A DNA stretch of 64,000 nucleotides from Escallonia rubra (taxonomy: Eukaryota; Streptophyta; Magnoliopsida; Escalloniales; Escalloniaceae). The first letter of the stretch is position 1, and each line of letters opens with the position of its first letter. The position numbers and the translations under genes were made by a program. The notes under the pieces are model-generated. The model had not been told where the DNA came from and made no database searches. It worked only from the letters and a program-made list of their open reading frames with translations. This document shows positions 1-64,000 of the stretch, piece after piece. The DNA lies in assembly GCA_033065855.1 (NCBI GenBank), contig JAVXUO010002627.1, positions 243,501 through 307,500 on the forward strand, given 5' to 3'.

Positions 1-804
1 TAAAGTAGTTACATCATATACTCTGTTGTAATATATATCATCGTAAGCTCGAAGAGAGTATAAAGGAGTTTCTTAACGCTATTGAATAGAAAGCCACAAT
101 CCCTTTATGAAATCAGGGAGGGGCCTACTAGCGAATAAGGTTTTGGACGTAATTAATTCTACTTGAAACTCCAGGAGGATGCGGTTAGCTGCTAGAAGTA
201 AACGAAAAAGAAAGCCATCAAGTTCTCAACTATGCATGCTTTATGGTCAATCAAGCGGAGGCATGTTTAAGAGGTTTAGTTTGACTATCTACCTTCGTTT
301 CGTACGCCTAGAGACAAGCTAAATTAACTGGCGTTGAATGAGATGGAATTGCTTTCTTCTAGTAAAGGAACCAAAAATGGAATCTTCAAAGTATTTTGTT
401 TTTTTCTTGTTTTTATAATCAGAAAAAACAGATTTGGCGGGCTACCTCACTGATCTATTCAACCAACGATTGAGGAAGTCAATTACATAATTGACTTTCC
501 ATTTCCCAGTTGCTGTAGTACGTAATCCTAAGAGGACTGACACTAGCAAGAAAATAATTTCTTCTAGAAAAATTTCCTTGCCCAGAAAATCAATGCAAAA
601 GCTAGGTTTTTGGCCGAAAAGATTGACAATAGCAACGAGGTTGGTTGAAAAATGACCTTCTAGCTTGCCGTTGCAAGTAAAGGCAGCATTAAAAGTTCTA
701 GATTCCCAACACCACAGTCCTCCATTATTCTTCGGCCTCACATGCAATGCGAGTTCACCTCGAACCACCAGGATCAATCGACGATAGTGTCTATTGCTTT
801 TAGT
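1..804. other. Unassigned AT-rich flank with one short open frame
   Basis: No recognised gene. The only open frame of note is on the minus strand at 442-777 (111 codons, start ATG at 777). Its product has mixed composition, with a central hydrophobic stretch, and matches no family I know. The length is near what chance gives in AT-rich plant DNA. It could be an exon remnant, but no convincing splice partner is visible in the first 440 bases. Confidence 0.3.
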
Positions 805-2611
805 CTAGAGATGTCAAAAGGGCCGGGCGGCCTGGCCCTCTCATGAACAGTAGCGGCCCGAAATTATAGGGCTTTGGACATTACGGAGTATTCAAGAAAA
901 AAGCCCGGGTTTGGCCCGGCCCGATTTTGGCCTGATTTTTGGTCCAATTCTGGCCCTTTTTTTGGCAGGCCCCACGATTTTTCAATTTATTCCCCCCCCC
1001 CCCCTTTCCCCCCAACGGCCATATTTGTTATTTAAAGTTTTTTGTGTTACCAACATTATATTTGGTTCAAGCATTAAAGTTAAAAAGTTGAATATTCCTA
1101 ATATATATGCTGAGATCTGAACTCTTACACGTTATGTTTGTCTTTGAGGTTAAAAATGTGTTATTAATAAGTGTCACTAATCCCATTTGGAATTTGAGAT
1201 AGTATAAGTTTGGATTTAATTTATCAGTTTCCTATGTTTTGTTGTTTTAATTCCACTTTACATTAAAAATCTACATACTCTTTTTTTTTTTTTTTGCATA
1301 GACAAACTCAAAATTTGACTAGTGCTTTTCTCACTACTCAATCTTAAATATATATTTTCATATGCATATAATTAACTTATATATTTACGAGTGCTAAATG
1401 TGAGTAGCAATTATTCGAATTATTTTTAAACTATTGTGCGTGTTAACAAAAAAAAAATCCATAATGAGAATGTAAAAAAATACGCAAATTATATCACCTC
1501 AATACAGATGTGATTCTAGTCCTAATGTAGATATTAATTTTTTCGCTGATCATATGAAATTGAAGACCATAAATGCTTCAATATTATAAGACGTCGTTTG
1601 CTGCCCCAAATATGGTCATATTAGATCAATTTTGTTACAGTGGTGACTAAAATCTTCACCTAGTATAATTTTTGGCTCCCTCGATGATCATAATGATGAT
1701 GATGGTGATCTACGCTTCTCATATATCTTCAGAGATCGATCAGGAGAATGATCAGTATGGCCTCGAATCCAAACTGGTTGAAGATTTTGCAAGGGAGACG
1801 AGACTACCAAGGACATGTGCCTCATAGATGTTGCATTCTAGGAATGGACAAAAGAGTTCTTTTTGTTCTAATAATTTTTTCGTACTTAAAGCATGATAAT
1901 TATGTAACTTTAGTTCAGAATATCTGATGATGCATTGTTATACCAAGTTATCTCTGCTTCCACTTAGGTTCGAACCTGACGAGATTGAATCATGTAGTGT
2001 TGTGACTTGTTTGTCGCCAAAAAATAATAGTATATATATTCAACATACCATATTGTTAACTTTGTATCGTTGTTGACATGAGAAAGAAATCATCAACTAT
2101 AGCAAATTCAGCAATCGACTTTTCGAGTCATTATTAGCTAGAGATTCCGTGGCAGACCTAACTCATGTGCAATTAGAAGCAGCCTATAAATAATCCTGAA
2201 GAGATTGAATCCAAGTCAGACCTATAACTTGCTTTTTTATTTTTTGTGATGACGTATATCCTTGACCATGAATTAACATGGCTCCGCTATGGTTGAACAA
2301 CACGAAGATCTCTTAGCAATAGCCGTTGCAATTTTGTGTGTGTGTGTGCCACACACATTATTACATTACAATTTGCTTACATAATAACAAGAAATTACCG
2401 CAATTAAAGTCTTTACTTTGAATAACAAGAAATTAAAAAAAAAACACATGTTGGGCCCGGGCCCGGCCCTAAATATTGGGCCTAGGGCCAGGGCTTGGAC
2501 TGGGCCTAGATACCCCTCTTCTCCGGCCCAGCCCGTTTCCCCACCACAGTGGCCCGGCCCCGGCCCTTTTTCACTTCTGGCCCGCTGGGCCCGAGCCATT
2601 GACACCTCTAG
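805..2611. mobile_element. Non-autonomous hAT-type DNA transposon
   Basis: The ends form inverted repeats: CTAGAGATGTCAA at the left, and the reverse complement of the right end reads CTAGAGGTGTCAA. Each is followed by GGGCC/GGCCC-rich subterminal repeats (810-960 and 2455-2590), a layout typical of plant hAT elements. Flanks CTTTTAGT (797-804) and CTTTTGCA (about 2613-2620) could be a decayed 8-bp target duplication. The AT-rich interior has no transposase frame, so it would need a transposase supplied in trans. Short open frames in the GGGCC arms are composition artefacts. Confidence 0.7.
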
Positions 2612-3817
2612 CCTTTTGCACATAAGCAGGAAAAACACAATATTGAACATGGTAATTAGTAAATCAGAGGGAACTAACCTAACAAGCGTGGTTGCATTTG
2701 CTTTGTTCAACAATAATCCCCTTCCACGCAGTACATCTATTTTGAACTCTATCTTATTCCTATCCGTAAGATATCAATAAAATTCCTTACAATTGGTGAC
2801 AATGTAGAAAGAGGTTCAAGGTAATTTTCAAAATGTTGCTTAAGGAGGATTATCAACACCCCATTTTGTGCTTCAATTTGTTATCGTGTCATATGTTTAT
2901 TTATTTAAGGCTTTATCATCATGGTCAAAAATCTGGTTTACTTGTACTTGACAACGCTAGATCACTTTCTAGTGACTCGTGGATGCGCAATCCACTTTAA
3001 TGACTTAAACATAAAGAAATAACAATATAATCAAACAAATACAAACTTAATATAACGGCCAACAAAGTGGTCTGCCAACAGAAAAGATAATTAACAACAA
3101 AAGGATAAAGACAAATAACAAGCACTAAAATCCTAATTAACACTTATAACTTTTCTTTTTAAGATCAGATCAATAGACGTAGACAAGCACCAATTAAAGC
3201 AAGTCCGCGGTACCTGACACCTGCCCTGGCACGCCCCTTGCCCGAAAACTGCCAAGCACGACCATGCACACGCGCATCAACGTGTGTCACCGTCACTGCC
3301 ACAGCTCCGGATTGCCCACCGGCGTCATTCTAGTCCACTATCGTCACGTATCACTAATGGACCAACATAGCTTCGTCATGACCGACGGCATGCCGAAGCG
3401 CCCACCACGAATCGACCGCTGCATCACCTTATCCCACCACTAAACCCTATCGTCGTATCTATACACCTCCAATCCTTACGACCTCCACAAAACAACCACC
3501 TCGTCTGCTAATCTAACTGGAGAGTCCCATCAAAGTTACCTTACACACCAACAACGACAAATATTATGCCAACCAAATCCGCGAGAAACCTAGCTTTACC
3601 GCCCACCCTGTGCTCCAATATCACAAATCCAGCATCACACAAAACGCCCCATGAACAGCCTACCTCATAGCCACAGATCTAGCATCACGATTCATCACGC
3701 GCATCAGAATTCATCACAACGCCCCATGAACATCCCAACTAATGCAAATTATATTCCAATGTGTAAGCATGGAAACTGTGTGCTAACATAATTTTCACTA
3801 CTTGACATTTTTTTTTA
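2612..3817. other. Intergenic, no gene recognised
   Basis: AT-rich at first. About 3200-3720 is more GC-rich (ACC/CACG-rich) but shows no long open frame on either strand. It may be a decayed element or captured coding DNA; nothing specific can be supported. Confidence 0.4.
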
Positions 3818-5302
3818 GGGATAATTACAACAGTGTCCCTGAGGTTAGGGTGAAATAATAGGCGTATCCATTAGTTTTAACAAATTACACTTATGTCCGT
3901 TAACTAAATGGAAATACCAAAACACATAACATTTTGGATAAAATGACCAATATACCCATCACTTAGTAATGTAACTCTCAAATGCCATTCCTGTCTAATT
4001 TGGGTTAAAATCCTAATTTATTTCTTTGCCTTTCAAATTTGGGTTGATCTAACCCAAATTTCTTAATTAGGATCTCACTAACAACAATTAACCCCCCCCC
4101 CCCCCCCCCCTTATTTTTTTTCAAATTTATGTTTTTGTTCTTGGTCTGGTTACAATTTTTTTTATAACTCTCTCTTTCTCTCTCCAACTTTTAGAATAAT
4201 TTTTAGAATATTCTTACATGACTAAAACCCTATTGTTTTCACTTTTTCATTTTCAAACCTTTATATTTCAAATTTATATACTTTTTTCACAAATTTAAAA
4301 CCTTATTTTTTTTCCTAAACCCTAATTTTGTCTCTCTTCTCCAACTCTCTTCACCAATTCTCTCTTCTCCCCGCTGCCGTCGCCACCCCCACCCCCTGCC
4401 ACTGCCTCCCCTCTTCTCCCCGCCGCCGCCGTCACCCCCCACCCCTTGCCACTACCCCCCTCTTTCCCCGCCCCCGCCCCCCACCCCCACCCCCACCCCC
4501 TGCCATTGCCCCATTCTCCCCGTCGCCGCCACCCCCTCCATCTTTTGTCGCTGCCCCTCCTCTCTTCTCCCTGTCGCCTCTACCCACCCCCACCGCCTTC
4601 ACCCCTCCCCCCACCCCCACCCCCACCGTGGCCCCATTCCTCCATCCCCACCCTGCCTCCTCCCTTCCCCCCAACCCCGCTGCTCACCCCCTCTCTTCGT
4701 TGCTCCCTACCCACTCCCTTCCCCCCACCCCACTGCTCGTCCCCCTCTCCCTCCAAGCCGACACCACCCCAAGCCACCGCGACCCCTATCTATGTCGCCT
4801 GAAGCGACCACGAACTCTCTTTCTCCACCTTTCCCCACCCCGCCACCGCTGCACCCACATTCCCTCTACCCCGTTGTCGCTGCACGCTCATTCCCCCCAC
4901 CTTGTTATCGCCCCCAACCCCTCGTCTCCCTCACTTTCCTCCCCAGCCCCTCGTCGCCCCTACCTTCCCCCCACCCCGTCGCCACCAGTGTGTGACAGAT
5001 CTGTGTGTGTGGACACCGACTGCCAGAGAGGGATGGGGTAGTTGGAAAGAGAAAGAGAGAGTTAGGGTTTGAATCCTAAATGCAAATCTTGAAAAGGAAA
5101 AAAAGTACACATTAAAAAAATAGAGTTTAAATATGTAATAAGGGCATTATTGGTATTTTAAAAATACGTATTTGATGACATCATCAAAATGTAAGATTTT
5201 TTAACGGACTGACGACGGAAGGACACGACTGATATCTTTTGAAACTTATTGTTCTTGACTGTAATTTCACCATAACCTCAAGGACACTGCTTTAATTATC
5301 CC
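3818..5302. mobile_element. Non-autonomous Mutator-like element (MULE)
   Basis: Terminal inverted repeats of about 40 bp start GGGATAATTACAACAGTGTC on the left; the reverse complement of the right end reads GGGATAATTAAAGCAGTGTC. The flanks TTTTTTTTA (3809-3817) and TTTTCTTTA (5303-5311) match at 8 of 9 positions, the 9-bp duplication expected for MULEs. Inside is a pyrimidine and CCACC-rich block (about 4325-4990) preceded by a poly-C run (4090-4110). It resembles a captured, expanded proline-codon or minisatellite tract. There is no transposase. Confidence 0.82.
4328..4990. repeat. C-rich low-complexity tract inside the MULE
   Basis: A region of nearly pure C with A/T/G interruptions, open in several frames on both strands (proline/serine-rich forward, glycine-rich reverse). 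Openness in all frames is a composition effect. It may come from captured 5' gene sequence, since AAACCCTAA-type leader-like sequence precedes it. No coding function is proposed. Confidence 0.6.
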
Positions 5303-5945
5303 TTTTCTTTACTGGATTTTATTATTATCAAATGAAAAGAAAATGTAATTCTAAGGTTTCTAAAATATCATATCTTTTCGAGGTTTTACATCTTTAACCT
5401 TAATCTATTTTCTTGTATCGAATTTGAATCTGTCACTCAATTTCAAAATTTTTATCGATAATCATGTAAAATTCTCAAAAGTACTGACTAAGACCTTGTC
5501 CAGGTTCGTGAACTAGGCTCTTTGTTAAAAGGTTATTCACGATGCCCCCATAAGTAACTACAAAATGAGTAAGAGGTTGTTTGTGATTAATTCTCAAAAG
5601 TACATTTTGATTAATTCTGAATCAATTTTGAAAATCAGCTTTAATCCATTTTAAACATAATAGATTAAAAATTGTTGAAGGTGTTTGCATAGAAAGGGAT
5701 TAAAGTAGGTTTAGTGTAACAAATTTACCATGTAGTATAATCAAAGTGAAAGGGGTGCATTTAATGTATGTTTTTATGTGAGGATATTTTGGCAATTCTC
5801 TTGGTCAAATTTGATTCACTAAAACTGATTAAATCAGAATCAAAGAAAATGAGGATTCTTGATTTAATCAGTTTTGAGCATATTGGAGCAAATTTAGTCA
5901 GTTTAAACTTTTTTGCCGAACACTTCAAGACTTATTTAATATAAA
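5303..5945. other. Intergenic, possible weak MITE
   Basis: AT-rich. About 5570-5930 has loosely inverted ends (GAGGTTGTTTG at the left, GCCGAACACTTC at the right) that recall hAT-type MITEs. The match is too weak for a firm call, and there are no coding frames. Confidence 0.3.
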
Positions 5946-5956
5946 CTAGTATAGAG

Positions 5957-5982
5957 CACGTGCGTGACACCTCACGCACGTG
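5957..5982 (-). other. Helitron terminal hairpin
   Basis: The arms CACGTGCGTGA (5957-5967) and TCACGCACGTG (5972-5982) pair perfectly over 11 bp around a 4-nt loop. The hairpin sits just inside the CTAG terminus. In Helitrons this is thought to act as the rolling-circle termination signal. Confidence 0.8.
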
Positions 5983-6687
5983 GATATAGTCGAGAGTAAT
6001 GTTTGAGGTGATATTATTATCTTTTTTGGAATCAAAATAATGTAATTCAATTATGTTCTTATTTCTTTTGTGACTTATTTTAGAAGAAATGTATATTTGA
6101 TGTTCGCAATTTTAATCAATTCAATGTTTGATAATATTCTTCGTAGGCTTCTGACTTGAAGAAATGTTTGATGGTACTGTTGAAAATAAAAACAAATAGA
6201 GAAATTAAAATAACGAATCTACATCTTTGTCTTTATAATCGTTTAAATTAGTTTATGGTTAAGATTTATAATTTTCAAGACCAAGAGCTTTGCATTTCCT
6301 CAATAAGAAATGTAAAACTCCCGGTCTTCAATTGCAATAACGGAACATAATTTCAATTCAAGTTGGCATCATATTCAAGCCTTTTGTTTTATGCATATTT
6401 AACCCTTTTTCTTTCTTTTTTTTTTCTTTGTCTTCCCAACATTTTTTTGTTTCTTAATTGATTTTTCACGTATTTCGGTTTCTTTATTTTGTTTTTCAGT
6501 TTTTCAATTGGTTAATTGTTTGCTAGCCTAAAAATGCAAGAAAAAAAAATCACACTTCTCCTTAACCAGTTCAATATCTAATGTTCATTTCATTTTAACC
6601 AAATTAAAAAGAGAATAATGAAGTAATTTTTGGTTTTGTTTTTCTTTCTCATCACAAATTTTATAGAATAGATTCATTACCTAATGT

Positions 6688-7583
6688 TAGACATGGCAAA
6701 CGAGTACACTCGCCGGGTACGGGTAAAACCCGACCGAGTCCAAGAAAAACGGGTCAGATATATTTTACCTGATTTTTTTTGGGTAGGCTTTTCCAGAACC
6801 CATACCCTACCCTTGCAGGTAAGGTATTACCCGGGGGTAAAATACTAATTTTTAATTAATTATTTTTTTAATAAAACAAATTCTAATTACATTATTTTGC
6901 CATATTTTACGGCCAAATCATTCTTCAATGTTTCATATTCTTCTTCTCCATCAAAATTCATTACACAACAATCTGCAGATCTACAAGACCACCATCAAGA
7001 TCCACTAAAGGTCACAACATAATCCACCATTCATACATCTACTGAACAAAATAATTAACAAATACATGCAAATTACAAAATGGTGTGATTAGAAAGATCT
7101 GTGTCGGTGGTAGTAGATCTGCGGTGGAAGTGGCCGGCAGTAGATCTGCGGAGGTGCACTGACGGCGGTAGTGGTCATGCGGACTGCGATTGTGGTCTAA
7201 GGTGAAAGAGACGGCGGCGGAGGCATGGATCTGCGACGGACGGTGGAAAGAGACAGCGGAGAAAGTGCGAATCTGTGATCTTGTGGACAATGGGTGGTGA
7301 CTGGTGATCGTCGTGTGGGTTTGGGGTGGAGTGTGGTCTGAGAGTGTGAGAGAGAGCGAGAGTGAGAGAATGAGAACGTGGCGGCTGGACGAGAAAAAGA
7401 GTGAAGTGAGAATGAAGGGTAAGAAACCCTAAATCCATTTATATAGCACAAAATCCAGGTAAATCCAGATTACCCGTACCTTCGGGTCTAATTTCAGCGG
7501 GTCTTCTCTATATGTACCCGTACCCGGCTTTTTTGAGCGGGTACGGGTAGACCCGCGGGTCCGGTAATATTTTGCCAGGTCTA
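6688..7583. mobile_element. Non-autonomous hAT element nested in the Helitron
   Basis: The left end is TAGACATGGCAAA; the reverse complement of the right end is TAGACCTGGCAAA. ACCCGTACCCG-type subterminal repeats follow on both sides. Flanks CCTAATGT (6680-6687) and TCTAATGT (7584-7591) are an 8-bp target duplication with one mismatch. The interior (about 6960-7440) carries overlapping minus-strand open frames of 83-87 codons without a recognisable domain, possibly captured sequence. No transposase is seen. Confidence 0.8.
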
Positions 7584-7724
7584 TCTAATGTTATTTTAAT
7601 TTTATTAAAAATTTAAAAGGGAATAATAAAAGAAGGGTAAGAATGTAATTGACATAATTACCGGAGGATATATGTAATCATCCAAAAATGATTTACAACA
7701 TTCATACTTTTATAGGTAGTACAC

Positions 7725-7944
7725 ACGCGCGCGCGCGTGTATATTTTTTGCAACCACACATTTTGTTTCCCAATGTTCATTAAACGCATTATAAAAAAAT
7801 TAATTAGGGAAGAGTAGTGTTGTCATTGGAATAACTAACGGAGGGAAAAATCGGAAATGATTACAAAATTAGTAATTAATATTAGTATTTATGAAAGGGT
7901 AGGATTGTTATTGAAGTGATTAAGGACAAAAATGAAATAGAATG
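7725..7944 (-). repeat. Remnant of a second Helitron-family copy, left part
   Basis: An AT-rich stretch with Helitron-like internal phrases. Removing everything from 7945 to 29192 joins its end (...AATAGAATG) directly to the Helitron 5' end at 29198-29232. It is therefore best read as the body of a second Helitron split by the retroelement stack. Confidence 0.45.
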
Positions 7945-8133
7945 TGTTGCAGCTAAAAACTGGATCGGAAATCACACTAGAAAATAGGCCTGCAAAAGAG
8001 AACACGAAGTAACTGCCGGGTGAGGTTCCGGCAAGGGAACGCTCCGATGCTTAAGTCAGAGATGGCTAACAAAGTAGAACTCTGAAAAGCAATAGTACAT
8101 AGTGTATATGTGTTTGAAGTTGTTGATACCTGA
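7945..8133 (-). repeat. 3' LTR fragment of the outer Gypsy element
   Basis: This holds the R/U5 half of the LTR and aligns with 28751-28940 almost without gaps. It is cut at 8133 by the TGTAACATCCCGG start of another LTR. In the right-hand copy the sequence continues GGGGTCTGACCCC beyond this point. Confidence 0.7.
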
Positions 8134-10357
8134 TGTAACATCCCGGAAATTCGAAACTTTAACACCCGGACTTTTCCGGAGTGTTTTCACTCCGAACTCC
8201 TAGAGCGTTGAAAACAATCACTACTTAATAACATAAAAACTTCGATTTTGAATAACTAACTATGAAAACCTATGTCAGAGCTTCTAATAATAATACCTCA
8301 ACCAAATAATGCCACAAGATGTCCGAGCAACTAAACATACTTGGAACCTAAATTTAAACCCGAATAATTAATAAACTAACAAAGTCACCCACGCAGGGGT
8401 TCTAACAATCAATACCAAAAATTTAATTCCTTTTTATTTCTCTCGCTCAGCTCTAATCCTTATTCGGGCAACTTAATGCTGGCTATATATCACATGCGGA
8501 AAGTAAGTCAAAGGAGAGTGAACTTTCGAGAGCCCAGTAAGGTCAATCAATAATTTACAAATAAGGAAATGATACGGACTATTTTACATTTAAACCAATA
8601 ACAACTTTTAAAGCAGAGAAACATAGTGATTCAAACGATTTTCTATATACAATGGGTTTTCAAAGAAAATCACGTCATTTCAATATAAACATAGGGATGA
8701 GTATCAACTCAATCCCATAAATCAATAATCATTTAAAAACACTTCAAGTGCAATAAAAATAGAAACATGAAATATTGAACATGAGCAGTACAATATAGCA
8801 AAGTCATCCCGACAGTACTCGATACGATTTACATATGCATATGTTCACTGACTAGTCCATCTAGGTAGTAGTTTAACCCAACCAACAGACCATCCTTATG
8901 ACTCCAATAATACAGACCATCCTTATAACTCATAGGTTACTAACTCATGTCAACATTGAGAAGCAATAAATAGAATTAAAAATATTTTACGGTGATTGAA
9001 TCAATAAACATTTAAGTGTGAATCAGAATTCCAAACGATCGCTATCAGGCTCAAATTTGGGTTTCATGGGTAGTTTAAAAACATTTTTATGCAATCATAG
9101 ATCAATCGATGTATTCTATAAAACCGCTATAAACATTTGAAAACAGAATAACGAAATGGGGTTCGGATAGAATTCTTTACCTCGGTCCAAGTTAAGCAAT
9201 GCTACCAAACCTCGATTAATAATATCTGAATGAACCTAGATTGACAATTTATTTGTTAGAACACAATCTATGCTGCTATACTAATAACCTAATATCAGTT
9301 ACCCATCACGTGCTCACTTCTAAGTCCGAAATCGCTCAACTCAAAGCGCGCCTCGCACGCGGCCAACCTACCCGAAAATCCCCGTACATTCCTTAATGCG
9401 CAACATCATTCCAAATTCATTATAAATTACCATAGAACACTTTTATAGCTTAAAACATTATAAAAAGTCAAAATATGAATTTTCTGAATTTTTTAATATT
9501 TTTGAATTAAAATAATTTCTTTAAATGTAATAAAAATCCATAAAATTGCCAAAATTGCTTCTAGCTGAAAATAAAATCCCATACTTTTTTGTAACAGATT
9601 TAAAATATGTATAAAAATTATAGAAATAAAAAGGCATTAAAGCTATTTTTAAATTATTCATTTTGCTAAAACCAATGCGATGCGGAAACCATAGAAAATC
9701 AACTCCAAAAATCATCATATTCAAACTGAGACTTATTTATACCATAAAGACATTACTATAATTTTTCCCAGAACATTTTCAGGGTTTAAAGGCTCCAAAA
9801 TAATTTTACGATTTGAAGTTTGCAGAAAATATTAAAAATACATATGATTTCAAAAAATTATAAAATTTTACCAGAAATTTTAATATAGTCTAAAGTATTA
9901 TTCTGTAAAATTTTACTTACTATTGATAATCGTGCGCTAAACTATGCACATGTCGATGTAACGCTAACCTAAATTTCCCGCTCTGTACTTCTCTTATTCT
10001 TCTTGTCTTTACTTTTTCTCCAAACCAAAACACACTCACCAGCTCATGGTTACTGTCCACGCAGCATCACTTTCCTCCCCATTTCTTGTCTTTTAAATCT
10101 ACATTACACAAAATACCTTCACAATACTAAATCTCACGTTACAAACACAGCTAGGAAGTAGCCCCCTTTTTTTCTTTTTCCCTAGCACCCATACACACAA
10201 TGCACCACGGTCACAGCACCTTACCTTCCCTTCTTGCTGCTGAAACCCACACAGACACACAACAAAAACACAACACCCATTACAATATTATTATTTTTTT
10301 GGTAGAAAAGAACTTGCATTAAAAAAAACAAAGTACATCGATAATAGAATAAAGCAA

Positions 10358-13300
10358 CTATACAAGAATGTTCCTGTCTTCTTCCAAGCTAGACAAAAGG
10401 TTGGAAGATGGAGGAACAAATTCAAAATGATTATCAAAGTAAGCTCTAGTAGCTAAATTGTGGGCTGCTCTGTTAGTAGCTCTAGAAATATGAACACAGT
10501 CCCAGTTGACAAACTTCATCAGCAAGTTTTTGGATTATTCAATGGATCTTCTAATGTTCCAGAAAGGTGGGGATTGAGTTGTTATCATATTGATCACTAA
10601 TTCAGCATCTCCTTCAACAATGATACTTTTCTTTTGTTGCTCTAAAGCTGTTCGAATGGCTAGAAGAGCTGCTTCTGCCTGAGCTACTGCTGGTTCCTTT
10701 GTATTGATTATAGCTAATTTTCCAAATTCACATTCACCCTTCGTGTTTCTGCAAATCATGGCAATGCATGCTCTATCTCCCCGAACTGTCGCATCAAAGT
10801 TTATTTTGCACCATCCATTCGGGGGAGGGGACCATGTTCTCTTTTTAATCTCTGATTCTTTGGGAAAGACAATCGCTTCAAAGTAGTTTTGAACAGAGGA
10901 GTTGATTTTTTCTGAAAGAGTCAATGGATTAAAATCAAGGGATAATACCATTTTACTCCCCTGAACTATCCCCGTTTTGTTATTTTGGTCCCTGCATTTT
11001 AAAATTCGTTAAATCAATCCATGTACTTTGTGCCGTCATCAATTTAGTCCCTCCCGTTAGCATTTCTGTTAAAACTCGGGGGTATTTTAGTCAAATAATG
11101 AAAAAATATAGGATAATACCATTTTAGTCCCCTGAACTATCCCCGCTTTTTTATTTTGGTCCCTGTACTTTAAAGTTCGTTAAATCAGTCCCTGTACTTT
11201 GTATCGTCATTAATTTAGTCCCTCAGTTAGCATTTCTGTTATAAATTTAGGGATATTTTTGTCAAGCCCTAACCTTATAGTCCTCAACCTCTCCCCCTTA
11301 TCTTTCTCTCTCTTCTCCCTTCCCCATCTTCCTTTCCTCCCTCTCTTCTCCATCCTAGCAGCCACCACCAAAATCATGAACTCCAAATTTCATCCCTTTA
11401 AAATTAAACCCATCAATCATATTCCACTACAATTACATATGACTCACCACATGGAACATCCCTTACCTGATTTAACATACCCTTCCTCCTCCCTCTCAAC
11501 ACCAACACCCCAATTACAGCAAAGGAAACTAGGAAGCCCACCCAATTCCTTCCATTCTCAGATCTGCAACGAAAAATGACAAGAATCTGCAAAGGAAACC
11601 CAGGAAGGTCACCTATCTCTATGGAGGGCTTATGCATTCCACCAATTGCTAGAGAAAAGGCGAAAGCGGTGATGGTTGATTTACGGTGGTCGCAGCAGAT
11701 GTGGGGGAAGAAGAATGGGGGAGAGTGGGGGGTTAATGGTAGGTATGATGAATAGGTCTTCTTGTGGCTGAGAATGGTGGTGATCGAACGGCTGGTGGTA
11801 ATGGTTGATTTATGGTGGTGGTAGCAATGGTGGAAAGGCAGCGCGGGGGGGGGGGGGGGGTGTGGGTTGGGGGAAGGCAGAAAGGGAAGATATATGAAAT
11901 ATTTTTTTCATTATTTTACTAAAATATCCCCGAGTTTTAACATAAATGCTAACGGAGGGACTAAATTAATGACGATGCAAAGTACATGGACTGATTTAAC
12001 GAACTTTAAAGTACAGGGACCAAAATAAAAAAGCGGGGATAGTTCAGGGGACTAAAATGGTATTATCCCATATTTTTTCATTATTTGACTAAAATACCCC
12101 CGAGTTTTAACATAAATGTTAACGGGAGGGACTAAATTGATGACGGCACAAAGTACAGGGACTGATTTAACGAATTTTAAAATACAGGGACCAAAATAAC
12201 AAAACGGGGATAGTTCAGAGTAGTAAAATGGTATTATCCCTAAAATCAACATGTTCATGAACTTTTTTGTTTCTAGCCATCCAAACCAGATCCATCATGG
12301 TTGTTGTAAACAGAGTGTATTTCCTTTGATCTTCGGAACTCAAGCTAGGAGGTTTTAAGAAAAAATCCAGCCAATCAATAGGGGATTTCAAGTCCTGTGG
12401 GGGTCTAAAACCCCAGGGGGACATTACCCACAAAATTCTAGTCATGCCACAATTTATAAACAAATGAGTTGCAGTTTCAGAAGGCTGATTGCATAGAGGG
12501 CAGCTTGTGTCTATCTCTGTATTATAGTTGGCTATGTTTCAGAAGGCTCTAGAATTTTTGCAGACCAAACATGTTTCCAGAAAAGAGGCGGGAAATCACT
12601 AGTCATTGTGAATTTGAGTTCATTCTCCTTAAGATAGGCAGATTTTGAAGTAAAATTACATTTCCTATTGGGGGTCCAAGCTATAAAATCTTGGGATTGG
12701 CTTGAAGGAACTTAAATTTTCAAGATTGCTTCCACTGTGGGGGGATCAAAACGCCTCTGAAGTTTTGGGATATCCCAGCTTTTAACTTTGGGTAAGAAAA
12801 GATCATATACCATAGAAGAGTTTAAGTGGGTTACCAAAGTTGTAGCTGGTTTAAAACCTTCAGACCAGGGGATCCATGCATCTATCCATATATTGGTTGA
12901 TTTCCCATCTCCAATAATGTGTCCCATTCCTTTCTTCAGTAGGCTTTTGCTTTTGCAAAATCCTTTCCATGTCCAGGAAGCAGTAATCTTTGGTTTATGA
13001 TCAAGGAAAAGAGTGCTTCGCAAGTATTTAGTCCTCATGATTTTTTACCATAAAGAATCAGGTTTTGTGATGAGGGACCATCCGACTTTTGCAATAAGGT
13101 CCAGATTGAAATCATGCATCTTTTTAAATCCTAGTCCTCCAGCCGATTTTGGGATACAAATTGAATCCCATGCCTTAGGATAAAAGTGATGAGAGTCGTC
13201 ATTCTTGAAACCCCACTAGAACTTTCTAATGCATTTATCCAGCCTGTTGGTGATGATCTTGGGCAAAACGAAGGTGGACATCATATAAGTGGGGATGGCC

Positions 13301-15698
13301 ATGGCGCTTGCTTTGATAAGCATAGCTTTTTCGGCATGAGATAACAGTTTAGATTTCCAACTTGCCAATCTTTTCTCAACTCTTTCAACAATTCCACCAA
13401 AGACATCCATTTTTGAGTGATTTGTAAACAGAGGCAATCCCAAATATTTGGATTTCTGAGAAACTTTTCAGAAGTTCAGCAACCTGCATATCTCTCTGAT
13501 GTCATTATTGCTTGTGGACTTACTAAAATGGATCTAGGATTTGAGGTTGTTTACTCATTGACCTGACCAGCCACTGTATATCTCCAAGCAAGAACGAATC
13601 TGATTGGTTTTAGAAGTATTTGCCCTGCAAAATATGAAAAGATCGTCAGCAAATAATAGGTGTGAGATTGTCGGGCTTCCCCTACTAGCCTTGATGCCAT
13701 GAATTAATCCATTTTCTTCTTCTCTAAGGATTAATCTGGTGAGCACTTCAGAAGTAAGAATGAATAGGAAGGGAGATAGGGGATCGCCCTGTCGAATCCC
13801 TCTATGTGGTTTGATTAACCCAAAAGGACTTCCATTTAACAGAGTTGAAAAGCTTGTTGTAGTGATCCAAATCTTCACCCAGTTGATCCATGTTGGAGGG
13901 AATCCAAAATTTTTCAAAACCACTAAGATAAAAGGCTATTCCAATATGTCATATGCCTTCTCCATATCTAACTTTATCGCCATTAATCTCGCTCCCTTCT
14001 TTTTCCTCATGGTATGCCATATTTCTTGGACAATAATATTATTGTCGTTGATCAATCTTCCCGGCACGAAAGCTGCTTGCAATGGAGATATCATCTTCTC
14101 AAGAAAAGGTTTGAACTTGTCGGCCAAAATTTTGGAAATAACCTTGTATACAACATTACAAAGGCTAATGGGGCTAAAATGCTCAGCTTTTGTTGATGCA
14201 TTATTTTTTGGAATCAGAGCTAAATTGGTGTGGTTGAGGTCTTGGAGAGGAGAGTTGTTAGTGAAGAAGTCTTGAACTCTTTTGCACACATCCTCTTTTA
14301 CTGTTGACCAATACGTTTTGTAGAACAATGTGGGCATGCCGTTGGGACCTGGGGCTTTGATAGGGTTGAAAAACTTCAGAGTTTTTGAGATTTCCTCCAT
14401 AGAAGGGATTTCGCAAAGAGCATTGAATTCTTCAGTAGTAATCACTGGGGATATAAGGCCTCCAAGGTCTAGAGGGATTGTCAGATTCAAAGAGAGAAAA
14501 CTTGTTGTAAATGCTCATTTAAGCACTCCCCGATTTCATCTTGTTTCGATATCCATCTTCATTCTTTGTCTTTGATGAAATCTATTGAATTTCTTCTCAT
14601 CCTGAGAAGTGTACTGAGATGGGAAAATTTGAAATTCAAGTCCCCTTCACAGTTCCATTTGATTCTAGACTTTTGATGCCATAAACATTCCTCTCGTTTG
14701 CATTGCTCATCAATCGCAATTTTGATGTTCTTTTCCAATTCCATGTTCCTGATGGACGGTTCCATTTGCTGAATGGCATCAAGTTTCTCAGTCAACAGCT
14801 TGATCTTAGATTGGATAAGGCCAAAGTGAGTGAAATTCCATTTTCTCAGATTCTGACAAGTACGGGCTATTTTTTGACTTAAGATTTCCCCTAGGCTACC
14901 TCTGACAGGATGCCTCCACGACGATTTGACGATATGATGCGAAGTTGGATCTCTCATCCAAGCCGCCTCAAATCTGAAGGGTTTGAGTCCTATGGGAATG
15001 GACTTATGGGTCTTAATGACAATAGGGTGATGATCTGAGCTTTTTACGGGGAGATGGGTCACCGATACATCTGGAAATAAAGTTCTCCATTGAATATTTA
15101 CATATGCCTTATCAAGCCTTTCTTTGATGTTGGCTGCCAAGGGTCTGTTGTTACTCCAAGTAAAAGGGTTTCCACTAAAACCCAAATCCAAAAGATGATT
15201 GTTTCTAATGAAACTGCTGAGACCTCCCTCAGAAGAAGAAGGAATAGGCCGACCACCCTGTTTTTTCCAATTGACTTATGATTGCATTAAAGTCTCCACA
15301 GCATATCCAAGGTCCTTCAAAAGAGTTTGCTACCAGCTCCATATCATCCCAAAATTGTCTTTTACTCCGTAGATAACCGAAAGCATCCAAGGTTGGCATT
15401 GCGGATCAGAGAAGATTAAGGCATTTATGATGTCGTTGTTTTGAAGAGTGATTTCTAAGGCTACTCCAGATTTCCATGCAAGACAAAGACCACCAGCTAA
15501 TTTCTTATTTCCGGAGGGAGGGACATAGTAGAAATTGTAAAAATTGAGAGAGTTTAGAATGGGGGTTAAAGAGGAAGAATTAGAGATGGTTTCAGAAAGA
15601 AAAAGGATGTCAGGGTTAAGCATTCTGGCATCCTTTTTTAGGGCCCTGACGCGCGACGCACGTCCAAGCCCTCTTATGTTCCAGGCCTGTATGATCAT
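10358..15698 (-). pseudogene. LINE ORF2: endonuclease-reverse transcriptase-RNase H, broken
   Basis: ORF2 would nick target DNA and copy the element's RNA. It starts at 15698 with MIIQAWNIRGLG. The endonuclease covers about 15698-14560 (WNIRG, ILFLSET, SDHHPI), followed by reverse transcriptase (14490-13555; IKAPGPNGMP, GIRQGDPLSPFLF, catalytic FADD), the thumb/connection region (13443-12712) and a zf-RVT region to about 12250. An RNase H domain (10938-10540) keeps INFDAT, AEAA and EGDAE motifs. The frame is broken by several stops and frameshifts, by a nested transposon at 10939-12240, and by TAA at 10535-10537. Beyond that stop the frame stays open to TAG at 10358. The ATG overlaps the ORF1 stop as ATGA, which would fit termination-reinitiation. 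Confidence 0.88.
10939..12240. mobile_element. Mutator-like element with doubled inverted repeats
   Basis: It is flanked by the exact 9-bp duplication TAAAATCAA (10930-10938 and 12241-12249), and its ends read GGGATAATACCATTTTA. Each arm holds two copies of the terminal unit: outer units 10939-11109 and 12070-12240, both 171 bp, and inner units starting near 11110 and ending at 12069. The core (about 11270-11880) is pyrimidine-rich then purine-rich and has no transposase; open frames of 74-106 codons there match no known domain. It splits LINE ORF2 in the codons for HVDF. Confidence 0.9.
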
Positions 15699-17257
15699 GG
15701 TGGTTCCAGGGGCAAGCTCGAGCTTGAAACCCAGGCGGATGTTGTTTCTGGAGTGAAGGAGATGGATGAAGAAAGGGACGAAGGAAGTTTTCTGGCTTGG
15801 TTTTTAAGCTTGATGAATTGTTTTGATCTTGTGTTTTTTGTGTTTGGTTTGGGAGCTTGGGTAAATTTTAAAGGGCTTTGAATCTGTGGTAGATCACTAT
15901 TGATCTGTTGATAAGCTTGCGGGCTCAAGAATGAGGGAATTGGGCTTAAGTGAGGAGGATTAAGTTTGGGCTTTTTTGGTGATTGAGTTTCTTCATGGGC
16001 TATTTTTCTTTTTGGGCTAGGCTTAGAATGAGGCATGATACCAGATGGTGTGCGTTGGTTTGTGTCTTTGGCTTCTTGGTTAGATTTTAGTGGTGGTAGA
16101 GATTTGAAGTTGGGGAAGAAAGGAAGTGGTTGTCGAGGGGTGACAGGTTGTGTGTTGATGGGATTTGTGTCAGATTTTTGGGGCTTGAGGGTGACTAAAC
16201 AGGTTTGCTTTGTTGGTGGGTTGGTTTTTTGGAAAATGTGAGGCTGGTCAGAGACATCAGAAATTTTGGGAATTGTGTCATCAGAGAAGAGATTTGGATT
16301 ATCATCGGAGGGTTTCCGGCCTATCTCAGAGGAGATATAGAGTGGATCAGTTGAAATCTGTGGGAGAGATTTGGTCAGTGGGTTTTCGGATGATCTCAGA
16401 GAAGTTATGGAGGTTAAAGAATTGTTTTTCTTACCTGATGAGTCCTGCAAAGGCTTGGGTTCTTTGATTGGTGAAGAAGGATTCCACTCAGCTTCTGAAG
16501 GTGTTGTTTCACTGTATTCCGCTCGCAGCCACGGACCAAAAGGGATCGAGAAATTATCCGGGTTCTCCAATGGAGGGCTAGGGCATATTTGATTTATGTG
16601 CCCTAATTTTCCATAATTGAAGCAGAAATCAGCAAGACGTTCGTATTGAAGTTGAATCCAGGCTTTGGATTGATCATTCTTGTTTCGTTTGAAACCAGTT
16701 TGGAGTGGTTTTCGGACATCAAGTTCTACCCTGATCCTAAGGTATTTAAACCATGATATGTTGCCATCAGAAGTAAAATCAATCTCTTTGAGCTTGCCAA
16801 TCTTTTTCCGCAATTTTCTCAGCATTCATTTCATCATTTGGTTTGGTGGAAGTCCACAGATTCTGACCCAGAAAAGTGAGTAATTAAACTTGATTTCATT
16901 GATCGAAAGATTTGGAGGCCAGTCCCGTACCACAAGATGTAAGCTCATGATGGACCAAGGTCTTGCTTCAAGAATTCTCGTTTGGTCCCATTCATGATTG
17001 AATGTTATACAAACAGTATTGTCTTCCAGAGAAGTGATCTTCAAGCCTTTTGTTGGATTCCAAACTTTGGATAGAATAGTTTGCACTGCTTTGAGATTGG
17101 ATTTCTTGCTACTGATCACTTTTGCCAGAAGTGTGAGAGAGTATTCTCTGTAAGCATTGGAGTCGTCCTCTTCCAATTCTATGGTTTCTTCACAGTTCAG
17201 TTGTGTGGTTTTGGAAATGATTGAGTCCAGGTCCGGTTGTTGTTGAGACAGAGCCAT
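15695..17257 (-). pseudogene. LINE ORF1: DUF4283/zinc-knuckle RNA-binding protein, broken
   Basis: ORF1 proteins of plant LINEs bind the element RNA. From ATG at 17257, residues 1-143 match the DUF4283 type (ending FWVRICGLPPNQ). An in-frame TGA at 16826-16828 interrupts it. The frame then runs on for 376 codons to TGA at 15695-15697. The zinc knuckle near residue 205 reads CFNYGKLGHINQIC: the second cysteine of the usual CxxC is Tyr, so metal binding is probably lost. The C-terminal half is proline/serine/lysine-rich. The stop overlaps the ORF2 start. Confidence 0.82.
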
Positions 17258-17597
17258 TAATGGAGATCAGGTAGATTGGTTTTGAAATAGAAATAGGCTA
17301 TTGAATGCAGTTTCTAGAAAAGATATTGGTCGGAACACAAAGGGAGGTTGAGTAAATAGCATGGTAATCAGGTGAGGGTAGATGGAAGGAAGTGGGAGGA
17401 AGAGCTGAGATCTAGGATATGGTGATTGATTACCAGGAAGACCTTCGTTGAAGAAGGGGAGAAAAAAAAACGCTACTCACAAGGGAGAGTGTGGTCCGGG
17501 CTGCGTGTGAAAGAATTCACCCATTACACTATTACACTCATGCACAAATGCACCTAAGACCACACACTTCACCCATTCATTTACCTCTACACTCTAA

Positions 17598-18495
17598 GGC
17601 CTAGTTTGACAAAAAAATTTTCCTCTTTTTTTTTTTCAGTTTTTAAAAACTGAAAAAAAAAGGAGCGTTTGGTAACCATTTTTTTTTTCAGTTTAAAAAC
17701 CAGTTTTTAAACTGAAGAGTAAAAAAGAGTGAAAAAAAAAACTCCAGAAACTGGTTTTTTTTTTTCACTTTTGATTTTTTTTTCTTAGACCACCACCACC
17801 ACCCTCCCACCGCCGGCAGCCACCTCAGGCGACCACCGCCGGCCGCCGGCGACCACCGCCGGAGACTGCCGGCAGCCACCTCCGGCCGCCGGCCACCACC
17901 ACCACCGGCGGCCGCCGGCGACCACCGCCGGCGACTGCCGGCAGCCACCTCCGGCCGCCGGCGACCACCGCCGGCAGCCACCTCAGGCGACCACCGCCGG
18001 CCGCCGGCCGGCTGCCGGCGACCACCGCCGGAGACCGCCGGCAGCCGCCTCCGGCCGCCGGCGACCACCGGCGGAGACCGCCGGCAGCCGCCTCCGGCCG
18101 CCGGCGACCACCGCCGGCGACCGCCGGCAGCCGCCTCCGGCCGCCGGCGACCACCGCCGGCGACCGCCGGCAGCCGCCTCCGGCCGCCGCCGACCACCGC
18201 CGGCGACCAGCCGCCTCCGGCCGCCGGCCACCACCGCCGGCAACCGCCTCCGGCCGCCGGCCACCACCGCCACCACCACCACCACCGCTGCACCCCACCA
18301 CCGCCACCGCAAACCACCAAAAAAAAAAAAGTCAAAATAAAAAGGGTTACCAAACACCAAAAAAAAAAAAACCTAAAAAAAAAAGGGGTTATCAAACACC
18401 CACTTGTTTTTATAAAAAAAAAAATTTAAGCTGCTCTTTAAAAAACTGCTCTTTAAAAACTGAAAACCAAAAAATAAATTTTGTCAAACGAACCC
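17598..18495. mobile_element. MITE carrying a GC-rich minisatellite
   Basis: The left end is GGCCTAGTTTGACAAAA; the reverse complement of the right end is GGGTTCGTTTGACAAAA. It is flanked by TAA (17595-17597) and TTA (18496-18498), suggesting a PIF/Harbinger-like 3-bp target, though hAT is possible. Just inside the ends are self-complementary CAGTTTTTAAAAACTG-type stretches. The core is a GCCGGC-rich tandem array. No transposase is seen. Confidence 0.6.
17790..18300. repeat. GC-rich minisatellite (GCCGCC/GCCGGC units)
   Basis: Degenerate tandem units of roughly 40-45 bp are built of CCGCCGGCGACC and GCCTCCGGCCGCC blocks. All three minus-strand frames stay open for 125-235 codons and encode Arg/Gly/Pro/Ala repeats, because the units lack TA and CA dinucleotides that would make stops. 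That is a composition effect, not evidence of a protein. It is dense in CpG and CCG sites in otherwise AT-rich DNA. Confidence 0.85.
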
Positions 18496-20173
18496 TTAAG
18501 AACCCATGTTTCTGTACATATATTCACACCCACAATCACCTAGCAGTCTCCCTTTCTTACTCACTACACACATATGCACAAAGACAAACACACAAACTTA
18601 ATTCACCAGCCATGCCCACTGCCTCACGGCAGTGGGTCTCCTTCTTCCTCCTTCTCTTTTCATAAACTTACCCACATATATGTAAACACATATATTCACA
18701 CACATACACATGAAACACCCAAACCCACTTTACCTCTCACATAAAATCTTCCACGCCGCCTCTCCCTTTCTTCTTACACTCTCATAACACACTACACTAC
18801 ACTACACATATATATACACATTAAGACACACCATTTCATACACTGTACACACTACTTCTATCATCTTCCCTATATCCTTTGTCTAAACCCACCATCTACT
18901 GTCATGCTTCATATATATATTTTTTCTGGTGGGATGCATTACCATAATGACCAAGTATATATTACTTGTCTTCCGAAATTAGTGTATGCCATTACTTACT
19001 AGTTTGAAATTCTCATGCATGATTTTTCTGTCAAAAATAGCTCTCTCTCTCTCTTTCTATCCAAACCCATAACTTCTCACTACTTCACAACACAACATAC
19101 TCACACACACAACACACGTACAGTACCCATTTCACCCACTTCTTGTTCAGTCCCTTTACTTCTCTTCTCTTTTCTTTAAACCCACTCTCACATCACTTAA
19201 GCACACCCTCATATACACACAAAACACACATGCACCCATGAAACACTCACTGAACCTGTGACTTCTCTTTTGCCATCATCGCCCCTCATACTCACACAAA
19301 CACTCCTCACACTTGCACACAGTTATTTTCACGGCTGTACAACAGCCCAAATACGCACATATCATGAGTTTGCAGCTTCTTTTCATACACAACGCTAGCT
19401 CTCCCGTACCCCCTAAACAAAATTCTCAGCCCCTATACAGATAAAAGATTAAACACATTCAATGGAAAAATGGTAGAATGTTTACCGAAAAATTGCACTT
19501 CGCCGGATCAGAAACGTTGCCGGAAGAAGTCGCGCTTTGATATATCGCCAGACCATTGCCGATTTCAGCCTCTCTCTCTCTCTCTTTTTCCCGTTCTTCT
19601 TCTCTCTATGACCGAAATAGCAAGTCTGCTCTCTTATTTGGTAACCGAAAATGGAATATTAATTCCCTCCTTCTGTGACTTTCTATAACCGAAAAACCAA
19701 CATCCCAAAATTTTCTCCCTCTATTCATCCTTGGTTCCCTCTTTTTCCAATTATATAGTTGACTTTATTTTTTTTAAATAAATAGGATTTCGATTTTATG
19801 TATTTATTTATTTACTAACCCACTTCAATAATTGTTGCTAAAAATTTCCGAAAATCTTTCTCACGTTTAATCATACTAAAGGCTTCAATTAATATCACTT
19901 ATAACAGCTATCATTAAATTTCAACTTATGGTTCATAAAATTTGTCCTAAAGATTGTCGATAAAAATTCAGTTACGCTAATCGTCTCTAAACACTTCATT
20001 ATCTCTTATAACTGTTAGCGTTAGATTATAATTTATGGTTTCTAAAGTTGACAGAAATATTGCTCACCAATTTGTCGCTAGAGTTCCAAACAAAAATATA
20101 TCGATGCTGACAAAAATTTGTCGCTAAAAAAAAAATTCGCCACTAAAATTTCTAATTAGATCCGAAAAATATC

Positions 20174-21746
20174 GGGGGAGCCGTCTACCTGGCGGAAGGG
20201 GAGTTGAAGAGCTCCCTGGCAGAGATAGTGTCCCGGAGGAGTCGCCTATCCCCGCGGGTGAGTCCTTATGCCGGAGCACTCGGAGCATGTCAAGGTAGCA
20301 TCCCGGAGGAGTCGTCTACCCGACTGGCCGAGGTAGCATCCCGGAGGAGCCGTCTACCTGGCGGAAGGGGAGTTGAAGAGCTCCCTGGCAGAGATAGTGT
20401 CCCGGAGGAGTCGCCTATCCCTGCGGGTGAGTCCTTATGCCGAAGCACTCGGAGCATGTCAAGGTAGCATCCCGAAGGAGCCGTCTACTCGACTGGCCGA
20501 GGTAGCATCCCGGAGGAGCCGTCTACCTGGCGGAAGGGGAGTTGAAGAGCTCCCTGGCAGAGATAGTGTCCCGGAGGAGTCGTCTATCCCTGCGGGTGAT
20601 GTACACTCCAGAGATTGGGTTGAAGCATGTTCCATGACCAAGGCAAGGTGCGCATGGTGTGATGAATGAGTGTGGTGCCCGGGGGCATGATGACATGATT
20701 GTGGCGCATGGGCGCGATGAAGTGAGTAAGGTGCCGGGAGCACGTCTATGTTAATGGCGCAGCGCATGGGCGCGACGGAGTGCGTAAGGTGCCGGGGGCA
20801 TGTTTGTGTCAATGGTGGCGCGTGGGCACGACATAGTGCGTATAGTGCCGGGGGCACGGTAGTGTGACAGAGAGCCTGGGGGCACGGCTGTATCAGCGGC
20901 GCGGCGCGGCGCACGGGCGCGGCGAAGTGTTGGAGTGTGACGCCCGAACGTCGGTGACGGGGGTCACGGAGACGACGTCCTGGTGACGGACGATGAGCGT
21001 CGTGGAGTTGTGTCTGGGCGACGGGGTCGCGGAGTTGTGTCCGGGCGACGGGGGTCGCGGAGTTGTGTCCGGGCGACGGGGTCGCGGAGTTGTGTCCGGG
21101 CGACCGGGGTCGCGGAGTTGTGTCGGGGCGACGGGGTTCGCGGAGTTGTGTCCGGGCGACGGGGGTCGCGGAGTTGTGTCCGGGCGACGGGGGTCGCGGA
21201 GTTGATGTCCGGGCGGCGGGCGACGGGCGACAGGGGTCGCGGAGTTGACGTCCGGACGACGGGCGACGGGCATCGCGGAGTTGACGTCCGGACGACTGGA
21301 GACGGGCGTCGCGGAGGATGCAAGGCCTCTTGAAGAGAAGTGAAAATGTTAAGTATGGAGACCAAAGGCCAACCCTTCGGGGAAAGCCAAGACCAACCTC
21401 AAGGGGAGGCCGAGGCCGACCCCCATGGGGAGGCCGAGGCCGACCCCAATGGGGAGGCCGAGGTTGACCCCAAGGGGAAGGCCGAGGCCGACCCCAAGGG
21501 GAAGGCCAAGGCCGAGGCCGACCCCAAGGGGGAGGGCAAGGCCATTCCTTGGGCAAGTGTCATGGCGCGTCGATGGGCGACGGGCGAAGTGCGACGATCG
21601 AAGCGTCATGAGGCTTGGTCACGTTCCTTGAGCGTGCATGTTTTGACCGGTTGTGAGCGTTGAAAATGTCTGTTGCTTGTGCGGACGTGTCATGCAAAAT
21701 GGGACCGTAGTTGGCCTTTGGGTACGACAAGAATAGGTTGGGAACA
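20174..21746 (-). repeat. 3' LTR (truncated) of the gag-only Gypsy element
   Basis: It starts, on the minus strand, with TGTTCCCAACC at 21746 and matches 28680 down to about 27100 in the 5' LTR. It includes fewer copies of the 169-bp repeat (about 20185-20600), the CGGAGTTGTGTCCGGGCGA array (20995-21330) and the GGCCGAGGCCGACCCC array (21400-21535). It stops at 20174, without U5. A purine-rich stretch GCAGGGGGCTTA immediately precedes the LTR start, as a polypurine tract should. Confidence 0.75.
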
Positions 21747-23338
21747 TAAGCCCCCTGCGTGTGGTGTGCGCGGAAGGGCAACCCGAGCGGGCACCGCACG
21801 CATGAATACTTAGCAAGATTTTATGTTGTTTGGCCGGAGCGTTGTTGAGGTCGTCAGTGCGTGATGATGAAGAGTAGGTGGCTCGAGCCACCTCGTGCAC
21901 CACCTACGAAAGCTTGGAATGCTTGGGGGTTGAGACCAAGGCACGATGATAGGGCGCAGGGGCGCGAGCATGTAAACGGCGCCCGGGCGACGAGTGTCGC
22001 GGAGACGTCACCCGGGCGATTGGCGACAAGCGTCGTGAAGACGGCGCGCGGGCGCTGGCGACGAGCATTAGAGAATGAACGGGAGTAAGTGGTTCGAGCT
22101 ATCTCGCGCACCACCTACCAAGGGCGTTGATGTCGAGGGACATCGTCATGAGGGGCGCAACAAGGGCGCAGCCGGATGTCGCGATGCGGGGGCAGTCCGC
22201 GACGGGCAATGCACGTCGGTCTATGTTGCCAAAAAATTTTTTTTTTTTAAGTTGCCGGCCTTGGATGTCGGGGCTCGATCGTTGGGTAAATGTGTATAGG
22301 CCGAAGTATGGGGAGGAAGGTGAAGGCCAAGGTGGTGAATGGAAGGGCTTTGATGTTGCCGTGGGTGAAGCAAAGGAGATGAAGTTGGAAAATGGGTGAA
22401 GGTGGTGGCTTTGGTTGTGGCGTGAAGGTTGCGGTGTGGGGGAAGGGAAGAGATGGAAGGGGGGGTCGGCCTAGGGGAGGGGATGGGGAGGCCGAGGCCG
22501 AGGGGGGAGAGGAAGGGGTGGCTGAGGCCGAGCTTGGGGAGAAGGGGCGAGGGGAAGGAAGGGGAAGAGGAAGTAGAGGAGATAAGAAGGGGGGTCGGCC
22601 TTGGGGAGGGGGTTGGGGAGGCCGAGGCCGAGGTGGGGTGGAGGGCGGGGGAGGAAGGGGGGAAGGGGGAAGGGAGAGGGGCGGGGAGGTTGGATGGGCC
22701 GAGGCCGAGGTAGGTGATGGCGTGGGGGAGGAAGGGGGGGTTGGGCCGAGGCCGAAGGGTGGGTGAGGCCGAGGCTGAGGGAGGGGGCGGGGGAGGAAGG
22801 GGAAGAGGGAGGAGAGGAGAGAGGAAGGAGAGGAGAGAGGAAGGGGGGAGGTCGGCCTTGGGGAGGGGGTTGGGGAGGCCGAGGCCGAAGGAGGGGAGGG
22901 GGGAGAGGGGAGGGGGGAAAGGAAGGGAAGAGGAGGGGAAGAAGGGGGCGGCGGCGGCGGCGGGGTGCCGCGGGTGGCCGAGGGGCGGGGAGGAGGGGCG
23001 GGGGAGAGAAGGGAGGAGAGTGGAGGGGACGAGATGGGAGGTCGCCGATGGTGAATGAGGTCGGCCGTGGAGGGCGAGGGCGAGGGAGAAGGAGGCGCAA
23101 GGCTGGGCGGCGTGAAGAAAAAGAAGAGAAAGAGATAGAGAAAATTAGGTTTTGGGTTTTGGGAGGGACGCGGGTCGGGGTTGGGTCGGATGGTTCGGGT
23201 TCGGGTCCGGGTCGGGGAGCTGGGCGCAGAGAGAGAGGAGGCGCGGGTCACGGGTCGGAGCGGGTCCGGGCGCGCGGGTCAGCTGGTTCGCGGGTAGGGT
23301 TTCCAGATTTTTTTGAAATTCAAATAAAATGATAATAA

Positions 23339-23369
<31 letters not shown>

Positions 23370-24113
23370 TTGGACAGCCCTTAAGAGGGAGCCCCCAAGA
23401 ATATTTTCACAATGAACAAGATGAGAGTGAGGGAAATGGGATGGTGGGAGAATGAAGAATTTTTCATAAGAGAGAAGTTGTTTATGAAGTGGGGAAAGGG
23501 GGATGTGGTGTTGGATGGTGAGGGAGGAGAGTGATGAGAGCATGAATGTGGGGAGATGAAAAACTTGAAAAATTTTCTAAGTGTTGAAATTTTATTTTTT
23601 TTGAGTTCGGGCAAGGATGCTAAGGGGAGGCCGTTGAGGGTGGTGATTGATGACCGGTTGCGAAAAAAATGAAATTTTTTCTAAGTGTTGTGCTGAGACA
23701 AGGATGCCGAGGGAGACCGATGAGGATGATCATCGATGACCGGTTGCGAAAAAAATAAAAATTTTTCTAAGTGTCAAGAAAAGTGAATGCAGGATGATAA
23801 TGCGACCGTAGCAGCGCGGCTCGAGCCACCCCGCGCACCACGTACCAAGTCATTGCAATGTGAGGCCGGAGGGATTGAGAAGGGGTGAAGCCCCCAAGGG
23901 AGTGGGTGATGGCATGAAGGGTGATATCAAGAGACTTGTGTAAGAGCAATGTAGCTTGAAATTTTTCTAAGTCTGGAAAATGTAACTTCATTGATAACGA
24001 AGGATAGACATCATGCCTTGATACATGGGTATGACGTACATGGAAACTTGCAAAATGAATGAAAAAATTACAAGTGTGGAAAATGCACTAAGGCATGCCC
24101 TTATGTCCCGTAC
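21747..24113 (-). other. Noncoding 3' internal region of the gag-only element
   Basis: This stretch lies between gag and the 3' LTR. It holds a G-rich minisatellite (about 22390-23150, GGGGAGGCCGAGGCCGAG-type units), a (TA)n run (about 23338-23360), and three copies of a motif resembling GGCTCGAGCCACC followed by GCACCAC (about 21877, 22090 and 23818). The 334-codon minus-strand frame over the G-rich tract is proline/serine low complexity with rival open frames on both strands, so it is not called. No pol motifs are visible. Confidence 0.6.
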
Positions 24114-25840
24114 TTAGAGTTTGAGCTCTCCGGACGCAATCTTGTCGGCGAAGACAAACTTGAGGCCCCTGCACCACTTGAGGCCATGACTGACCTTCCG
24201 ATGATAGGGGCAGTAGTTGTGATGGGCTAAGTCTTCCGGGGTAGGTTCAGCGTTGACATTGGGCAGGGTTATGGCATTGTCGTCGATCCATGTCTCAAGG
24301 AGATCTCTAACAGTCTTCAAGTCACACGGGTATTCCGGGGCAGGCATCGGCTGTCCTCTCTTGTCGGGACGCCCGTCCGTTCCTTGGGACTGACACTTGC
24401 GGTTGTTGTCGTCGTTACCAGCTGCTTCCATTGTCGTGGCCAAGGCAATATGAGGTTGGGGCTTTGGTGTCTTTGACGGACCGACCGAGTCATAGGTGCG
24501 TCGTGCAGCTTCCTTGAGATGTCTCCAAGACCGAAGCTGGAGGTTTTCAAGGTAGACCCTGTAGGTGTCCTTCATGTTCTTGATGCAAATGGGTACAAGG
24601 GTTTCATCTTTGCTGAAGTCAGTGCACTCCAAGCACTTGTGATAAAATCGCGTAACATAGGTGTTGAGGTCTTCCCCGGGATTCTGGCGGATCCCGGCAA
24701 TGTCAACGATGGTCACACGTTCCGTCTCATAGTGAAACTTGTCAAGGAAGAGCTGGACCATGTCGGACCATAAGTGGATAGTACTGTCAGGAATCTGATG
24801 ATACCAAGAGTAGGCGAGGGCAGTCAGGGACTTGTGAAATTCCCGAAGCTTCAAAGTGTCGTCTTCCCCGTAGTGCTCGAGGGAGCCAGCAAAACGGGTG
24901 AGATGCTCACGGGCATTGCCTTCTTTGCCGTTGAACAATGTGAAGGATGGTTGCTTGTACTTGACAGGGTAGGGCTTAGTAGCGAGGCTGCCAAAGTAGG
25001 GAGCATGACCTGACAGCTTAGAGGGGGAGTGGGGTAAGGATGACTGCTTGAGACGGTGAAGGAGGGCATCTAAGTCATGCTTGGTGACGTACGACGCATG
25101 TGAGGGTTTGTGCCCTGTCGTGATGATACGAGCACCAGAGCCCCCAGACGGTACAACCTGAGGCATTGAGGGGATGACGATGGTAGAGAGGGGTTGGTGG
25201 TGGTGAGCAACTTGTTGGGGCATGGTTTGCACATGGGTAGTGTCAGCTGCTGGAGGCCGGTCGACTGGAGTAAGCCGGGGGAATGACTTGTGTTTAGGTT
25301 TCGGCTAGTTATGTTCGGGTTAGGCTTCATCTCAATTGATTCGTGAGTCTTCGAAGTGCTTCGAGCAAGGGCAATACGTGGCGACGGGGGCTGAGGTGCC
25401 GCGAGTCCTACTGTCGAGGGCCCGGAGGACCAAGGCAGCGGTGGTCGCGACACTGGGGCCTGAGCAGTGTCCAAAACTAGCCCAGGCCTTGAAGGTTGGA
25501 TATGAGTAGGAGGGGCCAAACCTGGATCTTGGGATAACACGGGGTGAGTAATGGGCACAGGGTGCAAAGCTCTAAGGCTTTGGGAAATCGGTGATTGTGA
25601 AGTCAAGACTTGGATTGATTTTTGCATTTCCACCATGGCTGTCATAAGAGTGGCTATAGTGGGCGAAAACTGCTGGATGGCCGCGTTGACTGCAACTTGT
25701 ATGTCAGGTGCGGTAGTTTGTGGCTGGTCTTGGGGACGCACAGCACTGGTCCCCTCTTGTTCACCCGAGTGGTCATCTTCTTGCACGGCATGGATAAGGC
25801 CCTGGCTGGCAGCCCTCGTAACTTTTCGTTGTCTAGGCAT
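24114..25840 (-). pseudogene. Gypsy gag, one frameshift
   Basis: Gag forms the virus-like particle that packages retroelement RNA. From ATG at 25840 (MPRQRKVTRAAS) the N-terminal part is Gln/Pro/Ser-rich. Near 25290-25315 the frame shifts by one; a TAG just upstream rules out readthrough in the second frame. The central capsid-like Retrotrans_gag domain (about 25010-24500) contains FTLFNGKEG, LTALAYSWYHQIP and RQNPGEDLNTYVTRF. The C terminus has YCPYHRKVSHGLKWCRGLK, a CxxHx(n)HxxxxC knuckle of the kind seen in Tat/Ogre-lineage gags, and ends at TAA/TGA near 24114. The frame then stops and no pol follows. The ATG lies 48 nt after the primer-binding site. Recent activity is plausible apart from the single frameshift, which could be an ageing mark. 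Confidence 0.85.
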
Positions 25841-25887
25841 GGAGACTGAGTGCGGAAGATAGACAGACTGCAGTACGATGCTCACCT

Positions 25888-25905
25888 CCCCAGCGGAGTC
25901 GCCAA
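25888..25905 (-). other. Primer-binding site of the gag-only Gypsy element
   Basis: On the minus strand it reads TGGCGACTCCGCTGGGGA, starting three bases after the LTR's terminal CA. Its complement ends in CCA, as a tRNA 3' end must. This PBS type is known from Tat/Ogre-like elements and has been assigned to a tRNA-Arg; I give that identity from memory. Confidence 0.75.
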
Positions 25906-26639
25906 AATGATGCCAATGAATGTGGGTTCTTACTTACGTGGAGGTGCCACAAAGGCTGCAGTCCGAGTCAGCTTCCAAGTATGTTGATGTGAGACACAGC
26001 AAGGGTGGAACAAGGGCAGAGACCAAGGGCTTCCCAGACAGAGCTTGAGGGTGGCAGTGCTGCGAGGGCGATAACGCAAGATGAATATACGACGACAGTC
26101 ACAGTCCGATGCTTAGGTCCAGAGTCAGGGTACTGTATGTTTCTCTCTCTAGAATTCTAGAGTGAGAAAGTGAAAATGTGAGAGTGAAGAAGAAGTCCAA
26201 CCGTTATGTTCTGTTATCTCCTCTCCAAATGAATTCTCAAGACCTCTATTTATAGAGATTAAGATGATGATGTCATTAACCGACACGTGGCGCTCCCCGG
26301 GAATGACACGTCACCGGGGGGTCCACGGGTGCCGGTGCTCCACGGACTGTCGGATCGCATATTCACCCGGCCTGCTCCTCACAGCGTCACTCTGTCTGTC
26401 TGGAAAGACTGGCTCCCACAGCGTTGGTGTGGCCAGAGAACCCCCTTGATCTAGCCTCCAATCCAAGCCCTTGCGGAGTCCCACAGGCTTGGCAGCGGTG
26501 GGGAAGACCCGACGCCCAACTGTCAGGTGAACTAGGCACGATGCCCTCCGAAGACCTGCTCCCGTCTCGAAGTGACCCGGGGGTCATAGTCCCTAGGGGT
26601 GCCAACGCAAGCCCCGAGTGCCGGAGCACGTAGGCCAGT

Positions 26640-27490
26640 CACGCAGGCACCCTGACGGAGATAGTGTCCCGGAGGAGTCGCCTATTCCGCAGGCCGAGGT
26701 AGCATCCCGGAGGAGCCGTCTACCTGGCAGAAGGGGCGTCTTCGTGCCGGAGCACTTAGAGCTCCCTGGCAAAGATAGTGTCCCGGAGGAGTCGCCTATC
26801 CCTGCGGGTGAGTCCTTATGCCGGAGCACTTGGAGCGAGTCAAGGTAGCATCCCGGAGGAGCCGTCTACCCGACTGGCCGAGGTAGCATCCCGGAGGAGC
26901 CGTCTACCTGGCGGAAGGGGAGTTGAAGAGCTCCCTGGCAGAGATAGTGTCCCGGAGGAGTCGCCTATCCCCGCGGGTGAGTCCTTATGCCAGAGCACTC
27001 GGAGCATGTCAAGGTAGCATCCCGGAGGAGCCGTCTACCCGACTGGCCGAGGTAGCATCCCGGAGGAGCCGTCTACCTGGCGGAAGGGGAGTTGAAGAGC
27101 TCCCTGGCAGAGATAGTGTCCCGGAGGAGTCGCCTATCCCCGCGGGTGAGTCCTTATGCCGGAGCACTCGGAGCATGTCAAGGTAGCCTCCCGGAGGAGC
27201 CGTCTACCCGACTGGCCGAGGTAGCATCCCGGAGGAGCCGTCTACCTGGTGGAAGGGGAGTTGAAGAGCTTCCTGGCAGAGATAGTGTCCCGGAGGAGTC
27301 GCCTATCCCCGCGGGTGAGTCCTTATGCCGAAGCACTCGGAGCATGTCAAGATAGCATCCCGAAGGAGCCGTCTACTCGACTGGCCGAGGTAGCATCCCG
27401 GAGGAACCGTCTACCTGGCGGAAGGGGAGTTGAAGAGCTCCCTGGCAGAGATAGTGTCCCGGAGGAGTCGCCTATCCCTGCGGGTGATGT
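26640..27490. repeat. 169-bp tandem repeat array in the 5' LTR
   Basis: About five units contain GGTAGCATCCCGGAGGAGCC and GATAGTGTCCCGGAGGAGTC in alternation. Matching points recur at 26923, 27092 and about 27261. Most units are nearly identical, and the first two are more diverged. Two to three units of the same array occur in the 3' LTR (20204 and 20373 are 169 bp apart). The copy-number difference between the LTRs shows expansion or contraction after insertion. Confidence 0.88.
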
Positions 27491-27879
27491 ACACTCCAGA
27501 GAGTGGGTTGAAGCATGTTCCATGACCAAGGCAAGGTGCGCATGGTGTGATGAATGAGTGTGGTGCCCGGGGGCATGATGACATGATTGTGGCGCATGGG
27601 CGCGATGAAGTGAGTAAGGTGCCGGGAGCACGTCTATGTTAGTAGCGCGGCGCATGGGCGCCACGGAGTGCGTAAGGTGCCGGGGGCATGTTTGTGTCAA
27701 TGGTGGCGCATGGGCGCGACATAGTGCGTATAGTGCCGGGGGCACGGTAGTATGACAGAGAGCCTGGGGGCACGGCTGTATCAGCGGCGCGGCGCACGGG
27801 CGCGGCGAAGTGTTGGAGTGTGACGCCCGAACGTCGGTGACGGGGGTCACGGAGACGACGTCCGGGTGACGGACGATGA

Positions 27880-28270
27880 GCGTCGTGGAGTTGTGTCTGG
27901 GCGACGGGGTCGCGGAGTTGTGTCCGGGCGACGGGGGTCGCGGAGTTGTGTCCGGGCGACGGGGTCGCGGAGTTGTGTCCGGGCGACCGGGGTCGCGGAG
28001 TTGTGTCCGGGCGACCGGGGTCGCGGAGTTGTGTCCGGGCGACGGGGTCGCGGAGTTGTGTCCGGGCGACGGGGTCGCGGAGTTGTGTCCGGGCGACCGG
28101 GGTCGCGGAGTTGTGTCGGGGCGACGGGGTTCGCGGAGTTGTGTCCGGGCGACGGGGGTCGCGGAGTTGTGTCCGGGCGACGGGGGTCGCGGAGTTGACG
28201 TCCGGACGACGGGCGACGGGCGTCGCGGAGTTGACGTCCGGACGACGGGCGACGGGCGTCGCGGAGGATG
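27880..28270. repeat. Short G-rich tandem array in the 5' LTR
   Basis: Units of about 25-27 bp (GTCGCGGAGTTGTGTCCGGGC with GACGGG or GACCGG) are repeated some 13 times. The equivalent array at 20995-21330 in the 3' LTR has fewer units. Both strands stay open in several frames, a composition effect. Confidence 0.88.
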
Positions 28271-28349
28271 CAAGGCCTCTTGAAGAGAAGTGAAAATATT
28301 AAGTATGGAGACCAAAGGCCAACCCTTTGGGGAAGGCCAAGGCCAACCT

Positions 28350-28485
28350 CAAGGGGAGGCCGAGGCCGACCCCCATGGGGAGGCCGAGGCCGACCCCAAT
28401 AAGGAGGCCGAGGCCGAGGCCGACCCCAAGGGGAAGGCCAAGGCCGAGGCCGACCCCAAGGGGGAGGCCAAGGCCAACTTCCTTG
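28350..28485. repeat. GGCCGAGGCCGACCCC tandem array in the 5' LTR
   Basis: Imperfect units of about 27-33 bp contain GAGGCCGAGGCCGACCCCAA. The counterpart is at 21400-21535 in the 3' LTR. Similar GGCCGAGGCCGAG blocks recur in the internal G-rich region (22480-22900), suggesting that the internal tract grew from the same motif. Confidence 0.8.
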
Positions 28486-28680
28486 GGCAAGTGTCATGGC
28501 GCGTCGATGGGCGACGGGCGAAGTGCGACGATCAAAGCGTCATGAGGCTTGGTCACGTTCCTTGAGCGTGCATGTTTTGACCGGTTGTGAGCGTTGAAAA
28601 TGTTTGTTGCTTGTGCGGACGTGTCATGCAAAATGGGACCGTAGTGGGCCTTTGGGTACGACCAGAATAGGTTGGGAACA

Positions 28681-29192
28681 CTGTGTGAAGAGTCACTGGA
28701 AGAAGAATGATTGATCATGTTTCCTGATGGTCCCACGGAATGTGCCAATCTGTTGCAGCTAAAAACTGGATCGGGAACCACACTAGAAAATAGGCCTACA
28801 AAAGAGAACAAGGAGTGACCGCCGGGTGGGGTTCCGGCGGGGGAACGCTCCGATGCTTAAGTTAAAGATGGCTAACAAAGTAGAACTCTGAAAAGCAATA
28901 GTACACAGTGTATATGTGTGTGAAGTTATCGATACCTGAGGGGTCTGACCCCCTTATATAATAGTAAGAAAATGTGCCCTAGTAGGACTGAGCTATGAGC
29001 AAGTCCAATTAGGATTGTATTAGGATCCTAGAGGATCACATCTCTATCTCAGATGATAGAGTTAGAATCTTCTTAGGATTCTTCTGGATGATCAGTATGG
29101 AAAATGCCAAATCAGCAATAAACTGGCAGGGGCTACGTGTCACAAATGCCACGTGTCATCCATAGATTAGAGGCGTATTTTTAGCTATATTA
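28681..29192 (-). repeat. 5' LTR, primer-binding site and gag start of the outer Gypsy element
   Basis: The LTR is 28751-29192. On the minus strand it starts TAATATAGC, probably a decayed TG, and ends GCTGCAACA. A TATATAAGGGGG promoter-like box lies near 28955. The primer-binding site is 28730-28747 (TGGCACATTCCGTGGGAC on minus), followed by an ATG at 28718 and about twelve serine-rich codons, cut at 28681 by the inserted element. Confidence 0.62.
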
Positions 29193-29197
29193 GAATG

Positions 29198-29232
29198 ATT
29201 TACAAGATTCATACTTTTATAGGTAATATAGA
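29198..29232 (-). mobile_element. Helitron 5' terminus
   Basis: On the minus strand the end reads TCTATATTACCTATAAAAG, starting at 29232, with a host A before it (T at 29233 on plus). This is the canonical TC start of a plant Helitron. Its partner body lies at 7725-7944, on the other side of the Gypsy shell. Confidence 0.65.
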
Positions 29233-29526
29233 TTAATTAAGTTTGATCATTCTAAAATCAACTCCAAACACCCCTAAATTACTTTTTAATCCGACATTGC
29301 CAGGCCCAAGCTCCACGCAGCCCGGAATTGATGTTGCCCAGCCCGATATGAGCCCCTAAATACAGAGCCCTTTATTTCCTTAAATTAGCGACGAAAATTT
29401 GATTCGCACGGACACCATAAAATTCTCTCGGCAGCGAAGAGGAAAAGGCAAGCACAGCACGGCAAAAATCCTCCATTTCAAAGAAGAAACCAAGACATAG
29501 AAAAGTTTGAGCACTGAAATCTGGAG
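29233..29526 (+). promoter_or_regulatory. Upstream region and 5' UTR of MIC10
   Basis: Only about 290 bp separate the transposon stack from the MIC10 ATG. The last 120 bp are purine-rich without an upstream ATG close to the start, as a leader would be. No clear TATA box is evident. The promoter must be short or lie partly inside transposon sequence. Confidence 0.45.
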
Positions 29527-32500
29527 ATGGCAGAAAATAAGCAAATCCCACCACCGCAATACGACCTGAATGCGAAGTGGGACGCCTGCCTCGATCTGGG
29601 TGTCCGTCGATTCGTTTACTCCTCCTTCGCCGGCGCTTTCGGCGGTCTCCTCCTCTTCCGTATGTCCTCCTTATTTATGTTGTTTTCCATTCTAGGAACG
29701 TTTGTATTTTGGTTTCCCAGAAGATTATTAAGTCATACATGGTTTATGCCCGTTTCTCTCTTCTTCTTTGTCCATTCTTTTCTGCATCAAAATGGATAGT
29801 TTTTCAATGTCCTTCCAGGCTTTCTAACCCACAATGTGTAATGTTTAAATATTCATTGAATCTGAATTCTTACCAGTGGGGGCGAAAATAAACAACTTAC
29901 TTTTTTTTCTATCAAAGTGACTAGCTATTTCTGAAGTTCTGATATTATATAATGAAAAAAAAAGAGAAACTCTACGTGGTACATTAGTCAATTGTTGTCT
30001 TGGTAAGTTGGTGGAATCTGCACTAGAGTCGCAATTGAAAAATATAACTTCATCAGGACGCCTGGCGTTTGAAGTATCAATTGAGTTTGACAGTCGGAGC
30101 ACCTCTTTTGTTATTATATATGATCAATAAATGTTTATAGTCTCTTAAGGAATATTACATACATAAATATGTGCACATTTGTCTGTTTTGTAACATAAAA
30201 GACAATTAGTGTGCATTATCAATATGTGCACATTCATCGTAAGTGTTGTAGTGCAGCTGGTTTAATTCCTTCCACCAGTAGGTCCCCGTTTCGAAATCTC
30301 ACTGTCCAAAACTCTTTTTGTGCAAGGAAATGCTTAACAAAATGACAAGTTGGCATGGCTGTGTACTTTAATGGGCAAGGTCCATTATCTGCAGTGAATA
30401 GCTAATACATTAGATAAAGCAAATATGTGGAATGCAAGATTGAGCAGTGCGCATTGGGAATGTAAATGTAAATTTAGTTCAGTGTGCAGCGTGAATAGAA
30501 ATTGAACAATATATGCTACAGTCGTATCTCCTTGGTACTTATTACTGGGTTAGATGATTGTTAGCTTGTATCTATTGTTTAAGTTACTTTACGCTGAAGA
30601 AAGGTACATCAAGTATTTAGTAGTTAATGATGGGTAAGGCTTTAAATGGACCTGCCAAGGAGACGAGGAATATCTGTTGTGTGAAGGGATCTTAATGAAT
30701 GACTAACTTTCTTATTGATGTTACATAAAGGTATAATCTATTGGCATCCTCGCTAATGTTGCAACAATTGGCATGTTGTTCTTAGTGTTAGTTTCATAAT
30801 TGTAACTAGACTCTGAACTTGTTTGGAGATGTTGGAAGAATTTTCTGAATTTTGGCTTCTTGTCCAACTTCAGGTTTTTTCCGTTCGTGGAAAATAAAAC
30901 TACATCCATTATTTATATCATTTTGTAGTTAGCTATGTGCAAGGTTTTCTTGAAGGTGGATCCTTCGAATTTGAGATTGACGAAAGGAGAACTCCTGGAG
31001 TTTATGAAGTTTCTCTTACTTCCAATCCTTCCCTTCTTCCTAGTCTGCAATAGTGCTTTTGAGCAAAGACCTTCGCGAGAACAAGTGCCAGAACCTCAAC
31101 AAAAGATGTTTTTAGGTGATTGAGTATTATCAGGAGATTCTAGGCTTTGAGATCGAAATTTTGCTGTGTGTCCCATCCCACATGATAGTGTGGTTGAGAA
31201 GAGGCAGGAGATATTGTAGATGAGCTCCTCTCTTGTGCATTTTGGCAGGGTGCTCTAGGCTGTCTATTTCTCAACCTTGGATTATCTTCCATTAGTGGTT
31301 GACTAAACCTACCACATCTCAATTCTCCCATGACTTAATTACGGTTCTTAAGACTGGAACAACTTGAGCACCATCCACTTGCTAGAGAAACTCTCCAAAG
31401 AACAGTCTCCAGGCTCAGAGACACCTTGACTTTAAAGGAGACCCGGACAAGGCAATATTGTTGCTACACTGTGCAACAGGTCAATTTGACCATCATACAA
31501 AGAGCAGACAGTATCTAATTTGAAAAGACAGAGGGAAACTTGCTTATCAGCAAGAGGAGTTTTAAACATTTAAAGTTAGATGGATGGCATGGGCTGCTTT
31601 CAGGCCTCTTGGAGCTATTAAGCATCTTAGAATATTCAAATTTATTATCCTTCTGGGCAGAGAATCGGGAAGTTCCATGAGCTTTTAATTCTGCTCTATG
31701 ATGGAGTGCTTTACTGTTTAGGCGTGCCATCCGTTTTCTTGTCTTGTATAGAACCAGAAGCACTCTTATAGCCACATGAAAAACGGTATACATCATATAG
31801 TTTACACGAGTACAAGTTGAATAAATTGCTTGAAAGTCATTTTAGCATCGACTGCTTGATCTTGTTTTTACTCAAAAGGAAGTTAGGGGGCCTGCTAATA
31901 CCCTTACTGGTTGTGTGTGTGAGAGACAGAGAAGAGAAAAGGGAAATTAGGGGGCTGTTAATTTCCTCACTCAGATCTCCATCTAGTGTGTATTACATAA
32001 TTCATCCTTCTCTCTTTGCTGACATTTATTGATATGGTTTCAATTGGGGGAGAGTGGACAAGGGAACATAATTTTTCATGGATGTTGTTTTGCACGTGTG
32101 TCAATTTGCTAGGGTAGGAACCTTAAATAATGGTTGCAGCCTATGGAATAATGGTTGAAATGCCGTTATAAGATTATTATGTTGCATCCGTTCTATTTGA
32201 TTATTGATTTTTCAAGAAGTCATATTTATATATTTTGCTTGTCAGGGAGTCCCGCGACACGCTGGGCGTCAGTAGCTTTTGGTGCTGGATTGGGTATTGG
32301 ATCTGCATACACTGAGTGCTCTCAAAAATTTGAGGGCTCTCCTGCAAAGTTGACTCCTCATGTTTCAGATACAGCTGCTGTGAAGGTAAATCTCACCATT
32401 GTCGTGACATTTTGCTTAAATTTTGTTATTAAAGTGGGCGACACCTTCCTCAATTATCTCTTGGTACTTTTCCTAACAAGATTTGCCATTGTAATTTTGG

Positions 32501-35500
32501 TTTAGTACTCACCATCTTTAGCAGGATCGCAACCATTACTCCAAGAAACAAAACGGGATACTAAAGACAGCCTCCTTCTCTTAGAAATGTGTAGTTGGCC
32601 CCTTCAAAAACCTATGAATAACTTCATCCCTAGTAGACTTGGATATTTAGTTGCACGAATTGGCGGGTGGCATTCTGGAAGAGTTTAAGGTTTGGATAAG
32701 ATTAAATAATAAAAAGATTTATATTCATGAGTGTCTTTCTTTACATTTCCTTTGTAATGACTAAGCTCATTTTGAACCTATCTATACGAAATTTTTGGGG
32801 GTCTGGTGACGTAGCAGGATGTGTTGGACTAGTAGAAATGTTGGGCTATGCCTCTTCTCTTCTTCATTTACAGTTTGCTAAGTGGCCCTTGGATAAGATT
32901 CCTGCAATGAAGCTTCAAGTAGCATGCCAAAAACGAGTCACTTTAAGAGCCACTCTCCTATAGCTTTTTACAATTGCTGAACTTCAATTTCCTGCACCTC
33001 CTCTACAAGAATAAGCTTATTCTTTGTAAGGCTCATCTTCTGTTCCGACATTGCAACCGACACGTTGGCTAATTAAGATTCCTCTTCATCTTTAGTGTAT
33101 TCATTACTAAATTTAGTACTGAAAGGAAATAAAGGATCTCCCTGTCTAGAAGTTAAGAGCTTTTCGACCATGCTCGAAGATATATTAGTGTGGAATGGAA
33201 AGGGATAGGATAGGATACCTTTAGAGCAAAAACAGCTTTACGCGTTTTATTTATTAATATAGTTTGGTGTACAGTTGACTTTGTTGTTTAGTTAATGAAA
33301 AAGGGATTGATACCAAGTTGAATGAAAGAATAGCTTAGAGAGATAACAATGGTACAATTGGTATGAAACATTTTAGTTTTGGTGGCTAGTTTTGTTGTTA
33401 AGGTTTTTGTTTTGTAATTTTTAGTTGACTGATGAATATTGTATGGTTCAGAATGTTGGGCAACTAAGATACACCATCCACATATGAAGCGTGTAGCCGC
33501 AATGCTAATGCTTAGTTGGATGTGCGCCACACAAGGGGGGATAGAATTAGAAAGCAAGAAAGTGGAGGTGGTGCCAATTGAGGAAAAGATAGTGACCATT
33601 TGTTGAGATGTTTTACTCATATCCAACATAGGCCTCTAGATGCCCCCGTAAGAAGTGATTCTGCCAAGTTGGTGGGGTAAGACAAGGTAGGGTGTCCTAG
33701 GAATTTATCAAACTGCTAAAATGCAAGTAATCCCCTAGGGTTTGCTCCTGACCTTTTAAATGGGGCATTTAAAACCCTGATGCTATAGAAAGTTGGAATT
33801 GGATAGAAAACTGACGCTGTAAGATTTGGGACAGAATTTGCATCAGCAATGCACATGCAACAATATAAAAGGTATTTAGGTGACCAATTTCGAATATAAA
33901 GGAAAATCAAAGTCCCAGCCGCGTGTCAAAATTTTTTGACTGCTTAAAATCTTACTTATTTTCTCTTTCTCTTTTTCTTTTTCTGTCACCAATAAAACCA
34001 CCAACTCCACCGAACCACTACCAGATTGTCTCCCTCCCTTGCTGTCCTGCCTTCTCTCTCCTGTGCAGCCCAGTACACCATATTCTTCAAATCAAAACTA
34101 AGTTAATTCACCCACTGACCTTACCCACCACCACAACAACAATATACTATTGTGCGTGGAGACACAGAATGCACCCTGATCACCCACAAGCTTTACCACA
34201 TCGTGCGGCGCAACGTCAGCCAGAGATTCGTGTTGTCAATTGCGGATCAGTTGGTATTGTGTCTCCGCCGCCGAGTTTATTCCGTGATTCTGATTTGTGA
34301 CGGATGCTTGGTTAGATATCTATGATTGAGATGTGGATAGGCGGTGGTTTATTGGCAGGGGGTGTTGTTTGGTTTGTTGCGGGGTTAAGGAAGGGGTGAA
34401 GGGGTGGGGGATTAGAGGTGATTTTTGTTGGGGCTCCGTGTGATTGAGTTATAGAGTGAGAGAGAATAGGAAAGGTGGGACAGTGAGGGAGGGAGATAAT
34501 TGGTCGTGGTGGTGGGAACGAAGAAGCAACATCAAGAGTACCTTGTCTAGCCCATCTGTGTTGAAGCCTCCAATTAAGGGAAACTCTTTAAAATTGTATG
34601 CTTCAGCTGCTTCCATCTTCACAGAAAGTTTGTTACCGTAAGTAATGAAAAAGGCTTGGAGCAGGCAATTTCCTACCTGTCTAGAGTACTTACCCCTGTA
34701 TAATAGAGGTACACTACAATAAAAAAAACATTGTTTAGCCTTGCATTTCTCTCTTCCCATGTTACATGGACTCTTCAGAATGCATGAAGTACCCGTGTCG
34801 GACGCTCGACACTTGGACATGGTTATGGGATATGTGTCCGACACATCTCATAGGATATACTACTATCAACACTATCTTATAGTGTTCCTTTTGATTTCTT
34901 TGGCTTTGAGACAAGACAAGTTCTCAACTAAAACCATGTGCACATAAAACATCATTTTACCTTAGAAATAATTAATAAGTAATGCTAGATATGAGTATTT
35001 TGCCATGTCCCATTTTAAAAGTTAGACAAATCTGACACTTGGACACGTATCCGATCCGGACACTTGTACCGAGTCCATATAACATAGTTCTCCTCAAACT
35101 GATCTGGTAATAATTATCGAGGCCAATTTTATGAAATTTAGCTTTGGACTTCATGGAATTTAGCTTGACATACCAGCCACAAAGAGCTACTCCTTCTGTG
35201 GACATTGGCTTTGAGTGGAGTTTGGGAATGAAAGCCTTAGATGCATCTATTGTAGCTCTACTGTTTGATGGGGCAAAACCAAAAGAGACATTTGGTGCAC
35301 GCATTGTCATAGATTTCACAGGCCCCAATAATTAGGCAGAGTATGAGGCCTTTATTATTGGCTTAGAAGTTTCCTAAAGATGGGGTTTACGACAGCTGAG
35401 GTGATTGGTGATTCATAATTGGTCTTTCACAAATGGCCGAGAATTTAAAGCGTAAACGCTGGGATTTGGCTCCTTATTTTGCAAATTGTCACCCAATATT

Positions 35501-38500
35501 TGATTAACTCAAGGACGTGATCTCATGCATCAAGCCAAAGGCATATAGTTGAGTCAGTGATTTAGCTGAATACAACTTTTGGAGTGAAATTCCCAGAAGG
35601 CATTTGTGAAATGATCACATAGATCCAGAAGAAGGTTACTTCAGTCGAACAACATGAAAGATGTTTAGAAATACTTGCGATAGAGCTATCAGAAGATGAT
35701 TGGGGAACTCCGGCATTTCCTGAAGAATCCAAGCATCAAGATAGACCGAAAGACCAAATGCTGGGTTTTGACCTATACTACTAGATTAAGTTCTTTTCAA
35801 GCTCAAATGCTGGGTTTTGACCTGTACTACTAGATTAAGTTCTTTTCAAGCTAAGTGTAACGGGAGTAAAGGAGAATCCATGCTTGTCATGGCAGAAGCA
35901 CATGGGGTCTTTGTGTGGGCCATCAAGCTGGAGAGAGTGCATTGGCTAATAAGAAGTACCCTTATTATTGGTCAAGCATGTATTCAGATTGTGTAAGGTA
36001 TACAAAAGGGTGCCAAGCATGTTCTTAAAAGATCATAAAGATCCATAAGAAGGTACATCCTTCAGTCGGAGAACATGAAAGAAGTATATAAATGCTTGGG
36101 ATAGAGCAATCAGACGGTGATTGCGAACTCCAAACTCCAATTTTCAATTTCTTGAAGAACCCAAGCATCAAGATAGGCAGGAAGATCAAAATGATTGGTT
36201 TTGACCCATATTTCTGGATTAAGTTCTGTGTAGGAAAGTGTAAGGAGGGTATGCTTGTCGTGGCAGAAGCACATGGGGGCATCTGTGTGGGCCACTAAGT
36301 TGGAGAAAAATTGCATTGGTTAATAAGAAGATACACTAATTAGTAGCTAAGCATGGTATGCAAAAGGGTACCAAGCAACTCAGAAGTTTGAATTTGTTCA
36401 ACATGTTCCCGCAATTGTAACACAACCTATCATAAACCAATGGTTATTTAGAGGTTGTGCGATGGACATGATAGGGAAGATCTATCCATCTTTGTAGAAA
36501 CATCACCATACATACCTCTTGGTCGCCACATATTACTTCACCAAGTGGTTGGAGGTAATTCTGGTGAAGTCAACCTACAGGCTGGACAACGCTTCCATTA
36601 CCAACAGAAATAGATAGGGAGATATGGAATCACCCTGTTTCAACCCCCTGTGATTAGTAAAGAATCCCTCCATAGCACCATTCAAACTGATAGAAAATTT
36701 GGTAGTTGTCACACAGTGCATGATCCAGTTAATATACTGATTCGCAACTTTAACAACTTCCATGACGCATCTGAGAAAAATCCTACTCCACGTATCATTA
36801 GCTTTTTGTATGTCGATTATCATAACATTGGGGTCCTCCTTCTCTGTGGTAATTCCTTACAAGCTCTTGCATGAGGAGAATATTACACCAATATGTCTTC
36901 CTTCACAATATCTGCTTGCCTGTTACGTATGAGATGAGCTAGCACCCTTTGCATCCTTTACACGGCAAACAGCATTTTTGTGATGCACTTATAGACCACA
37001 TTGCAACATGCAATTGGTTTTTCTAATCACAGGGGCTTGAGATAGGGTGATTCCATATCTCCCTATCTTTTCTGTTGGTAATGGAAGCCTTGTCGAGCCT
37101 GTTGGATGACTATACTCGTACACCTGGATTTGTTTCATTCCCAAATGTTAGGATCATAGAACCAGTCATGTATGTTTTTCAGATGAGCTCTGCATTCTTG
37201 CTGGTGCCAACTTTTCATCCATCTCTATCATTAAAGATGCTATTCAAGGTTGTGGTCTCATGTCTGCGCTCACTCTAATCTCCAAAAAGGGCTTACTTTT
37301 TATAGCAGGTCTAGCTAGAACAGACGTGGAAGCTCTGGTACAAGTAATGGGGTTTCCCTTAGGAACCTTTCCTGTTACCTATTTAGGGGTACTGTTGATT
37401 AGTACTAAGCTGAAAATTGCAGATTGCCAAGTCCTAATTGACAGACTCATGAATTGAATCACTAGTTGGATTTCTAAACATCTATACTATGCTGGCAGGC
37501 TCCACTTAGCTCTCTCAGTGCTGTTCAGTATGCAAGTCTACTGGTGCTCCGTCTTCATTTTGCCTAAGAGGTGATCTGACAGATTGAGCTAAAGTTAGGA
37601 GGAAAGATACCAAATGTACTGGTGCAAAAGTAGCATGGTCTGATGTGTGTTTGCTAAAATAGGAAGGGGAAAAGGCACCACGATTGGAATAAGACTGCAA
37701 ATGCGTAAATATATTTGGGATCTTACTCAGAGAAAGGATACTCTATGGATTAAATAGAATTACACTTATCTAGAATTAACATAGAGGGGCGCAATCTTTG
37801 GTCTTTTAAGTCACCAGTTGACCTATCTTGGACATAATGTAAGATTGTGAAACTTCGGAGCAATATGCAGCAATTGAATCAGTATAAGATTGGTAATGGA
37901 AAAGATACTTGGTTTTGGATTGATAACTGGCTGCCAAATTGGTCAATTGCAACTTGGGCATCATATATGATGCAGCTAGCTCAGTGGATCTCAAAGTGCA
38001 TGATGTCCTGCTCCATGGAGTTTCTAATATACCTCTAAGATCACTGACTCTGAGGGAGTTGCATTCACAACTTAATGCTATCCCCTGCTATGCTATTAAC
38101 CAAGATGATCAAATCAAATGGTCCTTTAACCCCAAAGGCAATTTTAACTCTCAATCTGCTTCGAATGTTATCCGCTTACATCAACCTTTGGTCCTTTCGT
38201 GGAAATTAGTTTGTTTCCCTGGACATCTTCCTAAATGCTCTCTCATCCTTTGGCTGCACTTTACAAAGAAAATGAGATCTAAGGACAGGTTAAAAATGTG
38301 GAATGTGGTGACTGAGGATAGCTGTATTCTATGCTGTCACTTACAGGAAACTTTGGATCATCTGTTCATGGCCTGCTCTTTCACTCAAGTTCTGTTGACA
38401 AAGATATTCAATAGGCTGCAGATTAGTCATTGCTTTGATGACTGGCCTCATTTGCTTCATTGTGCTATGCTTAAATACCGAGGCTAGAGCTTTCGAGCAG

Positions 38501-41500
38501 TCCTAAGCAAATTAACTCTTGCTTTGACTAATTATGGAATCTGGGAGGAGAGGAATCGTAGAATTTTTACCAACCAACATCAAGATATCAATAGTGTTCT
38601 TGCTAAAACTAAGTCTGGTTGCAAGTGATGGGGAACATCCCGAGTCTGAAGCTGCAATTGATGAAGTTGGACCTCTGGAGATCCTTATATTTGAATTCCT
38701 GATATTCAGTTGTCTTCCTTGGTTCCACCCTTCAACTCGTGAAGCAGATCGCCCGGAAGGACCTTTTGCCGCGACTAAGATCATACTTTTGATTGAGATT
38801 TAAGAGATTGCGACCTCAGAACTAGACTTTCAAACTTGATTCTTGCCTTGTAGTTGTAGGCCCTCCCTTTTATTACATTATGTAGGCCGAGTGGCTCTAT
38901 AAGCTTTGGATTAAATATAGGGTATTGAGCCGGAGGAAAGCAGCTGCATCTTCAGTTAACAAGCAGTTATGCCAGAACTGGAATCTCCTTTTTACTGTGC
39001 TGATGCATTGACTTTCTGTGTTGATTCATTTGTTAAGGTGTTTACTGTTCATTTGTCTGCTTTTTAATGTTAATAAAAGGACCTTTTACCCAAAAGAAAA
39101 ATCTTGACAGTAAAAAAAGGAGAGAAGCAGCATATTGAAGAATTTGATTGGAATGAAACGACAGTAGCTGCTGCCTCTCGTCTTAGTTAAAAAAGAATGT
39201 ATAGGGAGAGAAAGAGGACGTTAGGTAAGAAAGGAAAAGAAAATAAGAAATAAGAATTAAGAAACAGAAGCACCAGTCCATTAGAACGAAAAAGAGAAAG
39301 AGATGAGAAGCATCAGTCCACTAGAACGAAAAAGCGAAAGAGCTGAGAAGCAGCAGTACCACCGGCGTCAATTCTCCAGCGAGGTCATCCGGTTAGGCAG
39401 TACCTCATCAGATAACAAAAGAAGGGATATACAACTGATATTTGGGTTTACTTTATTTTTTATTCTTAAAGACTGAAACCTTCTAAAATTATATCTTAAC
39501 CCCTTCAGCCCCATACGGGTCCGACACTTCAACGAGGAGTGCCCTACATGGTGTCTGATAATTAAAAAACAATTAAAACAACTCAGACACCTCCCAGAGG
39601 TGTCCGACACGTGTCCGGAGGTATCGGTGAAGGGTCGGGAGTGTCGGTTTGTGTCAGACACAATACCTCAACCCATAAGAGGTGTCCGTGCGTTGAAGGG
39701 CAGGTGCAAATAGTTTTAGTGATCTCGAAATTGGGGGCAGGTGCAAATAGTATTAGTGATCTTGAAATTGTTCCACCAGAAGTCGCTTCCCTCAAACAAG
39801 ATCTTCTCCCCTTTGGCATGGGGAAAATGGTCCTTCAAGGGTTCAAGAATGGCATTCTTGAATCCAGAGCCCAAACCATACAATAGACTAGTGTTGGTCA
39901 AGGGAGTAACGACTGGGTTTTCAATCACTTTCCCTTGCCTAGAAGCTTTTATGGTACATCAACAAGGAAAGGTTTGAGAGGAGAAGCTGATTGATTAGCG
40001 TATTTGGCCATGAGGTGAGATAGAAGATGATCCAGACAGGAACTTCTCCCCTTTGGTGCAGGAAAAATGCCACTTCAAGGGTTCAAGAATGGCCTCCTGA
40101 AGCCAGGGCCTAGACCATAGAATTGCCTATTGTTGGTCAAGGGAATTAGGACTTAATTGTCTCTCTCTCTTTTACTTCCATATAAGCGTTAATGATAACA
40201 TCAACAGGGGATGATTAAGAGGAGAGGCTGATTGATTAGTGTATATGGCCATGATGCGAGAAAGAAGATAATCAATAAAGGCAGTTAGAAGGTGGTAAGG
40301 TAAAGATTATTGTAGGGTTATAGGAGGCTTTTAATTAGGGAGTGGATAACCAATGAGTTTAGCGTTGATGCAACAGGATGAGAATCAAGTAGCTGAATTG
40401 TAACCCTGGACTTCCCAAGGCCAACACTTGAATGCGTTAGTGTGAATGATTATCCAACATTCCAATTCAATACCTCTCAAAAATCCAAATTTTTAGCAGA
40501 TCTGATAAATATGCAAAAATCTAAGGTATACACGTGGAGGAGAGTTAAGAGCATATTTGGCTTTCGTGAAGTGTTTGCATAGTGAAGTCAATGCAAGGAG
40601 AAGTGCAGGGAACATCATCTTTAGAGTATAAGAGTATGTCGCATCAAGCTGTTAGCAGGAAAATAATGATCAAATAAACAGAAGGTGGGAGGGACACATG
40701 GCATGATCCGGAAGGATACCGTTCTGGACCGAGTGAAGACAACGACTAACATCTGTCTAGAGTGTGGGAAATAATGAAGAGATCGTGGTTGCCAAAGGTA
40801 GCAGCTATAAAAGGAGCATTTGATTTGGAGCCAAAACAATCTTGGGCACACCTACCCAGCTTTAGCATTTTTCATTTCCATGTTTACCCAGCATTTTTTT
40901 TTTCTTCAATTTAACCACTACAATCTGATTAAGGTAACTGAAACTTAGGAGGTTTAGAGTTCTCTTTCCATCAGATATCGCCTGAGCACACTTCACCAGA
41001 AAAGGGTCAGTGTAGGCTTAATTATTAACCATTTCACACACTGAGTTCTAGCAAACTCTGGCACCCCCAGCACCTCAATTTTAATTGGATAAATTGTTAC
41101 TCGGCTTAATCTTTTTTTTTAAACACCGTGTTTTTGGTTATCAACCCAATCTCACTAATAGCGGGGACGAAAAAAAAGTGAATCTTGTTGACTTTTTCAT
41201 CACCGATTCTATCGACTGGACTGATAGCGCCTACCTTAGGCACAGGTGCTCTGTGAAGTGGCCCCACAGACTTGATTTGCTGTTGGCGCGGGTTACCCAA
41301 GAGTTCCATGTCATCACAACCATTAGCATATATAGTGAGGGTTGAGAGCAGAAGCCTTCTATTCCTTATTCGATCAAGATAAGCAAAAAAAGCCGTAGAC
41401 GGATGTCAGAGGAGAGGAAGAGTTACTGGCCGGCGTCCATTTCATTTTGTTTTCAACTGAAAGCAGATTTCAATTGCTCCATTTCATTTTGTTTTCAACC

Positions 41501-42492
41501 CAAAGCAGATTTCAATTGGAGTATTTCTATAAAACCCAGTATTTTTGGTTGGAAGCTAATTTCATTCATAGATTGTTATTCGGAGAAGCAACAATTTTTC
41601 AATGACCGCAGTTACTCGTTATCTGCAGTGTTTATGCAAACTGACAACCTTTTTGATCTATGTTGACAATCCATCCTCTCCGTTTCAAGCTTAACACGTG
41701 TTTGACGGGGTTGGTCACGCTCAGTTTCTCAATCATATATGGTCCACGAAGATTATAATGCCTATGCATGCTTCTTATTCAACTTTTCTATGCTAGTAAC
41801 CTTGGCAATCTTTGAATTCCTCTGGGAATAAAATGGCTGTTTTTTTACCACATCAAGTTATTACATTGTTTGCATCAAACTGGATTAGGGCCACCTTTGG
41901 TTTCTTGCAGTCAAATCACTTTTACTTTTTGATTCCTAATTTACACCAGTATGTGAAGAACTGCAAATACAGATGGCTATTTATGCCAGTAGACAATGCC
42001 ATAATTTCATTTAGGTGATTGCATCTGTTGGGCCCTGTGATAAATTTTACTTCTGAACATGTTCTCCCAATATATTCTCTGGTCCATGAATCGGCTGTGG
42101 TATTAACCTTATCTTTTTGAGGGTTTTTGCCAAAATAATTTCCCATCAGCGTGTCCGGTGCTTGCTATGATTATGTAACCTCTAGATGATTGAAATTCTT
42201 GAAACATTTGATTGCTGGTGAACAGAGGAAACATTGGTTTGGGATCAGATAGCAGTTGAATTTGATATCCACTTCAGCTGAGGGGAGTTCTCTCTTTTGT
42301 TATGTTCTGTGGTTCTTACGTCGCATTTCGATTTATGCTTCCCTTATGCAATTCTCGTATTTACGTGTTTTGGCTGCGTGGTCCTCAGAATTCTGTTGTG
42401 TTCACTTTGTTATTGTGTACGGACTCTACAGACAATCTTTTATAAAGCCTACATTAACGCTCTTCCGTTCTTGCCAGGCCGGAGAGGAATGA
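29527..42492 (+). CDS. MIC10: MICOS complex subunit MIC10 (three coding exons)
   Basis: MIC10 oligomerises in the mitochondrial inner membrane and bends it at cristae junctions. I join 29527-29659, 32246-32385 and 42478-42492 (288 nt, 95 residues). Exon 1 encodes MAENKQIPPPQYDLNAKWD and the first membrane segment VYSSFAGAFGGLLLF. Exon 2 begins RSPATRW and holds the second segment SVAFGAGLGIGSAY. Both have the glycine motifs (GAFGG, GAGLGIG) needed for MIC10 assembly. Donor GTATGT and acceptor TTGTCAG join in phase 1; donor AAG/GTAAAT and acceptor TTCTTGCCAG join in phase 0. Exon 3 adds only Ala-Gly-Glu-Glu and a stop. If it were not used, reading through intron 2 would add a hydrophobic tail. 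The length fits the family. Intron 2 is 10.1 kb of transposon debris. Confidence 0.88.
29660..32245 (+). other. MIC10 intron 1
   Basis: 2.6 kb, AT-rich, with no gene recognised inside. It bears the duplicated phrase AATATGTGCACATT (about 30167 and 30220). Around 30930-31110 a short open stretch gives a hydrophilic peptide that matches nothing I know. Confidence 0.6.
33085..33200 (-). pseudogene. Possible LINE reverse-transcriptase scrap in MIC10 intron 2
   Basis: On the minus strand about 33165-33120 translates as TSRQGDPLFPFS, resembling the RQGDPLSPFLF motif of LINE reverse transcriptases. Flanking frames are full of stops. This is a motif-only call. Confidence 0.35.
34761..35083. mobile_element. 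Small inverted-repeat element rich in GTGTCCGACA motifs
   Basis: The left end is GTTACATGGACTC; the reverse complement of the right end is GTTATATGGACTC. Both are followed by GTGTCGGA/GTGTCCGG and a shared GACACTTGGACA. Its ends recall a dispersed element common in eudicots, but I cannot assign a superfamily and see no clean target duplication. Related GTGTCCGACACG sequence recurs at 39520-39665 and 49715-49800. Confidence 0.5.
35100..36573 (+). pseudogene. Decayed Ty3/Gypsy pol relic (RNase H and integrase)
   Basis: The RNase H part at 35140-35380 reads ALLFDGAKPKETFGARIVI, then NNxAEYEAFIIGLE after a TAG. At 35900-36030 the integrase zinc finger reads GHQAGESALANKKYPYYW, then YTKGCQAC. A diverged second copy of this stretch follows at about 36090-36370. 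An integrase-core fragment at 36440-36573 reads AMDMIGKIYP and HTYLLVATYYFTKW. Many stops and frameshifts make it inactive. It ends where the LINE insertion begins. Confidence 0.7.
36574..39095 (+). mobile_element. LINE insertion with 5' inversion, decayed
   Basis: The first part (36574-37018) is on the minus strand and encodes reverse transcriptase (PIACCNVVYKCITKM, DIQKANDTW, GLKQGDSISPYLFL). The rest (37019 to about 39095) is on the plus strand. It picks up inside the same region, overlapping by about 75 bp (GGTGATTCCATATCTCCCTA in both), and goes on through the connection region and a zf-RVT domain (about 38190-38400; LPKCSLILWLHFTKKM, CILCCHLQETLDHLFMACSF). The 3' end is TTAATAAAAGG...ACCCAAAAG. 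Such 5' inversions arise by twin priming during LINE insertion. Frames are interrupted throughout. Confidence 0.75.
39795..40285. repeat. Diverged tandem duplication in MIC10 intron 2
   Basis: Two copies of about 230-250 bp (39795-40040 and 40045-40285) share CTTCTCCCCTTTGG, TTCAAGGGTTCAAGAATGGC and GCTGATTGATTAG phrases in the same order. No coding potential is seen. Just upstream (39520-39665) lies GTGTCCGACACG-type repeat sequence. Confidence 0.7.
41436..41520. repeat. Two-copy 42-bp tandem repeat
   Basis: TCCATTTCATTTTGTTTTCA...AAAGCAGATTTCAATTG occurs twice back to back with few differences. It lies in the last kilobase of MIC10 intron 2. Confidence 0.75.
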
Positions 42493-43478
42493 AGTGGCCC
42501 TGAAGTTGGGCGCCAGATCTGGTTTTCACAGATTGAGATTGCTGTCGCGTGTTTTGGCCATGATGGCTTTTGCCTATGTAGTTATAAATCTATTCCAATG
42601 TACGCACATCTATCATGAAGTTATTGCCCTTGATCATGTGGCTTCAGTTTAGTGGAGTTGAAGGCAGAACAGAAAGGCTAACAGTCGCTTTTATTGCAAA
42701 ACCTGGGCTGTTTACATCCGTTCTGTAGAACTTTTTATTGGCTGAATGCCGTCAAATCCATAAGAAAAAGGGTCATGCTACAGTGCGTTCCAAGTGGTTT
42801 GGAAATTTGTTTCCTTTAATCATTCGATCGTAGCCCTCGTGGAGGGCAAGGCGTAAAAAAATATTGTTACCTTCTGTTGCAAAGCCTGGGCAATTTATAA
42901 TCCTTATAGTTTTGTGAAACTAGGTCGCCAGAATGCCTGCAAATTCACAAGAAAGGGTTAGTTTATGGTGCACTGTCACTGATTTCCAATGCGTCGTGAG
43001 TTCCTAGCAACAATTTTTGCCAAATGCTGCTATCAAATAAACCCGAAAAACTTTCAAATGATCAAATGTAGTATAAGTTTTTGCAAATTCATGAGTGGTC
43101 TTATTTCTTCCATATCTGACATGTACTTGGTCATGTCAGATACTACGGCCGTGTGATATTGCTTCGTATTAGGACCCAGTAATCCCTTTCACCCATCACT
43201 GTAGGCAACTCCTTTGTGGGATTCACTTGCCCCTCTTTATTTGATGGTGTTATATAATAGGCCTGTCTGTAACTATTGGTGAACCGGGGGGGATTAAACC
43301 TGTTGCAAGGAGAACAGAGCGCGACTCATGGCAAGCCTAAAAATATTTTTGAAGTACAATACGTGCAAATAATGACTCGTCAAATTTGAGTCTGGTAGAA
43401 GATATCTGATGCTTAAGATAATGTTTGTACGAGGAGAACAACTAGTAAGCGAGAGCAAACGATGTAAGAGTAAAATTT
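42493..43478 (+). other. MIC10 3' UTR and downstream DNA
   Basis: No coding frame. Two diverged copies of a GCAAA(A)CCTGGG...TTTATTG / GCAAAGCCTGGGCAATTTAT phrase (about 42695 and 42879) suggest an old internal duplication. A clear AATAAA is not seen close to the stop, so the polyadenylation site is unassigned. Confidence 0.4.
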
Positions 43479-45567
43479 GGGACTTGCGTTCGCAGATGAC
43501 GCTATGTTATTTTCAAAATTCACTCTTACCTCCTGTCAGCATCTCCATTTCATCCTTCAGCGATATTGTCAAGAATCTGGGCAGCAAATCAACCTTAATA
43601 AATCCTCGCTTACTCTTAGCGCTAATGCCTCAAGTGAGGAGGCGTCTTTATTCGCTCAGATTTTGGGACTACCAACGTCCAATTCCTTTGGAAAATACCT
43701 TGGAAACACTTTAGACATTGTCAGCAATCAGAAAATGTTCTTTAAAGAGCTCATCGGGAAGCTACAAAGCCGCTGTGCAGGCTGGAAAGGCTGTTTACTT
43801 AACAAAGCAGGCCGAGCTACCCTCATTAACTCTGTTTTGTCTTCACTTCTCATATATCACATGCAGGTATCTCTCTTCCCTAAATATGTTTGTACAGCAA
43901 TTGATGCAATCTTGGGCAGATTTTGGTGGTCGGGAGATGAAAATAAGAAAGGAATTCATTGGCTTAATTGGCACACAGTGTGTGCACCTAAGACTCAAGG
44001 GGGTCTTGATTTTAAGGACACCCATCTTTTTAACTTAGCTCTCCTAGCCAAAACTGGCTGGAGAATTTGGACGGACTCTGATAGTCTCCTTGCTCGAGTC
44101 ATGCTAGGAAAGTACTGTACTAGAACTAATTTCCTCTCCAGCCCTAACAAAGGTAATTTCACGTGGGGATGGCGTGGCATTATAGCTGGTCGAAAAGTCC
44201 TACAAAGTGGTTTACGATGGCAAGTAGGTACAGGTTCACAAATATCTATTTGGCAGGACGATTGGATTCCCAATTGTGACATCCGACCTACTTACCTAAG
44301 TTCTGAATATCCTCTTTCTTCGGGCACTGTCAGCAACCTCATAAAAAATGGTGAATGGGATGGAAACCTCCTCGCTCGATTGTTCCACCCCGAACTGGTA
44401 CACAAAATCTCTGCCATACATATCTCTCCGCACCCTATTGAAGATCAGCAGCTATGGAATCACACATCTTCGGGATCTTACTCTGTCAAATCAGCATATT
44501 CTCTGATCTTTAGGCAAAAAACCAATCGCTTACGCAGTATGGGCCAACTAACCACACTCCCTTCTCCAGAAACAAAATTTTGGAAGGCTGTCTGGTCTCT
44601 CCCAGTACCTCACAAAATGAAGTTTCTCGTTTGGCAAATCTTATGGGATCGGCTACCTCTTCAGTCATCTCTCCATCGCTTTAATATTACCTCGACAAAT
44701 TCATGCCCCATATGCCTTAATGAGCCAGAAACACTCGATCATCTATTCTTATCATGCCCAAAGATTCGTCCTATTTGGTTTGGCGGCCCTGCAGGTATCA
44801 GATCTGATTCAGTCTGGACCCCTTTTCGGGAGTGGCTCATAGCATGGCTTGAACGCACTTTCCATAAAAGCTCATATATGAATATCACTCAATCTATCAT
44901 TACAACCCTCTGGGGTATCTGGACGCATCGTAATCATCTTGTTTTCCGTCAAACTGAGTTCAAACCTTCTGTGATTACTCGAAGCATTCACGATCTTTAT
45001 CAAACAATCACTACAGCCTACAAAAAAATCACTGCCTTCAAAGCAGCAACGGCTCAGCCTATCTTTCCGAAGCTTCCTGTTCCCTTTGCTTTACACAGCA
45101 GTGACTTGTCTTGCACTTGCCAACAAAAAACTCCTATCCTACTGTACATGGCTATCTGCTTTGATAAAAAACTCTTGAAAGCAGGGATTGGAATTTCGTG
45201 TCTCACTCATCTTCATAAACGGTGTGGATCTGCTGCAATCTCCACTCCAGCTTCTGATCATACAGCTGCACTAGCTCGGGGGATTCTAACTGTGGTAAAA
45301 TGGGCGAAGCACCGGAATTTATTGCATATTAAAATTCTTACTAAATCCAAGCTTCTCTTATCTCAGATGACGGACATTGAAGATATCTCAACCCAAGTGG
45401 CACCAGTTCTATATGACACCTGTTATATTATTGCTGATCTTCACTACTGCAGCATGGACAGGACTACAGATTTGCATTTAAAAGAGGCCAGATCTTTAGC
45501 AGCTTTTGCGTGTCATGCCCGTATCCCCGTATTTCAAGACTGGGTACATGAGACAATGCTGCAATGA
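43479..45567 (+). pseudogene. LINE ORF2 C-terminal part (696 codons open, 5'-truncated)
   Basis: The frame is uninterrupted from the truncation point to TGA at 45567 but lacks its own start; the first codons are TTG GGA CTT and the first ATG lies within the motif. It opens with LAFADDAMLF, the catalytic Asp-Asp box. It continues through the connection region (GKYLGNTLD, GRFWWSGDENKKGIHWLNW) and a zf-RVT domain whose CPICLNEPETLDHLFLSCP starts near residue 410. The last 150 residues sit where RNase H should be, but the usual Asp/Glu/Asp residues are not evident (ICFDKKLLKAGIGI; DHTAALARG). Endonuclease and most of RT are missing, so it cannot transpose on its own. Confidence 0.85.
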
Positions 45568-45771
45568 GATCTCTCTCTCTCTACATCATTTTGTGATCCC
45601 TCGTTTTTGCAAATCTTTCTATTTGGTGTCACTTGTCTCCTATGTTGTTTTTTCCTTTGCTTTCTGTTTTGTATGCCTCGTGACTACTGTAGCGCCACTG
45701 TAATGGCAATCTCTGTAACCTCCTTTATTATCTATGCAATTCTCTCTATTATCAAAAAAAAAAAAAAAAAA
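43479..45771 (+). mobile_element. 5'-truncated young LINE
   Basis: The insertion begins inside the reverse transcriptase domain and ends in an 18-nt poly(A) tail (45754-45771). One open frame covers nearly its whole length, so it is much younger than the LINE at 10.3-17.5 kb. No clear target duplication: GGGACTTG at the 5' edge and GGGAGCTTG after the tail are only suggestive. Confidence 0.85.
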
Positions 45772-46449
45772 GGGAGCTTGTCGATGGTACGGTGTCACTA
45801 TTTTTATTTCATTGCACTTCTTGTTCTATAGTTAGAACAAGGGAGCAGTCTCGTTACTCTACTTTTGACTCTTCACTTTGATGGCGAGTTAGGGGTCATT
45901 CTTTTTTGGTTTTTTTGCCCTTGCTGAACAAAAGTTCTTTTGCTCTAGAGCAGATTAATTTTGAGCCATTAATCTTCACTTGCCCTTTTGCAAGTCGCAC
46001 TATTTGAGCCTTTCAAGGTGTCTTAAGAACTAGGAGTTTCTGTCATTCCTTACACTTTGTCATTTGCAATGCTTCATTTGACAGGAGAGCTCTAAAGCAA
46101 TTTGAAGGGTTTTGGAGAAGCATTCGAGAGAATTTCAAGCGTTTTTGTCGGAGTTCTTTTTTGCTCTTCGTGTTCTTCATCCTTGATCGAGTAAGTTCTG
46201 TTAACTTCTTGCTCGATTTTGATCTGTTAAATGTTCAATTATGTCTTCTCATTATTCAAGTTTCTGTTTACCAACCTCGTGCTTCAATCATGAAGAAATG
46301 ATGAGTAGTCATTCAAGTTTTGTATATCAATGAGGCCGGAGATTCCAAACCATTGCTTAGGAGAAGTGTAAGCTCGTTTGATCTACAAATCTTAACAGAG
46401 CGTTGCGAAAATTCCCGAGTTTGTCATTTTTTGGCTAGCTGATGTACAG
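45772..46449. other. Intergenic, no gene recognised
   Basis: A T-rich region. A TTTGCTC/GAGCAAA-like phrase recurs, but there is no open frame above chance and no clear element ends. Confidence 0.4.
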
Positions 46450-47557
46450 GGGTGAATTAGACTCGATATTCCCGAACTTATGTCTTAATACTCTCGTTAT
46501 CCCTTCCTTTCGGGAAACTACACTAACACCCCTCACTGTTAGATTTTAGTGAATGATGTCAAACTTTTGGTAAAATGATTTAGGGTCAAATACACGTAGG
46601 TACCCTGAAACTACCACAAAGTCTCAATTGAGGGTCCCAAAGTTTAATTTTTACACATAAGGGTCTGTAACTCCATATTTGGTATGAGTGAAACAATGCC
46701 AATTTTAGGGTTCCAAATATTAATAGATTCGGGTTCTAAAAATCAAGGGATTTGACAATAAAAAATTAAATATGAGTTCCCAAAAATGCTCCTGATGGAA
46801 AGGGCTGAACCGTTAGGAATTTAGACGGATGCCCTTACATGTTGCAAATTTGGAGTTACAGGCCCTTATGTGTAAAAATTAAACTTTGGGACCCTCAATT
46901 GAGACTTTGTGGTAGTTTCAGGGTACCTACGTGTATTTGACCCAATGATTTAATTGCCCTTACATTTGTAACCAATTTCCAAGCATGTTAAACACTTTTG
47001 TTAGAAACCAATTCCAACTCTTATCCCATAAACCACAAACATCACCACCACCACCAAAATGATCATCTTATATTTTGTTATTTAAAGTATTTTTGAAGTG
47101 TTAATAGTCAAAATTAAGTCTTAATATGTTGATACATTGGTTAGGTAGAGTTTTAAAATGTGCAGAATTTATCTTTTACTCTTATAAGGTCAACTAAATC
47201 TGTAAACCCACCCTCACAGGTGAACCACATACTACCAAACTTACCACCACACATCCGCCGCCACCAACTGATCCGTGGGCATATAAAATGGGCTAGTGTT
47301 AGCGTTGGTGGTGATTAGTAGTGGATCATGGAAGCCTTGGTGGTGAAAGGCGGGTGGTATTGACTTTAGGGCTTGATTGAATTGTATAGTTTTGGGTTTC
47401 CAAAAGATTTTATTGCCAAAATGGATGGAAACATAATGGAAGGGGGTATATACTATGCAGAACAAAAATGTGAAGGGGTGTCAGTGTAATTTCCCAAAAC
47501 AGAAGGGCAACGAGTGTTTAAAGCATAAACTCAAGGGTATCGATTATAATTTATCTC
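46450..47557. mobile_element. Mutator-like element with a nested MITE
   Basis: The left end GGGTGAATTAGACTCGATA matches the reverse complement of the right end (GAGATAAATTATAATCGATA). Inverted similarity goes on for about 90 bp (GTTATCCC/GTTGCCC, GGGAAACTACACTAACACCCC/GGGAAATTACACTGACACCCC). Flanks GATGTACAG and CATGTACTG fit a worn 9-bp duplication. The core beyond the nested MITE is AT-rich and noncoding. Confidence 0.65.
46583..46943. mobile_element. 361-bp Mutator-type MITE with long near-perfect inverted repeats
   Basis: Each arm is about 93 bp, starting GGGTCAAATACACGTAGGTA, and the arms differ by a single visible base. The exact 9-bp duplication AATGATTTA flanks it (46574-46582 and 46944-46952). 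The sharp duplication and arm identity mark a recent insertion. RNA across it would fold into a long hairpin. Confidence 0.93.
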
Positions 47558-47939
47558 ATGTACTGTTTGAGAAGGATATATATGGTCTACACATAATTGA
47601 CTCTATGGATATGTTTTACAAAGGCGTTACGTGAGATGGTTTACTCTTGTCCCTCAGCGACTTTCACCTAAAGTCTGGCAATTTATTTCGTTATTTGCTA
47701 CCAATGCCACCAATTACAAACTGAACGAAAACTTGGAGTTATCATGTACTTTCATACCATGTGTCAAATATCCACGTAGCTTAACCAGTATTACCTTAAT
47801 TGATATGGCATTAACTTAGGGGTACTGAGTGTAACTTATCCTAATTACTACTCCCTCCGTCCCAATTTAATTTCTCTATTTTGACTTAGCATGCATATGA
47901 AGGATATAAATCATATATGGTGTGTTTTCATTCTACCCA

Positions 47940-47983
<44 letters not shown>

Positions 47984-49004
47984 ATGGGGGGTGGGGAAGA
48001 ACTGGGCTAGGAGAGAGAAAATAAGTTGGTGGATGGTTAAATTTTGGGGAGAGAAATAGAACAAAAAATATTAAACGGGTAAACATGAAGAAATACATAC
48101 ACAATCTTTCCTAATATGGATAGTGAGCCTTAAAGTTCTCTCTAAAAAATATCCTCTACCTTCTCACTGAAACCTAGCTCCTTAGAAAACCACCATGGCC
48201 GCCCCACCGTGCTTGCTGCGCGCGCGTGGGGCAACAGTCACTACGGCGAGTAGTCTGTAGGTCTCTTTTTCCGTCTTGTGTGGTGGTACCTTTACCGCGT
48301 GAGCGTGGACGGTGGCACAAATGGTGAGTAGACAGTGGCAAAGCGGGGCTAACCAGATCTGATCGAAGACGACGACCTCAAGGCTAGTCTCCTATCTTGA
48401 TAGATCTAGGCAAATCTAAGTAGATCTGCCCAATTGTCTTCATTTCCACCGTTTCACCAGAGGTGTTCGGAATCTCGCCGGTGGTGACCGGAATCTCACC
48501 GGCAGTGGCCGGAGCTTTACTGGCGACTTGACCATCTTTTCTAATACATCCTTCAGCTTGTTATATATTCCATTCCTATCCGGTTTCTATTGCAAAGTGG
48601 TGGAAGATGGGTTTGTGGTGGTTTAGTAGCATCAGGGGTTCGTTGTTGAGGGGTTTAGCCTAGTTTATGGGTTTGTTCGTGGAACCTGTGGAGTCTTGGG
48701 AGGGAGGGGTGGGGGGGATAGGGTCTCGGGGGGGGGGGGGGGTAGAGGACATAGTATTTTCTTGTGGGGTTTCAGGGGCAACCTGTCATGGTCAGAGGGG
48801 GTAGGGATGGGATTTTAGGGCTCTTTTCATGGCTTTGAGCAACCTGTGTAGCTACTTGGTATGTTGTTGGTCAGTAGTGGTCCTCTGGCTGATATTTGGT
48901 TCGGATTTGATACGTGAAAGTATGAGGATGAACATAGCAGTGTTGATAATCATTGGTTGTGTGCTGCGCCTTCTTAAACGGTGTGCTCACCTTTGGGTTG
49001 TGCC
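47558..49004. other. Intergenic with a Stowaway-like end and (GA)n microsatellite
   Basis: TACTCCCTCCGTCCCAATTTA at 47849-47869 is the classic end of a Stowaway (Tc1/mariner) MITE, but no matching right end was found. An uninterrupted (GA)n run covers about 47943-47982. About 48180-48550 is richer in GC with ACCGGAATCTC/CCGG repeats; no reliable coding frame is seen. A poly-G run lies near 48731-48743. Confidence 0.5.
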
Positions 49005-49635
49005 TAGGGGTGAGCACGGTTCGGTTTGGGGGTCAAACCGCAAACTAAACCGTTACCCCTCGGTTTGGAAAATTATGAACCGAACCAAACCAAACATCTT
49101 GGACGATTCGGTTTGGTCGGTTTAAACGGTTCGGTTTAGTCGGTTTGGATCGGTTTGGATCGGTTTTCGCCCACTTAAAGACATTGTTCATTTGCAAACT
49201 ACAATTGGATCTAACAGTGATTAAAAATTGAAGTTATATGTTTTCTAAATTGCATATAATCTTGTCACATTCAATATATAAGTACTCCTTGATGTATGGG
49301 AAAAAATGAGTAAATATAGAACATTTATTGATCACGAAAATTTTGTGTTATAAGTGTTCTCATTATTTTCTTTTCTTATAACTTTCAAGATTTGTATATA
49401 TGGATTTGCTCAGTACTGTATATGTGAAATTGTCAACAAATGTTACTAAAAGTAGAGTAACATATCATAGGTCGGTTCAGTTCGGTTTGGAATTGGTTTA
49501 AAAAATATGAATCGTGAATCAAACCGAACCAATGTCGGTTTGAGAAATGTGAAACCAAATCATTAAGATCTTTGGACGGTTCAGATTGGATTAATTCGGT
49601 TTGAACGGTTCGGATCGGTTTGATGCTCACTCCTA
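49005..49635. mobile_element. hAT-type MITE
   Basis: The left end is TAGGGGTGAGCACGGTTCGG; the reverse complement of the right end begins TAGGAGTGAGCATC. Both are followed by CGGTTCGGTTTGG-type subterminal repeats. Flanks GTTGTGCC (48997-49004) and GTTGTGTC (49636-49643) form an 8-bp duplication with one mismatch. There is no coding content. Confidence 0.9.
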
Positions 49636-50590
49636 GTTGTGTCGTCCCGATTGTCCGCTCTATTGTTACTCCCTCGAGTTAGACGTTGCAAGTTTCTTTA
49701 AATAGAAAATATTGGACACGTACCTGACACACACCCATGCCGCACCCGCATCACACCCGTACCCGATGTGCATCCGGTGCCGGTGCTTCACCCATCTAGG
49801 CACAACCGTGCTTCATAGTTGTCTACCAGTGCCACCAACTAGAAATTGAACCAATGCTTATAGTTTTTAGGTACTTTTGTATCTTGTGTCAAATATCTAG
49901 GCAGCTCAATTGGTATTACTTAACCTTAGAGTAAAGGCTTAGAGGAATATTTTTCCTGATCTTTCTTCTTGGAACCATACTTGGAAAGATAAATTCATTT
50001 TGTTGGAACATCCTGAGGTAATGGAGTGGGAAGTACCAACAATGTGGAACAAACATCATAATTCTAACATATACAACGCCTGTAAATAAATTAACTTTCA
50101 ACCACCGGACTGGGAGCACATTGTAAAGCTAAAATTGGCCACACCGCTTAGTTCGAAGTCCATCTTTCAAACGATACATTGGTGAGTGTGGAATTATATC
50201 AGAACTTACCGAGGTGTCGCGACCTCTGCAAGAAGTCCAAACATTGTCAGTGACTATTGGACGTTGAGGGGATAGCCTTGGATGCCTTGGAGAGCGAGCC
50301 AGTTTCTTCATTCGAAGAAAACAAATGTCGCAACCACTCTGGGGCTTGTAGCAGGTGATGGAGGCCTAAGAAACAAGAAAAGGAAAAGGCCCTTTAGCAC
50401 ATGTGCGGAGAAAACTGATGAGCTGCACTAGGCTGAATGAAGGCTTACCACAGGAGTTCGTCTTCAAGAGCTCGGAGACTGCTAGGATGTGGGGGAGCTA
50501 GAATTACTCCCAAAGAACGTGAAGCTCTCATGAAAATGACTGTAGTGGTTACATCAAGCAGCCATGGTGAGAATCTAAGTCGGTTAGCAT

Positions 50591-50905
50591 TGTTAAAGAT
50601 GATATACGTTATTGGGCTCTTTCTTGAAATAACTTAAACTTTTAGAGCAGATGATAACTTAACATATTATCAGAGTCCTAATTATAAGGTCTTGGATTCG
50701 ATTCTTTCTACTCGCATATTTAATTCACTTTTATTCTAGTGCAATTTTGACTCTATATATGTGTACACTTAATGGTGGTGCACCTTGATTTGTCTATCCA
50801 CGTGTAATCTAGAGCTTGCACGTGAGGGAGATTGTTAAACATGATATATATCATTGAGCCCAGTCCCTTAAAAGCTTAGGCTTGTAAAGCAATCGATAAC
50901 TTAAG
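50591..50905 (+). mobile_element. TRIM-type miniature LTR retroelement
   Basis: Two direct repeats of about 74 bp, 50591-50664 and 50833-50905, begin TGTTAAA(G/C)ATGATATA and end ATAACTTAA(C/G)A. Directly after the first lies TATTATCAGAGTCC, a worn copy of the TGGTATCAGAGC primer-binding site for initiator tRNA-Met. Just before the second is a purine-rich GTGAGGGAGA polypurine tract. The total is about 315 bp with no coding capacity, as TRIMs have. Confidence 0.78.
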
Positions 50906-51834
50906 AAACGCTACCATACCCATTTTGTCGTTGACGGACTTAAATGTTCTTCTTTGTAGGCTATTTACACAAGTCCTTGTTTGGGCGGAGAAGCTTATTG
51001 CTGATGAAAAGCTATTAGAGGAATCTTAAGAGAATAGTACTATCCCGAAAAACAATACGAACGGGAACGGGGTGGAGAAAAGATTTGGACCGTAAAGTGA
51101 AGCAAAGGGATGCTGAGATCATGGCTCTAAGGGAAGAGCTGAATCAGCAAAAGTACGTAGGCTGCTAGAATGCTGTAGGAAACTTCAAGAAGTCCTCATA
51201 GTTCAACCAAAGAAGGAAGGGACATTGTAGGCTGTCCTTTGTATGAGGTTATGAGTCTTGCAAGGAGGTTGCTTCGCTTGTTTCTCAGACATGGACTTGG
51301 CCAGTTTAAGCACTTATGGTGCTGACAGCATTCCGAGGAGCCTAATAAGGTGACAGCCCTTTGTCTGCTACTATCGTCCCGTCTTCCTCTGCTACCCCTC
51401 TGCTGGAGCCAAGGGCTCAGAGGGGCACCCTTCTCCTGCGAAAGAGTTGTCTGCAAGCCCAAGTGTTGATAGGAACTTTCTGCAAGTCCAAGTACAGTGC
51501 TCAATAGCATTCTATGTAGTTTGGCCTGGAAGCCTTCAATTTTGATATTTTTCAACATTATGATGCTGAATTCTCTTTTGAGTGCGCGTACTATATAACG
51601 TAACATAACAGAAAGGTGAATACTTGTGTTCACGATGCAAAATTGAGATAGTCCTATAGAGGGAGTAACATTACCAGGAAAGCTCAAGGCTAAAATTTGC
51701 AATGCTAATCTTACAAAGGCCGTGAGAAACAAATAAAATGGGTAGGCTCTGGACACAAAAACTAGTGCTCTGTGAATAGCACTTAAATTGTAGCAGCTTC
51801 GGAGATTGTCGGTGTTCCAAATTCTAGGAACATG
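50906..51834. other. Unassigned region downstream of an orphan exon
   Basis: About 51070-51165 on the plus strand is open for a Lys/Glu-rich, coiled-coil-like peptide (KVKQRDAEIMALREELNQQ) before a stop, perhaps a scrap of captured gene. The rest, read on the minus strand, may be the 3' UTR of the exon at 51835-51975. A 186-codon minus frame at 51196-51756 has no recognisable domain. Confidence 0.3.
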
Positions 51835-51975
51835 TTATCCATCGATGGTCTCTAATTGATAAGCTCCTGAGCAACCAGGCTTGACTGCCTTATCAGGGCC
51901 CTTCCACAAGACAAGAACGTTACCTTGGATAGCTGACATGCTGTGTTCAGCCAAACCATCAACGAGTCTTGTTGT
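51835..51975 (-). CDS. Orphan terminal coding exon, unknown protein
   Basis: On the minus strand a good acceptor (TTACATTGTTCCACAG, exon from 51975) opens 46 codons without a stop, to TAA at 51837-51835. The peptide starts TTRLVDGLAEHSMSAIQ and ends YQLETIDG, with NVLVLWKGPDKAVKPGC in between. The composition is protein-like, with even residue use and no repeats. I do not recognise the family. It lies 317 bp beyond the stop of the dienelactone hydrolase gene on the same strand. It might be an alternative last exon of that gene, the end of a deleted neighbour, or a captured fragment. No upstream exon of its own was found. Confidence 0.4.
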   Translation of the reverse strand, partial: TTRLVDGLAEHSMSAIQGNVLVLWKGPDKAVKPGCSGAYQLETIDG

Positions 51976-52292
51976 CTGTGGAACAATGTAAATTGATGGC
52001 TAATCCTCATGTAACATCCTGCATCATTGGGTTCATACCTGTCATCTTGAAGAACCCATTTAAATAGTCTTCACGATCAATCATATCAAAATGAAAAAGA
52101 AAAAAAAAGAAGTTGCTCAGATATGTGAATGATTCACAGTAGCAGATTACTACCAACTTCACCTTTAAATTGCATTATTTTGACTCCGAGGAGGAAACAA
52201 ATGAAATGAGAAAGAAAAGACTATAAACTGTCATTAGCGAATACCTACTTCATATACACGCACTTGAATGAATTTATACGAAGGAAAAACTT

Positions 52293-53990
52293 TCAGTTGT
52301 TTACAAGCAAGCCACTGTACAGCCAATTTCTCATGACCTCGAAAGCCTGCTCAGCATCCCCATCTTCTTCTGGAGATGCAGGCCGGTGAGCAAACCCATG
52401 ACCTCTTCCCTTATAAATCACCACCCTTGATCCCGCACCAGTACTCTCCCCAATATTACGCAAGGCATTGACTGGGCAAAGTGGGTCATTCTCGCCTGCA
52501 ATGAATAAAACGGGTACCTTTACTTTAGCTGCAACAGATGGGTCAATTCTTGTGCCATAGAATGAGATTCCAATGCCAAAATAGCCATTCAGGTCTTCAG
52601 CTAGGACTTCTACTACTCGACCACCTCCGAAACAAAAACCAATGATACCAAGCTTCTTCGAAACTCCTGCAGCTACAAATTCATCTTCCATCCATTTCAC
52701 TGCTGTAGCAATGTCTTTCGCAACCCTTTCAGATTTTTGGCTAGCGATCCATTGTTCAAATAACGCCGTAGGCCTCTCCTTTTCCCATGAATCTCCACGG
52801 AACAAGTCGGGCACCAAAACGCTGTAGTATGGTTTTAATAGCAAACCAGAAAAATTGTGTTAGCAGTAGAGGGAAAAGGAGGGAAGAAGAGGGAGTTTTC
52901 TGTGTTTGTGTGCGCGCATGCGTGTCCAATTTTGACAACGGATAATGCCTGGAAGCGCTAACAGTTAATAGTAAGCATAGGGCTATCAATCAAATGGGCG
53001 TCAGGTATCTGTGTTCCAGTCAAACAATGTTGAATGTATAATAGTGTCTTCGTACTTTTTGTTTGGTAGAGCGTATAACAACAAAGACGTCAAACTAAGA
53101 TCAGGCAACATACTTGTAGCCATTGCAGGCAACACGATAGGCAAAGTCTCTAGTGGAAGTATCTTCAAACCCAAAGATATCAGACAAAAGCAATATGCCC
53201 GTTCCATTGTTGTTCTTCACCGCCGTAAAAAAATAGGCATTGATGCTATCAACTCCCTCCCCTATGGAGAGCTCCGCACCATTGACTAGCTCGCAGGCCT
53301 CATCTTCTATGCTATCTTCGACTTTCACATGGCTACAAGCAACTCTCGAAGTCCTACCTTCTATCACCGACAGTAAGGGTCTCCGAGGATTTAGATTGCA
53401 GATATTCTGAACAATAACTGAAGATTTGAAGTCAAAAAGTTGTAGATTTCTTTTTAAGTTAAAACGTGGGAATACTAGACAAGACAAATGATACAAATGC
53501 GTCAAAGAATAAGAAGCAATGGCAAAGCACTTGGAATGTAACAGCAACACTTGGGGCCAGATTACACATGCTTGGTGAACCATTAATGGCAGGACATAAG
53601 GGGGCTGTTTAGTTGTCCCTCTAATTTTATCTTATTTCAACTTTCAATCAGCTATTTCAATAGAGCCACTTGACAAAATACAATCATAATAAGAATAAGC
53701 TTCCACTCAAGGAATGTATGAGCCAATTCAATTGCGAGAAAAAACCAACTAGCCGGAGTTGAACGTGGATTATGTATATATGGAACTCAAGTTTGCAAAA
53801 TGATTAATTTCCTCAATCCCACAATTATGATGAGAAAAGAATGAGGAAAAGAGTGGAAAGTACATACAGAAAAGGGAAGCTGAAAAGCAGAAGAAGGTGA
53901 GGGGAGCTTCCCCGTGATGAACAAGCTGCTGCTGTTACTCAAACTTGTTGAAGCCCAAACCAAGGGGGCTGCGCATACTGACAACGCCAT
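52293..53990 (-). CDS. Dienelactone hydrolase family protein, probably plastid-targeted
   Basis: This alpha/beta hydrolase is related to bacterial carboxymethylenebutenolidase; the plant substrate is uncertain. Exons are complement 53868-53990, 53114-53406 and 52293-52821 (945 nt, 314 residues). Introns start GTATGT and end in TATTGTTCAG and ACTACAG. The exon 2/3 join creates GYNVLVPDLFRGD, a signature of the family. The catalytic triad is visible: Cys202 in GFCFGGG, Asp251 in AGENDPLCP, His280 in GRGHGFAHR. Exon 1 (MALSVCAAPLVWASTSLSNS) is Ser/Ala-rich with few acidic residues, like a chloroplast transit peptide; the hydrolase domain begins near residue 75. All sites are intact, so the gene looks functional. 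Introns of 461 and 292 bp are transposon-free, unlike MIC10. Confidence 0.9.
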
Positions 53991-55102
53991 CTCTCTCCCA
54001 CTTCTCCCTCCTGTTATACAGCCGAGCTGAAGACCAAAGAGGAGAAGGGTAATGCTTGCTCCCCGAAAAATATATATCCAGTTAAATATCTGTTCTCTCC
54101 TTCCAAGTTTTGAAACAAATTTTGGGCCTCATGTTCCCACTTCCTTCCCACTGCGCTGTGTATAGGAGTAGCACTTTGACCCCTGCCCTGGTGTCCCACT
54201 TTTCGCCCCAATTATTATGCTATGATCGTAACTTTTAATCATTTGAAACTCAACCCACAATTTTCAAATATTATTTTTTAAATAGCAAAAAAGACTAGCT
54301 TAAGAGGCTATCTTGTCCCCTAAATAATTGGGAGATTTCAGTCTACTTTTCCCCTCCTACCCCTTTGATCCTTTCCCAGCGTCTCCGTCGTGTCCGCATG
54401 ACTGTTTCCTTCTTCATTTCGAATTGTCCGTCCCCCAGATGTCATTTACACATTTTTTTTTGTGGGTAGCAAGAGAATAACATTGATTTTTAAAGGTTAC
54501 AAAGCTTTTTAATTTGTTTTAGGACAACATAAATAATTAGTAGGTTACGACGACTCTATACAAAAGATGAACATGACCACATAGGTCAAAACATAAAAAG
54601 TTACCTAATAGGTCCTAAACAAGTTTCAGTCAACAAGAATGCTGAGCATATTTTACACTCAGCCTGACGTATAGGAACTTCTCAAAAAATATAGAAGTTT
54701 ACAAGCAACACCAGAATCTGATGGATCTAAATTAGCAACAAATAACATGAAGTTTAGTTTGACGGATCCAAGTAACATAAAGTTGTTGTTTTTCTTTCTT
54801 TCTCTCCGCAGCATTGAAACTATCCCACACCCAGCTCAAAAATCAGACACTATCACCACCAAACTCATCATCCCCGCCAAAACATCTCAACGCCAGCCAA
54901 ACCGACTAACCTAAATTTACACCCCACAAAAAAAAATAAAAAATTAATAATAACAAAAGGAGCAATTCCATTATAAAGGGGAGGGGGGAAATCACCTAGC
55001 AGGGAATAAGAGGAGGGAACAGGTAAGGTGGGCAAGCCCAACAACTAGGAAGGGAACACTTGGAAGAAGCACAAGCACAAAACCTTAACGGAATGAATAT
55101 AA

Positions 55103-55134
<32 letters not shown>

Positions 55135-56340
55135 GTGGAAAAAAGGGGAGCACCACCACACAAATATAATATCAAATCCAATGCCACAAGCAAAACTCAA
55201 CCTACATCGAAGCTTGATGCCTAACACCACCTTACATTATCACATCACCCAAAACATGGGACCTTCTTTCGGTAAGTTACAAACTATACTCACGCGCCAG
55301 AGAATTAAAAGGTGAAAGACACCTCGTCGAGTATTAGAAGGGACTGGCGTCACTAGAAAATAGTCGTCACCAAAAAACGGCCGAAATCCGACGAATTAAC
55401 CGACAATTCATTTTCAACACAAGATTATAGATCAAAAATAAGAAGATGACGATAGTGAAATTTCAAGTGCAAAGGCAGTCGTCGGGAAAAGGTTGGAATC
55501 CGATGACAGAATGGCAATACATTATGATCAGATCTAAAAATATAAACAGCAATCAAAGAAATGAAGTGGAAAGGCCGTCACCGAAAAAAGGCCGGAATCC
55601 GACGCTGGAAATGAAGACTCGACGAGAACTCCGGACCCTAGATCTACTCAAATAAATGACGATCATAAAATTTGAGCGAAAAGGCCGTCACTGGCAAAAT
55701 GCTAGAATTTAACGACCAAATTGACATTGGAATCGATGACTTCAAGAAAGTAGATCGATGACTAGTAGGTTAGCATGTGGCCAAATGTTGAATATCTGGC
55801 AAGAACTGAAATTCTGGCCAAAACCTTAAAATCCAACCATGGTTGAAAATCCAGACGAAAAATCTTTTGCAGTTCTAATTCACGCGTAGATCAAACATGG
55901 TTGAGGAGAGGCATTAGAGGAAGCTTATTAGGTGAGGAAGGGAGAAAAAAAATAAAGCAAGAGAGAAATAAGGGAGATAGAGATTTAGAGAATTGGTCCC
56001 ACCCCTCTCCCCCTCTTTCATAGCACTGTGGCGGTGGTTTATATAGAGAGAAGGTATAGGAATTTGGTGTAGAAAAAAGAGAAAGGGTGAAATGGCTCAT
56101 TTACACTTCTTACACACTGAAATGGCTTACCAAGTTTTCTTTCCCGTGATGACCTTCTCAACATTAAGGCTGCGTTTGGCGACAAGGACAAGGATAAGGA
56201 CAGGATAAGGCCGGACAAGCTATACCGTCGGATAAGATCGGATAAGCAAGAAATCTTATCCAGCGTTTGGACCAAGTCCGGATTATAAGTCAGATATGCA
56301 ATTTACAAAGTAATATATATATATATATATATATATATAT
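53991..56340. other. Intergenic, no gene recognised
   Basis: This includes the likely promoter of the dienelactone hydrolase gene (53991 to about 54250), a long poly-G run (about 55109-55131), CGTCACCG(A)AAAAGGCC repeats at 55340-55700 and, at 56165-56290, a GGCTGCGTTTGG...CAGCGTTTGGAC stretch resembling a MITE end. A (TA)n run covers about 56312-56340. No reliable coding frame is seen on either strand. Confidence 0.45.
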
Positions 56341-57060
56341 GGGGGCCGATCCCCATTGACCGGTGGGAAAATAACAATTTTCCCACCGAACCGCAGGTAA
56401 GAGCAGCGGTTGGCCACGTGGACGGAAAAGAAGGCGAAAAAGGACGAAAAAGGCCCAAATGGCACGAGAAATTCACCAAAATATCACGAGAAAATCAAAA
56501 TATCGCGAGAAAATGGGCATTAATGCCCAACCGTAACTAGTACATGCGGTTGGCATTAATTCCCAACCGCAACTAATACATGCGGTTGGCTGCCTTCCGT
56601 GACCCCCACCCCCCTTGCCCCCCACCCCGTGGCCCCCACTTTCCTTTTTCTTTCTCTCCTCTTTCCCTTTTTTTTTCTTTCTTTCTTCTTTCCCTTTTTT
56701 TTTTCTTTCTTTCTTCTTTCCATTTTTCTTTATTGTCTTTACACTCCGGGCCCCACCCTCCCCAAACCGCAACAAGAAGTTGCGGTTCACCCTTTTTTCA
56801 ATTGCAATTTTTCTTTCTTTCTTCTTTCCTTTTTTTTTCTTTCCTTTTTCTTTCTTTCTTCTTTCCTTTCTTTTTCTTGCAACTAAGAGTTGCGGTTGGC
56901 AATGAGTGTGTCCTTCCCCCCACCCCCCCACCCCCTCCCCCCGTGGCCCCCACCCCTTGCAAAAATTAAGCCCAACCACAACTCTTTGTTGCGGTTGGCA
57001 TATCTTGGCATTTCCCCACCCGTGGCCCCCACCCCCTTCCACAATAATAATTTTTTAGGG
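56341..57060. repeat. Cluster of CAACCGCAAC/GTTGCGGTTGG hairpins in a pyrimidine-rich tract
   Basis: The word CAACCGCAAC, or its reverse complement, recurs as close inverted pairs (about 56525-56590, 56765-56785, 56878-56900, 56970-57000). They are separated by CTTTCTTTC and CCCCACCCC tracts. Each pair could form an 8-11-bp stem. The long minus-strand frame over it (Lys/Arg/Glu repeats) is a composition effect. Its role is unknown; it lies directly outside the left arm of the large inverted-repeat element. Confidence 0.6.
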
Positions 57061-57070
57061 CGTTAAAATG

Positions 57071-58350
57071 ACAGTTTTTTCACGAATTTATAAAAAATAG
57101 CTAGAGCATGATTTTGCCAAAGTGCAAAAAAGAGACCCTAGGTATTTTCAAAAGATCTGTATCAGGTAAAAATTTCAGATTTTTTCAAAAACTGTTAAGG
57201 GCTAACTGATACGGGGAACCTTGTAACTTCGCAGTCTAATTTAAAATACCAAGCTAGCGCGATTTCGCGCGAAACTTTTATGAGAACCCTAGGATGTTGG
57301 GAAGTTTCATTCCCCAGGAATTCGCGCCATTCCGAAGCTGTTAACTATTTTTTTGGCCGAACGGCCTTTTAAGCGCTCAATCCGGACACCGATTTGTGAT
57401 TTTTGCGTGAAAGATCCGTAAAATACTTTTTAGATCAACGATGAACTCAGGAAGCGTAAAATAGCATTTTGAGGCACTTTTGAGATTTTTCCTGATGCCA
57501 GGGGCATTTTGGTAATTTGCCACCCCGCGAGGGGTGTTTTGGTAATTTTCCCACGCCAAGTTTTTCCAACGACTTTTTAGTCCAGAAATGTAAGTAAACC
57601 ACCTGAAATGTTGTTTTGAAGCTGGTTCGGGGGCGTAATTGTCGCTAGGGGTGAAAACTTAATTAGACAGTTTTTTCACGAATTTATAAAAATAGCTAGA
57701 GCGTGATTTTGCCAAAGTGCAAAACAGAGACCCTAGGTATTTTCAAAAGATCTGTATCAGGTAAAAATTTCAGATTTTTCCAAAGACTGTTAAGGGGCTA
57801 ACTGATACGGGGAACCTTGTACCTTCGCAATCTAATTTAAAATACCAAGCTAGCGCGATTTCGCGCGAAACTTTTATGAGAACCCTAGGATGTTGGGAAG
57901 TTCCATTCCCCAGGAATTCGCGCCATTCCGAAGCCGTTAGCTATTTTTTTGGCCGAACGGCCTTTTAAGCGTTCGATCCGGACACCGGTTCGCGATTTTT
58001 GTGCGAAAGATCCGTAAAATACTTTTTAGATCAAGGATGAACTCAGGAAGCGTAAAATAGCATTTTGAGGCACTTTTTAGATTTTTCCTGCTTAAAATCC
58101 CGTTTCAAAGCACTTTTCAGATTTTACGACGCTAGGGGCATTTTGGTAATTCGCAGCCCCGAGGGGGGTATTTTCGTAATTTTGCAGCGTTAAAATTTTC
58201 AAAGGACTTCTTAGTCCAGAAATGTAAGCAAAGCACCTGAAAGGTTGTTTTCAAGCTGATTTGGGACGTTAGGGTGAATGAACCCCCGGGGGCATTTCGG
58301 TAATTTACCGCTCGTCGGGGGCTATTTTGATAATTTTACCTGCCTACAAA
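57071..58350. repeat. Left inverted-repeat arm, two tandem subunits
   Basis: The first subunit starts at 57071 and the second at about 57666, a period near 595 bp, with the same order of landmarks: TTCACGAATTTATAAA, GATCTGTATCAGG, GCGCGATTTCGCGCGAAAC, CCTAGGATGTTGGGAAG, GGCCGAACGGCC. The second is followed by GGCATTTTGGTAATT-type repeats to about 58350. GGGGCATTTTGGTAATTT recurs several times. Short open frames here are chance. Confidence 0.85.
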
Positions 58351-58454
58351 TTTTTCCAGCAATTAACTTTTAGATAATTTTTATTCTTCTTTTATTTAAT
58401 TCTATGACTTGTTGAGAATGATATAATTTTTATGTTTTAGATTTCAGTATAAAT

Positions 58455-58835
58455 ATGGATACAACTAGAGGAAATAATTTTTGTGAAAGTTCTGATCCAC
58501 CCTACTTGGGTCAAGTTTTTCAAACACTGGACGAAGTTGAAGCATACTATAAAGCATATTAAAAAACGATAGGTTTCGGTATTAGAACTAAGACGACTAG
58601 AAAACGGGCGAATACAGATCAAATTTGTGGAAGACTATTTGAGTGTCATAGAGGAGCACCGCATGTACCCCCGGTCGTTCGGATCAATGACGAAGGGACA
58701 ACAAGACAAAGAAAACGGGACACATTTTCGGGTACCGGCTGCAAAGCCCATGTGTATGCAGTACACCGGAAAAATGAAACCATTGGTTTGTTTAAATGTT
58801 TCAGTTGTATAACGAATAACTTTTATAATGTTTAA
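58455..58835 (+). pseudogene. FAR1-type DNA-binding domain fragment with a stop
   Basis: FAR1 domains are WRKY-GCM1-type zinc-binding DNA-binding modules of MULE transposases and of the FHY3/FAR1 factors derived from them. From ATG at 58455 the frame gives MDTTRGNNFC, then GQVFQTLDEVEAYYKAY. TAA follows at 58560-58562 (codon 36). Then come KTIGFGIRTKTTRKRANT, LFECHRGAPHV and FSGTGCKAHVYAV, with Cys and His in the usual FAR1 places, to TAA at 58833-58835. No DDE transposase core or SWIM finger follows. It is probably the left-over N terminus of the element's transposase. The TAA could lie in a spliced intron, but no good sites flank it. Confidence 0.7.
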
Positions 58836-58894
58836 ATTTGTGATTTGGTTTGTTGAATCTCTAATTTGTGATTTGGTTTGTGGATTATTGATAT

Positions 58895-59535
58895 TTTTTG
58901 AATGGCATATTCGCGCACACTTTAGCGCCCAATTCATAGCTTCCGAAAAATCTTGTAATTTGTTTTGTTCATTGCACTTTAGGCACGCTTTAGTGGCCAC
59001 TTCATAACTTTCGAAAAATCTTGTAATTTTTTTTGTCACTTTTTTTTCCGCTCATTGCACATGAGGCGCGCTAGTTAGCCCATTCTTATGTATTTCGGCA
59101 AAAAACGAGAAACGTTATTTTTTCGGTTTTCCTATGAAGGGCCTATTCGGGCACACTTTAGGAGCCAATTCATAACGTTCGAAAAATCTTGTAAATTTCT
59201 TTGTCACTTTTTTTTCGCTCATTGCACATGAGGCGCGCTAGTTAGCCCATTCTTATGTATTTCGGCGAAAAACGAGACACGTTATTTTTTGGGGGTTTCC
59301 TATGAAGGGCCTATTCGGGCACACTTTAGGGGCCAATTCATAACGTTCGAAAAATCTTGTAAATTTTTTTGTCACTTTTTTTTCGCTCATTGCACATGAG
59401 GCGCGCTAGTTAGCCCATTCTTATGTATTTCGGCGAAAAACGAGACACGTTATTTTTTCGAATGCGTCATATGAACTGTATATTCGCGCACATTTTAGCG
59501 CCAAATTCATAGCATGCGAAAAATTATGTACATTT
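58895..59535. repeat. 168-bp tandem repeat array
   Basis: About 3.7 units contain CACACTTTAG, CGAAAAATCTTGTAA, GCTCATTGCACATGAGGCGC, GCCCATTCTTATGTATTTCG and ACGTTATTTTTT in order. CCTATTCGG recurs at 59142 and 59310, giving the 168-bp period. The array fills the gap between the FAR1 fragment and the stop of the PMD-Ulp1 gene, and covers the latter's 3' UTR. Outer units are more diverged than inner ones. Confidence 0.85.
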
Positions 59536-59569
59536 CTTTTTGGTACAGTTTTTTGTAACATCACAGCAG

Positions 59570-62422
59570 CTAGCCACGCACGTCAGGATAATGATAATGA
59601 AGTCGTCTGGCTTCATTCTTTTTCAGCTCCCAGGCTATCCTATACCTAAACGTCAAGGCATCCTTCCTAGTCCACGAGGAGTGTTTGAGCACTTCTGAGC
59701 GAGCAATGTAGTCCATGTACTTGAGGACGTAAATCCCGCAATTGTTACCGTTATATTGCTTTGGTCGGTCCTTTATCATCACGACCGTCCAAGGCTCCCC
59801 CCGTGGCCGTCTGCACGCTAGCGAGAGGACAGTAGTCTGCATCCAACAATAAAATCGAGAATCAAGCCTATGAAACAACAACAATATACTATGAGCCAAG
59901 GTCAAAAAATAAAAACTAACCACTAAAGTGATGTAGTCGTTGTACATCTGTGCCAGCAGCTGTCCAGGCTCGTCCTCCCTTAGGCTATCGTATATGTGAA
60001 CCGTTCTGAACGCTGGATGGAGAACTAATAGGAACCAGTGGTACCCATGAAGACAAGGTATCATAATAAGGTTCGCATCAGCAGCGGGACATTGATACTC
60101 TGCGTTCATCATGCATAACACGTTTCGACCTGGTTTCCAATTACTCATGTTGCCCCCTTGCCTCCATTCATGGAATTCCCGGATCGCTAATTCCACAAAA
60201 TGAGTGGGATACATGTTAAGCTTACAATATTAAGAACGGTTAAAATGATGCTCTCTAATCCGGAGCAGATCTATGTAAGCGTTGATGACAAAATTTGAAA
60301 GATCTGTCTCCGGCGCCAACATTCTGATATCCGAATGACCTAGGAGTGTCCCAAGAGGGAAGTCTGTTGAATTGACAGGCTCATGCCCGAAGTAGTGCCG
60401 GTCGATCCAACCCATCTTCTCCGGCCTCAATGGCTTCGTCGCTTGTCCTTTGTTCGACCGGAAGCTTGGGCGCGAGGCATGGATTCCTACTTGGGGAACC
60501 TGACTCTGGCACTGAGAGTCGTATGCGTCAGGAGGAGGGCGACTATACGGCTCCCACACCTGACTCGAAGTTCCGTAGTCGTACGCGTCAGGAGGAGGGC
60601 GACTAGACGGCTCCCACACCTGACTCGAAGTTCGGTAGTCGTACGCGTCAGGAGGAGGGCGACTAGACGGCTCCCACACCTGACTCTGGGGCTGATAGTC
60701 GTAAGCGTCAGGAGGAGGGCGACTAGACGGCTCCCCTTGGTAACCCCGGTGCGCAAGACTAAAGTTTTGAACATTAGTCTTGTACCTCTCAATGGACCTC
60801 TTGATATTGTCAGGAGCCTGCGCGACAAACCAGTCAAACGACTCCAGCTGCTTGAACACGTCAGTGGCCTGGTCAACCTAAAAAACATGCATAGAAAATA
60901 TGGCTAATCATTTCATTTGATGGTCGATACGCGGGCACAAACAAATTATCAAACAACACTAGCATGACTTACAATGGCCAATGCCCAGAACTGGTCATAG
61001 ACCTCACGTGGCGCATACGATGTCTCCTTCACCTGGGAAGGGCGATTCACCCTCGTGCGCGTCACCCTGAGAAACCACTGTAAGTAGTCCTCAGTACTGA
61101 TGCCGTCGTGCTTCAGCGATACAAGGCTGTCATACGTTTCCTGCCAAGTATTCCATTGTTGCACCTCGTCACCCAACACAGTCAAGGCATTAGCCACCTC
61201 GAAGTTCGGCCCTCGACCACCCCTGTATGGCCGCATGTCTACAGCGGGTTTCGGAATCCCTTGTGGACAGCCAGCTTGCTTCATAGCTCGATCGGGCATC
61301 TGAAACTCACATTCTTCGAAGTGAATGAGCGGCACCCGAACCAAACCTGCAAGCACGTACGACACCGGAAGTTGCCAACACAACTCATCCAACAGATGCA
61401 TCACCTTGTCATATGGCTGCCACGTCACCTGGTATGCATCCAGCATCTCTAGTTCCCCCCGATAGAACTGTAGATGGTTGTGAGGGTCTACCCGTCTCCT
61501 CCTCCGGTTGGTCGGAGGCCCCCAGGCCCACACCCTAGGCCACGTCTCATCGGAATCTACCAACGGTTGTGGACGACCCGTGGGTAGCCTCTCGTAAGAC
61601 CAAACCTGTGAACGCAAACATTATATGGAATTAGTAATGAATCCCGAATATATTGACTAAGGATCCGGGTAAGAAAATAAATGCTCATACCTGTAATAGA
61701 GTCAGGCAGGCGGCAATGGACTTGGCACCGTTTCTCGTAGCCTTATGCAGTGCTCGATATAGGTGCGCAAGGACAGCTGAACCCCACGAATACGAGTATA
61801 CCTCGTCAAGATCCTCCAATAACACCATATACTTCGGATGCACCGTGTTTTTCGAATGCGTCGGAAGTAATATGGCTCCAATAATATACAGAAGGTATGC
61901 CCTCGTATACGTCACGAAATCATGACGAGTGTATTCATCCGGTAGCACGCCATACTGCTCTCTCAGCCATTTAAGCTTGACGCCGTTTGTTGTAAGAGCT
62001 GCCCTTGGAATTCCCGAAAAATAATGCCTAGCCATATTCGCTACGGATGCAGACGGCACGCTCAGAGTAACGGGTCTGCCGTGACATGGGATTCCAAGTA
62101 TATATCCGATGTCCTCTAACGTAACAGTCATTTCACCAAACCGGAAATGAAATGAGTTCGTCTCGCTCCTCCATCGTTCAACTAGAGCGGATATAAGGCA
62201 ATCGTCGTGTCGATACCATTTCCCGCAATCGGTGAACAGGCTTAAATTTTGACCGTGTATAAGGGCTTTTTGTTCCTCGTTTAGTACCCACTCTTCAATT
62301 CCTCTTGTGGTTTGAATTGTTTCCAAAACACCCCTATCGACACCGTCAAATACGTGCCTCGCGACGTGGTCATCGTCATCGTATAGGATTGATGTATCAT
62401 GAGGTCCGGGGTTGAAATCCAT
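59570..62422 (-). pseudogene. PMD-Ulp1 fusion gene (transposon cargo) with one in-frame stop
   Basis: Four exons: complement 61691-62422, 60973-61605, 59921-60877, 59570-59836. Introns of 84-95 bp have GT-AG ends (GTATGA..TTCACAG, GTAAGT..TTTTTAG, GTTAGT..GATGCAG). The frame stays in register for 863 codons. Residues 1 to about 450 are a plant mobile domain (signature ERWRSETNSFHFRFGEMTV at 82-100, then TLEDIGYILGIPCHGRPVTL). Residues of about 500-585 are a 20-residue repeat, WEPSSRPPPDAYDY-type. Residues 660-855 are a C48/Ulp1 protease with His735 (HGYHW), Asp752 (IYDSL), Gln801 and Cys807 (KQYNGNNCGIY). A TAA at 60230-60232 (codon 671) separates the halves. It acts presumably in the nucleus on SUMO-like conjugates; that role is inferred. 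Pseudogene, or a two-product gene. Confidence 0.85.
60500..60740 (-). repeat. Four in-frame 60-bp coding repeats
   Basis: The plus-strand period is exactly 60 bp (GCGTCAGGAGGAGGGCGACT recurs once per 60 bases). It encodes 20-residue units of the form WEPSSRPPPDAYDYxxxSQV on the minus strand. The units form a flexible Pro/Ser/Tyr-rich linker between the PMD and Ulp1 parts. Near-identity between units suggests recent expansion, and the 60-bp period keeps the frame. Confidence 0.92.
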
Positions 62423-62889
62423 ATCTCTAAGAACAAAATATAATCGTAAACCAACTTAGCGTCCATAATATTTACATTCCAAAACTACATTCCTGGATCT
62501 TTAACCTAGCTTACCACCACATTAGCAATAGTCATTATTTCAATGTATTAAAACAAATCCTCACTTTCCACCACTCCGAACGCTTAATTACGCTAGTTCT
62601 CATTGAATTTAGCGCCAACGTGGTTATATAGCAATATACCCCCCGATGGCCCCTACACCCCCAAGACCTGAAAACCGCTTTAAAGTCAAGTTTTTAAATG
62701 TATTACGTCAATTATATACCAAATATATCAGGAAAAATTTTAAAGGGGGAAAGTTACCAAAACACCCGCTACTTATGCAAAATACCCCCTGGCAGTCATC
62801 GCCGGTGCGTCACAAGTTCCTGAATTCACCCGGAACAATAAAAGTTTTCGGGTGTCTGACACCCTTTGCTGAACTAAAAGTTATTTTAA
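62423..62889 (-). promoter_or_regulatory. Upstream region of the PMD-Ulp1 gene
   Basis: AT-rich for the first 220 bp, without an upstream ATG-led frame that would compete, then grading into CCCC(C)-rich arm-type sequence (GGCCCCTACACCCCC). Presumed promoter; no certain TATA box. The plus-strand frame at 62646-63056 is arm sequence, not a gene. Confidence 0.4.
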
Positions 62890-63874
62890 GGTATGGCCCT
62901 TTAAGCTGGATCCTTCCTAGCAAAATAGCCCCCGATGAGCGGCAAATTACCGAAATGCCCCCGGGGGTTCACTATCACCCCAACGCCCCCGAACCAGCTT
63001 CAAAACAACATTTCAGGTTCTGTGATTACATTCCTGGACTAAAACTGTCTAATTAAAAACTTGGCGCGGGAAAATTACCGAAACACCCCTCGCGGGGTGG
63101 CAAATTACCAAAATGCCCCTGGCATCAGGAAAAATCTCAAATGTGCCTCGAAATGCTACTTTACGCTTCGTGAGTTCATCCTTGGCCTAAAAAGTACTTT
63201 ACGGATTTTTCGCGCAAAAATCGCGAACCGGTGTCCGGATCGAGCGCTGAAAGGGCCGTTTGGCCAAAAAAATAGCTAACGGCTCCGGAATGGCGCGAAA
63301 TCCTGGGGAATGGAACTTCCCAACATCCTAGGGTTCTTGTAAAAGTTTCGCGCGAAATCGCGCTAGCTTGATATTTTAAATTAGACTGCGAAGGTACACG
63401 GTTCCCCGTATCAGTTAGCCCCTTTACAGTCTTTGGAAAAATCTGAAATTTTTACCTGATACAGATCCTTTCAGAATAACTAGGGTCTCTGTTTTGTACT
63501 TTGGCCAAATCACTCTCTAGCTATTTTTTATAAATTCGTGAAAAAACTGTCTAATTAAAGGGCGAGCGCTGAAAGGGCCGTTCGACCAAAAAAAATAGCT
63601 AACGGCTCCGGAATGGCGCGAAATCCTGGGAATGGAACTTCCCAACATCCTAGGGTTATCGTAAAAGTTTCGCGCGAAATCGCGCTAGCTTGGTATTTTA
63701 AATTAGACTGCGAAGGTACACGGTTCCCCGTATCAGTTAGCCCCTTTACGGTCTTTGGAAAAATCTGAAATTTTTACCTGATACAGATCCTTTCAGAATA
63801 ACTAGGGTCTCTTTTTTGTACTTTGGCAAAATCTCGCTCTAGTTATTTTTTATAAATTCGTGAAAAACTGTCTA
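62890..63874. repeat. Right inverted-repeat arm, two tandem subunits
   Basis: This is the reverse complement of the left arm: GCCCCCGATGAGCGG and CGAAATGCCCCCGGGGG mirror 58280-58320, and TTCGCGCGAAATCGCGC at 63350 and 63670 mirrors 57260 and 57860. The first subunit ends at about 63555. The second (63562-63874) is shorter, lacking the portion upstream of GCGAGCGCTGAAAGGG, so the two arms are not built identically. Confidence 0.85.
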
Positions 63875-64000
63875 TAAATGTAATACGCTATTTTGAATCG
63901 CTATAAATGTAATACGCTAAATGTAATACGCTGATTTGTATAAACCTAACATTGAATTATAAGGAAATTCAAAATACTTACTTGTTGTGACTTGATGTAT
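63875..64000. other. Flank with short TATAAATGTAATACGCT repeats
   Basis: TAAATGTAATACGCT recurs three times between 63876 and 63932. No gene is seen, and the window ends here. Confidence 0.5.

Follow-up and report, generated by a model that had tools for sequence, protein, structure and literature searches.

What a plant mobile domain (PMD) joined to an Ulp1-type (C48) protease does inside a Mutator-like element (MULE) is the question raised by this locus. The function of the PMD is still to be determined, as Ikeda et al. put it in the part of their paper concerned (PMC5418596). PMD proteins silence transposons in Arabidopsis, while PMDs also ride in transposons. The window analyzed here is a stretch of 64,000 nt, and all coordinates are positions within it (Table 1). 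What it holds is a two-gene Mutator-like transposon copy, damaged by deletion and with both genes broken. Its relatives in this genome have a FAR1-MULE-SWIM transposase gene and a PMD-Ulp1 gene converging on it, within long inverted repeats.

The first-pass annotation had described long inverted, tandemly built arms, with the ends of the element at 57071 and 63874. The arms were borne out by the window repeat search, which gave inverted pairs 403, 367, and 247 nt long with 91 to 93% identity, built of tandem units with a period of 596 nt on the left and 322 nt on the right; repeated units of the terminal inverted repeat (TIR), of 311 to 322 nt and ~596 nt, are thus present on both sides. The ends were wrong. 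Comparison with relatives showed that the sequence continues outward beyond both positions, which enclose only the inner part of the element and were dropped as termini; no 9- to 11-bp duplication was found at these two positions, and a target duplication there was rejected. The same comparison placed the start of the terminal repeat at 56341 (GGGGGCCGATCCCC), adjoining TA repeats, and the right side runs on to the last base of the window, where a run of N begins. In relative L055, of which both ends were read, the TIR is 1240 bp at 96% identity, with the same outer sequence at both ends, and L055 and the window arms alike display the long TIRs characteristic of MULEs. A TA run abuts 21 of the 23 recognized family ends (17 by the script threshold and 4 more by eye), the other two being L019 at 198 and L044, and such flanks are a MuTAnT-like trait. 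An 8- to 11-bp target-site duplication would be hidden by the TA microsatellites in which the family ends lie, and the right end in the window falls in an N gap. Unit 2 of the left arm had 40 genome matches scored at 96 to 100% identity, from 3437 candidates, a number that includes the window's own copy and tandem units of a single element. Rfam and tRNA scans found no Rfam families or tRNAs in the window.

Table 1. Features of the element and its immediate flanks, in window coordinates
Feature	Position	Strand	Basis or remark
TA microsatellite abutting left terminus	56313..56340	.	AT x14
Left TIR, outer part: GGGGGCCGATCCCC start, hairpin motifs, pyrimidine-rich stretch	56341..57062	+	Relatives, L055
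Left arm, tandem unit 1	57063..57658	+	Window repeat search
Left arm, tandem unit 2	57659..58335	+	Window repeat search
Transposase start, a FAR1 DNA-binding fragment that contains an in-frame stop	58455..58832	+	PF03101, E 1.3e-7
Junction, ~1.96 kb of transposase body absent relative to L010, L011, L012, and L018	58791..58795	+	Relatives
Non-coding ~168-nt tandem repeat array between the two convergent genes	58899..59541	.	Window repeat search
PMD-Ulp1 predicted exon 4, encoding the Gln and Cys of C48	59570..59836	-	
PMD-Ulp1 predicted exon 3, encoding the linker (tandem peptide included) and the His and Asp of C48	59924..60877	-	
In-frame TAA, codon 671, upstream of the C48 catalytic residues	60230..60232	-	
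Four 60-nt tandem units, located between PMD and C48 and encoding a repeated 20-residue peptide	60517..60756	-	
PMD-Ulp1 predicted exon 2, PMD C-half	60973..61605	-	Profile search
PMD-Ulp1 predicted exon 1, encoding the N-half of the PMD, which is DUF1985-like and has a VANC21-like predicted fold	61691..62422	-	
Right arm, inner unit	62918..63558	-	Window repeat search
Right arm, second unit, shortened	63563..63874	-	Window repeat search
Outer right terminal region, start	63875..64000	-	Conserved in L009 and L019; then N gap

The plus-strand FAR1 fragment was confirmed, and it is, as had been proposed, a remnant of the element's own transposase, since relatives extend from it into MULE and SWIM domains (PF10551, E 5e-33, in L012 and L018). 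Relatives were checked, as suggested, for a FAR1-MULE-SWIM transposase next to PMD-Ulp1, and it was found. The window copy retains the FAR1 start alone of the transposase domains.

The four predicted exons of the PMD-Ulp1 gene are joined by phase-0 GT-AG introns, and the 87-nt intron before exon 4 is in frame and without stops. Both domains are recognized by profile, the PMD (PF10536) at E 5.6e-69 with 233.4 bits against a cut-off of 34.9 and Peptidase_C48 (PF02902) at E 3.9e-14 with 53.5 bits against 20.7, reading X at the stop, and the C48 region aligns with SENP1/2. The His-Asp-Gln-Cys tetrad is found in 17 of 18 loci and is present in the window, although behind the stop. The earlier description of a four-exon PMD-C48 frame therefore stands for the domains and the catalytic residues but not for an open frame. 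The TAA is private to the window copy: the residue is covered in 17 more of the fetched loci, and all of them lack a stop there. An intron that would splice it out was sought by eye and rejected, no GT-AG pair of usual size fitting while sparing the start of C48, and the C48 start that would be lost is kept in the Apium protein P0003. Among copies, the length of the frame differs in steps of 20 amino acids. Because the transposase body is gone and the stop precedes the protease, the predicted product of the window copy is at most a PMD-plus-repeat fragment, and the copy is predicted to need intact copies to move.

Genome-wide exon matches reject the PMD-Ulp1 gene as an accident of the window copy. 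As the first-pass annotation had it, the gene is part of the mobile unit, lying between the arms in the nine fetched loci that have arms on both sides (L009, L011, L013, L018, L019, L050, L051, L052, and L055). In the amplified subfamily, it is paired with the transposase near-universally, and PMD-Ulp1 sequence lacking the transposase body is found in the window, L009, L050, L052, and L055, most of which are damaged in PMD-Ulp1 too. Copy counts carry a caveat, in that C272 and C2268, both fetched, have the same left flank, so that haplotypes or duplicated sites may be among the "copies". Capture of host genes is frequent in MULEs according to the relevant part of PMC2528002, and PMD-Ulp1 could on that ground be passive cargo without a role in the element, derived by transduplication from a host PMD gene and an Ulp1 fragment; the broken window copy and the stops in the PMD-Ulp1 reading frames of several fetched relatives would suit such an origin. 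We nevertheless hold it to be quite improbable. Among the exons scored, which were the best candidates of each search, 148 of 150 for C48 and 133 of 150 for the PMD are free of stops, and the same layout is conserved in a family whose PMD is just ~45% identical. Nei-Gojobori dN/dS, calculated with our own script on pairs picked as independent, gave an omega below 1 for the PMD in close and distant families. Constraint on C48 was weak in the close family, where pairs are non-independent, and most single pairs printed were not significant. Neutral evolution of both domains, which the annotation had named as fatal to its proposal, is clearly not seen for the PMD, and Ulp1 departs from neutrality weakly. 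Passive cargo also sits poorly with a protein tree that has no PMD-A or PMD-B rows, leaves out P0014 and P0015, and contains several long branches, in which the element PMDs are grouped with PMD-C48 proteins of Apium and PMD proteins of Escallonia, outside the MAIN-LIKE and PP7-long genes that mark the PMD-C clade of MAIN/MAIL host silencing factors (100/99). A protein search with the C48 half matched 0 of 801 candidates, and one with the C48 half of P0003 returned one further PMD-C48 protein, P0015. The PMDs of L014 to L016 have 72 to 79% identity to two Escallonia rubra proteins, which is a lead only. PMD, FAR1, and the best protein matches were the grounds for treating the host as a plant.

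Clues to function come from structure prediction. VANC21 and other VANC proteins are anti-silencing proteins of Arabidopsis VANDAL elements, as given in the parts concerned of PMC5735166 and PMC10398659 (PDB 9lnj), and VANC21 was the sole significant match to the predicted fold of the PMD. The computation shows the N-half of the PMD to be related to DUF1985 and predicts that it folds as VANC21. Exon 1 of the window scored 30.1 bits for DUF1985, under the cut-off of 35.1, and a genome search with DUF1985 gave 16 loci over the cut-off, 6 of which adjoin listed PMD-Ulp1 exons; the fetched one of the six, L059 (C567), scored 34.7 bits, also under it, when the exon was scanned alone, and the PMD match of L060, at 28.0 bits, is under the PMD cut-off. 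Element PMDs were nearer to DUF1985 than were the other PMD proteins scanned. A phmmer search of the PDB with exon 1 or L060 matched no chain within an E limit of 10, not even VANC21, so that the link to VANC rests on the predicted fold and Pfam profiles. A PDB search with the PMD alignment gave three weak matches, all with E of 0.22 or higher and attributed to chance, a fold search of viral models gave one match to an unnamed protein (E 1.8e-5, TM 0.39), and the AlphaFold model of P0003 was set aside (pLDDT 43).

The idea in the first-pass annotation that the cargo counters host repression is strengthened by the predicted VANC21 fold and by the PMD-DUF1985 relation, and since VANC21 undoes silencing, the second gene likely aids escape from it. 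Anti-silencing cannot be read from the fold by itself, because genic host-silencing PMD proteins share the domain. Near-universal pairing with the transposase would suit any obligatory partner, and PMD-Ulp1 could be a helper in cutting, integration, or complex assembly, with a protease that processes or demodifies the transposase, for which mudrB of maize MuDR is the comparison. This alternative to silencing escape appears unlikely to us, as the lone significant fold match is to an anti-silencing DNA-binding protein and DUF1985, to which the PMD is related, is a VANC domain; copies without a transposase body are compatible with both kinds of trans-acting factor and are not decisive. MAIN and MAIL1 have a PMD and act in silencing, according to the relevant parts of PMC5418596 and PMC7156037, and the PMD half might also be a decoy of this host pathway that competes for either PP7L or the DNA motif of MAIN and MAIL1 and does not target the element itself in the VANC manner. 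Of the readings considered here, the decoy is the least probable, given that the element PMDs form a clade separate from the MAIN-LIKE rows of the tree and are closer to DUF1985 than the other PMD proteins scanned.

We therefore favor, with some confidence, PMD-Ulp1 as a probable VANC-type protein that binds its own transposon DNA and counters host silencing. The PMD half would recognize non-coding DNA of the element, the candidate sites being the ~168-nt array or the repeated arms, and the 20-residue peptide repeat would tune or space this contact. The 167-nt array was not found in the much amplified subfamily (L012 and L018), which weakens the array as the target. Silencing proteins that gather at the element would be stripped by C48 of a ubiquitin-like modifier, whether SUMO or a different one, which would keep the element's promoters active. 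A wider reading, which we offer tentatively and with rather less than even confidence, is that the PMD is a VANC-type sequence-specific DNA-binding fold, that MAIN/MAIL1 silencers and VANC/KIU anti-silencers form one superfamily, and that PMD-Ulp1 steers a deconjugating protease to its own transposon chromatin in a MULE lineage outside VANDAL (FAR1, long tandem TIRs, TA-targeting). Should the VANC fold hold for the PMD, sequence-specific DNA binding would be a directly testable role for it, and a common origin would follow for silencers and anti-silencers. A possible use for the Ulp1 domains often present in MULEs is also suggested, in which a DNA-binding half directs Ulp1 as the catalytic head. 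With many near-identical two-gene copies and transposase-less copies in one genome, the family is a good test system.

Several features of the family have precedents, here taken from parts of the papers cited. Tandem TIR units on both sides are shared with tandem-TIR MULEs (PMC3310237), although "Ulp1" and "protease" are absent from the main text of that report, and insertion in TA microsatellites is shared with MuTAnT of Medicago (PMC4486113), which differs in its mudrA-like transposase and whose abstract does not mention PMD-Ulp1. Jittery-like and MuDR-like MULEs with ULP sequences are described from melon and grapevine (PMC2528002; van Leeuwen 2007 as cited); as here, the ULP sequence of Jittery-like MULEs is reported downstream of the transposase, and the Jittery transposase also has FAR1 (PMC9569675), whereas "mobile domain" occurs 0 times in the main text of PMC2528002. 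PMDs are present in MULEs, often antisense (PMC5418596; table of PMC6446971), and Ikeda et al. already raised an anti-silencing role for them as speculation. In the MULEs of that study, the PMD is fused to the transposase and not, as here, to Ulp1, and the table of PMC6446971 lists the FAR1/Jittery group without a PMD, whereas FAR1 and PMD occur together here. The sections of these two papers used here describe no PMD-Ulp1 fusion, and the Ulp1-in-MULE and PMD-in-MULE reports were not found joined in the open-licence literature searched, supplements lying outside the search. The PMD-Ulp1 family is a step beyond those separate reports. Kaonashi (KI) MULEs encode KIU proteins, which have been called VANC genes with Ulp1 (PMC13317346, PMC6117577), and like them the present family has Ulp1/C48 in a second gene, reverse to the transposase, and many copies; the review PMC6117577 argues that SUMO is an unlikely substrate of the KIU proteases. 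The KI elements belong to the VANDAL-type, non-TIR MULEs, unlike the family here with its PMD, long TIRs, and FAR1 transposase. TIRs are short or absent in VANDAL elements and long here, and DUF287, the other VANC domain, is absent from the window profile matches at E up to 10. Compared with VANC21, a full PMD takes the place of DUF1985 plus DUF287 and a C48 protease is fused to it, in an element with a FAR1-type transposase and long tandem TIRs, for which anti-silencing is a proposed role.

The Mutator-like element (MULE) at the right edge of the window is real and broader than the first-pass annotation had reported, but the window copy is locally broken. That annotation had read the PMD-Ulp1 gene as possible anti-silencing cargo and the FAR1 piece as what is left of a transposase. 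A repeat comparison within the window confirmed that its arms are composed of tandem units, and the plus-strand FAR1 fragment (domain match E 1.3e-7) and the minus-strand gene joining a plant mobile domain to a C48/Ulp1 protease (PMD-Ulp1; PMD E 5.6e-69, C48 E 3.9e-14, four predicted exons) were found as claimed, with stops read as X for these scores. The ends had been misplaced at 57071 and 63874: the copy begins at 56341, and its right end lies inside an N gap after 64000. The last intron of the gene spans 87 nt, has a weak donor and keeps the reading frame open throughout. Because an in-frame TAA precedes the catalytic residues, the predicted product of the window copy is confined to the PMD and linker; the position of this TAA is free of stops in all 17 other fetched loci that span it.

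Features of the window, in window positions
Feature	Position	Strand	Details
PMD-Ulp1 predicted exons	62422-61691, 61605-60973, 60877-59924, 59836-59570	-	all phase 0, GT-AG introns
In-frame TAA of PMD-Ulp1	60230-60232		between PMD/linker and catalytic residues
Second, smaller inverted-repeat element	10931-12241		307-nt arms (96%), tandem 171-nt arm units, 690 nt between arms
Direct copies, a probable LTR pair of one retrotransposon	20173-21746, 26723-28680		~6.9 kb apart, 85-98%, 169-nt internal repeats
Retrotrans_gag frame	24117-25304		E 1.1e-8, flanked by the direct copies
LINE-type remnants	13558-17266, 37927-38484, 43474-45564		zf-RVT, zinc knuckle
MITE-like sequence	46583-46943		99-nt inverted repeat at 98%, spacer 163 nt
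Dienelactone hydrolase exon	52296-52859	-	PF01738 E 4.5e-25; ordinary host gene ~3.5 kb left of element

The genome (566 Mb, 3222 contigs) gave 284 matches to PF02902 in a first search, and we fetched 11 stretches around the best of these and then 6 more. The same kind of element was present in 7 of the first 11 (L009-L013, L018, L019) and in all 6 later ones, and the remaining four (L014-L017) are distant PMD-Ulp1 carriers. Between positions matching window 58791 and 58795, L010, L011, L012 and L018 hold about 1.96 kb extra, which is the transposase body missing from the window copy; the earlier view of the FAR1 piece as a transposase remnant is thus borne out, and open frames with FAR1, MULE and SWIM do stand beside PMD-Ulp1 in L012 and L018. 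The possibility that PMD-Ulp1 sits outside the mobile unit finds no match in the same-kind loci with both arms, where it lies between them in nine of nine. Stops besides the natural end near codon 859 occur in L010, L011, L013, L054 and L014-L017, and parts of the gene are absent from L050 and L052.

The terminal repeat starts with a run of G followed by GATCC in most copies, and TA repeats adjoin 21 of 23 recognised family ends (17 flagged by threshold and 4 by eye), the exceptions being L019 at 198 and L044; these 23, which include the window copy, are what is left of 25 pattern hits after two in L014/L015 coding sequence were dropped. The copy in L055 has both ends and measures 5252 bp, with TIRs of 1240 bp at 96% and TA on either side. 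In L050, a small element with inverted ends (8080-8400) lies between TA repeats and adjoins the end of the MULE copy.

Nearly all scored transposases are accompanied by PMD-Ulp1 sequence. Among 62 transposases scored (95-100%, of 4397 candidates; 58 stop-free), 52 have a convergent PMD exon 2 beside them (97 of the 150 scored L018 exon 2 rows compared) and 58 are paired with the C48 exon (58 scored L018 C48 rows on transposase contigs compared), so that 61 are paired by one or the other; the sole unpaired one is located near a contig start, and no non-convergent pairing was found among the 62. The best 150 of 2739 candidates for the window's PMD exon 2 are 87-100% identical, with 133 stop-free by hand count and four further loci tying with the window's own score; for L018, 58 of the best 150 of 2727 exon 2 candidates have the top score, including L018 itself, and 148 of the best 150 of 2018 for the C48 part of exon 3 are stop-free. 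All these copy and pairing counts are lower bounds and may include haplotypes or duplicated sites, since the fetched copies C272 and C2268 (L057/L012, L058/L018) have a common left flank, identical up to the TA repeat, which may mean haplotypes, duplication of a segment, or a site that lies inside another repeat.

The first-pass annotation would have been refuted had PMD and Ulp1 both evolved neutrally in every copy; dN/dS does not show this, though the close-family C48 signal is weak. Taken over pairs that are not independent of one another and have dS of at least 0.10, the median Nei-Gojobori omega was 0.48 for PMD (42 pairs), 0.69 for C48 (51) and 0.49 for the transposase (30). Chosen independent pairs gave 0.47 (p 1.6e-6), 0.69 (p 0.034) and 0.56 (p 0.0014), respectively, in the close family and 0.54 (p 9e-4), 0.57 (p 5e-4) and 0.54 (p 2e-7) in the distant one; some loci carry stops, which should shift omega upward. 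The catalytic His, Asp, Gln and Cys are retained in 17 of 18 loci, the Cys being lost in L011.

The window copy shares with ten of its close relatives an intergenic tandem array of ~167-168-nt units (3.3-7.7 copies); it is partial in L019, and none was flagged in L012 or L018. The C48-exon open frame is 341, 361, 381, 401 or 421 aa long in 43 of 58 paired copies, in steps of one 20-residue linker unit. L014-L017 form a second PMD-Ulp1 MULE family, in which both genes are convergent and separated by arrays of 78-nt units at all four loci; at 1e-5, blastn matched none of the four to the element of the window. Their PMDs, measured for L014-L016, are 43-48% identical to the window family and 77-79% identical to the Escallonia rubra protein P0001.

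In a tree of 23 PMDs, both element families, the Apium PMD-C48 protein P0003 and two Escallonia proteins form one clade (100/99), separate from MAIN-LIKE and PP7-long proteins; the short P0014 and P0015 were omitted, there were no PMD-A or PMD-B rows, and long branches make the placement of P0003 and others unsure. P0003 aligns end to end at 29%. The fusion is thus not private to the Escallonia rubra genome, and a recent capture from MAIN/MAIL genes is probably not its origin.

Parts of this arrangement have been reported. Ikeda et al. speculated earlier that MULE-captured PMDs serve anti-silencing (PMC5418596), Nicolau et al. list a PMD fused to a protease among genic PMDs (PMC7156037), ULP is known from Jittery-like MULEs (PMC2528002), and a table in PMC6446971 lists an antisense PMD in MULE groups, if the abbreviation is taken as plant mobile domain. 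In the open-licence literature searched we found neither PMD and Ulp1 joined as a MULE second gene nor a PMD-VANC fold link. One viral model (A0A890CAY5) matched the PMD model of window 61691-62422 in Foldseek at E 1.8e-5 but with a TM of 0.39.

Among the closest known systems are the VANC proteins, which bind motifs in VANDAL non-coding parts and cause methylation loss, and which combine conserved DUF1985/DUF287 with variable regions containing tandem peptides, their targets evolving by tandem repeats (PMC5735166); VANC genes bearing Ulp1 are named KIU in a review (PMC13317346). According to another review, KIUs probably do not target SUMO (PMC6117577), so SUMO is at most a candidate substrate of PMD-Ulp1. 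PMD-Ulp1 resembles VANC/KIU in predicted fold, related domain, protease, tandem peptides and arrays, but it lacks DUF287, and the MULE that carries it has long TIRs and a transposase of the FAR1 type. From these shared features it likely works like VANC/KIU, although these differences mean that it is not classed as VANC. MULEs with an anti-silencing second gene are known already, and the PMD-Ulp1 element is probably a variant of that kind in which the link between PMD and VANC is both surprising and testable.
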